From Verrucomicrobiota bacterium (GTDB taxonomy: Bacteria > Verrucomicrobiota > Verrucomicrobiia > Chthoniobacterales > UBA6821): a DNA stretch of 64,000 bases. The stretch covers positions 1 to 64,000 of the forward strand of contig JAIOPL010000032.1 of the NCBI GenBank assembly GCA_021413925.1, read 5' to 3'. The notes below the pieces were generated by a model that searched no databases, had not been told where the DNA came from, and was given only the letters and a program-made list of their open reading frames with translations. Both the position numbers and the translations under genes were made by a program. Below are positions 1 to 64,000 of this stretch, piece after piece (positions within the stretch are counted from its first letter, which is position 1; every line of letters starts with the position of its first letter).

Positions 1-575
1 AATCCAAGTCATAAAAAGCTCCGCCAGGGGCTTCCGTAACCCAAAAAACTGGCGAATCGCCATCCTCTTCCATATGGGTAAATTACATCTCTCCCCTTAT
101 CATCCTCACCTCTCTTCCCAAGCCGTTTGACGAAGAGGCAATCTTATATGCCTAATAAAAATAACCAGTTGACGCTGTGGAATTTATAACCGGACGCTTG
201 TGAATTCCTCTGCAAAAAGAGCCCCTAAAACTAGGAAAATATAACAAACGATGCTGTATAGAACGCGATTCACTATATCATATTTTAGCGGCAAATGATA
301 TTGTCATGCAAGGCAAAGCTCTCCTGTATTGGGGCATTCGCCTTGAGTTACATACAGGCTAGATTGCTAGCCTGCTCGGCCTACAGTCTGCTTTAAGACT
401 CTCGAGCTTAATCGGTCTTACTCGCTACTGTCAGTTGGCAGCTAATGGAGTTCTTAAAAAACTCCTCCCACATTGCGAGCATCCGACGATTTCCTTTTTC
501 CTCCGCCTTTCCTATTCAACTTTTTTAACACTTCAACTCTTTAACCTTTCAACTCGCCGCGCTGCGGCGTGGCGC
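1..575. other. Gene-poor left edge
   Basis: I see no convincing gene here. A 7-bp perfect stem (CAGGCTA / TAGCCTG) lies near 355-375. A short minus-strand frame runs off the left edge from an ATG at 73, but it is too short to judge. Positions 463-496 repeat, with about three mismatches, the stretch at 596-629 that encodes the last zinc knuckle of the neighbouring gene. Positions 545-565 contain a GC-rich stem (CGCCGC / GCGGCG) just past that gene's stop, which could help end its transcript, but no T-run follows. Confidence 0.5.
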
Positions 576-1280
576 CTACTGGGGCTCGTAGAGTATCCGC
601 CCACATTGCGGGCAGCCGACGATTTCCTTCTCAGCCCTGACTTCGAGGACGGACTGGTTGGTAACCTGCATGTTGCAACCTGCACAGACGCCGTGCTCGA
701 CGGTGACAAGCGCGATGCCGTTCTTGCTCTTGAAGAGGCGGTTGTAGCGGTCCAGTAGATCCTCATCGATGCCCTCGGTGAAGTGTGGGCGCTCTGACTC
801 GAGCTCCTTCTTCCTGGCTTCTAGGTTCTCCTTGCGGGAGACTAGAGAGGCCATGTGGGTTTCGACCTTCTTCTTCTCGGCGACATGGGCTTCCTGAGCC
901 GCCTGCAGAGCGGGTTTCAGGTTTTCGGCATCCTGCATCAGGACCAGCTCGCGGTCCTCGATCTCCACGATGGACTTCTCAGCCATTTCGATCTCGTGGC
1001 GTAGGGCGGAGAATTCCTCGTTCTTGCGGGTCTCAAGCTGCTGGTTCTTGTAGCGCGCGATCTGATCCTGCTTTGCTTTCACGTCGACCTCGAGTTTTTT
1101 GCGATCGATCTCGATTTCCTTTTGGCGTCCACGTGCCGCTTCGAGGCGGTCGTCAGCGGCCTTAAGCTCCCGGTCCCGCGCCGCTTTTTCTCCGGGCAGC
1201 GCCGCAAGCTCGGTGAGGACCGCCCGGAGCTTCTGGTCGCGATCCTGCAGGATGAGAAGTTTTTCGACGGAGGGGAGCAT
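576..1280 (-). CDS. Coiled-coil protein with C4 zinc ribbon (DUF164/CdsZ-like)
   Basis: The 234-residue protein has a long charged helical region (about residues 10-180, rich in E, K, R and Q with heptad-like spacing), then a C-terminal C4 zinc ribbon with cysteines at 199, 202, 223 and 226 (CAGC ... CPQC). This order is typical of the DUF164 zinc-ribbon family found across bacteria, whose members have been described as nucleic-acid-associated or chaperone-like. The role here is not known. It is the first complete gene of the window, and a degenerate copy of its last zinc knuckle lies about 130 bp downstream of the gene. Family call is good; function is open. Confidence 0.85.
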   Translation of the reverse strand: MLPSVEKLLILQDRDQKLRAVLTELAALPGEKAARDRELKAADDRLEAARGRQKEIEIDRKKLEVDVKAKQDQIARYKNQQLETRKNEEFSALRHEIEMAEKSIVEIEDRELVLMQDAENLKPALQAAQEAHVAEKKKVETHMASLVSRKENLEARKKELESERPHFTEGIDEDLLDRYNRLFKSKNGIALVTVEHGVCAGCNMQVTNQSVLEVRAEKEIVGCPQCGRILYEPQ

Positions 1281-1325
1281 AAGGCTGTGTAGGGGGAAGG
1301 TGAGTTAAGACCTCTTTTAGGACCT

Positions 1326-1889
1326 CTATTTCCAGAGGTAGGACTGGGTGAGGGCGACGATCTTGTTGTCGACAATCAGGATGCAGCGCCAGTTGGTGAC
1401 TTGGCCGTTCTCAAGGTAATCGTCGCCGATGATAGAGAACCGAGTGGCAATAGAGCCCTTCACGTTGGTGTAGCTCTTTTCACGAGCCATCACGAAGTTG
1501 CCTAGGTTGGCCTGGCGGTACTCGAGGCGGATAGTTACGTCGGCCGGCGAGCCGTGGTTCCACCAGAATATGTTGAAGTAATTCCCCTTGAGCTCATCCT
1601 TGTCAAGTGAGGTGGTGGCTGGCCACATATAGTAGCGCCTCTCAAAGCTGATGGCTTCATTCGGAGGTCCGCTATTAATGAAGGTCTTGGGATCGTTCAG
1701 GAACTGGGTTTTCTTCCTAAAAACGAAGTGCGGGTCGATAGCAAGCGGGAGGATATTCGCTTTCTCAAGCTTCACCTGAGGTGGTTCAGGGGCGGCGCAT
1801 CCGCTGATCAGGAACATGGAGGCCCCGACAAAAAAGGCCAGGGCGGCAAGCCGGCACCGGCAAAAGAGAGCTGCTATCTGGTGGCTCAT
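1326..1889 (-). CDS. Hypothetical lipoprotein
   Basis: The 187-residue protein starts with a basic stretch, a hydrophobic segment (about residues 13-29) and a lipobox (LISGC, Cys about 31), so it is probably a lipid-anchored envelope protein. The mature part is rich in aromatic residues and short polar stretches and looks like a small beta-rich domain of the kind found in YcfL-like lipoproteins, but I do not recognise the family with certainty. It lies 45 bp upstream of the zinc-ribbon gene on the same strand, so the two may be cotranscribed. It diverges from gmhA. Confidence 0.75.
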   Translation of the reverse strand: MSHQIAALFCRCRLAALAFFVGASMFLISGCAAPEPPQVKLEKANILPLAIDPHFVFRKKTQFLNDPKTFINSGPPNEAISFERRYYMWPATTSLDKDELKGNYFNIFWWNHGSPADVTIRLEYRQANLGNFVMAREKSYTNVKGSIATRFSIIGDDYLENGQVTNWRCILIVDNKIVALTQSYLWK

Positions 1890-2013
1890 GAGCTAGCGAT
1901 CAAAGCGGTTGGCCTGCATGGTGTCAATGCGCCTTGGGCTCGTCGAATTATGCCAGCCCAATTCATCCATGCCACTCTTGACGCTCTTCGCCCTCCTCTC
2001 CAATGTCCCCTTG

Positions 2014-2577
2014 ATGAGCCAGTTCCAAGATTCCCTCCAATCCCTTCAAGAAGTTCTCCAGGCACTGCCCCCCTTGCAGGCAGATCTGGAAAAGGCTGCC
2101 TCTATGGCTGGCGATGCCCTGCTGGCCGGGAATAAGCTGATGTTCTGCGGCAATGGTGGGAGCGCCAGCGACAGCGCTCATCTCTCGACTGAGTTCACCT
2201 GCCGCTTCAAGGAGGATCGCCGGCCCTATCCAGCCATGGCCCTCACGGTCGACGCCGGTCTGATGACAGCGATCGGTAACGACTATGACTTCACCGAGGT
2301 CTTCGCGCGTCAGGTAGCGGCCTTTGGCAAGCCGGGCGACGTCCTCATCGTTCTCACCACGAGCGGCAAGTCCCGGAATATCCTTACGGCTCTTGAGGAG
2401 GCCCGCAGGCAAGGGGTGCATACGATCGCGTTCCTTGGCAAAGGGGGTGGCTTCACCAAGGGTGCTGCTGATGTCGAGTTGATCGTTCCTGGGATCGAGA
2501 CCGCGCGGATCCAGGAGGCGCAGAAGTTTCTGCTCCATGTCCTCTGCGAGATTGTCGAAGAGAGGCTCCCTCGATAG
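2014..2577 (+). CDS. gmhA: Phosphoheptose isomerase (SIS domain)
   Basis: GmhA converts sedoheptulose 7-phosphate to D-glycero-D-manno-heptose 7-phosphate, the first step of ADP-heptose synthesis for the LPS inner core. The 187-residue product is one SIS domain with the family signature GNGGSASDSAH near the N-terminus, the CRFKEDR segment, and the LTTSGKS loop that contacts the sugar phosphate. The frame is open upstream to 1909, but the ATG at 2014 (MSQFQDSL) fits the usual family length of about 190 residues, and the upstream part does not look like GmhA. A heptosyltransferase domain is encoded at 23543-25471, which fits a heptose-containing LPS core. Confidence 0.9.
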   Translation: MSQFQDSLQSLQEVLQALPPLQADLEKAASMAGDALLAGNKLMFCGNGGSASDSAHLSTEFTCRFKEDRRPYPAMALTVDAGLMTAIGNDYDFTEVFARQVAAFGKPGDVLIVLTTSGKSRNILTALEEARRQGVHTIAFLGKGGGFTKGAADVELIVPGIETARIQEAQKFLLHVLCEIVEERLPR

Positions 2578-2664
2578 TCATCAGTAATGAGCCCTGATGA
2601 ACGTTAAGGGTTGAACACAAGTGAACACTAAGGGCTGCGACACTTGAACGGACCTCAGTTTTCC

Positions 2665-3792
2665 ATGGTCGCCTGGATCGCCGTCGGGATGCTCGGTCTG
2701 ATTAACGGATCCTTTCTGAATGCGGTCATCCACCGCCTTCCCCGCGGCATCTCACTGCTGCATCCCAAGCGATCTTTCTGTCCTGGTTGTGGTAAAACGA
2801 TCCCGTGGCATGAGAATTTGCCGGTGGCCAGTTGGGTGCTTTTGCGGGGTTGCTGCTCGGGTTGCGCCATGCCGATCGCGATCCGCTATCCCCTTGTCGA
2901 GCTTCTGACTGCCGGCCTTTATCTGCTGGCCTGGGAACGCTTCGGCCTGCCTCTGGCTCCAGTCTTCTGGCTCTTCCTTTCGCTGCTTGTGGCGGCGACC
3001 TTTATTGATTTCGACCATCTGATCATCCCGGATGAGATCACTAAGGGAGGCATCGTTGCGGGTCTGGTCTGCTCACTGCTGATTCCTGGAATGATGGGGG
3101 TTCTTGTCTGGTGGCAGGGACTGCTGCTCTCGCTTGTTGGAGCCGCACTCGGTTTCTTCCTGCTCTGGGGTGTTGTGGAGGTGGGAAAGCTGGCCTTTGG
3201 GCGCCGCAAGATCCGGACAAATGAACCGACGACGCTCGAGATCACGGGAACCGATGCCGAGCCTCTGCTGATTTTCGGTCAGGAGAGTATCCCTCTGGCC
3301 GACCTGTTTTACCGCGAGAAGGACCGGGTAGAGGCCTCCTGTGCATGGCTTGAGATCGATGGGGAACGACTCCAAGGTATCGAGGCAGAGTCACTGATCC
3401 TGGATCCGAGTGGCGTAACATATGGCTCACGCTTCTGGGCCTACGAAGGAATCTCCGAGCTTATGCCGCTTCGTACTGAGGTCACCTCGATCATGTTACC
3501 CCGCGAGGCGATGGGCTTCGGCGACGTGAAGTTCCTGGCCTGCATCGGAGCCTTCCTAGGATGGAAAGGAGTGCTCTTCTCCCTCTTTGCCGGATCGATT
3601 GTTGGGGCCCTAATCGGTGTTGCAATGATGGCCGCCACCCGGGGTCGCTCTGGAGGAAGGATACCCTTCGGTCCCTATCTGGCTCTAGGAGCCCTACTCT
3701 GGGTTTTTGTAGGACCCGAGTTAATTGATCTCTACGCAAACTGGGTCACGGGGGGCGGTTTTTTTCTCCTGCTACGCCATCCCTCGCTGTAA
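2665..3792 (+). CDS. pilD: Prepilin peptidase (A24, PilD type) with internal insertion
   Basis: This membrane aspartyl protease cleaves, and in many species N-methylates, type IV pilin or pseudopilin precursors. The N-terminal domain has the GSFLN motif followed by two CxxC pairs (CPGC, CSGC). The peptidase part has both catalytic aspartates, in FIDFDHLIIPD and GFGDVK. At about 375 residues it is roughly 100 longer than usual: a soluble acidic insertion sits between the two catalytic motifs, about residues 175-275. A TTG at 2644 is an alternative start; the ATG at 2665 places the first membrane helix directly at the N-terminus. No pilin genes are in view. Confidence 0.88.
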   Translation: MVAWIAVGMLGLINGSFLNAVIHRLPRGISLLHPKRSFCPGCGKTIPWHENLPVASWVLLRGCCSGCAMPIAIRYPLVELLTAGLYLLAWERFGLPLAPVFWLFLSLLVAATFIDFDHLIIPDEITKGGIVAGLVCSLLIPGMMGVLVWWQGLLLSLVGAALGFFLLWGVVEVGKLAFGRRKIRTNEPTTLEITGTDAEPLLIFGQESIPLADLFYREKDRVEASCAWLEIDGERLQGIEAESLILDPSGVTYGSRFWAYEGISELMPLRTEVTSIMLPREAMGFGDVKFLACIGAFLGWKGVLFSLFAGSIVGALIGVAMMAATRGRSGGRIPFGPYLALGALLWVFVGPELIDLYANWVTGGGFFLLLRHPSL

Positions 3793-3804
3793 TCTCAAAG
3801 CTTC

Positions 3805-5667
3805 ATGTCGCAATACCAGCAGTCGCACCAGAATCACGAGGGGAAGCCCGCACTATTTCTTTTCAAGTATCTCCCCAAGAGCTGGGGGCCGTTCCGCGAG
3901 CTGGTGGGCTATCTCGCTCCCTACAAGCAGCGCATCGCGCTTGGGTTGCTGGCCGGGATTGGATTTGCGGCGGTCAACAGCTCCATGCTTCTGCTGATAC
4001 GATGGATCGGCGACACGGCTTTCCAGGGGAAATTCAGCCAGGCGGACATGATGAAGGGGGCGACCCTGGGCCAGGGGCCGAAAATCGATGCATTCCTATG
4101 GATGGCCCTGCTGATCCCCGGTGTGATGATCCTGCGCAGCCTGCTCTCCTATGCGAATGTCTATTGCCTCACTTGGGTCAGTTTGCGAGCCCTGCGCGAC
4201 ATGCGCCGCCGGGTTTTCGGCCATCTCATGGGTCAGTCCCTTGATTTCTTCAACAAGTCGCAGTCCGGTCGCCTGCTCTCCCGCGTTCTGAACGACACGA
4301 TGGTCGCCCAACAGTCGATGGTGACGATCGTTGGCGATCTGGTGAAACAGCCACTGACCGCCATCGGGGCCATTATCGTTCTACTGCACATCGACTGGAA
4401 GTTTACCCTTTTCTCACTCGTTCTTTTCCCTATTTGCCTGGTGCCGGTCATCGTCTACGGGCGTCGCGTCCGCAAGGCCTCCCGCGCCATGCAGAATGAG
4501 GCGGGTGTCATGGCCGTGATCCTGCAGGAGTCCTTCGCCGGTGTCCGCATCATCAAGTCCTTTGCCCGAGAGGCCTTCCAGCTGCGTCTTTTTGACAAGT
4601 CGAGCGAGGAGCAGTTTCGCTCCAGCATGAAGGCCAGTAAGAGCGGCGCCATCGTCCAGCCAATGATCGAGACCGTCTCCGCCTTCGGAGTCTCGCTGGC
4701 CCTTTTCTATGTCTATTTTGCGCACCTGAGCATCGGGAGTTTCCTTGCCCTGCTCGGCGGCATGTTCCTGCTCTACGATCCGATCAAGAACATCAGCAAG
4801 ATCCACGTGACCATCCAGAACTGCCTCGGCGCGGCCACGAGCATCATCGAGCTGCTGGCCACCAAGCCGACGATCCACGACTTGCCGGGGGCCCGGCCGC
4901 TTGGAGCCGTACGCGGTCATTTGGCCTTCGAGGGAGTGAATTTCTCATACGGCATTCCGAGTGCCGCCGGTGGTATGGCGGAGAATGCCGTAACCGGTCT
5001 GAATCTGGTGATTGAACCGGGCCAGAAGGTCGCCCTAGTCGGAGCCAGTGGCGCGGGGAAAAGCACGATCCTCTCACTGCTGCTCCGCTTCTATGATCCT
5101 CAGCAGGGCCGCGTCCTGATCGACGGGAATGATCTGCGCGAGCTGACTCTCGATTCGTTGCGCGAGCAGATCGGCATCGTGACCCAAGAGAGTTTCCTCT
5201 TCCACGATTCAATCTATGAGAATATCCGCTTCGGCAGGCTCGATGCCACGAAGGAAGAGATCGAGGAGGCTGCCCGGCTTGCGTATGCCCACGACTTCAT
5301 CATGGCCCAGCCTCAAGGCTACGAGACGGTGGTCGGAGACAAGGGATGTCTTCTCTCCGGCGGCCAGCAGCAGCGACTGGCGATCGCCCGGGCTTTGCTG
5401 AAGGCAGCTCCTGTCCTCCTGCTCGATGAGGCGACCTCGGCGCTCGACTCCGAATCGGAGAAGATGATCCAGTCCGCCCTCGAGAGTCTCTCGGAAGGTC
5501 GCACGGTGATCGCGATTGCCCACCGACTCTCGACAGTACTCGGCAGCGACATGATCGTCGTCATGGATCAGGGGCAGATCGTGGCCTCCGGCACCCACGC
5601 CGAGTTATTGAACTCCTCCGAGCTTTATTCCAATCTCTATCGTCTCCAGTTCACCCACGCCGCCTGA
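3805..5667 (+). CDS. ABC exporter, MsbA/lipid-export type (TMD-NBD fusion)
   Basis: A 620-residue half-transporter with an N-terminal six-helix exporter domain (about residues 30-330) and a C-terminal ATPase. The Walker A motif GASGAGKS is near residue 413, the signature LSGGQQQR near 516, and Walker [12 protein letters not shown] near 538, followed by the H-loop AHRLS. The coupling-helix text (NDTMVAQQ) and overall plan match MsbA-like exporters. As a homodimer it would use ATP to move a lipid or other amphipathic molecule out of the inner membrane. It begins 12 bp after the prepilin peptidase gene and purH follows 28 bp later, so the three may be cotranscribed. Substrate is unproven, so no symbol is given. 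Confidence 0.88.
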
Positions 5668-5695
5668 CGAATTACAGCACTCTAATTTCTTAAGC

Positions 5696-7228
5696 ATGAA
5701 AATCCAACGCGCCCTCCTCTCCGTCTCCGACAAGACGGGACTCATTGACTTCGCCCGCGGCCTGCATGAGCAGAATGTCGAACTCCTCTCCACCGGAGGC
5801 ACTGCCAAGGCGATCGCCGCCGCCGGCATTCCAGTCCGGGAGATCTCCGACTACACCGGCTTCCCCGAGATGATGGATGGCCGCGTGAAGACACTCATCC
5901 CGAAGGTCCACGGAGGACTCCTCTTCCTTCGCGATGATCCGAAGCACCAGGCCCAGGCGGCCGAGCACGACATCCTGCCGATCGACCTGGTCTGCGTGAA
6001 TCTCTACCCCTTTGAGGAGACCGTGGCCAAGAAGGGCGTGACCCTGGAAGAAGCCATCGAGCAGATCGATATCGGCGGTCCCTCCATGATCCGCAGCGGG
6101 TCTAAGAACCACCGCTCCGTCACTGTCGTTGTGGATCCCGATGACTATCCCCGTGTTCTTGAGGCGATGAAGGCCGGCAATGGCGAGACCACGCCCGAGC
6201 TGCGCGCCCGCCTTGCGGTTAAGGCCTTCGCCACCACCGGCGCCTACGATCGCGCCATCAGCTCTTATCTCGATAACGAGAGTGCTCCTGGAGAGACTCT
6301 TTCCCTCGAGTTTCCTCTGGCCGGACGCCTTCGCTACGGCGAGAACCCTCACCAGGAAGCCGAACTCTACGGCAGCTTCTTCGACTATTTCGAGAAGCTC
6401 CACGGCAAGGAACTCTCCTTCAATAACATCCTCGATATCACGGCGGCCACCCGACTGATCAGCGAGTTCGAGAAGCCGACCGTCGCCATCCTGAAGCACA
6501 CCAATCCCTGCGGTGTCGGCAGTGATGAGAATCTCGCCGAGGCATGGGAGAAAGCTTTTGCGACCGATCGGTCCGCACCCTTCGGAGGCATCATCATCGT
6601 GAACCGCCCGGTTGACGAGGCGCTCGCCCGCGCCATTTCCGAGATCTTCAGCGAGGTGATTATCGCTCCTGAGTTTTCCGTCGATGCCCGCGCCTTGCTG
6701 CAGAAAAAGAAGAATCTCCGACTCATGCGTCTGCTCCAGGAAATTCCCGCCACAGATCGCGATATCCGTTCCGTGATCGGCGGCATGCTTGTCCAGGATG
6801 CCGATGTCTCCCCGAAAGAGGGCCCCGGAAGCATCGAGCATCATGTCGTCTCCAGCCGTCCTCCAACCAAGGATGAAATCGAGGCGATGGAATTCGGCTG
6901 GAAGGTCGTCAAGCATGTGAAGAGCAACGCCATTGTCTATGCAGGCAAGGACCGCACCCTCGGTATCGGTGCCGGTCAGATGTCGCGTGTCGATTCCTCG
7001 CGTATAGCCGTCTGGAAGGCCGGCGAGGCCGGTCTCTCCCTGAAGGGAAGTGTTGTCTGCTCCGATGCCTTCTTCCCATTCCCTGATGGTCTTATTGCCG
7101 CCGCTGAAGCGGGAGCAACCGCTGCCATTCAGCCGGGCGGTTCCGTCCGTGATCCCGAGGTGATCGCCGCTGCCAACGAGCGTGGCGTCGCCATGGTCTT
7201 CACCGGCACCCGCCACTTCCGTCACTAA
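5696..7228 (+). CDS. purH: Bifunctional AICAR transformylase / IMP cyclohydrolase
   Basis: PurH carries out the last two steps of IMP synthesis: formylation of AICAR with 10-formyl-THF and ring closure. The 510-residue length is normal. The N-terminal MGS-like cyclohydrolase domain (about 1-195) opens with the typical [10 protein letters not shown] and contains LSTGGTAK and the GRVKTLHP-like loop (here [13 protein letters not shown]). The transformylase domain (about 200-510) has [18 protein letters not shown], and a C-terminal [10 protein letters not shown]. The gene ends 19 bp before the GTG of pdxJ. Confidence 0.97.
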
Positions 7229-7247
7229 TCCGCATTTTTTAATAACC

Positions 7248-7985
7248 GTGGGAGCTCTGCTCGGCGTTAATATCGACCATGTCGCCACCGTGCGACAGGC
7301 TCGCTATGCTAAAAACGCTAGCTCTATCAACGTCGAACCTGATCCTGTCGAAGCGGCTCTGGCCGCCGAGCGGGGAGGGGCTGTAGGAATCACCGCGCAT
7401 CTCCGTCAGGACCGTCGCCATGTCGTCGACCACGATATTTTTCGACTCAAGGAAGCGATCGGTACGAAGCTCAACCTCGAGATGGGGAACTCCCCCGAGA
7501 TCGTGGCGATTGCCCTGAAGGTTCTTCCTGCCGATGTCTGCCTTGTCCCAGAGAGTCGTGAAGAAGTGACCACCGAGGGCGGGCTGGACTGTGTCAAACA
7601 TAGGGCATCCCTTGAGCCGACCCTCAAGTCCATGCGCGATGCAGGCATCCGTGTCAGTCTCTTCATTGATCCCGAGCCAGACCAGATCGCTGCTGCCTCC
7701 TCCCTGGGCGCTCCCGTCGTGGAACTCCATACCGGAGCATATGCCGAGGCCGCAGGAGCTGCACGAGAGGCTGAGCTAGCTCGCCTGATCGAGGCCGCTC
7801 GTCAAGCCGCTGATACCGGAATCCAGGTGAACGCCGGCCATGGTCTGAACTACACCAATGTCCAGCCGATCCTAACCCTCCCCAAGCTTGTGGAACTGAA
7901 TATCGGCCACTCGATCGTTTCGCGCGCACTTTTTGTGGGATTGGAACAGGCGACGCGCGAAATGGTTGAGTGCTTGCGCTTTTAG
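7248..7985 (+). CDS. pdxJ: Pyridoxine 5'-phosphate synthase
   Basis: PdxJ condenses 1-deoxyxylulose 5-phosphate with 3-amino-2-oxopropyl phosphate to form pyridoxine phosphate, the last step of the DXP-dependent vitamin B6 route. The GTG at 7248 is the natural start because LGVNIDHVATVRQAR is the conserved N-terminus; an ATG at 7182 would add residues read from inside purH. Family landmarks are GITAHLRQDRRH, NLEMGNSPE, and NAGHGLNYTN near the C-terminus, all expected for this TIM-barrel enzyme of about 245 residues. The stop codon lies inside the outer arm of a stem-loop element at 7980-8061. Confidence 0.95.
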   Translation: MGALLGVNIDHVATVRQARYAKNASSINVEPDPVEAALAAERGGAVGITAHLRQDRRHVVDHDIFRLKEAIGTKLNLEMGNSPEIVAIALKVLPADVCLVPESREEVTTEGGLDCVKHRASLEPTLKSMRDAGIRVSLFIDPEPDQIAAASSLGAPVVELHTGAYAEAAGAAREAELARLIEAARQAADTGIQVNAGHGLNYTNVQPILTLPKLVELNIGHSIVSRALFVGLEQATREMVECLRF

Positions 7986-8061
7986 CGCAGAGCTTTGTTG
8001 TTGCTTGCTCGCCGTATTCATAGATACGGCTTCGCTCTCACGCCTTGCTCTGCATCTAAAA
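7980..8061. repeat. Stem-loop element, copy 1
   Basis: A nested stem-loop that begins at the pdxJ stop codon. Outer arms: TTTTAG (7980-7985) with CTAAAA (8056-8061), and GCAGAGC (7987-7993) with GCTCTGC (8047-8053). Inner hairpin: GCCGTAT (8011-8017) with ATACGGC (8024-8030). The unpaired flanks (about 7996-8010 and 8031-8055) are nearly identical to those of the copy at 42448-42550, while the arms differ but still pair. See findings. Confidence 0.7.
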
Positions 8062-8217
8062 TCCTTACGCCTCTACGCGAGATTCTGCTGAGCTCGCAAC
8101 GCCGAGTGCCGGGAAGCACGCAGCAGTCTTTACGGAGATTTTTTGAACGAGCTAACGCGGTCTTGATCGGGTGAATGTGCTTGAGTGGCGTGTGCCGATA
8201 AGGCATCCTGAACAAAG

Positions 8218-8505
8218 ATGCGTTTTGAATGGGATCCTCACAAAAATGAACTTCTCAAATCCACCCGTGATATTTCTTTCGAGGCCATTGTGGTCCATCT
8301 GGGACTTGGGGATCTCTGGAGAATTGCGGATCACCCCGATCAGGCACGCTACCCTGGGCAGAAGCTCTTCTTCGTTCTCATTGAGGACTATATCCACATC
8401 ATTCCCTATGAGCAGCGAGGGGAAGTCATTTGGCTGATCACCATCATTCCCAGCCGTAAGGCTACCCGGGACTATCTAGAGGAAAAAAACAATGAAACTG
8501 ACTAA
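8218..8505 (+). CDS. brnT: BrnT/DUF497-like toxin
   Basis: The 95-residue protein opens with FEWDPHKNE and ISFEAIV, and ends with TIIPSRKATRDY. These are the start and finish of the BrnT/DUF497 fold, a RelE-like ribonuclease toxin. It overlaps the next gene by 14 bp, the usual toxin-first order of this family. The product would be expected to cut RNA when released from its antitoxin. Assignment to BrnT proper rather than a sister DUF497 family is likely but not certain. Confidence 0.75.
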   Translation: MRFEWDPHKNELLKSTRDISFEAIVVHLGLGDLWRIADHPDQARYPGQKLFFVLIEDYIHIIPYEQRGEVIWLITIIPSRKATRDYLEEKNNETD

Positions 8506-8761
8506 GGAAGAACAAGAAGTTGAATCACTGTACGAAGCTGGGAAAGTTGTGCTGCAAAAGCCCGGGAGGGTGATGCTGAACAAGTTGGCCTCCGCCGCGG
8601 ATAATACCTTCCGAAAGGATCGTCGGATCAATATCCGGCTCTCCGAACACGACATGGTTGGGATCCAGCGTGTGGCAGCCTCCAAGGGGGTTCCCTACCA
8701 GACCCTCATCTCGGGCCTGATCCACCAGTTCGTCGAGGGGGATCTGGTTCAGAAGATCTGA
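8492..8761 (+). CDS. Antitoxin partner of the BrnT-like toxin
   Basis: The 89-residue protein has a short helical N-terminal part and a ribbon-helix-helix-like C-terminal half (about residues 45-85, with INIRLSEHD, VAASKGVPYQTL and ISGLIHQF), as in CopG/BrnA-type antitoxins that bind DNA and autoregulate the operon. It overlaps the toxin gene by 14 bp, so the pair is almost certainly co-translated. The middle segment (residues 25-45) may be the toxin-binding part by analogy with relatives; this is inferred. Confidence 0.75.
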   Translation: MKLTKEEQEVESLYEAGKVVLQKPGRVMLNKLASAADNTFRKDRRINIRLSEHDMVGIQRVAASKGVPYQTLISGLIHQFVEGDLVQKI

Positions 8762-8814
8762 GCCTTTTTCTGTCTGCCGCACTTTTCTCAGCCAAGGCTC
8801 GCGATCTTGGCGGA

Positions 8815-8890
8815 GAGCGGCGTTGGTTTGCGGTCGCCGTATGACTACTACGGCCTGAACGGCACTTTGCTCCCGCAAAGCCGTGCCGCC
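8815..8890. repeat. Stem-loop element, divergent copy 3
   Basis: The gap between the antitoxin gene and the phosphoesterase gene (8762-8997) holds no gene that I can support. It contains a nested stem-loop: TTTGCGG (8827-8833) with CCGCAAA (8873-8879) outside, and GCCGTA (8836-8841) with TACGGC (8849-8854) inside. The layout and part of the flanks resemble the elements at 7980 and 42448, but the match is much weaker. Confidence 0.4.
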
Positions 8891-8997
8891 CTTTTGGGTT
8901 TGCCTAAGGGCAACTCCTCCGCTCCTATTCCTAGAGGCTTGGTTCCCTTGACCGCGTTGCTTTCCATCCAAGTATGCGATCCAAAGAGTTTATTATT

Positions 8998-9732
8998 CTA
9001 GCTGCCTATTTGCAGACGGGCAGCGTTTACGAGCGGAAGTTTCGCATTTTTAATCCGTAATTGAGCTATCCCGATATCGTAGGGAATTCTGCGGATAATC
9101 ATCGAGTATTCTATAGGATCAAAAATACAAAAAGAAGCCCTTGGATCCTCATCTCTTGGCTGACCTACAGACCCCACATTGATAGCATAGCGAGATAATC
9201 TATTTAAAAATCTCTCTCCCTCTTTGATTTCTTGCAGAGAGTGCACTCCTTTTCCCTCCTCTGAAATCATCGGTACATGCGTATGGCCTAAGAAAGAAAT
9301 AACTGTTTTTTGATTCTCAAAATGTAAACGTGCATCAACATGGTTTGTAAGGTAGTTAAAGCACTCTGGGTTGTAGAGGCTGGCATGGACAATGGTGAAT
9401 TTTGATTTGGACACTGAAAGTGGTAGTTTTTTCAACCATTTCAGGTCTTCCTGGGATAATTCCTTCTGCGCATGGCGGATCCCAGCAGCAACCCTTTCGC
9501 TGAGGGCATTGTTCTCGGGGCCGCTTAATACAAGTTCATCGTGATTTCCCAGAACAGCTCCCCTACAGCGGTCTCTTACTCGTTGAACGCATTCAGCAGG
9601 GGATGCCCCATAGCCAACAATATCCCCAAGGCAATAAATCTCATCAATACCTTGTCGATCTATTTCCTGAAGCACGGCATCCAAGGCATCAATATTACCG
9701 TGGATGTCAGAGATGAATGCTATCCGGTTCAT
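8998..9732 (-). CDS. Calcineurin-like metallophosphoesterase (YfcE/ApaH-like fold)
   Basis: A 244-residue protein with the full metal-binding motif set of the family: SDIHGN near the N-terminus, GDIVGYG, GNHDE, the HAS histidine, and GHTHVP. Together these bind two metal ions and hydrolyse phosphodiesters or phosphomonoesters. The single-domain size and the GDIVGYG form resemble small phosphodiesterases and protein phosphatases of bacteria. Its start codon overlaps the stop of a 46-codon frame upstream (TGATG), so translation is probably coupled. It faces away from the chaperone/kinase island. A role as the phosphatase opposing the island's kinase is only a guess. Confidence 0.88.
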   Translation of the reverse strand: MNRIAFISDIHGNIDALDAVLQEIDRQGIDEIYCLGDIVGYGASPAECVQRVRDRCRGAVLGNHDELVLSGPENNALSERVAAGIRHAQKELSQEDLKWLKKLPLSVSKSKFTIVHASLYNPECFNYLTNHVDARLHFENQKTVISFLGHTHVPMISEEGKGVHSLQEIKEGERFLNRLSRYAINVGSVGQPRDEDPRASFCIFDPIEYSMIIRRIPYDIGIAQLRIKNAKLPLVNAARLQIGS

Positions 9733-9872
9733 CAGTTCCAGTCCTTTTGATTCTCCAAAAACCTTGTTACAGCAGCTAGCACCAGCTCTTCTGTTGAGAG
9801 CTCGTTGATAGCTGCTGTTGCTTCTACTAGATCAAGCAATTCAAGGGGCATGGGGATGAGAGTTTTTTCCAT
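9732..9872 (-). CDS. Small hypothetical protein, coupled to the phosphoesterase
   Basis: A 46-residue frame on the minus strand. Its ATG is at 9872 and its TGA stop shares one base with the ATG of the phosphoesterase gene (TGATG at 9734-9730). The sequence starts MEKTLIPMPLELLDL and ends VTRFLENQKDWN. It is acidic and helical, as in small regulatory or antitoxin-like peptides, with no recognisable domain. The tight overlap is the main reason to think it is translated. It shares a 93-bp divergent promoter region with the sigma-factor gene. Confidence 0.5.
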   Translation of the reverse strand: MEKTLIPMPLELLDLVEATAAINELSTEELVLAAVTRFLENQKDWN

Positions 9873-9965
9873 TGTTTACAGGATTACTACTGCAGCGAGT
9901 TTTTTTCGTCATACAGTTGTAGTCGATCTTGCAACACCCAGAAAACTCTGACAGAACTTGACCAC

Positions 9966-10604
9966 ATGGAGGTAAACACCCAAAAGGAAGAAGCTGAAGC
10001 GAGGTTTGAGGGCCATCTGGCACTAGCTCAGGTCATCGCACTTGAGTATTTCAATATTCCTAGGGCACTTCCTGATGAGGCTCTGGCAGAGGCTCAATTG
10101 GCTCTCTGGAGGGCAGCCAATGCGTATAATCCAGAGCGTGGCGAGTTTCCTCCGTATGCCTCCAGAGCCATACGGAATTCTCTCAACACCCTGTATGCAA
10201 AACAGCTCAAGATGGCGAAGGTATTTCCCCAGAGTCTTGATGAAAGTCCTAAATGGGGGAACGCTGGACTTTCCTCTGGCTCCACATTTGACGCTTCACC
10301 CAAGTCTAAGATCAAGGATCAGAAGCAGGATGTGAGAAAAGTGGTTCAATGGGAGGAGACTACCACAATACTTATGCAAGTATTGGAGAGACTCAATTTA
10401 AGGGAGCGAGTGGTGATTGATGCAATAAGGTCAGGTCACAGCTTTGCTGAAATTGGAACGAAACTCTCAATCAGCAAACAAAGCGCTCACAAAATTGCCA
10501 CAATTGCACTTGGAAAACTTAAAAGCTATTTAGAGGAAATAGGTTACACGGGATTGGACACTGAGGGGCTGCTCAAAGGTAATAGAGTGAAGACAATTGG
10601 CTGA
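9966..10604 (+). CDS. Sigma-70-family RNA polymerase sigma factor
   Basis: A 212-residue protein with a region 2-like segment (about residues 15-80, with ALAEAQLALWRAANAYNPERG and FPPYASRAIRN, the familiar helix that melts and contacts the -10 element) and a region 4 helix-turn-helix (about 130-190, LNLRERVVIDAIR ... FAEIGTKLSISKQSAHKI). It is likely a specialised sigma factor for this locus. It is the first gene of a same-strand run that continues through an Hsp70-like protein at 17950. Base composition is clearly more AT-rich than in purH and pdxJ, which fits acquisition of the island. No cognate promoter motif was identified by eye. Confidence 0.8.
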   Translation: MEVNTQKEEAEARFEGHLALAQVIALEYFNIPRALPDEALAEAQLALWRAANAYNPERGEFPPYASRAIRNSLNTLYAKQLKMAKVFPQSLDESPKWGNAGLSSGSTFDASPKSKIKDQKQDVRKVVQWEETTTILMQVLERLNLRERVVIDAIRSGHSFAEIGTKLSISKQSAHKIATIALGKLKSYLEEIGYTGLDTEGLLKGNRVKTIG

Positions 10605-10646
10605 CGTTTTTCGGGCTTATCCGTATGGTAAATAAAACAGCATCCT

Positions 10647-11990
10647 ATGGTCATTTCACAAAAACCTGAAAGCGCCCTTCTTTATGTGAAGGATAAAGGA
10701 AGAGTGAGAGGCCCTTTTTTGCGTGATTTTATTGATGCAATGATCCTCTCAGGGCACTTTAGCACAACTATTGAGATAAGTTTGAACGGACAAAGTGATT
10801 GGACGCGAATAGATTCAGCGCCTGTAGTTAGGGGTCCAAAATTAAATCCAGGCAGTAATGCAGCCCCCTCTTCTTCTAGTAATAAAAATAAGAACATTGT
10901 ACTGGGAATAGTTGGAGCGGCAGGTTTAGGCCTAGTCATTCTAATAGCGGCTGCAAATTCAACAACTGAAACTACCAGCAATAAGAATACTAGCGCTTCA
11001 GTTGCCAATTACTCGACCCCACCTCCAATCGTAGCATCCACGCCAAAACCCGTATCTACTCCGATTATCCCCGTTCAAAGCTCGACTCTATCCCCAATTA
11101 ATCAAAGCGAAACGACAAGTGCTACATTTGAAGGATGGAACGAAAGTTATAAAATTGCGGTTCAGAAAGCTGAGCAAAGCCACAAAAATATTCTAATATA
11201 TTTTTCAGGAAGCGACTGGAGCTCTTGGTCCCAGAAACAAAAAAACGAACTTCTGAACACAAGCTCATTCCAAGATTATGCTGCTAATAATCTAGTTCTC
11301 CTACAAGTTGACTTTCCGTATGGAAAATATCCAAGTAGCGACATTATTTCATTGAAAAAAGTCTATCAGATATATGGTTTTCCATCATTTGTTTTAATCA
11401 AGCCTGATGGCAATATAATTAAGAAGTATTTTGGTTATCTTCCCGGTGGGTATTCAGGATTTAAAGATTGGCTCGATTCCGACGCAGTTGAGTTATCCTC
11501 TCCTGAGATTTCAAAATATTCTGAAGGAGCCTTCCCGATTTTTCCCTCACCGACTCCTAGTACTTCAAGTACGGCCAACATTGCACCATTTACTCCAGTT
11601 TTCCAAAGCACGCCCAGACCTACATATACGCAACCTTCCTCCTATAACTCGAGTCTTTCCCAGAGTTCATTTAATGATACCCGTGGAACTACATATACAT
11701 ACCGGCAATCGCAGGCTTACACACTAAACAAATTGGATCAGGTTGTTAGAGAAAAGAAAGGGGTGGTGGCATCATGCAAACAATCTATGGATGCCATTAA
11801 TGCTCAAATAAAGGCAGAACGACCTTACATTGACCATAGTAGCCAGAACTCTGTTGATCAGTTTAATTACAAAATAGACAGATATAACGATCTACGGTTG
11901 CGATATAATTCTGCAATTGATGATATGAATGCAGCCGTTGATCAGTTCAACGCTGAACTTCATAGAATTGGAACTCCAGCTAGAAATTGA
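10647..11990 (+). CDS. Membrane protein: GYF-like domain plus thioredoxin fold without CxxC
   Basis: This 447-residue protein has a GYF_2-like N-terminal domain (about 8-60, with VRGPFLRDFIDAMI), one membrane helix (about 84-105), a Pro/Thr/Ser-rich linker, a thioredoxin-like domain (about 165-290) and a Gln/Ser-rich stretch leading to a helical C-terminal region. The thioredoxin domain looks like the thiol-disulfide family in which the active site reads GSDWCxWC, but here both cysteines are serines (GSDWSSWS, near residue 190). The fold is kept, with FPSFVLIKPDG containing the cis-proline, so it is probably a binding domain rather than a redox enzyme. The kinase gene follows after 4 bp. Confidence 0.7.
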   Translation: MVISQKPESALLYVKDKGRVRGPFLRDFIDAMILSGHFSTTIEISLNGQSDWTRIDSAPVVRGPKLNPGSNAAPSSSSNKNKNIVLGIVGAAGLGLVILIAAANSTTETTSNKNTSASVANYSTPPPIVASTPKPVSTPIIPVQSSTLSPINQSETTSATFEGWNESYKIAVQKAEQSHKNILIYFSGSDWSSWSQKQKNELLNTSSFQDYAANNLVLLQVDFPYGKYPSSDIISLKKVYQIYGFPSFVLIKPDGNIIKKYFGYLPGGYSGFKDWLDSDAVELSSPEISKYSEGAFPIFPSPTPSTSSTANIAPFTPVFQSTPRPTYTQPSSYNSSLSQSSFNDTRGTTYTYRQSQAYTLNKLDQVVREKKGVVASCKQSMDAINAQIKAERPYIDHSSQNSVDQFNYKIDRYNDLRLRYNSAIDDMNAAVDQFNAELHRIGTPARN

Positions 11991-11994
11991 GAAT

Positions 11995-13098
11995 ATGAGA
12001 CTCTTATCTGATGGAGAAACAATAAAAGAAACCTACGAAGTCGAAAGATTTCTAGGAGAAGGTGCATTTGCTGAGGTCTACAGAGTAAAGCACAGGTTTT
12101 TGGGGAGGCAGGCCATGAAGGTCTTTAAAAGGGCAGGAATGACGGTTGAGGAGATTGAGCAAATGCTTGGTGAAGCAATAATGCTTTCGCGTATTGGTCA
12201 TCCAAATATTGTCCGAGTATTTGATGCCAATGTGTTTGAATCGCAAAAAGGGCTCCAGGGGTATTTCACGATGGAGAATGTATCAGGTGGAAGCCTTGAA
12301 AAATTCTGGCACTCCTATGGGACTCGCCTAATTCCTCTTGATATCACGATAGACCTCATTAAACAGGTATGTCGTGGCCTAGCAATAGCCCATAGGCAGA
12401 CTCCACCCATTATTCATCGGGATATCAAACCTCAGAACATATTGGTAGGGTATGAAACAGATGGTCTTAGAGCACGCATCAGCGATTTCGGCTTAGCCAA
12501 ATCTGTAAACCCTCTCACGTTTCTTGCTACAGCAGCGGGAACACCTGCATTCAAACCACCTGAAGCTTTTACAGCGTCAAAAGGGGATTCTTGCTCCGCG
12601 GATATTTGGGCAATAGGTACAACACTATATTTACTCCTGACCGATCGTCTTCCATTCAAGATGCCAACGGAGTTTGGCTGGGGAGGCGCTGAAGAGATAC
12701 AAGACACATTTAAGCCTCCATCGCTGATCAATCCAGACGCTAATGATGAATTGGACAAAATTATTAGAAAAGCCCTCTCATTTAATCCAGCTAACAGATA
12801 CCAGAGTGCATCGGAAATACTTGAAGCTCTGGAAAAATGGAAGCCAGGTCATTTAAATCCGGCGGGGCACAATGTAAAAGCGAAGGACGGTTACTCTAAG
12901 ACTGCACTTGGCTCAGGACTTAGCTCCCCAGATCAAGAGAAAGGCAATGAGATTGTAAAGCTAGCATTGAGATACAAAAAGGAAGGAAGACTCGCTGAAG
13001 CAGCAGACGCGATGGAGGAGGCATTCAATAAAGCACCTGGTCTCAGGTCCAAGTATAACAATCTTGTTAAACTTTGGCGTTGCGGAATCAGCATGTAA
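11995..13098 (+). CDS. Ser/Thr protein kinase with C-terminal helical tail
   Basis: The 367-residue product is a eukaryotic-like kinase. The glycine loop is GEGAFAEV, the ATP lysine is in AMKVF, the catalytic loop HRDIKPQN is near residue 140, the metal-binding DFGLAK is near 163, and the APE-like motif is PPEAF. These residues predict an active enzyme. There is no membrane segment. A tail of about 85 residues carries a TPR-like helical pair (LALRYKKEGRLAEAADAMEEA). The ATG at 11995, 4 bp after the previous stop, is preferred over an in-frame ATG at 11929 inside the upstream gene. Likely substrates are the neighbouring chaperone-like or sigma proteins; this is inference. Confidence 0.9.
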   Translation: MRLLSDGETIKETYEVERFLGEGAFAEVYRVKHRFLGRQAMKVFKRAGMTVEEIEQMLGEAIMLSRIGHPNIVRVFDANVFESQKGLQGYFTMENVSGGSLEKFWHSYGTRLIPLDITIDLIKQVCRGLAIAHRQTPPIIHRDIKPQNILVGYETDGLRARISDFGLAKSVNPLTFLATAAGTPAFKPPEAFTASKGDSCSADIWAIGTTLYLLLTDRLPFKMPTEFGWGGAEEIQDTFKPPSLINPDANDELDKIIRKALSFNPANRYQSASEILEALEKWKPGHLNPAGHNVKAKDGYSKTALGSGLSSPDQEKGNEIVKLALRYKKEGRLAEAADAMEEAFNKAPGLRSKYNNLVKLWRCGISM

Positions 13099-13108
13099 CT
13101 GAAGACCC

Positions 13109-14950
13109 ATGGAACGCACTTTATCACAACCTCTCTTAGAAGCCTGTACTCCTGATTTATACAATGGAAACGTATTTCGTATAACCGGGCTTCCCGTTTA
13201 CGCAACTGAGAAAGAGATCAAACGTGCTGCCGAAAAGCAGAAAATGTTAGATGAGTTAGGGGTTAAAGATGAAACTACAACAACCCCTTTTGCTTTAGCA
13301 AATCAACCGTCTGCAGATGCAATTAAAACAGCCATGAATAGGCTGAAAATGCCCGAGGCTAGAGTTATTGACGAGTTATTCTGGTTCTGGCCCATGGACG
13401 AAAGCCATCAAGATCCAGCCTATATGGCCTTCTTAAAAGGTAAGACTGACGACGCTTACACTCAATGGAATAACGATGTCTCTGGTTTAAATAGAGGAAT
13501 AGCCACTCACAACCTAGCAGTAATGTTCCACCTGACTGCAATGGACTGGAGTAATTATCAGCTTGTGGAAGATGTCTCTCCAGAGAGGACAGAAAAAATT
13601 CTGAACTACTGGAAAGAGGCGCACGAGCGATTGCAGCTTCTCAGGCAAAACGACCAGTTTTGGACCGCCTTCAAAGATAGAGTCGAAGCTCTAAATGAGC
13701 CAATGCTCACTTCTGGATTTGTAAGAAGAATCAGAGAAACATTCCAAATTGCATTGGCATCTATTCATGCCGACTTTGCCCTACGCTTCAATTCAAAAGG
13801 GAAGAGAAGAATCGCATTGGAACATGTCTCCTGGTTAAAGTTGTGTTGTCCGAAATCAGAACAAAGAGAGTTGGTCTATACCAAAGCACTTCTTACGCAC
13901 AAAAATAGAGTTAAACAATCTGTTGCAGCAATGCCGGAAAGTATCAAAGCTGATCCATCATCGGGAGCAAAGATTGTTACTCAAGCACTCGCCACACTGA
14001 AAAATGAGAATGAGATTTTCTCACTATTCTATTCAGATGAAAGAAGTCAGATAGGAGACCTGTTCGATCCTGTCTTGATGACATGCATAAATGGATTAGT
14101 CTTATTTGTAAGAAAAACCGAGAATAATTCTGAGTTTGTAAGAATTCTTAAAGAATTACAGCCGCTTGCGACTTCTGATGAGGTTAAAGATCGAATAACG
14201 ATCAATATTGAAAGTGGGAATAGCGGTCTTAACAAAGAGAGATTATCTTCGGCTTATAAAATCCTCGATAAGATCGATAAAGACGAAGGGCAAATTGCAG
14301 CAAGGCTTAAAGAATTTAAACAAGAGTTTATGCCCATGTTCTGTGATTTTGTTGAAAGAGAAGGATCAAATGCTGAATCAATCAAAGATCTATCCGATGA
14401 AGCAGCAAGGTCCCTTCGCTCAATTTCTGTCGATGCATATAACAAAGACAAGAACTACACATTGGCATCAGATGCGATAAAACTCGCAACGCTACTTGCT
14501 CGTGATCAAAAGCTTAAAGAACTCATAGCTGCGGATATTAAGACTGTAGAGGAAGCAGTGAAAGAATCTACCTGCCACTTCTGTGGTAAGAATCCCTCCC
14601 TAGAAGCTCACGCTATGTCTGTTGACATGCATGAGGTAACTTCACGCAACCTTTTTGGTAGAGCTCAACAATACAGGCATTTTTCTGTCAAGGTTCCTAG
14701 ATGCCTTCAATGCTTGAAGGCCAAAAACAAAGAATCATGGATTGCATTCATTATTGGCTTTATTGCATTCGGAATCGCTACCGCAATTATTCCTGGAGCT
14801 ATTGCTATCTGGGCTATTGGCGGTCTAGTTATCTGGGGAGTGCTCAATCAGATTCTTGATTTCGCAAGTCCTAGAAAAGCGAAGTCTACCTATTCAAGAA
14901 TTCAGGAACTTCAAAGAACTGGATGGAAGTTTGGATTAAAACCTAGTTAA
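13109..14950 (+). CDS. J-like membrane protein with zinc-ribbon motif, no HPD
   Basis: A 613-residue protein. Residues about 12-45 (YNGNVFRITGLPVYATEKEI followed by KRAAEKQKML) resemble helices I and II of a J domain, and IKTAMNRLKMPEARV then resembles helix III. The HPD tripeptide between them, needed to stimulate Hsp70, is absent and replaced by a Thr-rich loop. A long helical middle (about 100-480) is followed by CHFCGK (about 488) and CLQC (about 531), a likely zinc site, and a hydrophobic hairpin (about 542-585) that should anchor it in the membrane. It sits just upstream of GrpE-like and Hsp70-like genes, so a role as their membrane partner is a fair inference. I do not know a named family. 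Confidence 0.6.
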   Translation: MERTLSQPLLEACTPDLYNGNVFRITGLPVYATEKEIKRAAEKQKMLDELGVKDETTTTPFALANQPSADAIKTAMNRLKMPEARVIDELFWFWPMDESHQDPAYMAFLKGKTDDAYTQWNNDVSGLNRGIATHNLAVMFHLTAMDWSNYQLVEDVSPERTEKILNYWKEAHERLQLLRQNDQFWTAFKDRVEALNEPMLTSGFVRRIRETFQIALASIHADFALRFNSKGKRRIALEHVSWLKLCCPKSEQRELVYTKALLTHKNRVKQSVAAMPESIKADPSSGAKIVTQALATLKNENEIFSLFYSDERSQIGDLFDPVLMTCINGLVLFVRKTENNSEFVRILKELQPLATSDEVKDRITINIESGNSGLNKERLSSAYKILDKIDKDEGQIAARLKEFKQEFMPMFCDFVEREGSNAESIKDLSDEAARSLRSISVDAYNKDKNYTLASDAIKLATLLARDQKLKELIAADIKTVEEAVKESTCHFCGKNPSLEAHAMSVDMHEVTSRNLFGRAQQYRHFSVKVPRCLQCLKAKNKESWIAFIIGFIAFGIATAIIPGAIAIWAIGGLVIWGVLNQILDFASPRKAKSTYSRIQELQRTGWKFGLKPS

Positions 14951-14952
14951 AA

Positions 14953-15462
14953 ATGAAAATACCAAAAAAAATAGTCCTAGTTAAGCACGAATATCCTGCA
15001 GTAGAGCAATTGCAGGATATTATAGAACAAGTACTTGTGAGCTCACAGAAGCATGAACAAGATAGTAATGACAATGCTGGAAAAGAGTTTTTCATTACAG
15101 GAAAACCTCTTGAAGCTTTAATGGCTATAATTACTTATGTTTGGCGTATACAGGATCGAATAATTGATAAACATACAATGGATGCAAAAGAATCCATATC
15201 TGTAGAAGAATTAAAAAAACTCTCCAAGTATACAGAACAGATCATTGATAAACTGAAATCCATGGGATTTGAGATAAAAGATCGTTTAGGTGAGCAATTC
15301 AATTATGGACTTCCGGAGAATGTCGTAGCTACCAAACCGCAGCCCGGCCTCACTCATGAAACAGTCATCGAAACATTAATGCCAACGATATATTTCCAAA
15401 ATAAAACCATTCAGCGTGGAGAAATTGTTATTGCAACACCTGAAACCCCAAAAGCTGAATAA
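14953..15462 (+). CDS. GrpE-like nucleotide-exchange protein
   Basis: A 169-residue protein, 2 bp after the J-like gene and 1 bp before the Hsp70-like ATG. It has a long helical N-terminal half and a short C-terminal part with TVIETLMPTIYFQNK and QRGEIVIATPE, which lines up loosely with the beta-wing end of GrpE (V-E-x-L-x-P-x-Y ... G-x-V-x-V). GrpE proteins release ADP from Hsp70. Identity is weak and the call leans on context: such a protein next to an Hsp70-like gene is expected. It could instead be a dedicated adaptor. Confidence 0.5.
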   Translation: MKIPKKIVLVKHEYPAVEQLQDIIEQVLVSSQKHEQDSNDNAGKEFFITGKPLEALMAIITYVWRIQDRIIDKHTMDAKESISVEELKKLSKYTEQIIDKLKSMGFEIKDRLGEQFNYGLPENVVATKPQPGLTHETVIETLMPTIYFQNKTIQRGEIVIATPETPKAE

Positions 15463-15463
15463 T

Positions 15464-17950
15464 ATGACAAGAACTACTATTGATTTCGGAATCGATCTTG
15501 GAACTACTAATAGCGCTATTGCAGAGCTAACAGGTGTTTCAACAACTATTATTAAAAATAACGATGATGGAGATGTAACTTCCTCGGCGGTTATGTTTGG
15601 GAAAAACGGCCAAGTCTACACTGGCTCAAGAGCAAAAAACGGTACAATCGATAAGCCCGACGATGCATACGCCGAGTTCAAGCGGCAAATGGGTACCGAT
15701 CATTCCTACAAATTCAAGCAAAGCGGTGTTTCAAAGTCTCCTGAGGAGCTCTCGTCAGAAATCTTGAAAGGACTCCGCTCAGACGTAATTAGAGTAAGAG
15801 GAGAAGAGATTAACTCCGCAGTGATAACAGTACCTGCAGCCTTTGGTTTGCACCAATGTGATGCAACTAGAAAAGCTGCACAACTTGCCGGATTTACACT
15901 TAGTCCCCTGGTACAAGAGCCCGTAGCGGCTGCGCTTGCTTACGGCTTCCAAGTAGAATCAGAACGTGAATACTGGCTCGTTTATGATTTCGGTGGAGGA
16001 ACATTTGATGCAGCCATTATTAAAGCAGAAGAAGGGCTTATAAATGTTGTTAACCATGGTGGAGATAACTGGCTCGGTGGGTCAGATATTGATTGGGATA
16101 TTGTACAAAAAATTATCATTCCGAAGCTTCAGGGAGGTTACAATCTGCCCGGTTTTCAAAGAGGAAATGAGAAGTGGGGATGGCAACTTCGAAAACTCAA
16201 ACATGCCGTTGAAGCTGCCAAGATCGAACTCTCAACAAAATCGTCGACCTCCTTGCTTGGATGTTCCTTTGAAGATGAGGATGGTAATCTGGTTGACTGT
16301 GAGGACATTCAACTAACTCAATCAGAAGTAATCAGCATTGCTGAACCAATCGTACGTAGGTCGATTGATATATGTAAGGACACACTCAAAAAATCAAATA
16401 TCCCGGAGGATAGAATCACTAAACTAGTACTGGTGGGAGGACCCACAAAAGCCCCCTACTTCAGAGAGATTATCAAGAACGCTTTGCCCATAGCGATTGA
16501 TCATTCGATGGACCCGCTTACAGTTGTTGCTAAAGGAGCTGCCGTATTCGCAGGGACTCAAAAGATTGAGGTCAAGAAATCTGCAAATATGGCTGCCGAT
16601 GAGTATCACGTAGACCTGAAATACAAAGCTGTCGGTATTGAAACGGATCCCATGGTTGGTGGAAGGGTATCGTCCTCAGCAAACTCCTCAATGGACGGAT
16701 TTTCAATCGAGGTTACGAATCAAAAGAGTCAATGGAAGAGTGGGAAAATCCCCCTTAAATCTGATGGGTCATTCATCCTAAACCTTCACGCAGAAAAAGG
16801 GGAAAGAAACCTATTTAACATCGAATTGTTTGATTCCGTCGGTACCCTTAAAAAGGTTTCTCCAGACAATCTCGTATATACTGTAGGCGCAGCAATCGAA
16901 GAACAACCTTTGATCCATTCACTTGGAATTGCTCTTAGTGGCAACGAGAAGGAAGTGTTCTTCAAGAAGGGCGATGGTCTTCCCTTAAAAAAGAAGGGAG
17001 ACAGACCGTTCAAGACAATAAGTACTATTAAGGTTGGGGAGGAAGGTTCAGGGATTGTGATTCCAATTGTCGAAGGTGAAAATGAAAAGGCAGACAGAAA
17101 TCTGTTGATTGGTATCTATGAGATCACATCAAAACAGATTAAAAGGGACCTTCCAGCGGGATCTGATGTTGAAATCACTTTAAGGATTGATGAATCGCGA
17201 GTTATCACAATCAATATTTACATTCCTATCTTTGATGAAGAATACGACTTCCATCTTGATCTACGAAAGGGGTCAATCACAAAAAAAGATCTAGAAACAG
17301 ATTTAAGCTTCGAGATTGAAAGGTTACAAAAACTTGAAGCGGAAGCTAAAGCGGCCGACCAAAGTGACATCATCTCAAAGATTGATGAGCTAAGATCGTC
17401 CGCCCTACTCCAGGAAATACGATCATCGATAGCAGCTTCTGAAGGCGATGCAGTTGCTGCTAATAAAGGACAATCGAGAATGCTTGAGTTTAAAATTCAA
17501 GTTGATGCTATTGAGACTCTTGTCCATTGGCCTTCAATTGTAGCAAAGATTCAGGATTGGCTCAAAGACCTTAAGTCAGTTGCAGCGGATCACGGGACTT
17601 CCTCACAGAAGCAGAAAGCATCTGACCTTTCATCTCAGGTTGATGACTCAATCAAGCGTAAGGATGCTGATAGTATTGAGAAGAGACAAAAAGACGTTGA
17701 ATCTTTATATTTCGGCATTTTATTTGCTCAACCTTCTTTCTGGGTAAATCAATTTAGGTACCTTGAATCGGAAAAAACAAAAATGACGGATCAAGCGAAG
17801 GCTTTACGTCTTTTGGACATGGGACGTAACTACATATCCCAGAATAACACGGAAGGACTTAGACAGATTGTTCAACAACTATGGACACTAACGCCTGATG
17901 ATGTTGTCAATAATGCACAAAGGGGTTTTGGAGCAAATCTGGCGCGATAA
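15464..17950 (+). CDS. Hsp70/DnaK-like chaperone, enlarged
   Basis: An 828-residue Hsp70 relative, much longer than DnaK (about 640). The ATPase domain (about 1-375) keeps phosphate-1 loop GIDLGTTNS, phosphate-2 loop YDFGGGTFD (near 170) and the adenosine motif LVGGPTKAPYF (near 322), so ATP binding is expected. After it comes a stretch that reads like a small beta-sandwich (about 390-490), a possible substrate-binding sandwich (about 490-600), and about 200 residues of helical lid and tail with no EEVD-type end. The ATG at 15464 gives the usual start close to the phosphate loop; an upstream ATG at 15416 lies inside the GrpE-like gene. Likely a specialised chaperone of this locus. Confidence 0.85.
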   Translation: MTRTTIDFGIDLGTTNSAIAELTGVSTTIIKNNDDGDVTSSAVMFGKNGQVYTGSRAKNGTIDKPDDAYAEFKRQMGTDHSYKFKQSGVSKSPEELSSEILKGLRSDVIRVRGEEINSAVITVPAAFGLHQCDATRKAAQLAGFTLSPLVQEPVAAALAYGFQVESEREYWLVYDFGGGTFDAAIIKAEEGLINVVNHGGDNWLGGSDIDWDIVQKIIIPKLQGGYNLPGFQRGNEKWGWQLRKLKHAVEAAKIELSTKSSTSLLGCSFEDEDGNLVDCEDIQLTQSEVISIAEPIVRRSIDICKDTLKKSNIPEDRITKLVLVGGPTKAPYFREIIKNALPIAIDHSMDPLTVVAKGAAVFAGTQKIEVKKSANMAADEYHVDLKYKAVGIETDPMVGGRVSSSANSSMDGFSIEVTNQKSQWKSGKIPLKSDGSFILNLHAEKGERNLFNIELFDSVGTLKKVSPDNLVYTVGAAIEEQPLIHSLGIALSGNEKEVFFKKGDGLPLKKKGDRPFKTISTIKVGEEGSGIVIPIVEGENEKADRNLLIGIYEITSKQIKRDLPAGSDVEITLRIDESRVITINIYIPIFDEEYDFHLDLRKGSITKKDLETDLSFEIERLQKLEAEAKAADQSDIISKIDELRSSALLQEIRSSIAASEGDAVAANKGQSRMLEFKIQVDAIETLVHWPSIVAKIQDWLKDLKSVAADHGTSSQKQKASDLSSQVDDSIKRKDADSIEKRQKDVESLYFGILFAQPSFWVNQFRYLESEKTKMTDQAKALRLLDMGRNYISQNNTEGLRQIVQQLWTLTPDDVVNNAQRGFGANLAR

Positions 17951-17974
17951 AAGCAACAAAAGAGTTATCTTCAA

Positions 17975-18535
17975 TTGACAAATCTACTTTCCAAGTTTGC
18001 ACTCCAGAATCGACTGGCGAGAGCCTCTGAGCTTGCCCTCTTAGGTGCTTTTGCAAGCGCAGAAGGGGTTTTGATGCCTCGTGGCTTCCTTCCAAAGTCT
18101 CATCAAGAACTTGATTTACTGGCACGAATAAAGGTTCAGTTAGGCGATTATGAAATTGCTAGTCAACTATGGACTGCGGCTTCAAAGCTAGGAAATAGAT
18201 CTTATCAAGAAGAGATCGACGAACTTGGGACGTGGAAACATGCAATTGAATCAAGGAATAGACTGATTTATCGGGTGGTATTATCCGTTCTCTTACTAAC
18301 ATTGTTGGTTCTTATAGCTTCCTTTTTATATCCTAAGGCCTCGAAGGTCTTCAGAGACTTAAAAAGACCAGCCACCCAGGTTACATCCGAAACTACGACC
18401 ACAGCCCCGGTGCCTTCTCAATCGATCGTTCCTGTCAACATACCTTGTCCCGGCGTCACTGCATCTCCCGTCCCATCTCCTTCTGTTGAAAAGATGAAGC
18501 CCAGGAAGAAATTCATTAAGTCTGATTCTGCGTAG
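17975..18535 (+). CDS. TPR-like single-pass membrane protein
   Basis: The 186-residue product has a helical, TPR-like N-terminal part (about residues 1-85, with LLGAFASAEGVL and LDLLARIKVQLGDYEIASQLW), one membrane helix (about 98-119) and a Pro/Thr/Ser-rich tail ending in basic residues. It starts at a TTG at 17975; the first ATG in frame (18071) would cut into the helical repeats. It lies 24 bp after the Hsp70-like gene and 4 bp before the Clp-N-like gene. The topology would put the helical part in the cytoplasm, able to bind chaperone partners. The function is not known. Confidence 0.6.
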   Translation: MTNLLSKFALQNRLARASELALLGAFASAEGVLMPRGFLPKSHQELDLLARIKVQLGDYEIASQLWTAASKLGNRSYQEEIDELGTWKHAIESRNRLIYRVVLSVLLLTLLVLIASFLYPKASKVFRDLKRPATQVTSETTTTAPVPSQSIVPVNIPCPGVTASPVPSPSVEKMKPRKKFIKSDSA

Positions 18536-18539
18536 GAAT

Positions 18540-19253
18540 ATGAGCAAATATTCTGATGGAATAAATCTAGTTTGGAAGATTGCTGCGATTGAGGCTCAAA
18601 ATCTTAATCATCAAGAGATTGATCCATTAGACTTAATGCTTGGCCTCCTAAAGATTGTTGATGTAGTGCTTGAAAAGATCATTCACAGTCCAAAGCCTAT
18701 TGAGTTGCTCGAGATTAAGGATGAGGTAACTGAGATAGAACAGATCTTTATTAACTCTGGACTTGTTCCCGCCAAAATCAGACGACGATTGAGACGTGAA
18801 TCATTTAATCAAGCTCACAATGTAGTTTATAAAAACGGAATAATTCATAGAAGTAAGCTCTCCAAAAGCATTTTTTCAAATGCAGAAGGCCATCTTTCAT
18901 CAGAAGAGCCGACCATCAGGCCTTTTCATCTTCTGATTGCACTACTTGAAAAACATGATGCAGATCTTGATAGGGCCTTGTTGATGGTTAGTTTTCCGGT
19001 TTCTTCAGTACTACGGCAGATAGCAAAGAAGCTGCCCTCATCAGAGGGACTGAAGCATCCATCCATTCCAACACTGAGTAACTATACTACAGGTTCTGAG
19101 AGTCTTATGCGTCATTGCCGTGCTGCAATTGGTTATATTGAACTTTCGATGTTCGTTGAAGCCGAGGGGGAATTGAAAAAGATCGACCCAACTGAACAAG
19201 AACATCCCGCTGTAAAGCGACTTCGGGAAGACATTCGCCATAAAAGACCTTGA
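18540..19253 (+). CDS. Clp N-domain-like protein lacking an ATPase
   Basis: A 237-residue protein with two blocks that look like the Clp R/N-terminal repeat: WKIAAIEAQNLNHQEIDPLD then LMLGLLK near the N-terminus, and RPFHLLIALLEKHDADLD near residue 120. In ClpA, ClpB and ClpC these repeats bind substrates or adaptors and precede AAA modules. Here no Walker motif follows; the C-terminal part is a short TPR-like helical segment. It may serve as a free adaptor for the neighbouring Hsp70-like machine or for a Clp protease. Its TGA stop overlaps the TTG start of the nuclease gene. Confidence 0.6.
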   Translation: MSKYSDGINLVWKIAAIEAQNLNHQEIDPLDLMLGLLKIVDVVLEKIIHSPKPIELLEIKDEVTEIEQIFINSGLVPAKIRRRLRRESFNQAHNVVYKNGIIHRSKLSKSIFSNAEGHLSSEEPTIRPFHLLIALLEKHDADLDRALLMVSFPVSSVLRQIAKKLPSSEGLKHPSIPTLSNYTTGSESLMRHCRAAIGYIELSMFVEAEGELKKIDPTEQEHPAVKRLREDIRHKRP

Positions 19254-19759
19254 AACGGGCTGTTCTAATACTAATTCTGACAGTTCCATTGACCTTGCAA
19301 GGGCAACAAGGTCAACAGGATCTCAAGGCTTATTTTAGCCCAAATGGTGGTTGCACCCAAGCCGTAGTAGAAACACTCAACGGAGCAAAAAAGACTATTC
19401 TAGTTCAGGCCTACAGTTTCACCTCCACACCAATCGCAAAAGCTTTGGTAGATGCGAAGAAGCGTGGGGTCGATGTTAGGGTCATCCTCGACAGAAGTCA
19501 GCGGACTGAGCGCTACTCCGGTGCGACATTTCTTACTAATGGAGGAGTTACCACCTTTATCGACGCCACCCATAAGATCGCCCACAACAAAGTGATGGTG
19601 ATCGACGATCAAGAAGTAATAACAGGAAGCTTCAATTTCACGAAAGCAGCCGAGACCGGGAATGCTGAGAATGTACTTCTGATACTCCACGCTCCTGAAC
19701 TTGCCGCCAAGTACTCTCAAAACTGGCATGAGCATCTAAATCATTCTGAAAACTACTGA
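19250..19759 (+). CDS. Secreted phospholipase D-family nuclease (Nuc-like)
   Basis: A 169-residue protein with a signal peptide (about residues 1-18) and one HKD motif, HNKVMVIDDQ followed by GSFNFT, the single-domain form typical of the Nuc endonuclease group, which works as a dimer on DNA. Other landmarks are AYSFTS and DVRVILDRSQ. The start is a TTG at 19250 that overlaps the previous stop, giving translation coupling to the chaperone island. A damaged copy of the same gene lies at 21090, so this is the working member of a duplicated pair. Location is probably periplasmic or outside the cell. Confidence 0.85.
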   Translation: MKRAVLILILTVPLTLQGQQGQQDLKAYFSPNGGCTQAVVETLNGAKKTILVQAYSFTSTPIAKALVDAKKRGVDVRVILDRSQRTERYSGATFLTNGGVTTFIDATHKIAHNKVMVIDDQEVITGSFNFTKAAETGNAENVLLILHAPELAAKYSQNWHEHLNHSENY

Positions 19760-19761
19760 AC

Positions 19762-21093
19762 ATGAAACATTTCGCATTATACCTAGTCCCTTTGCCATTC
19801 ATTTTAATATCGCCTCTCCTATTAAATGGATGCACCACTGTATGCCCTAAACCCACCGCCCCTCACTTGGCAGCACTGGGGGAGAGCAAGTCTCAAATCA
19901 TCAAAGAACTAGGAGCTCCGACCGCCCACTACATGAACGGGTTTGACCTATTTCACGACAATGGCAACGAGGTGCAGGCGCATTTTAAGGCAGGAAAAGC
20001 CGACTCTCTCTTCTACTTCACCTTTGACAGGAAGATCTCCAAACCATGGCTTTCCTCTGTTCTAAAGCTGAACTCACGGGGTACATCTTGGGTTCTTGAA
20101 GAAAGCTCCGCCTCGAGCCGTAAAGTTTATCGCTCACAGGATGGAAAGTTCCATGCCTTTGTCAGCAAAGGGAATCAGTTGATGGTTGATACAGACTCTT
20201 TCTTCCAGAAGGCACTCCATCAGCCCGGTAAAACTATCCACGTGGATAGCCTTCCGGAATGCATCTTCGCACCAGACCACACGATTGCCAAAATTGGTGA
20301 TACTGAATCATTCATCGTCCGGAATTACGGGCCAGAATACAAAATAAACAAAAATAAGAGCGACCTGGCCAAACTCTACTTCGATGGATGTCAGACGGTT
20401 TTTGCGCACTACAAGGCGGGTGTAGCTGATGCGGTTCTTTATGAGGCTGACAATTACAAGAGACTCAATGACTGCTGGGTATCACGACTTCTAGCTAACA
20501 ACTCGGGAAATCGGGCGTGGATCGTCCCATCATTCACTAGGCCAAATCGTATTTACTACAGGACACCCCATAGTGACCTTCTGGCTGACATGAGGGATAG
20601 AAAAACCCTGCTCGTTTATAAATGGGACTACGACCCCAATTTTAACTCAGGAAATGGCAAGAGGGAGTTACTCAAAAAACCACCTGCGGCAAAAATGAAC
20701 CCTTGTTCACTGGTCTGGATCGGCGAGACGGAGGCTGCCATGTCCAAAAAGCTGGGCCATCCAACTTTGGACAAGGACGTTAGGATCTATCGGGACGGTG
20801 ATTTGATCATACGCGCCCGCTTTGACCACGGAGTCTGTAAAAGCATCACCTATATTTCTGAAAAGAAGCGTAAATTTACTGATCACTGGGTCTCCGCAAC
20901 CTTGGGCGTGAACTCAGGAGGACGGGCTTGGCTCGTGGATGAGAGCGACATTCCAAAAGAGATCCATTTCAAGACCTTCGACCACACGTTTTACGCGCTA
21001 CTGACGGATGGTAATGAGTTGAGAGTGACGACGGAGGCTTTTTTAAAAAAAAGGCTTATGGAGCTCGAAGATAAAAGAAAAAAATCCCAATGA
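19762..21093 (+). CDS. Lipoprotein with three internal repeats
   Basis: A 443-residue protein with a lipobox (LLNGC, Cys 24). It is made of three similar units beginning near residues 39, 176 and 319 (LGESKSQIIKELGAP, IGDTESFIVRNYGPE, IGETEAAMSKKLGHP). Each unit continues with an aromatic strand, a W-x-S/V motif, an N-S-x-G block (LNSRGTSW, ANNSGNRAW, VNSGGRAW) and a terminal strand ending D-x-x-F or close to it. This resembles the SmpA/OmlA-like idea of 'which outcome at each step of a lipoprotein fold', but the family is unknown to me. The gene lies between the intact and broken PLD nuclease genes, with 2 bp and an ATGA overlap, respectively. Confidence 0.65.
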   Translation: MKHFALYLVPLPFILISPLLLNGCTTVCPKPTAPHLAALGESKSQIIKELGAPTAHYMNGFDLFHDNGNEVQAHFKAGKADSLFYFTFDRKISKPWLSSVLKLNSRGTSWVLEESSASSRKVYRSQDGKFHAFVSKGNQLMVDTDSFFQKALHQPGKTIHVDSLPECIFAPDHTIAKIGDTESFIVRNYGPEYKINKNKSDLAKLYFDGCQTVFAHYKAGVADAVLYEADNYKRLNDCWVSRLLANNSGNRAWIVPSFTRPNRIYYRTPHSDLLADMRDRKTLLVYKWDYDPNFNSGNGKRELLKKPPAAKMNPCSLVWIGETEAAMSKKLGHPTLDKDVRIYRDGDLIIRARFDHGVCKSITYISEKKRKFTDHWVSATLGVNSGGRAWLVDESDIPKEIHFKTFDHTFYALLTDGNELRVTTEAFLKKRLMELEDKRKKSQ

Positions 21094-21682
21094 GCCACGG
21101 GCGCGCTGCCTTTGCTATTATCGCATTATTTTCAATTACCATTCTCCAAGCCCAGACCAACACTCCTGATATCAAAGTCTATTTCAGTCCCCATGGGGGA
21201 TGAACGGAGGCGGTGGTGAGAGCTGTGAATAGTGCGAAGAAGCAGGTGCTAGTGGAGGCTTATTCTTTCACGTCTGAGCCGATTGCTGTGGCTCTGATTG
21301 TGGGAAGCGGGGAGTCGATGTGGAGGTGATCCTGGATAAGAGCCAGGAGCAGGCACGGGGAACGGAAGCTGATGCCGAGAGCGGTATCCCGACCTATATC
21401 GATTCAGCCTACCGGATCGCCCATGACAAGGTGATGGTGATCGACGGGAGCAAAGTGATCACCGGTTCCTTCAACTTCACCAAAAGCGCCGAAGACTACA
21501 ACGCAGAGAACCTACTGGTCATATCAAATGACCCACCCCTGGCCGAGCAATATGCGGCCAGTTGGAAGCAACACCTGGCACAATCCCATCCCTTCCATCC
21601 CGGCAAAAGCCACCACAAGTACGGCTCGCGCTCCCACTACTACAGACCTATCGGAATAGGGGAAACAGAGCCAGTCGGCTAG
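21090..21682 (+). pseudogene. Broken second PLD nuclease gene
   Basis: The ATG at 21090 overlaps the lipoprotein stop (ATGA). The frame gives a signal peptide and KVYFSPHGG, then a TGA at 21201-21203 where the intact copy has a Cys codon. Reading through gives TEAVVRAVNSAKKQVLVEAYSFTS, here quoted only in part (VLVEAYSFTS), and a second break near 21297-21303: a deletion shifts the frame where the intact copy reads DAKKRGVDV. The rest (21320-21682) keeps the HKD motif DKVMVIDGSK and GSFNFT. So the gene has both a nonsense codon and a frameshift. Recoding cannot be excluded but is unlikely. Confidence 0.85.
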
Positions 21683-21721
21683 ATATTACCCCCGTCTCTT
21701 TTCCTGGGCTGCTGATTCAAA

Positions 21722-21799
21722 AACTCCTCTGCGTCTCTGCGTCTCTGCGCGAGATTCAGCGTCAGACCTAACAGCCTTCAGTCTAAACCACTAAACCCC
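21722..21799. repeat. Dispersed intergenic repeats, families A and B
   Basis: Two spacer words stand side by side here. First a GCGTCTCTGC-type word (21722-21763: CTCTGCGTCTCTGCGTCTCT and CGCGAGATTCAGCG), then CTAACAGCCTTCAGTCTAA (21768-21786) with ACCACTAAACCCC. Similar words recur at 23517, 27899, 36197, 44104, 47293 and 48300. Confidence 0.65.
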
Positions 21800-21816
21800 T
21801 GCCGCCCAAAGGGCCG

Positions 21817-23436
21817 CTAAGCGGTAAGCGCTTCGCGCTCATTCCCCAGCGCTCCGACCTTTTCCAAGAAGTCGTCGTAGGTTCCGAGATAGGAGGTGAC
21901 TTTGCCGTCATTCACATGGAGGACCTTGGTGGCCAGCTTCCGGATGAAGTGGACGTCGTGACTGATAAAGACAAGCGTTCCCTCGTAGGCGCTCAGCGCC
22001 ATGATGAGCGACTCGACGGTGTGGATGTCGAGATGGGTAGTCGGCTCGTCCATCAGCAGGAGATTCGGGGGGTCGACTAGGAACTTGACGAGATTCAGGC
22101 GTGTCTTCTCGCCGCCGCTCAGGACGGGGGTCTTCTTGTAGATGTCATCCTTGCGAAAGAGGAAGGAGCCGAGGATACCGCGGGCGTCATTCTCTGAGAG
22201 TTCCCCGTTCGAGGCCCTGACCTCTTCCAGGATCGACTTGTTCGGATCAAGGGTGGCGGCTCTGTGCTGGCTGAAGTAGCCGATCTTCGCATTTGGTCCC
22301 TCGATCCGCTTTCCTTTCTGGAACTCGAGTGCACCGGCCAAGATCTTGAGCAGGGTCGACTTGCCGGCGCCATTGGGTCCAACAAGGACGGTGCGCTCCA
22401 TTCGCTCGATGGTGAGGTCGAGGCCCGAGTAGACCTTCCGCTCACCTTGAGAGGTGGGATAGGCCATATGGATCTCCTCAAGGATGACGGCTCGTTGGCC
22501 GCCTCGCGGAGGCTGTGGGATCTGGAAGCGGAATGGCTTGCGGGGAGGAAGCGGCTTCTCGATCAGCTCCAGTCGCTCGATCTGCTTCAGCTTGCTCATG
22601 GCCTGAGAGGCCTTGGAGGCGACCTGTCGGAAGCGATCATAGAACTCGCGTAGGTCGGTGATCTCCTTCTGCTGGTTCTTGTAGGCTGCATTATGCCGCT
22701 CGTAGCGGGAATCACGCTCCTCCAGGAAGGCACTATAGTTCCCCGAGTAGGAGTGCAGGCGGCACTCAGCGATCTCATAAACTGTCTGGATGATCTCATC
22801 CATGAATTGCCTGTCGTGGGAGATCAGAAGCACGGCGCCTGGATAGGTCTTCAGATAATTCTGGAGCCAGAGCAGTGAGACAAGGTCGAGATGGTTGGTC
22901 GGCTCATCCAACAAAAGTAGGTCGGGCTCCATGACGAGAAGGCGGGCCAGATGGGCGCGCATGACCCAGCCGCCGCTCAGTTCCTTGGCCTTCCGCTCGA
23001 AGTCCTCCTGCTGGTAGCCCAGACCCCCGAGGATCTTCTTGGCTTTGGCCTCGACCTTGGGGTCGCTGAGGGCCGCGTGCTTGGAAGAGGCCTCGCTGTA
23101 CTCCGGGGTATCGACAGTGCCGGCCTCCTCGAGTTCCTTGAGGCGTTTTTCCAGAGCCGGAATCTCTCCGGCCCGACCTGTGGCGACATCGAGGACGGTC
23201 TCATCGCCAGTGGCCTCACCTTCTTGGGCGAGATGGCCGATCATGGTCCACTCGTCCCGCTCGATCGTGCCTGAATCCGCCTCATCCTTTTTCAGGAGAA
23301 GTGAAAAGAGGGTCGATTTTCCGGCTCCATTCGGGCCGACCAGTGCGACGCGCTCGCCATAGTTGACCTGCATGTCGGCCTCCTCGAAGAGAGTGCGGCC
23401 ACCGATGGTTTTTTTGAGTTTTTTAATGGTGAGCAT
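21817..23436 (-). CDS. ABC-F family ATPase (Uup/EttA-like)
   Basis: A 539-residue soluble protein with two ABC domains in tandem and no membrane segments. Each has a Walker A motif (GPNGAGKST, twice), a signature (LSGGWVMRAHLARLL in the first, LSGGEKTRLNLVKFL in the second) and a Walker B (LLLLDEPTNHLD, LLLMDEPTTHLD). The linker between them is helical and charged. ABC-F proteins bind the ribosomal E site and restore or regulate translation. The closest well-known plan is YbiT/Uup type, but the exact subfamily is not certain. It stands alone, 106 bp from the acyltransferase fusion gene. Confidence 0.92.
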   Translation of the reverse strand: MLTIKKLKKTIGGRTLFEEADMQVNYGERVALVGPNGAGKSTLFSLLLKKDEADSGTIERDEWTMIGHLAQEGEATGDETVLDVATGRAGEIPALEKRLKELEEAGTVDTPEYSEASSKHAALSDPKVEAKAKKILGGLGYQQEDFERKAKELSGGWVMRAHLARLLVMEPDLLLLDEPTNHLDLVSLLWLQNYLKTYPGAVLLISHDRQFMDEIIQTVYEIAECRLHSYSGNYSAFLEERDSRYERHNAAYKNQQKEITDLREFYDRFRQVASKASQAMSKLKQIERLELIEKPLPPRKPFRFQIPQPPRGGQRAVILEEIHMAYPTSQGERKVYSGLDLTIERMERTVLVGPNGAGKSTLLKILAGALEFQKGKRIEGPNAKIGYFSQHRAATLDPNKSILEEVRASNGELSENDARGILGSFLFRKDDIYKKTPVLSGGEKTRLNLVKFLVDPPNLLLMDEPTTHLDIHTVESLIMALSAYEGTLVFISHDVHFIRKLATKVLHVNDGKVTSYLGTYDDFLEKVGALGNEREALTA

Positions 23437-23516
23437 TGGATTAGGTAATCGGGAATGGGTGATGGGTAATTGGGATTCTAATTTGGAAAAGATGTGGAAT
23501 GGATTTGGAACCTTAT

Positions 23517-23551
23517 AGCCTAACAGTCTTCAGTCTAACCCCCTAAAAAGC
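23517..23551. repeat. Dispersed intergenic repeat, family A
   Basis: A copy of the CTAACAGYCTTCAGTCTAA word followed by CCCCCTAAAAAGC, at the 3' end of the acyltransferase-heptosyltransferase gene; its last bases overlap the coding end. The neighbouring 23436-23500 spacer is rich in GGTAAT and GGGTGATGG words. Confidence 0.6.
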
Positions 23552-25471
23552 TTCAACCTCCCGCAGCGATTCGAGCACTGCAGAAGTCACCATCTGGACG
23601 GTGATCTCTTTCATGCAGCGGAAGTCGATCGGGCATTCTCTGAGATAACAGGGGCTGCATTCGACCTTGCGTCTGATTATCCGGTGAGGCGGTTTGGTGA
23701 TGCTGCCGAGATGGCCCGGGCCGGTGAGGGCAGGTTCGGTCGAGCCGAAGATCGCGACGACCGGCAGACCTAGAAGGTCCGCGAGATGCATGGTGCCGGT
23801 ATCATTGGTCAGGATTAGGGTGCAGCCCTTGAGCTCGTCGATGAGTTCCGGGAGCGTGGTTCTGCCGCAGAGGTTCTCCACCTTTCCGGGAAAATTGCGT
23901 GAGAGAACCTCTCCGAGATCCGCTTCCTTGGCCGTGCCGACGATAACCCAGGTGAGGTCATGATCCTTCGATATCTCCTCCATGACTGATCGGTAGCGCT
24001 CGATCGGCCAGCGCTTGGCAGGTCCGTATTCTGCGCCGGAACAGAGTGCGATGCGGATCGGGCCCTGGGGAGCGTGACGGGGGGGGCGTGCTGTCGGTTC
24101 CGGGCCTCCGAGGTGGCGTACGCTGGCTAGCAACTCACTGGTCTGATGAAGTGTCGGGTGAAGCTGCCGGTTGGGAGGGAAGGTCTGGTTCAGCAGACGC
24201 TTGCCCCGGTGGATCTCCCTGCCGACCCGGCGCGGTATGCCGGCCAGCCAGACCTCTAGGGCGCTGCGTAGGGAATTCGGCAGCAGGATCGCCACATCGA
24301 AGGAGTCGGCTGACTTGATCAGCTTGGCAACCTCCCATGGGGAGGCTTTCGGCGGGATGGAAAGGATCGCATCGACTTCGGGAATCTCCTTCCAGAGCGG
24401 CATGAGTTTCTCAGGTGAGAGGATCGTGAGTCGGAGGTCGGGGCGTCCCTCTTTGATTGCGCGAATCGCAGGAACAGCCATGCAGGCGTCGCCGAGCCAG
24501 TTCGGTGAGCGGAGTAGAATCTTGAAGGGCTGGAGATCGGAGGGCTTGATCTCAGGAGGCAGATAGATTCCGCGCTTCACTCCGCGGAGCAGGAAGTTTG
24601 GGTGGGGGGTTTTCCAGCGATTGTGAACCCAGAACCAGTCGGCGGGAGAACGCCGGATCTCCTGCTCGAGCAGTGTATTGAGTTTCATCGTAACCTCCTC
24701 GACGGTTAGCCCCTCGGTCGGGATCGGATCGCTGGTATGGAGGACCCATCGTGCCAAGCCCACTGTTCGGACCGTTGCCTGAACAAGCAGTGAGTCGGTG
24801 CGCTGGGCTAGGCTTGCCGCCAGAGGGGAGGTGGAGGCGAGTTTGCCGAAGAGGGGCATCCAGATCCCGGCATTCCCTGCATGCTGATCGGTCAGGACGC
24901 CGACAGCGCCTCCCTCTTTGAGCATGGTCACGGCAGCCTGCATCTCCTTCTTGCGATCGAAGGTGACAACCCCGCGGCTGCGGCGATCCCCGTTGACCAG
25001 ATCATCCATGAGGGGGTTACGGAGCGCCTGATAGATACAGCCCGCCGGGCGGGGTTTGATGGATTCCCCGATCTGGGCGCTGATCTCCCAGTTGCCCGAG
25101 TGGCTGAGAGCGATCACGGTGCCTTGCTGACCGGCCTTTTTCCCGATGACCCAGTCGATCCAGTTCTCTTCCTTCTCCATGCTGAGTCGGGAGCGAAGCT
25201 GCTTCATGCTCATGGCCGGAATCTTGACCGAACAGACGATATTGGCCCCGAGATTGAGAAAATGAGTCAGGGTAATCCGGGAGGCTTCACGATTGGTCAG
25301 CGAGGGGCCGAAGGCGATCTGGAGATTCTGTTTGGAGAGACGGCGGTAGCTGGGCAGAATCATACACACCAGAAGTCCGATTGCCTGTCCCAGGACGAAA
25401 CAGACCGTGATGGGGAGCAATCGGATAAGGGTGACAACCGATAAGGCGAGCAGATACAGAAGACGATCCAT
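23543..25471 (-). CDS. Fusion: lipid A acyltransferase (LpxL/HtrB) + heptosyltransferase (GT9)
   Basis: The 642-residue product joins two LPS enzymes. The N-terminal half (about 1-295) has a membrane anchor and the acyltransferase motif HSGNWE, then DQHAGNAG and a C-terminal DWFWVHNRWK, the LpxL/LpxM pattern for late acylation of lipid A. The C-terminal half (about 315-642) is a GT9 heptosyltransferase: RSPNWLGDACMAVPAIRAI, CSGAEYGPAKRWP, and LTNDTGTMHLADLLG PVVAIFGSTEP in sequence. Start is the ATG at 25471 (MDRLLYLLALS); the open frame upstream does not resemble the family. The ATG overlaps the purK ATG on the other strand (CATG). Confidence 0.9.
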   Translation of the reverse strand: MDRLLYLLALSVVTLIRLLPITVCFVLGQAIGLLVCMILPSYRRLSKQNLQIAFGPSLTNREASRITLTHFLNLGANIVCSVKIPAMSMKQLRSRLSMEKEENWIDWVIGKKAGQQGTVIALSHSGNWEISAQIGESIKPRPAGCIYQALRNPLMDDLVNGDRRSRGVVTFDRKKEMQAAVTMLKEGGAVGVLTDQHAGNAGIWMPLFGKLASTSPLAASLAQRTDSLLVQATVRTVGLARWVLHTSDPIPTEGLTVEEVTMKLNTLLEQEIRRSPADWFWVHNRWKTPHPNFLLRGVKRGIYLPPEIKPSDLQPFKILLRSPNWLGDACMAVPAIRAIKEGRPDLRLTILSPEKLMPLWKEIPEVDAILSIPPKASPWEVAKLIKSADSFDVAILLPNSLRSALEVWLAGIPRRVGREIHRGKRLLNQTFPPNRQLHPTLHQTSELLASVRHLGGPEPTARPPRHAPQGPIRIALCSGAEYGPAKRWPIERYRSVMEEISKDHDLTWVIVGTAKEADLGEVLSRNFPGKVENLCGRTTLPELIDELKGCTLILTNDTGTMHLADLLGLPVVAIFGSTEPALTGPGHLGSITKPPHRIIRRKVECSPCYLRECPIDFRCMKEITVQMVTSAVLESLREVEAF

Positions 25472-26702
25472 GATCAAAATCGAAGGAGACAACACTAACG
25501 GGGCCCCTGCGGCTTCGGAAGGCAAATCCCCCGTTAGCGCGGCGATCTTCCTTCCCGGAACGACAATCGGCATCCTGGGCAGCGGCCAGCTGGGCCGGAT
25601 GTCAGCCATGGCGGCTAAGAGTCTCGGCTACCGCGTGGCGGTCTTGGATGAAGTTGCCGATGGTCCGGCCTGCTCTTGTGCGGATCTCTCCATCACCGCA
25701 GCTTTCGACGATCTCGATGCACTGGCCCGCTTTGCCGAGGCGGTCGATGTCGTGACCGTGGAGTTCGAGAATATCCCGATCGGCGCGCTGGAGTTTCTGG
25801 AGACGCGCGTTCCGGTAAGGCCCTCCGCCTCGGTCGTGCGGACCTGCCAGGACCGCGTGCTGGAGAAGGAGTTCTTGCAGAACAACGGGTTTCCCGTGGC
25901 TCCCTTTCGGGTCATCAACTCTGCGGAGGAGCTTGCCTCAGCGCTGTCAGAAATGAACTCCCCCTGCATTCTGAAGACCGCGGCCCTCGGTTACGATGGC
26001 AAGGGACAGATTTCGCTCAAACCGGGTGATGATGCCGCAAGTGCCTGGAAGCAACTGGCCGCACCTCGGGCTGTGCTGGAACAACGAATCGCTTTTGCTT
26101 CCGAGGCTTCTGTGATCTGCGCTCGAACTTTCGGAGGGGAAACGCTCTGTTTCCCTGTCCAGGCGAATGTCCACCGGAATGGCATCCTCGATGTAACGAC
26201 TGTTCCTGCGCCATTGGATCCCGGCGTGCTCGTAAAAGCCCAGGAGATCACCTCGGCGATCGCTGTGAAGCTCGGCGTCATCGGCCTAATCACTGCCGAG
26301 TTTTTTGTGATGGAGAACGGCGACCTTATTGTGAATGAGCTTGCTCCGCGTCCCCACAACTCCGGACACCACACGCTCGAGACCACACTCACCAGCCAGT
26401 TCGCCCAGCATGTCAGGGCGGTCTGCGGTCTGCCGCTCGGACCGGTCGAACTCCGCTCCGCGGGAGTGATGGTGAATCTTCTGGGCGATCTTTGGCAGTC
26501 AGGCGAACCAGACTGGGAGCTCCTGTTGCGCGAACCGGTACTCTTCCTGCATCTCTATGGGAAGCGGGAGCCAAAGGCTGGCCGTAAGATGGGTCACTTC
26601 ACCTTGTTCTCTGCTCAAGAAGAAGCATCCACAGTCGCCGAGAGGGCGATCGAATTGCGCGAGCTGATGAAGTCTGGAGCATACTCAGACAGGCTCTTAT
26701 GA
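25470..26702 (+). CDS. purK: N5-carboxyaminoimidazole ribonucleotide synthase
   Basis: PurK carboxylates AIR to N5-CAIR using ATP and bicarbonate in purine synthesis. The 410-residue protein is an ATP-grasp enzyme: the N-terminal nucleotide-like fold starts GILGSGQLGRM, then TVEFENIP, LKTAALGYDGKGQ in the grasp domain, and NELAPRPHNSGH near the metal site. An N-terminal extension of about 30 residues precedes GILGSGQ; no later start codon is available, so the ATG at 25470 is used. That ATG overlaps the start codon of the divergent acyltransferase gene. No purE is visible. Confidence 0.95.
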   Translation: MIKIEGDNTNGAPAASEGKSPVSAAIFLPGTTIGILGSGQLGRMSAMAAKSLGYRVAVLDEVADGPACSCADLSITAAFDDLDALARFAEAVDVVTVEFENIPIGALEFLETRVPVRPSASVVRTCQDRVLEKEFLQNNGFPVAPFRVINSAEELASALSEMNSPCILKTAALGYDGKGQISLKPGDDAASAWKQLAAPRAVLEQRIAFASEASVICARTFGGETLCFPVQANVHRNGILDVTTVPAPLDPGVLVKAQEITSAIAVKLGVIGLITAEFFVMENGDLIVNELAPRPHNSGHHTLETTLTSQFAQHVRAVCGLPLGPVELRSAGVMVNLLGDLWQSGEPDWELLLREPVLFLHLYGKREPKAGRKMGHFTLFSAQEEASTVAERAIELRELMKSGAYSDRLL

Positions 26703-26828
26703 AAAAACCTTTGAACGCATTTGATTCCTACTTGTCTGAAAAATGTTGTAGCTAAAAGGAATCAGCTTAGAAACCCGCTTAAAGTAAGAACCAACCAGCA
26801 GAAGAATTAGTCTCATTAACCCCGATTT

Positions 26829-27818
26829 ATGAATCCATCCGTCCAAGAACTCGATCGCCGCGTCCAGGAAGCCAGTGCCTGGGTCAAACCCCTCACCCAG
26901 GAGATGAGCCGCGTCATCATCGGCCAGCAGGGGCTGGTCCGCAGCCTGATTATTGGACTTCTGGGGAACGGTCACGTCCTGCTCGAGGGAGTTCCGGGCC
27001 TTGCCAAGACCCTGACTGTCCGGACGCTCTCTTCCTGCATTCACGGGGATTTCTCTCGCATCCAGTTCACTCCGGATCTACTGCCTGCAGATCTGGTCGG
27101 CACGTTGATCTACAACCCCCGCGAGGGAGTCTTCACCACACGAAAGGGTCCTATCTTCGCCAACTTCATCCTGGCCGACGAGATCAACCGCGCCCCGGCT
27201 AAGGTCCAGAGCGCGCTGCTCGAGGCGATGCAAGAGCGTCAGGTCACTATCGGCGACGAGACCTTCAAGCTCCCTGACCCCTTCCTTGTCCTTGCTACGC
27301 AGAATCCGCTGGAGCAGGAGGGAACCTACCCCCTTCCCGAGGCCCAGCTGGACCGCTTCATGCTGAAGGTCGTGGTCGGTTATCCGACCCGCAGTGAGGA
27401 GCGCGCCATCCTCGACGCGATGGCAACCTCTTCGCCCAAGACTCATGTCGACGCGCTTGTTACCCGCGAGCAGATCCTCGAGGCGCGCAATGTGGTCAAC
27501 GCGATCTTTGTCGATGACAGGGTCAAGGATTACATTGTCGACCTTGTCTGGGCGACGCGCGAACCGACCAATTACAACCTGAAGCTCGACGGTCTGATCC
27601 GCTACGGCGCCTCCCCGCGCGCCACGATCTATCTTACCCTCGCGGCGAAGGCTCATGCGTTCCTGAACGGCCGCGGCTATGTGACCCCACATGACGTCAA
27701 GTCCATCGGTATCGAGGTGCTGCGCCACCGCGTCGCCGTGAGCTACGAGGCAGAGGCCGAGTCCATTTCCTCAGAGGAGATCGTGAATCGCGTCTTCGAG
27801 GGAATGCCCGTTCCCTAG
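26829..27818 (+). CDS. MoxR-family AAA ATPase
   Basis: A 329-residue AAA+ ATPase with Walker A GVPGLAKT, Walker B and pore region LADEINRAPAKVQSALLEAMQE (quoted core LADEINRAP), sensor TQNPLEQEGTYPLPEAQLD (core TQNPLEQ) and a C-terminal lid. MoxR ATPases act as chaperones that mature or regulate metal-binding vWA proteins; here DUF58 and two vWA-domain proteins follow on the same strand. It is the first gene of the Bat operon, with 132 bp before the DUF58 gene. That spacer holds a repeat (27899-27927). Confidence 0.93.
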   Translation: MNPSVQELDRRVQEASAWVKPLTQEMSRVIIGQQGLVRSLIIGLLGNGHVLLEGVPGLAKTLTVRTLSSCIHGDFSRIQFTPDLLPADLVGTLIYNPREGVFTTRKGPIFANFILADEINRAPAKVQSALLEAMQERQVTIGDETFKLPDPFLVLATQNPLEQEGTYPLPEAQLDRFMLKVVVGYPTRSEERAILDAMATSSPKTHVDALVTREQILEARNVVNAIFVDDRVKDYIVDLVWATREPTNYNLKLDGLIRYGASPRATIYLTLAAKAHAFLNGRGYVTPHDVKSIGIEVLRHRVAVSYEAEAESISSEEIVNRVFEGMPVP

Positions 27819-27898
27819 GTCAAAGTAACAAAGCAACAAGGCTATTGGCTTTTTGGCCCATTGGCAGGAAGAGCCACGGAGTCTTATTTGAAAACGAA

Positions 27899-27927
27899 CA
27901 GCCTAATAGCCTAACAGCCCAAGAGTC
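27899..27927. repeat. Dispersed intergenic repeat, family A
   Basis: A CCTAATAGCCTAACAGCCC word between the MoxR and DUF58 genes. The upstream bases (27830-27870) contain a run of AAGCAACAAGGCTATTGGC and TTGGCCCATTGGC words, also typical of the spacer style in this genome. Confidence 0.55.
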
Positions 27928-27950
27928 TTTTTTTACCTTTCGTCCCACCG

Positions 27951-28835
27951 ATGAACGACACACGGGAAATCCTACGTAAGATCCGGCGACTTGAGTTGCG
28001 CACGCGCCGACTCGTGGAGTCTTCATTCGCAGGTCAGTACCAGAGTGTCTTCAAGGGACGTGGGATGAACTTCGAGGAGGTTCGCCCCTACTCGCCCGGC
28101 GACGAGATCCGTGCCATTGACTGGAATGTGACCGCCCGCACCGGGGAGCCCTATATCAAGAAGTTCACCGAGGAGCGTGAGATGACGGTGATGATCATTC
28201 TCGATGTCAGCGCTTCGGGGAACTTCGGAAGCGTCCAGGAAAGCAAGCGGGAGCTTGCTGCCGAGGTGGCGGCGATCCTGGCCTTCAGTGCGATCCACAA
28301 CAACGACAAGGTCGGATTGCTCCTCTTCAGTGACAGAGTGGAGCTTTTTATCCCGCCCAAGAAAGGACGGCACCATATTCTCAGGCTCATCCGCGAGATG
28401 CTTTATTTCCAACCCAAGGGACGCGGCACCGATCTCGCGGGCGCGCTGGAGTACATGAACAAGCTTATCACCCGCCGTGCGGTGGTTTTCGTGATTTCCG
28501 ATTTCTTCACAGGCGACTTCAGCCGTCCCCTGACGGTCTCCGCCAAGCGCCATGACATGGTGGCTCTTCCAATTGTGGATCCAGCCGAAGAGGAGCTGCC
28601 CGATGTCGGAGTCATCCTTCTTGAGGATCCGGAAACTGGCGAACAGATCGAGGTCAACACCTCAAGGAGCGCCATCACACGCAATTATGCCGAGCTCTCC
28701 GCGCTCCGGACCAAGGAACTGACGAGCATGTTCGGATCACGCGGTATCGACATGGTTTCCCTGCGGACGGACAAGGATTACCTTCCAGTGTTGCGTAATT
28801 TCTTCGACAGGCGCGGAAGGAGGATGGCGGCATGA
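27951..28835 (+). CDS. DUF58 protein (vWA-like)
   Basis: A 294-residue soluble protein of the DUF58 family. The hallmark block is FKGRGMNFEEVRPYSPGDE followed by IRAIDWNVTART, then a vWA-like fold with a metal-site-like DVSASGNFGS (near residue 83). DUF58 genes nearly always sit beside moxR, and the encoded proteins are thought to be partners of the ATPase. It overlaps the next gene by 4 bp (ATGA), as expected in a coupled operon. The role in the envelope or stress is not proven. Confidence 0.9.
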   Translation: MNDTREILRKIRRLELRTRRLVESSFAGQYQSVFKGRGMNFEEVRPYSPGDEIRAIDWNVTARTGEPYIKKFTEEREMTVMIILDVSASGNFGSVQESKRELAAEVAAILAFSAIHNNDKVGLLLFSDRVELFIPPKKGRHHILRLIREMLYFQPKGRGTDLAGALEYMNKLITRRAVVFVISDFFTGDFSRPLTVSAKRHDMVALPIVDPAEEELPDVGVILLEDPETGEQIEVNTSRSAITRNYAELSALRTKELTSMFGSRGIDMVSLRTDKDYLPVLRNFFDRRGRRMAA

Positions 28836-29419
28836 CGAATGCGGCCCAAGCACCAGTTCCCACTCCCGGTCTGAGCTTTGCCCCGGGAGCCGCCGGCCCT
28901 ACGCCGGCCCCCATCCATGATATCGTGGGTCCACTCCCGTTTTTTTCGGGACCGGTCTGGTTGATCCTTGCCGTATTTATTGCCGTCGTTCTGATTGCTG
29001 GGGCCGTCTGGTGGTTTTTAGGCCGCAGAAAGGCCAAGTTGATTACGCCCCGGGAGGCCGCTCTCGATGCCCTGACGAGCTTGCGCGGAAAAGTCTCGGA
29101 GGGGAGTGATCATGACTTCGGCGTCGGGGTCTCCGATGTGCTGCGTCGATTCCTGGGTGAGGCTCTGGGACTCGCTGCGCCGCGCCAGACTACCGAAGAA
29201 TTTCTTGTCTCGTTGCAGGGCGCGCTCAGCTTTGTCCCCGCCGAGCAGGAAGCTCTCGCGGAGTTTCTGCACCGCTCCGATTATCTGAAATTTGCCCAGG
29301 GTGAGGCGACATTCGAGCAACGGTTGAGCCTGATTGAAGCCGCAGAATCCTTTGTCCGCAGCGGTGAGCAACCCATCGACAAGAACAACCCGGAAGCTGC
29401 TGCACCCTCTACTGCATGA
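28832..29419 (+). CDS. DUF4381-type membrane protein of the Bat operon
   Basis: A 195-residue protein: a Pro-rich N-terminal stretch, one membrane helix (about residues 45-65, WLILAVFIAVVLIAGAVWW) and a helical cytoplasmic domain (about 75-185) with LTSLRGKVSEG and SDYLKFAQGEAT. This matches the DUF4381 proteins that sit between DUF58 and vWA genes in MoxR operons. Both ends overlap neighbours by ATGA (28832-28835 and 29416-29419), so synthesis should be tightly coupled. Function is known only as part of the operon. Confidence 0.8.
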   Translation: MTNAAQAPVPTPGLSFAPGAAGPTPAPIHDIVGPLPFFSGPVWLILAVFIAVVLIAGAVWWFLGRRKAKLITPREAALDALTSLRGKVSEGSDHDFGVGVSDVLRRFLGEALGLAAPRQTTEEFLVSLQGALSFVPAEQEALAEFLHRSDYLKFAQGEATFEQRLSLIEAAESFVRSGEQPIDKNNPEAAAPSTA

Positions 29420-30450
29420 TGGCTCCCATGATTCTGGCCTCGGCAACGTTTTTTTCCTTTGCGCATCCCTGGCTGCTGCTGGGACTGCTGGCCCTTCCTT
29501 TACTGGCACTGCTACGCGGTAAGTTGGGCGGGACGCCCGGAATCCTCTTTTCCTCCACTAAGCTTGTGATCGCCGTTGGGAAAAAACGCCGCTCCAGAGC
29601 CGGAGCCGTTATCTCTTCGTTGGTCTACGGCGCGATGGCCTGTCTCATCGTGGCGCTCGCCAGGCCGCAGATCGGCCACACACTCGAACATATCACCGCA
29701 AGCGGCGTCGACATCATGCTGGTTCTGGATGTTTCGGGATCGATGACAGCAGAGGATTACACGATCGGATCTTCAAGAGTTAACCGCCTCGACGTGGTCA
29801 AAAAAGTCACACGCGAGTTCATCGAGGCAAGACCCAACGACCGCATCGGTATCATCGCTTTTGCCGGGAGACCCTATCTCGTGAGTCCGCTGACCCTTGA
29901 TCACGATTGGCTGATCACCAATCTCGACCGCATCCAACTCGGTCTGGTAGAGGATGGCACTGCGATCGGTTCGGCTCTCGCCTCCGCAGCGAACAGGCTC
30001 AAAGACCGCGATGCGAAGACGAGAATCATCGTGCTGCTGACCGACGGCGCTAACAACGCAGGGAAGGTGCAGCCTCTTACGGCCGCGGAAGCCGCCAAGG
30101 CGCTGGGCATCAAGATCTATTCGATCGGAGCGGGAAGCACCGGGCCTGTTCCCGTCCCTGTCGGCAAGGATATGATGGGCAAGTCGGTTTACAGGAAGGT
30201 GATCTTCGACTTTGACGAGAAGCTGCTCGACCAGATCGCGAGGATCGGGGAGGGGAAATATTTTCGAGCGGCGGACACGGATTCGATGGGACGTACTTTC
30301 CACGAGATCGATCGCATGGAAAAGACCAAGGTCGAGGTCGAGAAGAGCTCCGACTACCACGATTACTTCACGCTTTTCCTTCTGATCGCCGCCTGCCTTC
30401 TGATCGCCGAGGCCGTTCTCTCGCAGACCATCTGGCGCCGCCTGCCCTAA
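29416..30450 (+). CDS. batA: BatA-like vWA membrane protein
   Basis: A 344-residue protein with membrane helices at the N-terminus (about residues 12-35 and 60-78) and C-terminus (about 318-338) enclosing a vWA domain. The metal-ion site is complete: DVSGSMTAED, a Thr-containing loop, and LLTDGANNAG. BatA-type proteins form a membrane complex with MoxR and other vWA proteins, in some bacteria linked to stress tolerance. It overlaps the previous gene by 4 bp; 23 bp separate it from the next. Confidence 0.9.
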   Translation: MMAPMILASATFFSFAHPWLLLGLLALPLLALLRGKLGGTPGILFSSTKLVIAVGKKRRSRAGAVISSLVYGAMACLIVALARPQIGHTLEHITASGVDIMLVLDVSGSMTAEDYTIGSSRVNRLDVVKKVTREFIEARPNDRIGIIAFAGRPYLVSPLTLDHDWLITNLDRIQLGLVEDGTAIGSALASAANRLKDRDAKTRIIVLLTDGANNAGKVQPLTAAEAAKALGIKIYSIGAGSTGPVPVPVGKDMMGKSVYRKVIFDFDEKLLDQIARIGEGKYFRAADTDSMGRTFHEIDRMEKTKVEVEKSSDYHDYFTLFLLIAACLLIAEAVLSQTIWRRLP

Positions 30451-30473
30451 CGCGCGCATTTTCATCTCTTCCC

Positions 30474-32672
30474 ATGTATCCTTTTCTTCTGACGGCGCTC
30501 GATGACAGGTTGACATTCGCATCACCCGAATGGTTCTGGGCTTTCCTACTGCTGGCTCCCGTGCTCTGGGTTTTCATTGATGCGGGTCGCAAGAGGGAGG
30601 CTCTGCTGGCCAGAATCCTGGCGCCTCGCTTGCAGCAGTCGCTTGCCGGTCAGGTGAGTCCCTTCAAGCGCAACCTCCGGATCGCCTCGCTGCTCCTTGC
30701 GATCGCCTGTGCGATCACGGGAATAGCAAAGCCGCGCTACGGATCCATCGATCAGGAGATAAAATCCCGCGGTCGCGACGTCATCATCGCTATCGACACC
30801 TCCCGCAGCATGCTCTCCACGGACACTGCTCCGACTAGGCTCGGCCGTGCCAAGCTGATCTCGCAGGATCTCCTCAACTTGCTGAGGGGTGATCGGGTGG
30901 GGCTGATCGCCTTTGCGGGAACCTCCTTCCTTCAGGCCCCCCTAACCCTAGACAAGGGGGCTGTCCTGACCTCCATCGACGATCTCGATACGAACACGAT
31001 CCCGAAGGGAGGCACCGATATCGCTTCGGCGATCAGGCTCGCGATCGCAGCCTTCGGCAAGGGGGAGACGATGAGTCGGGCACTCGTGCTGATGACGGAT
31101 GGAGAGGAGCTGGATGAGAGCGGTGTCGAAGCAGCCAAGGAAGCGGAGGCCGCGGGGGTCCGGATCTTCACGATCGGATTTGGTTCGGCTGCGGGATCGC
31201 TGATCCCGATCAAGACGGAGGAAGGGCGGAATGATTTTGTCCGGGATGAGAACGGGCGTCCTGTGAATTCCAAGCTGGATGCGCCACGGCTCACCGCGAT
31301 CGCGAAAGAAACAGGAGGCTTTTCTCTTCCTTATGGTCAGGATGCCGCCTCGATCATCTACGAGAAAGGGATCGTCCCCATGGACCAGCAGGAGACTGGC
31401 GTGTTGAGCGCCCACAAGCCGATCGAGCGCTATGCCTGGCCGGTTGGAGCGGCCCTGTTCTTGCTCTCCCTCTGGTCCATTCTTGGCGAAGGTCGCAGGC
31501 ACAAAGCGCTACCGATGGCCGGAGTTCTCATGATGCTGGGCCTTTTCCTGCAGGGAAGCACAAGAGTCGAGGCCGCCTCATCGGGTATCAGTGACTATCA
31601 GCAGGGCAACTACCAGGGGGCACTCAAGGATTTCGAACAACGCCTGCAATCAGGGGCAACCACCCCGGAAATCCGTTTCGATGCCGGAGCCGCCGCCTAC
31701 AAGGCGGGTGATTTCAAGAAGGCTGCCGAGTATTTCTCAGCCGCAATGACCTCCACGGTTCCTAAGATCCGGGATGCCGCGACCTACAATCTCGCGAATT
31801 CACTGGTCCGATCCGGTGAAAGCGCCGATGGAAAAGAGGCCAAGCTTTCCGACTGGAATAACGCCCTGCAGCATTACGAGACAGTGCTGAAGGATCATTC
31901 CTCTGATGCCAGGGCCAAGGAAAACCGCGATATTGTCCGCAAACTAATCGTCGATCTTAACCGGCAGCAACCTCCTCCGAAGCAGCAGGAAAAGAAAAAC
32001 GATAAAGACCAGAAGGATCAGGATAAGGACAAGGATAAGAAAAAGAGCGACCAGTCTCAGGGTGAAGGGGGAGGTCAGGGCGATAAAAAAGATCAGAAGG
32101 ATCAGAAGAGCGATCAGTCCACAGGGGACGGTAAAGACGATAAGAAGGATCAGCAGAATCAGGATCAAAAAAACAACGATCAGAACAAGCCCCAGGACTC
32201 AAAAGACTCCAACAACCCTAAGGACTCCAAGAACGACCAAGGCAAAGGTCAGGATCAGAAAGATCAGCAGCAGAAGAATGATCAGTCCAACGGCGGCAAG
32301 GATCAGCAGAAAGACCAGGGTCAGCCCACTCCCACGCCGACTCCTTCTTCCCAGCAACAGTCAGGCCAGTCCCAACAACCGGGTAACGAAAAGCAGGCGG
32401 GGCATGGGGCGCAAGCGACTCCTACTCCTACTCCAGCCCCTGCTTCCTCTCCCGGAAAAGAGCAGGGCACAAATGGATCTTCCCCACAGGAGCAGAAAAA
32501 AACCGAGCAGGAGAAGCAAGCTGCCGAGGCTTCAGCCGCCGAGGAAGGGAAAGATGGCAAGATGAGCCCGAATCAGGCTCGGGCCCTTCTGCGCTCTGTA
32601 CAGGACGAGGAGGCGCACCAGCTGAGCAACCAGCAAAATCGAGCGGTGGAACAACCGCTGCGCGATTGGTAG
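30474..32672 (+). CDS. batB: BatB-BatC fusion: vWA + TPR + charged low-complexity tail
   Basis: A 732-residue protein with N-terminal helices (about residues 18-38 and 60-80), a vWA domain with DTSRSMLSTD and LMTDGEELDESG, another hydrophobic pair near 325-360, and TPR-like repeats (about 375-500, YQQGNYQGALKDFEQ and YKAGDFKKAAEYF). The last 230 residues are a disordered tail dominated by K, D, Q, N then P, T, S, Q (for example KDQDKDKDKK). This order matches BatB joined to BatC. The DIDAS loop is DTSRS rather than the usual DxSxS with Gly, but still fits. Confidence 0.85.
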   Translation: MYPFLLTALDDRLTFASPEWFWAFLLLAPVLWVFIDAGRKREALLARILAPRLQQSLAGQVSPFKRNLRIASLLLAIACAITGIAKPRYGSIDQEIKSRGRDVIIAIDTSRSMLSTDTAPTRLGRAKLISQDLLNLLRGDRVGLIAFAGTSFLQAPLTLDKGAVLTSIDDLDTNTIPKGGTDIASAIRLAIAAFGKGETMSRALVLMTDGEELDESGVEAAKEAEAAGVRIFTIGFGSAAGSLIPIKTEEGRNDFVRDENGRPVNSKLDAPRLTAIAKETGGFSLPYGQDAASIIYEKGIVPMDQQETGVLSAHKPIERYAWPVGAALFLLSLWSILGEGRRHKALPMAGVLMMLGLFLQGSTRVEAASSGISDYQQGNYQGALKDFEQRLQSGATTPEIRFDAGAAAYKAGDFKKAAEYFSAAMTSTVPKIRDAATYNLANSLVRSGESADGKEAKLSDWNNALQHYETVLKDHSSDARAKENRDIVRKLIVDLNRQQPPPKQQEKKNDKDQKDQDKDKDKKKSDQSQGEGGGQGDKKDQKDQKSDQSTGDGKDDKKDQQNQDQKNNDQNKPQDSKDSNNPKDSKNDQGKGQDQKDQQQKNDQSNGGKDQQKDQGQPTPTPTPSSQQQSGQSQQPGNEKQAGHGAQATPTPTPAPASSPGKEQGTNGSSPQEQKKTEQEKQAAEASAAEEGKDGKMSPNQARALLRSVQDEEAHQLSNQQNRAVEQPLRDW

Positions 32673-32673
32673 C

Positions 32674-34545
32674 ATGAGCACAAGCAACGGCACTGCCATG
32701 AGATCGTCCATGAAGCCTTTCCGATTTATCAGCCGCGCTGCAGTCACACTGCTTCTGCTTACGGAGGCCTTGTTCTCCGCGCGTCTCAACGCGGCGGATG
32801 TCTCGGTGAGTTCCGTGCTTTCCCGTGCACAGATCAGCCAGGGGGAGATGGCGGAGCTTCAGATCAAGGTCTCCGGAGCCCAGCAGGCCGATGTGCCCCA
32901 GCAGATTCAGGCGGACGGACTCCAGATCCGTCTCACGGGTCAATCAACCCAGGTTCAGATGGTGAACTTCAAGGTCTTCTCATCCGTCGTTTACAGCTAC
33001 ATCGTGATGCCCCTTCGTACGGGGAGTTTCATTATCCCCGGCGCCTCAATAACGGCCGATGGACGCCAGTTCCGAACTCCGGAGCTTTCTTTCAAGGTCG
33101 ATGATGCCAAGGCCCAGTCTGTCGATCCATCTGCTGGGTCTCCCCAGTCTGCCCAAGGAACCCAGCCCCCGGGGATTCCGATGCCTGGATTTCAGCAGCA
33201 GCGGGCTCGTCCGGTTCAGCAGCGCCCTGACGAGGGACGGCTTGCCTTCGGCGAGATCAACTGCCCCAAGAAGACGCTCTATGCCGGCGAGATGACGCCC
33301 GTTGAAATTCGCTATTATTTCGACGCCCGATATCCCGTGCAGGTGCGTGGACGGGTAGACTTCGGATGCGAAGGAATTCTTGTGGAGCGTTTCCCCGACC
33401 CGAAGCAAACCCGCGAGGACCGTGACGGGATCACGTACAATGTCCTGACGTTCCATTCCCTGCTCTCCGCGGTGAAGCCCGGTTCTCTGGATGTCGCCCC
33501 CGCCAAGCTCGATTGCGAGATCGAGATGGCTGGCGCGCTACCCCCCGGATTTGATGACCCCGTCTTTCGGCAGTTGATGGGAGGTCGGGCGGGTGTCAGC
33601 CAGCAGAAGCAGGTGACCGTCAAGACATTCGGCCTGCATCTCGAGGTTCTTCCTTTGCCCAAAGAAGGCCGGCCCGAATCCTTCGCCGGCGCGGTGGGCC
33701 AGTTTGACATCGACTCGATCGTCAGCAACCCCCATCCCGCCGCGGGTGATCCTGCCAATCTTGTCGTGAAAATCGGAGGGCGTGGGAATTTCAAGGGGAT
33801 GGGCGCACCTGTCCTGACTCATGCCGAGGGTTGGAGGAGCTATCCGCCGAGTGACAAATTTGACAGCTCCGACGAGCTCTCCTACACGGGGGTGAAGTCC
33901 TTCGACTTCACGCTCATCGCCCAGCAACCTCAGAAAGAGTCGCCGGGATGCGAGTTCTCGTACTTCGATCCCACCACGGCCAAGTATGTCACCCTGACCT
34001 CCAAGTCGCTTCCTCTGGTGGCCTCTCCCGGGGGGGCCTCTCCTGCTATCTCTGGTTCTACGACATTATCGCCAACCCCTGTTCCTTCCCCGGGGCAGAA
34101 CCCCACCAAGAACATGCCGCCGAAGGAAGGTCAGCCGCTATTGGGAATCAACCTGCGTTCTTGGACCACACCGATGCAACGAAGCGAATTCCTGATCGCG
34201 ACGCTCGCCATGCTTGTGGCCACAGCGGCGTTGGCCGCGATTCTGGCCTATTGGAAGATCCAATCCCAGGGGGGTACGCTAGCCTCCCGTCGTCGAAAAC
34301 ATATTGCCCAACTCCGCTCACTTCTTACTGGGGGAACCGTCGATGCGGGATCCTTCTATGAGGCGGCTCTCGAGTATGCGGAACTGGTGGTTCCCCCTTC
34401 GGAAAAACGGGATGCCTTGATCTCGGGACTGACAGAGCGCCGTGATGTGCTGAAGTACGGCTCCGGCGGTTCGCTTCCTCTTCCGGCGATCGAGCACAGG
34501 AAACTTCTGGAATCGTTGGAACTCACCACCACCAAAGCCCCGTGA
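32674..34545 (+). CDS. batD: BatD-like oxygen-tolerance protein
   Basis: A 623-residue protein with a signal sequence (about residues 13-40 from the first ATG), an extracytoplasmic beta-rich region (about 45-440), a Pro/Ser-rich linker and one C-terminal membrane helix (about 503-525) followed by a helical tail. This is the BatD plan, thought to work with BatA/B on the periplasmic side. The ATG at 32674 lies 1 bp after the previous stop; the ATG at 32710 would give a tidier signal peptide (MKPFRFISRAAV). It overlaps the next gene by 4 bp. Confidence 0.85.
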   Translation: MSTSNGTAMRSSMKPFRFISRAAVTLLLLTEALFSARLNAADVSVSSVLSRAQISQGEMAELQIKVSGAQQADVPQQIQADGLQIRLTGQSTQVQMVNFKVFSSVVYSYIVMPLRTGSFIIPGASITADGRQFRTPELSFKVDDAKAQSVDPSAGSPQSAQGTQPPGIPMPGFQQQRARPVQQRPDEGRLAFGEINCPKKTLYAGEMTPVEIRYYFDARYPVQVRGRVDFGCEGILVERFPDPKQTREDRDGITYNVLTFHSLLSAVKPGSLDVAPAKLDCEIEMAGALPPGFDDPVFRQLMGGRAGVSQQKQVTVKTFGLHLEVLPLPKEGRPESFAGAVGQFDIDSIVSNPHPAAGDPANLVVKIGGRGNFKGMGAPVLTHAEGWRSYPPSDKFDSSDELSYTGVKSFDFTLIAQQPQKESPGCEFSYFDPTTAKYVTLTSKSLPLVASPGGASPAISGSTTLSPTPVPSPGQNPTKNMPPKEGQPLLGINLRSWTTPMQRSEFLIATLAMLVATAALAAILAYWKIQSQGGTLASRRRKHIAQLRSLLTGGTVDAGSFYEAALEYAELVVPPSEKRDALISGLTERRDVLKYGSGGSLPLPAIEHRKLLESLELTTTKAP

Positions 34546-35336
34546 TGAAACGCATTTTTCCCCGAATCCTTGCACTTAGTCTTCTCTTGGCAGTGCCTGT
34601 AGTGGTTTCTCTGCACGCCGGACTGCCGGAGGAATTCGCTTCAGCCAATGCCAACCTTGCCTCTGGTCATGCAGATGAGGCCCTCTCCACCTACAAGACG
34701 CTGCTGACCTATCCGGATTTCAAGACCTCGGGATCGGCTGAGATCTGGTACAATCGGGGCCTGGCCGAAATGCAGACAGGTGATACGGTCGCCGCTTCCC
34801 TTTCCTTCCGCCGGACCCTGCTGCTGGATCCGGCTCTTGCGCCGGCCCGAGTGGAGCTTTCCAAGACCCTTGGGTTGCTAGGCATTCCCGTGCCGACCGG
34901 ATGGAGGGAGCGTACGATGCAGTCCATCCACCCCGAGACCATGGTCGTGACGGGTGCGGTGATCGGCTGGATCGGGGCGCTTGGTCTGATCGTTCTTCTT
35001 TTCCAAGCTAGCCGGAGGAAGGGGCTGATCCTCCTCTCTCTGCTCCTGATTCTTTTCGGACATGGAGCTTCCGTGCTGGGAACCCTTGTCGATCCACGCA
35101 GGACGGCCCGTAATTCGGCAGTCATCACCGCAAAGACGGCCCCCACCCTGCGGGCCACCCCTGCTGATAGCGCTACGGAATCTGGGAAACTCGACCCGGG
35201 GTGCCTCATCAGCATCCTATCCCGGAACGGAGCATGGTGGTATGTTTCTACTGGCTCTGGTCCCGGAGCCCTCCAAGGATGGATCCCTTCCAACGCCGCC
35301 ACCCCCCTGCTTTCATCCTCCAAGGGATCCTCATAG
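34542..35336 (+). CDS. BatE-like TPR and SH3-domain membrane protein
   Basis: A 264-residue protein with a signal peptide (about residues 1-24), TPR-like repeats (about 30-120, with ASGHADEALSTYKTLL and AEMQTGDTVAASLSFR), two membrane helices (about 133-182) and an SH3b-like C-terminal domain (about 195-255, ending LQGWIPSNAATPLL). The TPR + SH3 arrangement is that of BatE proteins. Its 3' end is overlapped by the next gene's start, keeping the operon compact. Confidence 0.78.
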   Translation: MMKRIFPRILALSLLLAVPVVVSLHAGLPEEFASANANLASGHADEALSTYKTLLTYPDFKTSGSAEIWYNRGLAEMQTGDTVAASLSFRRTLLLDPALAPARVELSKTLGLLGIPVPTGWRERTMQSIHPETMVVTGAVIGWIGALGLIVLLFQASRRKGLILLSLLLILFGHGASVLGTLVDPRRTARNSAVITAKTAPTLRATPADSATESGKLDPGCLISILSRNGAWWYVSTGSGPGALQGWIPSNAATPLLSSSKGSS

Positions 35337-36172
35337 GCCTCGTTCTGCTTCTTCTTGTCGCGGGTAAGTGCGGAGTTTCTCTCCAGGCCGCCACTACTGA
35401 TCCCTATGCAGCCTGGGATGCCAGCCTCACGCCCGTAGCGAGCGTTCCCTTTGCCCCGATCGATCCGTTTGAGGCGACCTATCGTTTCGGTTGGGAAGGG
35501 GTTTCCGCAGGAGGGGCTAGCGTCCGTGTTGTTGGCACCGATCACTCGGGGAATTCTAATCCCACTAATTCCTCTAGACGCCGGATCGTGGCCAGCGGCG
35601 GCCCCAATGAATGGGTGCGGAAGCTGTGGAATTATCATGCCAATTACCAGGGGGAGGCAGGAATCAACGGCCAGGTTCCCTCCTGGTTCCACATGGACGA
35701 GTCGATTGCAGAGCAGATGATGGTGAGTGACGCCCTCTTCACTCCGGGAGCAGTCTTTGCGTGTCACCGCTTCACGACTGAATCGAAGCCTTGGTTGCAC
35801 ACGCCACTCCCCGGAATCCGTGATCTCTTCGCCGCAATGCTCTTTGTCCGCAGTCAACCCCTCAACACCAAGGATCATCTCCGCCTGACCACCTTTCCTG
35901 ACCGGAATCCTTATCTGGTGGATCTCACGGTGACCGGGCATGACAGGATCAAAGTCATGGGTAGGGAGGTGAAGGCGATCCGCTTCGATCTCCGTATCCA
36001 GACCATCGAGACGATGGGCCCGAATATCGGCCACCTGGCCCGGCATAAGAAATTCCGCTCCGGCCGCGTCTGGATGTCGGATGACAACCGCCGACTGCCC
36101 CTACGGGCCGAGGTCGATGTCTTTATCGGCTCAGTCTTCGCCGAGCTGGTGAAGGTTACTCCATCCCTCTGA
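35279..36172 (+). CDS. DUF3108 protein
   Basis: A 297-residue secreted or periplasmic protein of the DUF3108 family. The chosen ATG (35279) gives a clear N-terminal hydrophobic segment (about residues 14-33, ILIGLVLLLLVAGKCGV). The mature part has FEATYRFGWEGVSAGGASV, a typical beta-rich DUF3108 opening, and a C-terminal MSDDNRRLPLRAEVDVFIGS. The start overlaps the BatE gene by 58 bp. DUF3108 proteins are of unknown function; the operon context suggests an envelope role. Confidence 0.8.
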   Translation: MDPFQRRHPPAFILQGILIGLVLLLLVAGKCGVSLQAATTDPYAAWDASLTPVASVPFAPIDPFEATYRFGWEGVSAGGASVRVVGTDHSGNSNPTNSSRRRIVASGGPNEWVRKLWNYHANYQGEAGINGQVPSWFHMDESIAEQMMVSDALFTPGAVFACHRFTTESKPWLHTPLPGIRDLFAAMLFVRSQPLNTKDHLRLTTFPDRNPYLVDLTVTGHDRIKVMGREVKAIRFDLRIQTIETMGPNIGHLARHKKFRSGRVWMSDDNRRLPLRAEVDVFIGSVFAELVKVTPSL

Positions 36173-36196
36173 AGTGGATTGGATCAGGAATAAACT

Positions 36197-36320
36197 CCCG
36201 CAGAGGCGCAGAGACGCGGAGGAAAAACAATCAAAGTACAAACATTCGCGAGAAGATTCCTGATTAGAAATTCGGCCTGCTTGTAATTTTCGTAAAAATC
36301 TCTGCGCCCCTGCGATTGCT
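36197..36320. repeat. Dispersed repeat family B, inverted pair
   Basis: The 36173-36382 gap between DUF3108 and pckG holds no gene. It contains CGCAGAGGCGCAGAGACGCG near 36199-36218 and the opposite-strand word TCTCTGCGCCCCTGCG near 36299-36314, an imperfect inverted pair of the family seen at 21722, 44104 and 47293. A GGCCAATTGGCC palindrome follows near 36336-36347. Confidence 0.5.
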
Positions 36321-36382
36321 TGCCCGGCCTCGGCCAATTGGCCTGCGTTACGGCTGCGGGAGAACCCTTAAGCTTTGCGGTT

Positions 36383-38236
36383 TTACAATCGTGAGATCAG
36401 GAGTTCGCGCTGGAAGACGAGTTCCTTAGGCAGGTGGCTATAGAGTTTCATGAAAAGCTCATCCTGAAGGACCAGCTCGCGGTGCCACTCGGCAGGATCG
36501 ATCTTCTGGAGTTCCTCGAAGGCTTCCGGCGTGATCACGCCCTCCAACCCCGTCATGTCGAGATCTGCATATTCCGGAACCCAACCGATCGAGGTCTCTA
36601 GGGCATGGGCGCCGCGCTGGCAACGCTGGACGATCCATTTGAGGACACGCATGTTGTCACCGAAGCCGGGCCAGAGAAATTTCCCCTCGGTGCTCTTGCG
36701 AAACCAGTTCACATGGAAGACACGGGGGACGTGCTTCACGAGGCGGCGCATCTCCAGCCAATGAGCGAAGTAATCCCCCATGTCGTAACCGCAGAAGGGA
36801 AGCATCGCCATCGGGTCACGCCGCACCTGGCCGATCGTTCCCGCCGCTGCGGCAGTCATCTCCGAGCCCACCGTTGCGCCGAGGTAGACGCCGTGGACCC
36901 AGTTGAAGGCTTGGAAAATAAGCGGCATCGTCGTGGCGCGTCGGCCTCCGAAGATCATGGCGCTGATCTTTACCCCCTCCGGATTCTCCCAATCGGGATC
37001 GATGATGGGGCAGTTGCGCGCAGGGGCTGTGAAGCGGCTGTTCGGATGGCTCGAGAGGACGGGTTTACCCTCCGCATCGTTCTGACCGGGGCTCCAATCC
37101 TTGCCCTTCCAGTCGATAAGATGGGCAGGGGGTTCCTTAGTCATGCCTTCCCACCAGATATCGCCGTCGTCTGTCAGGGCGACATTCGTGAAGATGGTGT
37201 TCTTCTTGATAGAGTCCATGGCCATCGGATTGCTCTCGTAGGAGGTGCCGGGGGCGACGCCGAAGAAACCGGCCTCGGGATTGATAGCACGGAGCCAGCC
37301 GTCGGGTCCCGGCTTGATCCAAGCAATGTCGTCGCCGACGCAGGAGACTTCCCAGCCCTCTTCCTTCAGGTGCTTGGGAGGGATGATCATGGCGAAGTTC
37401 GTCTTGCCACAGGCGCTCGGGAAGGCCGCGGTGACATAGGTCTTTTCTCCCTTGGGATCTTTAACGCCGAGGATGAGCATGTGCTCGGCCATCCACCCTT
37501 CGTCACGTCCCATGGCCGAGGCGATACGAAGTGCGAAGCACTTTTTCCCAAGCAGGGCATTCCCGCCGTAGCCGGAGCCGTAGCTGATAATCAGTCGCTC
37601 CTCAGGGAAGTGAGTGACGTAGGTATTCTCGGGATCGCAGGGCCACGCGACATCCTGTTTCCCAGCGATGAGCGGCGAACCGACGGAGTGCAGGCACTTG
37701 ACGAAAGTGCCGGTCTTGGCGATCTCATCGTACACCTTCGATCCCATACGGGTCATGGTGCGCATATTAGCGACGACATAGGGACTGTCCGAGATCTCGA
37801 TGCCGTACTGGGCGATCGGAGAGCCGACGGGTCCCATGCTGAAAGGGATCACATAGAGGGTCCTGCCCTTCATGCACCCCTGGAGAAGTCCGTTCAACTT
37901 GGCCTTCATGATGGAGGGTTCGCGCCAGTTGTTTGTCGGACCCGCATCCTTCTTCGACTTGCAGCAAATGAAGGTGCGTTCCTCAACGCGGGCCACATCG
38001 CGGGGATCGCTACGGACAAGCAGGGAGTTCGGTCGCTTATCAGCGTTGAGCCAGAGGCCAGCCCCCGATTCGACGATGCGTTCTCTCATGAGCTTGTCCT
38101 CCGCCTCGGAACCATCGCACCAGAAAATCGCATCGGGTTGTGTTAGGGCGGCGATCTCCTTCACCCATCTCATCACCTCAGGAATTGAAGGTTCGAGATT
38201 TCCCAGTGAGTCAGCATTTCCTTTTGTCATACTCAT
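36383..38236 (-). CDS. pckG: Phosphoenolpyruvate carboxykinase (GTP)
   Basis: PckG interconverts oxaloacetate and PEP using GTP/GDP, the entry to gluconeogenesis. The 617-residue length and motifs fit the GTP family: the P-loop is FPSACGKTN, a phosphate/PEP region reads [16 protein letters not shown], and [13 protein letters not shown] is typical of the GTP branch. It is monocistronic, flanked by a repeat-rich spacer and a divergent DUF2721 gene 62 bp from its start (ATG at 38236; a second ATG two codons in is also possible). Confidence 0.96.
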
Positions 38237-38298
38237 GATGACAGTTTCGGATATTTGGGAGACAAGGGCAAGAATGTCCCGTAAACTCGTGTTCGTTC

Positions 38299-38754
38299 AT
38301 GGATGATTTCAATGTCGAATCACTCTCCAAGCTCATGCAGCTTTCGGTATCGCCTGCAGTGCTTATCTCGGCGGTCGGTCTGCTGCTACTCTCTGTTACC
38401 AATCGCCTTGGAAGGGCCATTGACCGCTCGCGCCTGACCGTCAAGGAGCTGGATCACAACCTCAATAACGAGACCGCCAGAAGTGAGATGCGATGTCAGT
38501 TGGTGATTCTTGTGAGGCGGGCCTCGCTACTGCGCTACTCAGTAAGTTTGCTGGTCGGCAGTATTTTCCTCTCCTGCCTGATGATTCTCTTCCTCTACTT
38601 CAAGAGTTTTGGAGGGATGCATCTGGAGCGTTTGGTTATCGTGCTGTTTTTCCTGAATCTGATGAGTCTCCTTGGTTCGATGAGCTTCCTGCTCGCCGAT
38701 ATCTACCTCTCGCTCAGAGCGCTCAGGATTGAGGTCTCCAGGCACCTGGACTGA
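38299..38754 (+). CDS. DUF2721 membrane protein
   Basis: A 151-residue protein with three likely membrane helices (about residues 18-36, 78-100 and 108-133) and the family's N-terminal block LSVSPAVLISAVGLLLLSVT followed by NRLGRAIDRSR. DUF2721 proteins are small inner-membrane proteins of unknown role. It precedes the rhomboid-like gene by 49 bp on the same strand and may share a transcript. Confidence 0.85.
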   Translation: MDDFNVESLSKLMQLSVSPAVLISAVGLLLLSVTNRLGRAIDRSRLTVKELDHNLNNETARSEMRCQLVILVRRASLLRYSVSLLVGSIFLSCLMILFLYFKSFGGMHLERLVIVLFFLNLMSLLGSMSFLLADIYLSLRALRIEVSRHLD

Positions 38755-38803
38755 GGAGGGCTAGGGCCTCACTCAGCCCCCGAGTCTTCCTGCTTGTCGC
38801 TGT

Positions 38804-39733
38804 GTGCCACTGGTTTTACTTTATGGCATGTCCGTAGCGATTCTTGCCGGGGAGAACGAACCCCTCTTTTACCTTGGGGAATTTCCCGTGCGCCTGATCA
38901 CCTTGCTGGTGGCCCTTCATAGCGCCGCCATGATCACGGCCTCGCTCCTGATTGCCTCGGGTCACGGTGCGTTGATGGATCTGTTCATTTACAGCAGCAC
39001 AGCAGTCGCACACGGCCAGATCTGGAGGCTCGCAACCTATGCGTTCGTGGCCTCTCCCTCGGTCTGGTTCCTCTTGGAGATGGTCATGCTCTATTACTTC
39101 GGTCGCGAGGTGGAGAATGGACTTGGATGGAAGCGTTTCGGGATTCTTTACGGGGGTCTGATCCTGCTCGGCCCTTTGCTTCTTCAGGCCTTTGGCTATG
39201 GGGGGATCCCGCAGACGTTTGCGGGGGCGCAGGAGGTGAACTTTGCGGTCTTCGCTGCCTTTGTGGCCATGCATCCCGGCGCCCAGTTCTTCTTCGGGTT
39301 GGCCGCCCGGTGGGTCTTTCTCGGGCTGCTCGCCATCTCCTCGCTTCAACGTCTGGCAGATCATCAGCCGCCGCAGGTTCTTGTGCTGATTTCTTCCAGT
39401 ATTCTGGCAGTCATGCTGATGCGCCGCGCGGGATTCGAGGAACCGCTGTTCGGTTATGGATTTCAATGGTCGCTTCCCGGACTCAAGTCTCCCAAGTCCA
39501 AGTTCTCGGCCATGCCGGGCGGTCTCCGCGCTTCAGTTGCCGGGAATCGCGGGGCTACGGGACAGCCATCCCCCTCCGAAGGAGCGACGCGCGTCGATCC
39601 CGAACTCGAGATGGACCGTCTCTTGGAGAAGATTAGCCGGAAGGGAATGAACAGTCTGACTGCAATCGAGCGTGCCTCGCTCGAACAGGCAAGGCAGGCG
39701 ATCCTGCAGCGTGGCGGCAGGAACTCCAAGTAA
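38804..39733 (+). CDS. Rhomboid-like membrane protein, catalytic Ser missing
   Basis: A 309-residue protein with six or so membrane helices and a C-terminal cytoplasmic tail. The pattern W-x-L-x-T-Y (QIWRLATYAFV), FGREVENGLGWKRF and the GAxx loop follow rhomboid-family order. The catalytic GxSG is replaced by GAQE, so protease activity is not expected. The tail (about 270-300) has MDRLLEKISRKGMNSLTAIE, a short motif seen at the end of many bacterial rhomboids. It starts at a GTG at 38804; an ATG at 38828 is an alternative. It is followed by mazG after 19 bp. Confidence 0.75.
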   Translation: MPLVLLYGMSVAILAGENEPLFYLGEFPVRLITLLVALHSAAMITASLLIASGHGALMDLFIYSSTAVAHGQIWRLATYAFVASPSVWFLLEMVMLYYFGREVENGLGWKRFGILYGGLILLGPLLLQAFGYGGIPQTFAGAQEVNFAVFAAFVAMHPGAQFFFGLAARWVFLGLLAISSLQRLADHQPPQVLVLISSSILAVMLMRRAGFEEPLFGYGFQWSLPGLKSPKSKFSAMPGGLRASVAGNRGATGQPSPSEGATRVDPELEMDRLLEKISRKGMNSLTAIERASLEQARQAILQRGGRNSK

Positions 39734-39752
39734 CGCTCCTTCCTTCTTTGCG

Positions 39753-40562
39753 ATGAGCCAGGCACTCGATCAGCTCAGGGAAATCATCACGCGCTTGCGG
39801 GCTCCCGGCGGATGTCCTTGGGATCGTGAGCAGACGCCTTCGTCTCTTCGCTCCTCGTTGATCGAAGAGGCCTACGAGGTCGTCGATGCCATCGAGCGTG
39901 AGCATTCTTGCGATTTGGAGGAGGAACTGGGTGATCTGCTGATCAATATCCTCATGCAGGCCGAGATCGCCGCAGAGCAGGGGGGATTCACCGCTGACTC
40001 CATCGCCTCCACGGCGGCCGAGAAGCTTGTCCGGCGCCATCCCCATGTTTTCGGCGATGCTTCCGTGGAGACAAGCAATGCCGTGCTGGGTCAATGGGAG
40101 GAGATTAAGCGGGCAGAACGGAGGGCGAAGGGACTCGATGCGACAGTGGATGCCTCGCTGCTCGACGGCGTGGCGCGTGCCTTCCCCGCCCTCGTCCGTG
40201 CACAGAAAATTCAGAAAAAGGCAGCCAGACTCGGCTTCGATTGGGAGCGTCCCGAGGACGTCGTGGAGAAGATTCGCGAGGAAATCCTGGAGGTGGAGGC
40301 CGAGATGCCTCTGCGTAAGGAACCTGCTGTCGCAAGGCGTCTCTCCGAAGAGGTGGGTGATCTTCTCTTTGCCGTAGTGAATCTCGCACGTGCTCTCTCG
40401 ATCGATGCCGAATCCGCTCTTCAGGCTGCAACAGGTAAGTTCGAGAAGCGATTCCGCACTATGGAGCTGGCCGTGCCGGCTGACAGGGAGTTCAAGGAGC
40501 TCACTTTCGATGAAATGAACGCGCTCTGGGAAGCGGCCAAAGAATCCGAACGCTCCGTATGA
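39753..40562 (+). CDS. mazG: Nucleoside triphosphate pyrophosphohydrolase
   Basis: MazG hydrolyses NTPs to NMP and pyrophosphate, cleaning non-canonical or excess nucleotides. The 269-residue product has the tandem MazG plan: GGCPWDREQT near the N-terminus, then EEAYEVVDAIE and ELGDLLINILMQ (the E-x2-E ... E-x2-D metal site), and a second MazG-like half with EEILEVEAEM and EEVGDLLFAVVNLA. The ATG at 39753 gives the standard MazG N-terminus; the open frame from 39672 lies in the previous gene. The stop overlaps the next start (ATGA). Confidence 0.94.
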   Translation: MSQALDQLREIITRLRAPGGCPWDREQTPSSLRSSLIEEAYEVVDAIEREHSCDLEEELGDLLINILMQAEIAAEQGGFTADSIASTAAEKLVRRHPHVFGDASVETSNAVLGQWEEIKRAERRAKGLDATVDASLLDGVARAFPALVRAQKIQKKAARLGFDWERPEDVVEKIREEILEVEAEMPLRKEPAVARRLSEEVGDLLFAVVNLARALSIDAESALQAATGKFEKRFRTMELAVPADREFKELTFDEMNALWEAAKESERSV

Positions 40563-41347
40563 CCGATCCCTTCCAGATCCCTCCGATTTCCCTTGCTGTG
40601 ACAGCTTGCAATGAGGAGTCCCGCCTCCTCAAATGCCTCGTGAGCGCCCGGGGGCTCGTGCGTGAGATCGTGGTTGTGGATAGCGGTTCTACTGATGGGA
40701 CCTTGGCCATCGCCGAGGCGGAGAAGGCCCATGTCATCCATCAGGAGTGGCTCGGCCATAGCGCCCAGAAGCAGGTGGCGCTGGATAACTGCACCCAGCC
40801 GTGGGTGTTGATTCTCGACTGTGATGAGGAACTCTCAGAGGAGCTGAGACAGTCGATCGGCGCGTTCTTCGCCAGCGGTGATGTCGACTGGTTTCACGGA
40901 TGCCGGTTCAACCGCAAGGTCTGCTTTCTCGGTCGCTGGATCATGCACGGAGACTGGTATCCCGACACCAAGCTTCGTCTTGTCCGACGTGACAAGGCCA
41001 GTATGGGTGGAAATGCTGCCCATGACACCGTGCTGGTGGAGGGGGCCGTGAAGCACCTGAAGGGTGATCTGCTCCATGATTCCTATCCGACCATTCAGAG
41101 CTATCTCGACAAGATAGGTCCCTTTGCCAACGAGTTTGCGCAGCGCCAATCCGCGGTGGGAAAGCATTGGTCGCTTGCGGCCAATCTCCTGCGTCCGCTC
41201 TGGCGTTTCATCAGGGCCTATTTCCTGAGACTCGGCTTCCTCGATGGATTCCCTGGCTTCTGGATCGCCTACGCGACGTCGTTTTCAGTCTTCGTCCGCT
41301 ACAGCCGGGGGTACGAGGAAGAGGTGGCGGAGAGGGATGAAACCTGA
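40559..41347 (+). CDS. GT2 glycosyltransferase (WaaE/KdtX-like)
   Basis: A 262-residue GT-A fold enzyme with VVVDSGSTDGT, LDCDEELSEE (DxD-like) and HDTVLVEG, matching the WaaE group that adds a sugar to the LPS inner core. A hydrophobic C-terminal segment (about residues 222-247) suggests membrane association. It overlaps mazG by 4 bp, which ties the two into one transcript. The donor and acceptor sugars cannot be deduced. Confidence 0.85.
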   Translation: MTDPFQIPPISLAVTACNEESRLLKCLVSARGLVREIVVVDSGSTDGTLAIAEAEKAHVIHQEWLGHSAQKQVALDNCTQPWVLILDCDEELSEELRQSIGAFFASGDVDWFHGCRFNRKVCFLGRWIMHGDWYPDTKLRLVRRDKASMGGNAAHDTVLVEGAVKHLKGDLLHDSYPTIQSYLDKIGPFANEFAQRQSAVGKHWSLAANLLRPLWRFIRAYFLRLGFLDGFPGFWIAYATSFSVFVRYSRGYEEEVAERDET

Positions 41348-41426
41348 GACCTGAGACCTGAAAAAAGACAGGGAACTCTATTGCCCACTCAGGTTTCAAG
41401 TTTCCGATTTCAAGTTTCATCCTTCA
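41341..41426. repeat. Dispersed intergenic repeat, family C
   Basis: A spacer with AACCTGAGACCTGAGACCTG, then CTCAGGTTTCAAGTTTCCG and TTTCAAGTTTCATCC. The opposite-facing word TCAGGTCTCAGGTTTCAGC at 62910-62928 belongs to the same style. The first five bases overlap the end of the glycosyltransferase gene. Confidence 0.5.
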
Positions 41427-41429
41427 TTT

Positions 41430-42449
41430 ATGTCCCTCACCCGTCGCTCCTTCCTTGGAATGCTTGGCCTCCTGCCTGCGGCACAAGCTCTCCGCGTTTC
41501 TTCAGTCAATGCTGATACCGTTCCTGCCGGCACCGTGCCGCGCCGCCAGTTCGGACGTCACCAGGAAACCCTCAGCTGCATCGGCTTTGGTGGCCATACG
41601 CTCGCCCTTGCCCCGACGGTTCAGGAGGCGACCAACATCGCTCACTACGCGATCGACCAAGGGGTCAATTTCTTCGACAACGCCTGGGAGTATCACAACG
41701 GACGCGCCGAGGATTGGATGGGTCAGGCCCTATCGGGAGGCTGGCGCGAGAAGGCCTTTATCATGACAAAGGCCTGCATCCATCACGCCAAGAAATACGA
41801 CATTCCCTTCACCGGAACCGATAAGGAGAAGGCCCTTCAGATGCTCCAAGCCCAGATGAAAAGGCTCAAGACCGACTACATCGATCTCTGGATGATCCAC
41901 GAGATCCAGGACGCAGACGTTGATTTTCATCTCGGCAAGGACGGGATCCTGGAGGCCCTTGATGAGGCCAAGCGCAAGGGCATGGTGCGCTATGTCGGTT
42001 TCACTGGTCACTCCAGCCCCAAGGCTCATATCCGCATGATCGAGAGCGGTTACCAGTGGGACGCATCACTCCTTCCGGTTTCCGTCTTGGGAAACACGCT
42101 CCAAGCAAAGGACTTTGACAAGATCGTCCTGCCCTTGATGAAGGAGAAGGGGATCGCTGCAATTGGCATGAAGGGATTCGGCGGAAGCAAGCGGGCGAAT
42201 CTGCATGGGCTGGTCACGATCAACGACGTCATCAATTACGCGCTCAGTTACTCTGAAGTTACCACCCAGTGCATCGGAATCGATTCCATGGCCTTCGCGC
42301 AGCAGGCTGTTGCCGCCGCATTGGTCGCCAGCCCGATGACCCTCGAGCAGCGGAACAAGTTCATCGCTTCCATCGAGGCAAGAGGGGGCGCTGATTACGC
42401 TCAGCATTTGCAACAGGGGTACCACGACGGCGCCTGCTGCATCGCTTAA
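41430..42449 (+). CDS. Tat-exported aldo/keto reductase
   Basis: A 339-residue oxidoreductase with a twin-arginine signal (TRRSFLGMLGLL at the N-terminus), so it is probably moved folded to the periplasm. The AKR barrel keeps the catalytic tetrad: FFDNAWEYHNG (Asp and Tyr), TKACIHH (Lys) and LWMIHEI (His). GMKGFGGSKRAN lies near the NADPH site. Natural substrate is unknown. The gene's stop begins the outer arm of a stem-loop element (42448-42550). Confidence 0.85.
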   Translation: MSLTRRSFLGMLGLLPAAQALRVSSVNADTVPAGTVPRRQFGRHQETLSCIGFGGHTLALAPTVQEATNIAHYAIDQGVNFFDNAWEYHNGRAEDWMGQALSGGWREKAFIMTKACIHHAKKYDIPFTGTDKEKALQMLQAQMKRLKTDYIDLWMIHEIQDADVDFHLGKDGILEALDEAKRKGMVRYVGFTGHSSPKAHIRMIESGYQWDASLLPVSVLGNTLQAKDFDKIVLPLMKEKGIAAIGMKGFGGSKRANLHGLVTINDVINYALSYSEVTTQCIGIDSMAFAQQAVAAALVASPMTLEQRNKFIASIEARGGADYAQHLQQGYHDGACCIA

Positions 42450-42550
42450 GGCTTGGGGTATCGGCGGATAGCAGCGTTGTTGCTCACTCGCGGTAGAACT
42501 ACTACCGCTTCGCTCTCACGCCTTGCTCTCCATCCGATCTTCCAAGCCTT
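42448..42550. repeat. Stem-loop element, copy 2
   Basis: Starts inside the aldo/keto reductase stop codon. Outer arms AAGGCTTGG (42448-42456) and CCAAGCCTT (42542-42550) pair perfectly; ATCGG (42460-42464) pairs with CCGAT (42534-42538). The inner hairpin is GCGGTAG (42490-42496) with CTACCGC (42502-42508). The flanks CGTTGTTGCTCACTC and TTCGCTCTCACGCCTTGCTC match copy 1 at 7980-8061 almost exactly. Confidence 0.7.
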
Positions 42551-42563
42551 TGCAGAAGAGGAT

Positions 42564-42570
42564 GTCTAAC
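42564..42570 (-). other. attC-like core site downstream of yoeB
   Basis: GTTAGAC on the minus strand, preceded by GGAAC, 58 bp after the yoeB stop. It fits the GTTRRRY consensus. The expected left-hand box just after yoeB is poor (GCGAAC), and I cannot draw a full attC stem, so this end of the array is degenerate or a chance match. Confidence 0.45.
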
Positions 42571-42627
42571 GTTCCCCATGACAAAAGTGCCGAAGGGAGG
42601 GTGATTAGGTCCATCGCCCTGTTCGCA

Positions 42628-42888
42628 TTATTTTGCGTAGTGGAATCTGAGTTGTGCGATTTCAACATTCTTCGCAGCAATTCGGTAAACCAGACGATGC
42701 TCATCCGTGATTCGGCGAGACCAGAAACCCGCAAGGGTGTGCTTCAAAGGTTCAGGTTTCCCAATCCCATCGTAATGGCTTCGGAGAGTGTCCTTGATCA
42801 GTTCGTTGATTCGTCTGATCATTTTCTTATCCGTTTGCAACCAGTGCTGGTAATCCTCCCAAGCTTGGGGAGAGAAAACAAGATTCAT
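42628..42888 (-). CDS. yoeB: YoeB-family mRNA interferase toxin
   Basis: An 86-residue RelE-superfamily toxin: it begins LVFSPQAWEDYQHW, has a central KPEPLKHTLAGFWSRRI and ends RLVYRI ... LRFHY, with the terminal His-Tyr that in YoeB takes part in cutting mRNA at the ribosome. The gene overlaps yefM by 4 bp. Toxin-antitoxin pairs are common integron cassettes, and this pair lies between two core sites. Confidence 0.93.
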   Translation of the reverse strand: MNLVFSPQAWEDYQHWLQTDKKMIRRINELIKDTLRSHYDGIGKPEPLKHTLAGFWSRRITDEHRLVYRIAAKNVEIAQLRFHYAK

Positions 42889-43148
42889 GCCTCCACTAGG
42901 TCTTTGATGTTCTTTCTCACTGTCTTTCCAGAGTTCAGACTCTCAATCGAAGCAAGCAAACGCTTCGCGTTGGCTGGTGACCGAAGCAGATAGGCGGTTT
43001 CCTGTAGTGATTCGTAGTCATCAAGAGAAAGCATGACAACGGCTTGGTCGCGATTGCGTGTAATGATTACGGGGTCATGATCATCGCATACTCTGTCCAT
43101 TGTGGAGGCGAGATTTTCTCTCGCTGCGGTGTATGTAATTGCAGTCAT
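42885..43148 (-). CDS. yefM: YefM/Phd-family antitoxin
   Basis: An 87-residue antitoxin. The start MTAITYTAARENLASTMDRV (ATG at 43148) and VIITRNRDQAVVMLSLDDY are diagnostic of YefM; the C-terminal tail after residue 60 is the toxin-binding part. The frame is open upstream to 43259, but that stretch lies in the attC region and does not match the family. It should repress its own promoter, alone and with YoeB. Confidence 0.93.
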   Translation of the reverse strand: MTAITYTAARENLASTMDRVCDDHDPVIITRNRDQAVVMLSLDDYESLQETAYLLRSPANAKRLLASIESLNSGKTVRKNIKDLVEA

Positions 43149-43205
43149 ATGTACATGATCATGAACAGACTCCAGAGTCGTGTCAAGGACGATGTTTTTC
43201 TGGCG

Positions 43206-43334
43206 GCCTAACGTCAAGATGAGCCGCGATCCACTGTGGGCGGCGTGTCGCGCTGGCATGGGCGTGATTGATCCACGCTTGAACTCAGCGAACTACCGGC
43301 GCTGTGGATCGTTAGCTCAATCGTCTTGTTAGCT
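43206..43334 (-). other. attC recombination site of cassette 1
   Basis: Read on the minus strand: an R''-like AGCTAAC box overlaps the lipoprotein stop, and the R' box is GTTAGGC at 43212-43206 with perfect GTTRRRY form. Between them nested arms pair: CTAAC with GTTAG, AAGA with TCTT, TGAGC with GCTCA, and GATCCAC with GTGGATC, with small bulges on one side of each, which is the usual attC folded-strand style. An extra inner hairpin GCGTG / CACGC fills the loop. The length of about 129 nt is within the attC range. Confidence 0.7.
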
Positions 43335-43695
43335 ATTTGTTACTAAGCGACTGAACGTATGCAATGGCCTCTTCCTCTGATACCACTCCGCTCCTGTTCT
43401 TGTCAGCAGAACGGAATGCATCATTGAGTTTGACGTTGTCGCTAACATTACTTTCTGTTCCAAAATTAAATTTAAGAAATGCATTCAGACTTTTGCTTGG
43501 ACTCGTCTTATCAACATTCTCGAAAAATGATTGATAAAAATTGGATGCAGCTTTGGAGTTGGCAAATCTGAGATGAAGTCGACTTTCATTTTTTGTTTCC
43601 GTGACTTTGACTCCGGACGAAAATGCGCATCCACTGAGAGTGACAGCTGTTAATAGAGCAAGTAATGCATGTTTGATTGTTTGGCGGTTTTTCAT
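43333..43695 (-). CDS. EF-hand lipoprotein (integron cassette gene)
   Basis: A 120-residue protein with a lipobox (LSGC, Cys about 23) and a C-terminal EF-hand-like calcium loop, DKNRSGVVSEEE (about 97-108). The mid part is polar with no known domain. Its stop codon (TAG) falls in the R''-like box of the attC site and its ATG lies 42 bp inside the attI-like core, the tight packaging typical of integron cassettes. Composition is AT-rich compared with flanking genes. Function is unknown; an envelope calcium sensor or structural role is possible. Confidence 0.75.
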   Translation of the reverse strand: MKNRQTIKHALLALLTAVTLSGCAFSSGVKVTETKNESRLHLRFANSKAASNFYQSFFENVDKTSPSKSLNAFLKFNFGTESNVSDNVKLNDAFRSADKNRSGVVSEEEAIAYVQSLSNK

Positions 43696-43736
43696 AGTTA
43701 TTATGTGGTTTAGGTTGCGAGTGAGAGTTTTTTGTA

Positions 43737-43743
43737 AGCTAAC
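43737..43743 (-). other. attI-like core site
   Basis: GTTAGCT on the minus strand (preceded by TAC), 60 bp from the start of the intI remnant and 42 bp upstream of the first cassette gene. It has the GTTR core but C at one purine position, so it is a fair but imperfect match. Confidence 0.5.
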
Positions 43744-43803
43744 GTATTTTAGAATGACATGTCATTATATTGCAATAATGGAACACATGTGTTAATATAA
43801 AAA

Positions 43804-44076
43804 ATGATTGATAACTCGTTGAATTCCAGGGGGCCACAGAGTTCTCCCAAATCCGATGCGCAGTGGGATGAGAGGTGGGCCAGATTTTCACAAGGCCTGC
43901 TCTCCCGAGGCATCGTTGCGGGGAAGCATGACTTTTTTCGCAACTGGGTGAGGAAGTTCATTGATTTTGTGAAACCGAGGAAGTGGGATCAGGCTCTGCG
44001 CGACGATGTGGCGACGATGATTTATACCCATGTCCTCAATAAGCCGGGCCTCGCGGTGAGGAGTCCGCTGGATTAG
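43804..44076 (+). pseudogene. intI: Integron integrase remnant (internal deletion)
   Basis: The 90-residue frame joins two ends of a tyrosine recombinase. Residues 20-63 (WARFSQGLLSRGIVAGKHDF, then FRNWVRKFIDF) match the N-terminal core-binding part, and the last 24 (DDVATMIYTHVLNKPGLAVR, then SPLD) match the C-terminal end with the catalytic Tyr; IntI proteins end in YTHVL...VRSPLD. About 230 residues with the Arg, Lys and His catalytic residues and the intI-specific additional domain are gone, but the frame is intact. So the encoded protein cannot recombine DNA. The ATG at 43804 has no clear RBS. Confidence 0.85.
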
Positions 44077-44103
44077 AAGATATGGTAATTTTCTGATTCC
44101 TTC

Positions 44104-44187
44104 AGATCTCTGCGTCTTTGCGCCTCTGCGCGAATCATTCCCTCGGCTGTTTTCTAAAAGCCTACAGCCTAAACCGCTAAAAAGCCT
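44104..44187. repeat. Dispersed repeats, families B and A
   Basis: TCTCTGCGTCTTTGCGCCTC and TGCGCGAATCATTCC (family B), followed by AAGCCTACAGCCTAAACCGC and TAAAAAGCC (family A), in the same order as at 21722-21799. The 44077-44210 gap holds nothing else. Confidence 0.6.
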
Positions 44188-44210
44188 CGCTCCGCTATCC
44201 TCTCGAGCGA

Positions 44211-46781
44211 TCAGACGTCGAAATCAGCGGGAGTGGTGAATTTTTTGGTGAGCGTCAGGACGTTCTTTCCATCCTTGTACTCATAGCTCTGGGTATCAGT
44301 GAGTTTCTTGATAAAGTGGATGCCCAGCCCTCCGATCTCGCGTTCTTCGATCGGTTTATCAGTATCGACTTCGTCCCGGGCAAGCGAGTTGAACGGATTG
44401 CCCCGGTCACTGAAGCGGATGGTGATTTGGTTCCCTTCGCGCAGGAGTTCGATGAGGCAGCACTCTTGCCCTGCATCAACGCCGCCGTATTTGATGACAT
44501 TGGTGACGAGCTCCTCCAGGATGACCTCGAAGTCAAAGACCTGCTCCATAGGGGTTCCCTCGTGCTCACAGTAAGAGGTAAGGAAGGGATGGAGGTGCGC
44601 CACTTCCCCTAGGTCGGCCTTTAATTTTAGGACTCCATGGGACGGGAGTTGCTCGCCCGGAAAACGGAACTCCACCAGCGAGAAATCATCCGCGAAGGCT
44701 TCCTTCTCCTGCTGGCGTCGCACCTCTGTCACGATGGCTTCCAGTTTGGAGGCTCCACTCTTGACGGGATCTTTCAGGATCAGTGAGAACTCCTCGTGGG
44801 TCATCATTGAGGAGTCGGGTCGGTCGATCTCGTAGGTACCGTCGCTGAAAAGATAGAGTCTGGAGCCTGGCACAACCGTGGTCGAAGCCGTCTCGTAGGT
44901 GGGCATGGGGAAGGCTCCCACGACCGCGCCCTTGGCAGAGAGATGACGAACGGTGCCATCCGGCGCGATCAGCACCGCGGGGGGGTGACCTCCGCAGGCA
45001 AAGCTCAGGTTGTTGGTGGAGAGGGTGTAGACGCCATACCAGGCTGTAAAATACATGTCATTGTGCTGCTCCATCGGGAAGGCTGCGTTCAGGTTGCCCA
45101 AGACGTTGGCCGGATCACGGAAGTTCGTGTCAACAAGGGAGGAAGTGCGCAGCACGTTCATCACGCTGATGGAGAGCAACGCGGCGCCGACACCGTGCCC
45201 GCAGACATCGAGCAGATAAAGGGAGAACGTGTCGTCGTCGATCCAGTGATAGCCAAAGGAATCCCCCCCAAGTTGAGAGGAGGAGATGAACACCCAGTCG
45301 GCGGAAACCGGCGAGGTCAGTTTCCCGGGCAGCACTGCGCGGGAGTACGCAGCCGCCTCCGCGAGTTCCGCCTCCATGGAGGCATTGGCCTTCTCTACCT
45401 TCTCCATGGCTGTGGCGAGGGCCGCAGTGCGGTCCTTCACTGTCTGCTCGAGGTTGGCATTCCATTCCGAGAGTCGCTCTTCCCTCAGGCGGATTTCCTG
45501 TGCCATGGCGGAGAAGCTTTTGGCAAACCGACCCAGCTCATCGGGGCGTTTTTCGATCTGTTCCAGGATCCCCGCGCCGCCGGCATAGCTTCCTTTCTCA
45601 AAGGAGGTTGCCACGGTCTGAAGCGCGGTAATGGGCCCCGAAACCCTGCGTGCCGTGAAAAAGACGACGCCAATCAACAGGAAAAGCCCCGCCCCACCGA
45701 TGATTGCCGACTGTTCGGCCAATGTTCTGGCCGGAGCCACGATGAGTTCGTAAGGCACTTCCAGCACCAGTTTCCATCCTGTGGTCCTACCCTTGGCCCA
45801 GTAGATAACCTTGTTGCTTCCATCCTTGAGGTGCTGCCATCCGCTGTCGGAGGCAAGGATCTTCTGGATGCCGGGAACGCTGGTGACAAGTCCGTTGCTG
45901 AGCAGCTCTTCCAATGCCTTAGCCGGATCCTGTTCACCAGGCTTCGGCACTGGTTTGTCCCGCGATGCTTCGGGACTCACGATGATCGCTCCGCTTTGGG
46001 AGATGAGATACGCCGTTTCACGCAGTTCCTGCGGCCCCGTAGTCGGACTCTTCGGGAACGATGTGACCTTTCCTTCATCCTGTCCGAGCGCAAGTTCGCT
46101 CTCATAATTCCTGATATGGATTTTCCGGACGATCTTCCTCATTTCATCCAGAGCCACATCCACGCCCGCAACGCCCAGAAATGTTCCCTGGTCCGAGTAA
46201 ACGGGTTTGGTAATGCTGATCATGTCGATGTCGGAGCCCCCCGCATCGAAATAGGGCTGAGTCACATGGAGGTCTTTGGCCTCCTTAGCTCCCCGGTACC
46301 AGTCCTGATTCTCATCATGGAAGTCGTACTTGAGGCGGGAGAGATTGGGCCAACTCTTGCGGTCGACCCAAATGTCGGAGTCGGGATCCCGCCAGTCCTT
46401 GGCATCCCTAGCCATATAGAGTCCGTAGATTGCCGACATGGGTGAGTGTTTCAGCAGCGAGGAAAGCCAGGGAACGTTGACTCCCTCGTTATTCGTCCCG
46501 GCCAGCTCGCTGGCGGCGATGATCTCGGGATACATCGCCATCTTCTCGACGAGATCATCCATCGCGTTGATCTCGTCGTTCACGGCCCGGAGTGCCTCCT
46601 GGGAGGTTTGCCGGAGTAGCAGTTCTCGTCCGCTAATATAGTTGGCCACCGCCAGAACGATCAGGATCACGCCTGCTCCCGCCCCGATGGTCAGGGCGAA
46701 TCGCTGCCCGATCGATCGGGGTGTCAGATAATGTTTCAGAGAGGGCATGGGTGTCTGAGTCCTATGCAAGCGATAGTTCAT
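44211..46781 (-). CDS. Membrane sensor with PP2C phosphatase and HATPase (RsbU-RsbW fusion)
   Basis: An 856-residue protein with an N-terminal helix (about 28-50), a dCache-like extracytoplasmic sensor (about 55-345), a second helix (about 352-373), a HAMP segment (about 375-440), a coiled coil, a SpoIIE/PP2C phosphatase (about 490-690, with QLGGDSFG and LLDVCGHGVGAALLS) and a C-terminal HATPase (about 720-850, EELVTNVIKYGG, FSDRGNPF, GGLGIHFIKK). The first two would pass an outside signal to the phosphatase; the last would be an RsbW-like anti-sigma kinase. The divergent STAS protein is the likely substrate for both. Which sigma factor is controlled is unknown. Confidence 0.9.
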   Translation of the reverse strand: MNYRLHRTQTPMPSLKHYLTPRSIGQRFALTIGAGAGVILIVLAVANYISGRELLLRQTSQEALRAVNDEINAMDDLVEKMAMYPEIIAASELAGTNNEGVNVPWLSSLLKHSPMSAIYGLYMARDAKDWRDPDSDIWVDRKSWPNLSRLKYDFHDENQDWYRGAKEAKDLHVTQPYFDAGGSDIDMISITKPVYSDQGTFLGVAGVDVALDEMRKIVRKIHIRNYESELALGQDEGKVTSFPKSPTTGPQELRETAYLISQSGAIIVSPEASRDKPVPKPGEQDPAKALEELLSNGLVTSVPGIQKILASDSGWQHLKDGSNKVIYWAKGRTTGWKLVLEVPYELIVAPARTLAEQSAIIGGAGLFLLIGVVFFTARRVSGPITALQTVATSFEKGSYAGGAGILEQIEKRPDELGRFAKSFSAMAQEIRLREERLSEWNANLEQTVKDRTAALATAMEKVEKANASMEAELAEAAAYSRAVLPGKLTSPVSADWVFISSSQLGGDSFGYHWIDDDTFSLYLLDVCGHGVGAALLSISVMNVLRTSSLVDTNFRDPANVLGNLNAAFPMEQHNDMYFTAWYGVYTLSTNNLSFACGGHPPAVLIAPDGTVRHLSAKGAVVGAFPMPTYETASTTVVPGSRLYLFSDGTYEIDRPDSSMMTHEEFSLILKDPVKSGASKLEAIVTEVRRQQEKEAFADDFSLVEFRFPGEQLPSHGVLKLKADLGEVAHLHPFLTSYCEHEGTPMEQVFDFEVILEELVTNVIKYGGVDAGQECCLIELLREGNQITIRFSDRGNPFNSLARDEVDTDKPIEEREIGGLGIHFIKKLTDTQSYEYKDGKNVLTLTKKFTTPADFDV

Positions 46782-46894
46782 CCTAGGGATAATGCCAAGA
46801 GGATGAGGAAGTGCGCTTCCCGAGGCTTGCGGATATGTTGTGAGAACGAGACTTGACGGGCGTCCCCCAGAGCATTTTGAGTTGCTTGAAGATC

Positions 46895-47245
46895 ATGAAC
46901 ATCCAATTCGAAAAAACCGGCCCCATCCTTGTCGTGACACTCAAGGGGCGCCTCGACGCAACGGAGCAGAACATGATCAAGGAATCGGTGGCCAAAGAGA
47001 TCGAATCGAGCGGTTCCAAAGGCGTGGTTTTCGACCTCGCCGGGCTTGAGTACGTGAGTAGCGCGGGATTCCGTGAGTTCTTCCTGCTAGGGCGTCAGTT
47101 GCAGCGTGTCGGCGGAGGCTTGGCCGTCTGCGCCCTCCAGCCAGCTGTTCAAAGGATCTTTGATATCGCCCAGTTTCAGACGGCATATCCCGTCTGCGCC
47201 ACGCGGGACGAGGCGCTCGTCGCGATCGGGTCCTCGGTGGCCTGA
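46895..47245 (+). CDS. STAS-domain anti-sigma factor antagonist (RsbV/SpoIIAA-like)
   Basis: A 116-residue STAS protein: LKGRLDATEQ, VVFDLAGLEYVSSAGFREF with the conserved Ser (S-S-A-G) that is phosphorylated in partner-switching systems, and a normal length. The ATG at 46895 gives the typical MNIQFEKTG start; an upstream ATG at 46853 is less likely. It is divergent from the sensor-phosphatase-kinase gene (113 bp apart), and the two make a self-contained switch. Confidence 0.9.
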   Translation: MNIQFEKTGPILVVTLKGRLDATEQNMIKESVAKEIESSGSKGVVFDLAGLEYVSSAGFREFFLLGRQLQRVGGGLAVCALQPAVQRIFDIAQFQTAYPVCATRDEALVAIGSSVA

Positions 47246-47292
47246 GGGAAACGCTCAACGCTTCCTGACGCACGTAGAATCTGCTTCTTATC

Positions 47293-47407
47293 TCACGCGG
47301 AGACGCGGAGTTCGCAGAGTGGTTCTTTAGAGAACTAAAATACTCTGTTTTTTGATACCCCCGAATTCGCCATCTTTTTTCTCCGCGAACTCCGCGTCTC
47401 CGCGTGA
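47293..47407. repeat. Long inverted repeat of family B
   Basis: A 27-bp arm (47293-47319, beginning TCACGCGGAGACGCGGAG) and its reverse complement (47381-47407) with one mismatch, separated by about 61 bp. Both are the CGCGGAGACGCGGAG-type word found elsewhere in the window. The 47246-47480 gap between the STAS gene and thiG holds this and no gene; no TPP-riboswitch-like sequence is visible. Confidence 0.75.
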
Positions 47408-47480
47408 TAAATCCTTTCTAACAGACAAGAAAGGCAGGGCTTTCTTGCACGGTTTGCCTCTTCACCAATAGCATTAGGGG

Positions 47481-48269
47481 ATGTCTGCCGCATCGCCACT
47501 GATCATTGCCGGCCGCGAATTCTCATCGCGGCTTTTTCTCGGAACCGGAAAGTTTTCCTCGGGAGCCACCATGCGTGAGGCTTTGGCCTCCAGCGGCACC
47601 CAGATTGTCACCGTGGCGCTCCGCCGTGCCGACCTCTCCGGCAAGGGTGATCCTTTCGCCAATATTCTGGAGTTCATTGATCCGGAGAAATATCTGCTGC
47701 TTCCCAACACCAGCGGTGCCAACACCGCCGAGGAAGCGCTTCGTCTGGCCCGCCTCTCCGCCGCCGCAGGTCTGCCGAAGTGGGTGAAGCTCGAGATCCA
47801 TCCGGACCCCCGCTACCTGCTTCCCGATCCCATCGAGACACTGAAGGCGACCGAGATGCTGGTGGCCGAAGGGTTCACGGTTCTGCCCTATATCAATGCC
47901 GATCCGGTCTTGGCAAAACGACTTCAGGAAGCGGGAGCCGCGACGGTCATGCCGCTCGGTTCGCCGATCGGGAGCAACCGGGGCCTTGAGACGCGCCATC
48001 AACTCTCCATTATCATCGAGCAGGCGATTGTGCCTGTGATCGTCGATGCGGGGATCGGCGCTCCCAGCCATGCCGCCGAGGCCTTGGAGCTTGGGGCTGA
48101 TGCCGTGCTGGTGAATACCGCGATCGCTGTCGCGGGCGATCCCGTCCGCATGGCCCGTGCTTTCCGGATGGCGATCGAGGGTGCCGCCGAGGCGGTAGCT
48201 GCCGGATTGCCCATGGCTGCCGAGCACGCCATCCCGACCAGTCCCCTGACTGCTTTCCTTAACTCCTAG
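47481..48269 (+). CDS. thiG: Thiazole synthase
   Basis: ThiG makes the thiazole moiety of thiamine from DXP, dehydroglycine and ThiS-thiocarboxylate. The 262-residue protein has [19 protein letters not shown] with the Schiff-base Lys, [13 protein letters not shown], and [16 protein letters not shown], all close to the family pattern. No thiS, thiF or thiH lies nearby, so the gene is separated from the usual cluster. Upstream is the inverted repeat at 47293-47407, downstream a family A repeat and mutS. Confidence 0.95.
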
Positions 48270-48299
48270 TCGTAGGATGATCCCCTTATAGGTTCTCTG

Positions 48300-48336
48300 C
48301 TAACAGCCTTCAGTCTTCAGCCTAATCACCTAATTT
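48300..48336. repeat. Dispersed intergenic repeat, family A
   Basis: CTAACAGCCTTCAGTCTTCA then GCCTAATCACCTAATTT, directly before the mutS ATG. It leaves little room for a normal RBS, so the repeat is part of the mutS leader if the start is right. Confidence 0.6.
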
Positions 48337-50841
48337 ATGGCCGCCGAGGGAACGCCGATGATGAAGCAGTATCACGCTTTGCGGCGTGACCTGCCGCCGG
48401 GCACCTTTCTGCTTTTCCGTCTCGGTGATTTTTACGAGATGTTCTTCGACGATGCCAAGGAGGCCTCGGCGATCCTGAATGTCGCTCTCACCAAGCGTGG
48501 CGACGTGCCGATGTGCGGAGTACCGTACCATGCCGCACGCGGCTACATGGAGAAGCTGCTTGCCGCCGGTCGCCGTGTCGCTTTCTGCGAGCAGGTGGGA
48601 GAGGTTCAGCCCGGCAAGCTGGTCCGCCGCGAGATCACGCGGATTCTGAGTCCCGGCACTCTGGAAGATGCCGGTCTTGAGGAGAAAAGCCACAATTTCA
48701 CTGCTGCCATCCTACCGCCGGCCAAGGAGGGAGGAATCTTCGGTCTTGCCTGCGCGGACCTGAGTACGGGTGAGTTCCGCATCACGGAGCTTTCGTCCGC
48801 CGAGGAAGTGCTCGACGAAGTGGTCCGGATGGCCCCGGCTGAGATCTTGGTTCCTGAGGGAAGAAAAGAGTTGTTCCGAGATTTGCAGAACGGTCTGCCT
48901 TTTGGTTTTCCCGAGCCTGAGGAGGTGGAGGCTTATCTCTTCGATCCCATGGCCTCCAAGGAGCTGCTACTTTCCCATTTCAAGGTCCATTCGCTCGATG
49001 GCTTCGGGGTGAATGATGTGCCCATCGGAGTCACCGCCGCCGGCGCTCTGCTTCACTACCTCACGCGCACGCTTCGCCGCGATGCCGGGCATCTCCGTTC
49101 ACTCAGGGCCTATCGGCAGGCCGAGCATCTGCTGCTGGATGCCTCCACGCAGGGACATCTGGAGCTGGTCTCCTCTAGGGCCGGACGAGGGATGACTCTT
49201 CTCGGAGCCCTAGACAGGACAATCACCCCCATGGGAGCCCGTACTCTGCGGGACTGGGTCCTGCGCCCGCTGATCGATCCGGCAGCAATCAACGGGAGGC
49301 AAGATGCGATAGGATTTCTGATCTCCGCACCGATGAAGTTGGGAGACCTGCGCGACCGCCTCGGTGGCATCCGTGACATAGAGCGCTCTATCTCCCGTCT
49401 CAGCCAGAATTCGGGTAACGCACGCGACCTGGCCACCCTTTCCTCATCGTTGGGATCATTACCTGCCCTCAGGGAAACGCTCGCCGCGTGCGGAGGAGGC
49501 CTGCTTAGCCAACTCAGTGAGAATCTGCATCCGCTTCCGGAACTTACCGCTTTCCTTCAATCCGCGATTGTCGATGAGCCTCCACCCACAATCCGCGAGG
49601 GAGGAATGATCCGTTCTGGATTCGACGCAGGACTGGATGAACTTCGGAATGCTTCCACCGAGGGTAAGGACTGGATCGCCGCGTTGCAGGAAACGGAGAT
49701 TCAGCGCACCGGGATCAAATCGTTGAAAGTGCGGTTCAACGCCGTCTTTGGCTACTTCATCGAGATCACCACGGCGAATCTAGGCAGTGTCCCCGACGAC
49801 TACACCCGTAAGCAGACCACCGCTGCTGGGGAACGATTCATCACCCCCGCGCTCAAGGAGATGGAGGGTAAGATTCTTGGTGCTGAAGAACGTGCTAAGG
49901 CCCTCGAGATCGAAATCTTCCAACGCCTCCGCTCTGCCGTCCTAGAGCAGGTGCGACCCCTTCAGGAGACTGGCGCGTCGGCGGGTGCGCTGGACACCCT
50001 TTGTTCGCTGGCAGAGACGGCGCGGCTTTTCGGATATGCCCGTCCCATTGTCGATGATTCGACCGTGCTGGAGATTCGCGAGGGGCGTCACCCTGTGCTG
50101 GACCAGCGCGCCGGTGGCGAGGCCTTCGTGCCTAACGATACCGATCTCGATGCCGCCAACCACCGCATGGGTATCATCACCGGACCGAACATGGCCGGTA
50201 AATCGACCTACCTCCGGCAGGTCGGCCTCCTCACTGTCATGGCCCAGCTGGGAAGTTGGATTCCCGCAGCTTCGGCCCGCATCGGCGTGACCGACCGGAT
50301 CTTCACCCGTGTGGGCGCGAGCGACGATCTCTCCAAGGGACACTCGACCTTCATGGTCGAGATGAGCGAGACGGCTAATATCCTCCACAACGCCACATCC
50401 CGCAGTCTTGTCCTGCTGGATGAGATTGGGCGGGGTACGGCCACCTTCGACGGTCTCTCGATTGCCTGGAGTGTCGCCGAGTACCTGCATGACATCACGG
50501 GATGCCGCACTTTCTTTGCGACCCACTACCATGAACTTCCCGACCTGGCCCGCACACGCTCGGGCGTCCGGAATTTCAATGTCGCTGTCCGCGAGCAAAA
50601 TGACCGGATCGTTTTCCTGAGAAAAATCATCCAGGGAGCAGCCGACCGGAGCTACGGCATCCAGGTGGCGCGCTTGGCGGGTCTTCCCTCCACGGTGATC
50701 GAACGGGCCCGGGAAATCCTGACAAACCTGGAGAAGGCGGAACTGAACGCTGAGGGACGTCCGACCCTGGCTGGAACCCGTCGCAAGATGCCGGGAGCCC
50801 CCGATGCGACGGCGGAGCTGCCGCTATTCAATCAAGGGTAA
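48337..50841 (+). CDS. mutS: DNA mismatch repair protein MutS
   Basis: MutS finds mismatches and recruits MutL. The 834-residue protein opens with EGTPMMKQYHALR, contains the mismatch-contacting DFYEMFFDDA (the Phe-x-Glu site), the clamp and lever region in the middle, and the ATPase with Walker A GPNMAGKSTY, signature and the LLDEIGRGTATFDGLS core, then TFFATHYHEL. It ends in a basic and acidic tail with no beta-clamp motif visible. It lies 12 bp upstream of chrA. Confidence 0.96.
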   Translation: MAAEGTPMMKQYHALRRDLPPGTFLLFRLGDFYEMFFDDAKEASAILNVALTKRGDVPMCGVPYHAARGYMEKLLAAGRRVAFCEQVGEVQPGKLVRREITRILSPGTLEDAGLEEKSHNFTAAILPPAKEGGIFGLACADLSTGEFRITELSSAEEVLDEVVRMAPAEILVPEGRKELFRDLQNGLPFGFPEPEEVEAYLFDPMASKELLLSHFKVHSLDGFGVNDVPIGVTAAGALLHYLTRTLRRDAGHLRSLRAYRQAEHLLLDASTQGHLELVSSRAGRGMTLLGALDRTITPMGARTLRDWVLRPLIDPAAINGRQDAIGFLISAPMKLGDLRDRLGGIRDIERSISRLSQNSGNARDLATLSSSLGSLPALRETLAACGGGLLSQLSENLHPLPELTAFLQSAIVDEPPPTIREGGMIRSGFDAGLDELRNASTEGKDWIAALQETEIQRTGIKSLKVRFNAVFGYFIEITTANLGSVPDDYTRKQTTAAGERFITPALKEMEGKILGAEERAKALEIEIFQRLRSAVLEQVRPLQETGASAGALDTLCSLAETARLFGYARPIVDDSTVLEIREGRHPVLDQRAGGEAFVPNDTDLDAANHRMGIITGPNMAGKSTYLRQVGLLTVMAQLGSWIPAASARIGVTDRIFTRVGASDDLSKGHSTFMVEMSETANILHNATSRSLVLLDEIGRGTATFDGLSIAWSVAEYLHDITGCRTFFATHYHELPDLARTRSGVRNFNVAVREQNDRIVFLRKIIQGAADRSYGIQVARLAGLPSTVIERAREILTNLEKAELNAEGRPTLAGTRRKMPGAPDATAELPLFNQG

Positions 50842-50853
50842 GAGAAAGTAGTC

Positions 50854-52131
50854 ATGGGTGTTGCCGATCCAATCAAGCCCAACTTCAGTGAAGCCGTGCG
50901 TCTTTGGCTGAAGATCGGCTGTATCGGTTTCGGGGGACCCTCGGGTCAGATCGCGATCCTCCAGGCCGAGGTGGTCGAGAAAAGGGGATGGATCAAAGAG
51001 GCCGAGTTCCTGAGGGCTCTTCAATTCTGCATGCTTCTGCCCGGCCCGGAGGCCCAACAACTCGCCACCTATCTCGGATGGCGTCTTCACGGGATCCGGG
51101 GAGGGATAGCCGCCGGCGTACTCTTTCTACTGCCTGCGGTCCTGCTGCTCTGGGTGCTAAGCCTGCTCTACGTGACAGGCCGCGACTGGCCATTGCTACA
51201 TTTCTTTTTTGATGGCTTGAAGCCTGCTGTGGTGGCGATCGTTGCCTCCGCATTGCTCAAGATCGGACGTCGGACAGTCACTAGTTGGCCTCTTGCGCTG
51301 ATAGCCATGATTTCCTTTGCTCTCTTTCTGGCACACATTCCTTATCCCGTTGTGGTGTTGGGATTCGGTTTGATCGGAGGGCTGATGCTGAAAAAACCTT
51401 CAGCGCTGGAAGAATCCCCCGAGAAATCCCCATCGAGGTCGAGGAGTTGGATAAGCTCCTGCCTTTCGTCTCTAAGCATGGCACTGAGCATCCTGGCGAT
51501 TTGGCTGGTTCCAATACTCGGACTGTTTTTCTGGCTGGGCTCCAAGGCGATGCCGTTTCAGGTTGGACTTTTTTTCGGCAAGGTTGCGGTACTGAGTTTC
51601 GGGGGAGCCTACGCAGCCCTCTCCTATGTCTCGCTGCACGCCTCGAGTGATTGGGGATGGCTTTCCTCTGGGGAGATGTTGGACGGGCTCGGTCTTGCCG
51701 AGACAACTCCAGGCCCCCTGCTGATCGCCCTGCAGTTCGTGGCTTTCCTGGGCTGCTACAAGTCCCCTGGCATTCTAGCGCCTCTACTTGCCGCCACTTT
51801 GGGAAGTCTCGTGGCTGTCTGGTCGCTTTTTTTACCTAGCTTTCTCTGGATTTTTTCGCTGGCTCCTCATCTTGAGGGGATTGCGCGGAATCCCCGCATG
51901 GCGGGGGCACTGGCTGCGATAGGAGCCGTGGTGACGGCCGTGATCACCTGCCTTGCACTCTGGTTTTCAGAGGCCCTCTTTCTGCCTGCCGGTCAGTTAG
52001 CGGTGCTTCCCCTCATGCTGGCCCTGATCTCCTTCCTTTTGCTGCAGGCTAAGAAAGTGGGCGTCGTTCCACTCATCCTGCTCTGTGGGATAGCGAACGT
52101 GCTGACCCGTCTTATTGCCCCCTCTTTCTGA
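50854..52131 (+). CDS. chrA: Chromate transporter, two-domain ChrA
   Basis: A 425-residue membrane protein made of two CHR halves. The N-terminal half opens with KIGCIGFGGPSGQIA and LLPGPEAQQLATYLG, the second with VGLFFGKVAVLSFGGAYAAL (quoted core LSFGGAYA) and ETTPGPLLIALQFV. This is the long-chain ChrA pattern of inner-membrane chromate efflux proteins; in many bacteria the real substrate is not known. About ten helices can be drawn. It is followed by a 245-bp spacer with no recognised feature. Confidence 0.9.
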   Translation: MGVADPIKPNFSEAVRLWLKIGCIGFGGPSGQIAILQAEVVEKRGWIKEAEFLRALQFCMLLPGPEAQQLATYLGWRLHGIRGGIAAGVLFLLPAVLLLWVLSLLYVTGRDWPLLHFFFDGLKPAVVAIVASALLKIGRRTVTSWPLALIAMISFALFLAHIPYPVVVLGFGLIGGLMLKKPSALEESPEKSPSRSRSWISSCLSSLSMALSILAIWLVPILGLFFWLGSKAMPFQVGLFFGKVAVLSFGGAYAALSYVSLHASSDWGWLSSGEMLDGLGLAETTPGPLLIALQFVAFLGCYKSPGILAPLLAATLGSLVAVWSLFLPSFLWIFSLAPHLEGIARNPRMAGALAAIGAVVTAVITCLALWFSEALFLPAGQLAVLPLMLALISFLLLQAKKVGVVPLILLCGIANVLTRLIAPSF

Positions 52132-52376
52132 GGAGGTAGTATTGTTAGGCTCTACGGTCACTCGAAGATGTATGGAAATACACCGGTTCACCTTGGCAGA
52201 GGGATTCGATCATCTGCTCCTGGAGATAACTAGCCCTACATTCGGGTAACGATAACGAGCAATAAAGTAAGGCGATATAATCTTACAGCAGCTCTTTGTG
52301 TTTGTCTGATTGTGTCAAAATTGTTGCAAAACATGTTTGGCAATATACGGGGGTGATGGGTCAGTGTCCGCCCTTT

Positions 52377-64000: not shown

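Follow-up and report, generated by a model that had tools for sequence, protein, structure and literature searches.

A possible self-contained, membrane-anchored Hsp70 machine encoded in a low-GC island of a Verrucomicrobiota bacterium

INTRODUCTION

Stimulation of an Hsp70 by its J-domain partner, through contact between the HPD motif and R167, is treated as a universal rule of Hsp70 machines. The window analysed here, a stretch of 64000 nucleotides from a Verrucomicrobiota bacterium (contig JAIOPL010000032.1), contains an operon in which an Hsp70 lies beside J-like and GrpE-like genes, a Ser/Thr kinase, membrane proteins and a sigma factor, and raises the question of what kind of Hsp70 machine such a set encodes. 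A preliminary description, made from the sequence alone, had taken the locus for an undescribed chaperone-kinase island, which is supported by the recurrence of the genes as a unit, a distinct Hsp70 clade and an insertion relative to a same-genus genome. It had known no named system with this set, and we likewise found no name for it in the open-access literature.

RESULTS AND DISCUSSION

Eight closely spaced genes in a low-GC island

Eight open reading frames, all on the + strand, occupy positions 9966–19253 in the order first listed: sigma factor, GYF/thioredoxin-like protein, kinase, J-like protein, GrpE-like protein, Hsp70, TPR membrane protein (TPR–TM) and Clp_N-like protein. Their spacing had been put at mostly 1–40 bp, and the measured gaps of 1–42 bp agree with this: 42 bp between the sigma and GYF genes, 4 bp from there to the kinase (taking its start at 11995), 10 bp from kinase to J-like, 2 bp from J-like to GrpE-like, 1 bp from GrpE-like to Hsp70, 24 bp from Hsp70 to TPR–TM and 4 bp from TPR–TM to Clp_N-like. 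The DNA is AT-rich, as had been noted, with a GC content of 40–44% inside a 13.7 kb island around the operon (8072–21754) compared with 57–60% in the flanks. In G005, a genome of the same genus, one contig (L197) aligns with window positions 5695–8071 and 21755–23694 with only ~85 bp between the two matches, showing that the island is an insertion missing from G005.

A sigma factor and a candidate promoter

The first gene (9966–10604, +) encodes a protein with sigma-70 regions 2 and 4 (TIGR02937, 1.8e-16; PF04542, 7.6e-6), confirming that the operon has a sigma factor of its own, and an orthologue with 48% identity opens the cassette of genome G049. At its 3′ end lies a promoter-like motif, TGACGWTTTT-N8-TTCGTAT (10602–10626, +), which is conserved between loci and was also found in L025, L042, L046 (twice) and L048, either directly after the sigma gene or upstream of the operon. 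In a held-out test, the top match of each left-out locus was its own site, and the whole genome contains a single exact match. We presume from this conserved motif beside the sigma gene that it is the target of the module's sigma factor, and that the operon is sigma-controlled with its own predicted promoter. Regulation varies between loci: only a few have the sigma gene at the head of the operon, and about half (26 of the 58 with enough upstream DNA) have the kinase.

The GYF/thioredoxin-like protein and the kinase

Both the GYF/thioredoxin-fold membrane protein and the Ser/Thr kinase of the preliminary description were recovered by domain searches. The former (10647–11990, +) consists of a GYF domain, a TM segment (residues 81–106) and a thioredoxin-like domain, with a thioredoxin-fold match at 6.5e-8 (PF13899) and a weak GYF_2 match (PF14237, 0.01). 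WSSWS stands where the catalytic cysteines would be, and the G049 orthologue lacks the thioredoxin part. The kinase (11995–13098, +; PF00069, 1.5e-42), the start of which was set by alignment with its G049 orthologue, has the glycine loop, HRDxKPxN and DFG motifs of eukaryote-type Ser/Thr kinases. Its C-terminal tail, ...LWRCGISM (13063–13095, +), is conserved in module kinases, an LWRxGIxM-type tail being found in most of them across phyla.

The J-like and GrpE-like proteins

The J-like membrane protein (13109–14950, +) was resolved using hhalign and an AlphaFold model (pLDDT 92.7) into a J domain without HPD, helical repeats, a zinc ribbon and a TM hairpin. The degenerate J domain (residues ~14–93; 13148–13387, +) has helices at residues 22–26, 34–50, 69–79 and 82–90 in the model, and the hairpin (residues 533–585; 14705–14863, +) appears as two helices, with a hydropathy signal at residues 542–579. 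Pfam DnaJ matched none of the 44 family members, and the preliminary assignment is borne out instead by profile comparison of the family with real J-domains (probability 78%, E 1.7e-5), in which reversed, shuffled and unrelated controls all scored <1%. As the fold search with the whole model returned helical-repeat proteins alone, the J-like assignment rests on this controlled comparison and on the helix order. The HPD motif was found in none of the 43 aligned J-like regions. A TM segment was predicted for 49 of 70 J proteins, ~30% having none by a simple hydropathy test. The family is present in 72 of 83 loci.

The GrpE-like protein (14953–15462, +), of the beta-wing type with a shortened helix, belongs to a family found in 77 of the 83 loci. 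PF01025 matches 20 of the 56 members, the best of them at 5e-5, and the window's own protein falls below threshold.

An enlarged Hsp70 altered at the J-protein contact

The Hsp70 (15464–17950, +) is indeed enlarged, with 828 aa (PF00012, 1.3e-71; model pLDDT 89.7; TM score 0.83 with BiP). The Pfam-level match covers the ATPase domain only, and the protein has the features of the superfamily, namely an ATPase domain with the catalytic residues and SBD-beta; D8, K70, E171, D194, T199 and D201 are invariant in 66 of 66 Hsp70s. The short hydrophobic linker that joins NBD directly to SBD is absent, and an inserted beta domain of ~100 aa (Ig/carboxypeptidase-regulatory-like; 16586–16903, +) sits in its place. 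DnaK (2v7y) aligns with the Hsp70 profile in two separate parts (9–364 and 485–628, the second being SBD-beta), the strands of the inserted domain lie at 380–474 in the model, and homologues show weak matches to CarboxypepD_reg. P occupies position 167 in 61 of 73 sequences, none of which has R there; at position 170, 65 of the 73 have Q and none has N, and T173 is mostly V. As judged from the alignments, both sides of the canonical HPD–R167 contact are lost, the J-like protein being without HPD and the Hsp70 without R167 and N170. The earlier claim of an entire duplicated Hsp70 cycle was thus right as to the chaperone parts present and overstated as to the cycle, because the J-like partner has no HPD and the J–Hsp70 contact is altered on both sides.

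A phylogenetic tree, which had been proposed as a check, grouped the module Hsp70s in a single clade (support 0.979) that excludes DnaK, HscA and HscC. This bears on the reading of the operon as a redundant or decaying, mobile duplicate of DnaK–DnaJ–GrpE without a distinct role, which the clear Hsp70 homology, the GrpE-like partner and an intact canonical set elsewhere in the genome (grpE–dnaJ and dnaK) might suggest. However, the genes are intact, are conserved in about 10 phyla and form a clade separate from DnaK; strong constraint is evident in the catalytic residues, the kinase tail and the promoter, and the J–Hsp70 changes are common to the whole family. A decayed DnaK copy is ruled out by this conservation, and we regard redundancy as very improbable.

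The TPR membrane protein, the Clp_N-like protein and the genes downstream

The TPR–TM protein (17975–18535, +) has a TM segment at residues 95–123 and a Pro-rich tail. That it is TPR-like, as first described, is supported by TPR in 31 of its 38 relatives, some of which end in OmpA (8), LysM (3) or BON (1) domains; a TM segment is predicted in 55 of 60 family members. Among the 61 loci with enough sequence, TPR–TM directly follows Hsp70 in 38. The OmpA and LysM domains of the relatives point to an envelope tether; the window's own protein has no recognisable peptidoglycan-binding domain.

The Clp_N-like protein (18540–19253, +) matches PF02861 weakly in the window (0.0024) and clearly in relatives (4.8e-5), and with a Clp_N-like part only and no AAA+ domains it is not a Clp/Hsp100 ATPase, in agreement with the adaptor without ATPase first described. 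In L048 and L057 the homologue is a complete Clp AAA+ protein.

The next gene (19250–19759, +) overlaps the Clp_N stop by 4 bp and encodes a PLD-family nuclease-like protein with a signal-peptide-like N-terminus (PF13091, 1.3e-26), and 2 bp further on begins a gene for a repeat-containing lipoprotein-like protein (19762–21093, +) that matches no known family. The transcription unit therefore probably extends to 21093. This arrangement, together with the several predicted membrane proteins and the full Clp ATPases of some modules, would suit chaperones reserved for the production or export of one particular cell-surface or secreted product, such as the downstream PLD proteins with signal peptide or a surface complex. 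We consider this improbable, since PLD was found at one other locus only (L046) and the repeat protein at no other, and no secretion-apparatus gene recurs beside the module. The PLD gene is probably local cargo rather than core.

A mobile module with patchy distribution

Two other Verrucomicrobiota families, represented by G049/L025 and L048, have all eight genes in identical order. The core (J-like protein without HPD, GrpE-like protein, Hsp70 of ~830 aa, TPR membrane protein and often the kinase) recurs in about 10 phyla, the cultured carriers including Chthoniobacter flavus (L044), with diverged forms on plasmids. Among the 58 loci with enough upstream DNA, 57 have the J-like gene, 49 the GrpE-like gene and 43 a contiguous J–GrpE–Hsp70 arrangement. 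Thus the co-occurrence check proposed in the preliminary description showed a set that recurs as a unit; the observations named there as refuting it, genes scattered in relatives or a canonical cluster at this position, did not occur. G091/L026 contains only a distant relative, through which the plasmid-type branch was found. A Fic protein (PDC-S24) and a DNA methylase adjoin the G049 copy, and an NBD-only Hsp70 is also present in L066.

Such a distribution could reflect a conflict module, directed against phages or plasmids. Its Hsp70–J–GrpE core would serve as a threshold switch, sensing or remodelling a protein of the invader and firing an effector by way of the kinase or the membrane components, a role that has been suggested for HSP70 in conflict systems centred on GTPases (PMC7159879). 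The spread is patchy (absent from 15 same-genus genomes, present in 8 of 388 in the phylum), the island is missing in G005, and of the diverged plasmid relatives one lies beside BREX brxL/pglZ and one has an integrase and toxin–antitoxin genes. The Fic and methylase neighbours of the G049 copy fit as well, as does the L066 protein, published conflict systems having HSP70 with GrpE and NBD-only HSP70 (PMC7159879). However, the neighbours were not enriched in defence families: 86 of them matched 52 PADLOC families compared with 106 for 86 random control genes, a crude comparison as the control sample included a CRISPR gene and generic helicases. The system-specific PADLOC 2023 models for known anti-phage systems are unmatched by module proteins, the only matches being to generic kinases and, for the adjacent PLD protein, DrmC-type models. 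No neighbour family recurs outside the module as a conserved effector would, searches of phage and viral collections gave no relatives, and the peptidoglycan-binding domains and dedicated sigma factor fit envelope biology better. We therefore think a conflict role rather unlikely. Among the roles first offered (stress sensing, coupling to secretion or defence) an envelope or stress function is the best supported.

A model for an Hsp70 machine at the envelope

With roughly even confidence, we favour a self-contained Hsp70 machine that was gained by horizontal transfer, works at the inner face of the cytoplasmic membrane and is controlled by a sigma factor and a kinase encoded with it. The sigma factor would transcribe the operon from the conserved motif right behind its own gene. 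The J-like protein, through its predicted TM hairpin, and the TPR–TM protein may hold the Hsp70 at the envelope, where it would hydrolyse ATP with the catalytic residues all kept and exchange nucleotide through the GrpE-like protein. With HPD and R167 lost, the J-like protein presumably contacts Hsp70 in another way, and the inserted beta domain may alter the coupling of the ATPase domain to the substrate-binding domain. The kinase might dock by its conserved C-terminal tail and switch the machine or its client by phosphorylation, and the Clp_N protein could bind clients or pass them to a Clp unfoldase, a complete form of which is encoded by related modules. Most probably, the machine would respond to a stress signal by assembling or remodelling an envelope complex or by controlling its quality.

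More tentatively, the HPD–R167 contact may have been replaced by another trigger, involving the inserted beta domain and the dedicated tail-docking kinase. This would make the module, a mobile operon equipped with its own sigma factor, an envelope-anchored, phosphorylation-gated Hsp70 switch of a widespread unnamed class. According to a 2026 review, whether J proteins without HPD arose by accident or through selection is not known (PMC13254874). Here an Hsp70 family and the J-like family encoded next to it lost both halves of the contact together in about ten phyla with the ATPase residues intact, so that this question becomes testable with one operon. The combination of a mobile chaperone module with a dedicated sigma factor, a co-conserved kinase and what seems to be a tether to peptidoglycan would also be novel among bacterial stress or conflict systems.

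Comparison with known systems

Like DnaK–DnaJ–GrpE with ClpB, the module has an Hsp70 ATPase, a putative GrpE-type partner and a J-fold partner, and some modules add a Clp/Hsp100 ATPase; unlike it, the module is without HPD, R167 and a VLLLD-type linker, and adds the inserted domain of ~100 aa, membrane anchors, a kinase and its own sigma factor.

GAP1-N2 GTPase-centric conflict systems (Kaur et al. 2020, PMC7159879), which include examples from Verrucomicrobia and Chloroflexi, are likewise membrane-associated and combine HSP70 with GrpE and a partner fused to DnaJ or TPR; in some of them an additional HSP70 consists of the NBD only. They are defined by DO-GTPase and GAP1, so that the HSP70, GrpE-like and DnaJ-type parts of the module are insufficient for membership. 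GAP1-N2 was absent from the window's whole genome and from 24 of the 31 cassette-bearing genomes searched, all non-actinobacterial ones included, and no GTPase lies beside the cassettes, which rules this system out. CoCoNuT and related McrB systems are mobile and have Hsp70-like NBD/SBD proteins, some types with a Ser/Thr kinase (PMC11090510), and in its mobility, Hsp70 and kinase the module resembles them. They are built on McrB-type GTPases and nucleases, and for CnuD, the Hsp70-like protein of CoCoNuT, very poor ATP hydrolysis is predicted (PMC11090510), whereas the catalytic residues of the module Hsp70 are invariant; the module has no McrB or nuclease and CoCoNuT was ruled out.

In Escherichia coli, the specialised Hsp70 HscC has its own membrane-anchored J proteins, DjlB and DjlC, encoded nearby, a set believed to function at the plasma membrane (PMC8215388), and the module similarly has a dedicated J-like protein, membrane-anchored by prediction. 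However, DjlB/C keep HPE (PMC13254874), HscC keeps R167, N170 and T173 and has no inserted domain, and its locus is without a kinase, GrpE-like, sigma or TPR–TM partner. Some HscC-like chromosomal Hsp70s have no R167 but keep N170 and T173, whereas module Hsp70s lose both R167 and N170; since E. coli HscC and these chromosomal proteins fall outside the module clade and differ in these residues, the HscC system was rejected as an identity for the module.

Pam16 (Tim16) of the mitochondrial import motor is a membrane-associated J-like domain without HPD that works with Hsp70 (PMC13254874), and the module J-like domain resembles it in lacking HPD, in being membrane-associated by prediction and in its pairing with an Hsp70. 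No second, HPD-bearing J gene recurs in the modules; Pam16 pairs with the active J protein Pam18 and an ordinary mtHsp70, whereas in the module the Hsp70 itself is changed.

The operon as an additional chaperone set

All eight ORFs of the preliminary description (9966-19253, + strand) were found on a single strand with intergenic gaps of 1-42 bp, and its AT-rich setting was borne out, the operon DNA having 40-44% GC against 57-60% in the flanks. Domain searches revealed sigma-70 regions 2/4 in the sigma gene product, a membrane protein combining a thioredoxin fold and a weak GYF domain as the second product, a Ser/Thr kinase as the third, an Hsp70, and a weak Clp_N match in the last. Since WSSWS occupies the catalytic-cysteine position in the thioredoxin part of the window protein, and this part is missing from the orthologue in G049 (another family of the same order), redox activity is not the point. 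Canonical grpE-dnaJ and dnaK and an hscB/hscA-like pair are present elsewhere in the same genome; thus the operon is an extra chaperone set.

Joint loss of the canonical J-Hsp70 contact

In an ATPase-domain tree, with canonical DnaKs sampled modestly, the module and plasmid Hsp70s formed a single clade (support 0.979) excluding E. coli DnaK, HscA, HscC and YegD as well as the chromosomal Hsp70s drawn from relatives, which answers the question raised earlier of whether this Hsp70 is distinct. The catalytic residues D8, K70, E171, D194, T199 and D201 were unchanged in 66/66 Hsp70s. Profile alignment to DnaK splits into two blocks, 9-364 and 485-628. Strands occupy 380-474 of the AlphaFold model (pLDDT 89.7), ahead of the substrate-binding beta domain; an insertion of ~100 aa thus takes the place of the short interdomain linker. 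DnaK residue 167 bonds to D35 of the J-domain HPD motif (PMC8215388, PMC13012618). At this position the module Hsp70s have proline in 61/73 and arginine in 0/73, and at 170 (N in DnaK) glutamine in 65/73. HscC-like chromosomal proteins are also variable at 167 but retain N170 and T173, so the hallmark is the combined changes and not R167 alone.

Profile alignment of the J-like region with real J-domains gave a probability of 78 (E 1.7e-5); in controls with reversed or shuffled alignments (20 shuffles), or with five unrelated families, it stayed at or below 0.9%. The helix order in its model (pLDDT 92.7) is consistent with a J domain, followed C-terminally by a helical repeat, a zinc ribbon and a TM hairpin. 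HPD was present in 0/43 aligned J-like members, and a GrpE domain was recognised in 20 of 56 GrpE-like members. The HPD-less J-like proteins, together with the Hsp70 changes at 167 and 170, indicate that both halves of the canonical contact were lost jointly in a family retaining the Hsp70-J-GrpE trio; some other contact would presumably take the place of HPD-R167.

Distribution and transfer

A scan over 84,980 species yielded 122 relatives, of which 80 were kept, from Verrucomicrobiota, Planctomycetota, Chloroflexota, Actinomycetota and Bacteroidota, and further from Acidobacteriota, Pseudomonadota, Syntrophaceae/Smithella, Omnitrophota and Hydrogenedentes. Many of these genomes are MAGs, but Chthoniobacter flavus, IMCC26134, Actinomadura, Frankia and Nocardia are among the isolates. 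Within the window's own phylum, the Hsp70 C-terminal part was found in 8/388 genomes. Profile search over 83 non-duplicate loci detected J-like (72), GrpE-like (77), TM/TPR (59), kinase (37), Clp_N (20), GYF (12) and sigma (8) genes. Where a locus had ≥4.5 kb of upstream sequence (58 cases), a J-like gene was found in 57 and a contiguous J-GrpE-Hsp70 array in 43. The conserved co-occurrence that the preliminary description had proposed to score was seen: the window, L025 and L048 each carry the full set of eight, and L042, L044 and L046 are close variants. L025, the G049 cassette, keeps the gene order; a membrane gene with an SH3 domain has been inserted 5' of ClpN.

A branch at greater distance (28-31% identity) is plasmid-borne in Pseudomonas, Vibrio, Haliscomenobacter and Aminobacter. 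Its GrpE-like proteins can still be recognised, as can J-like ones in Haliscomenobacter and Aminobacter. The Hsp70s of Pseudomonas plasmid pSDM007 (L153) and Verrucomicrobiota genome G091 (L026) are 71% identical, which we take as direct evidence of inter-phylum transfer. pSDM007 is conjugative, and both Hsp70 genes adjoin a 706-708-aa TPR protein (the pair 36% identical). The distant module of Haliscomenobacter plasmid pHALHY02 (L155) has a kinase-AAA ATPase fusion and a TerB gene, and directly adjoins BREX brxL and pglZ. The Chloroflexota-type loci L063 and L066 carry tandem Hsp70 genes, the first in L066 being an ATPase domain only (414 aa). J-like proteins of actinobacterial loci (L112, L118, L097 and others) have large additional parts, Sel1 repeats in L112, where two giant kinases, one with beta-helix domains, lie 3' of the Hsp70.

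Proposed regulation, envelope anchoring and function

In the window, L025, L042, L046 and L048, a 25-bp motif, TGACGWTTTT-N8-TTCGTAT, lies 3' of the sigma gene; an additional copy precedes the kinase in L046. When each locus was held out in turn, its own site ranked first (22-28 bits compared with 9-16 for the next unrelated site), and the single exact match in the window's genome is at the operon. This conserved motif beside the sigma gene, with its one exact match, suggests a dedicated sigma factor with a single target. Module kinases retain the active-site motifs, and those of different phyla have in common a C-terminal LWRxGIxM-type tail, which marks the kinase as co-conserved with the module and suggests docking through this tail. 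Among 38 relatives of the TM protein, TPR was found in 31 and C-terminal OmpA, LysM and BON domains in 8, 3 and 1, consistent with a cytoplasmic TPR protein tethered to the cell wall. In L048 and L057 the relative of the Clp_N protein is a complete Clp AAA+ protein.

The best-supported reading is an envelope-anchored, sigma-controlled, kinase-regulated Hsp70 machine. That the module serves defence remains a rival, kept because it is mobile, with relatives on plasmids, because BREX, Fic and methylase genes are neighbours in single cases each, and because HSP70 conflict systems are already published (PMC7159879). However, a matched PADLOC scan showed no defence-gene enrichment near modules, and no effector recurred among the loci. 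GAP1-N2, the defining part of the nearest such system (PMC7159879), is missing from the window's genome and from 24/31 genomes tested. The preliminary description knew no named system with this set, and our searches of the open-access literature likewise turned up related ideas but no account of this set. The component parts are of known kinds; what is new is how the genes are combined and that the HPD-R167 contact is lost from both partners.

The island and its surroundings

In G005, of the same genus, the window flanks ending at 8071 and starting at 21755 are only ~85 bp apart, the 13.7 kb island being missing, and the module Hsp70 was found in 0/15 same-genus genomes searched. G009 (96% identical) matches the island's left end as far as window 8945, where its contig ends. 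Contamination is unlikely, since the right flank, too, is true genus DNA. The G009 match spans a BrnT-like toxin and CopG-type antitoxin pair (8218-8761) just within the left edge; in G012, another compared genome, a CopG-side fragment adjoins an ABC-F gene. A calcineurin-like phosphoesterase (8998-9732, - strand) lies between this pair and the sigma gene. The operon is followed at 19250-21682 by a PLD-family protein whose N-terminus resembles a signal peptide, a lipoprotein-like protein that matches no known family and a second, shorter PLD copy; a homologue of the first PLD protein lies upstream of the L046 module. On the chromosomal side, MoxR, DUF58, two vWA membrane protein, TPR and BatD-like genes (26829-34545) look like an ordinary Bat (aerotolerance-type) operon. 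In a second low-GC stretch, 53277-61421 is occupied by a full-length RHS/YD-repeat protein (1511 aa) followed by two partial RHS tips (58430-59842 and 60525-61421) whose C-termini differ; the arrangement resembles a polymorphic-toxin array in which tips have been displaced.
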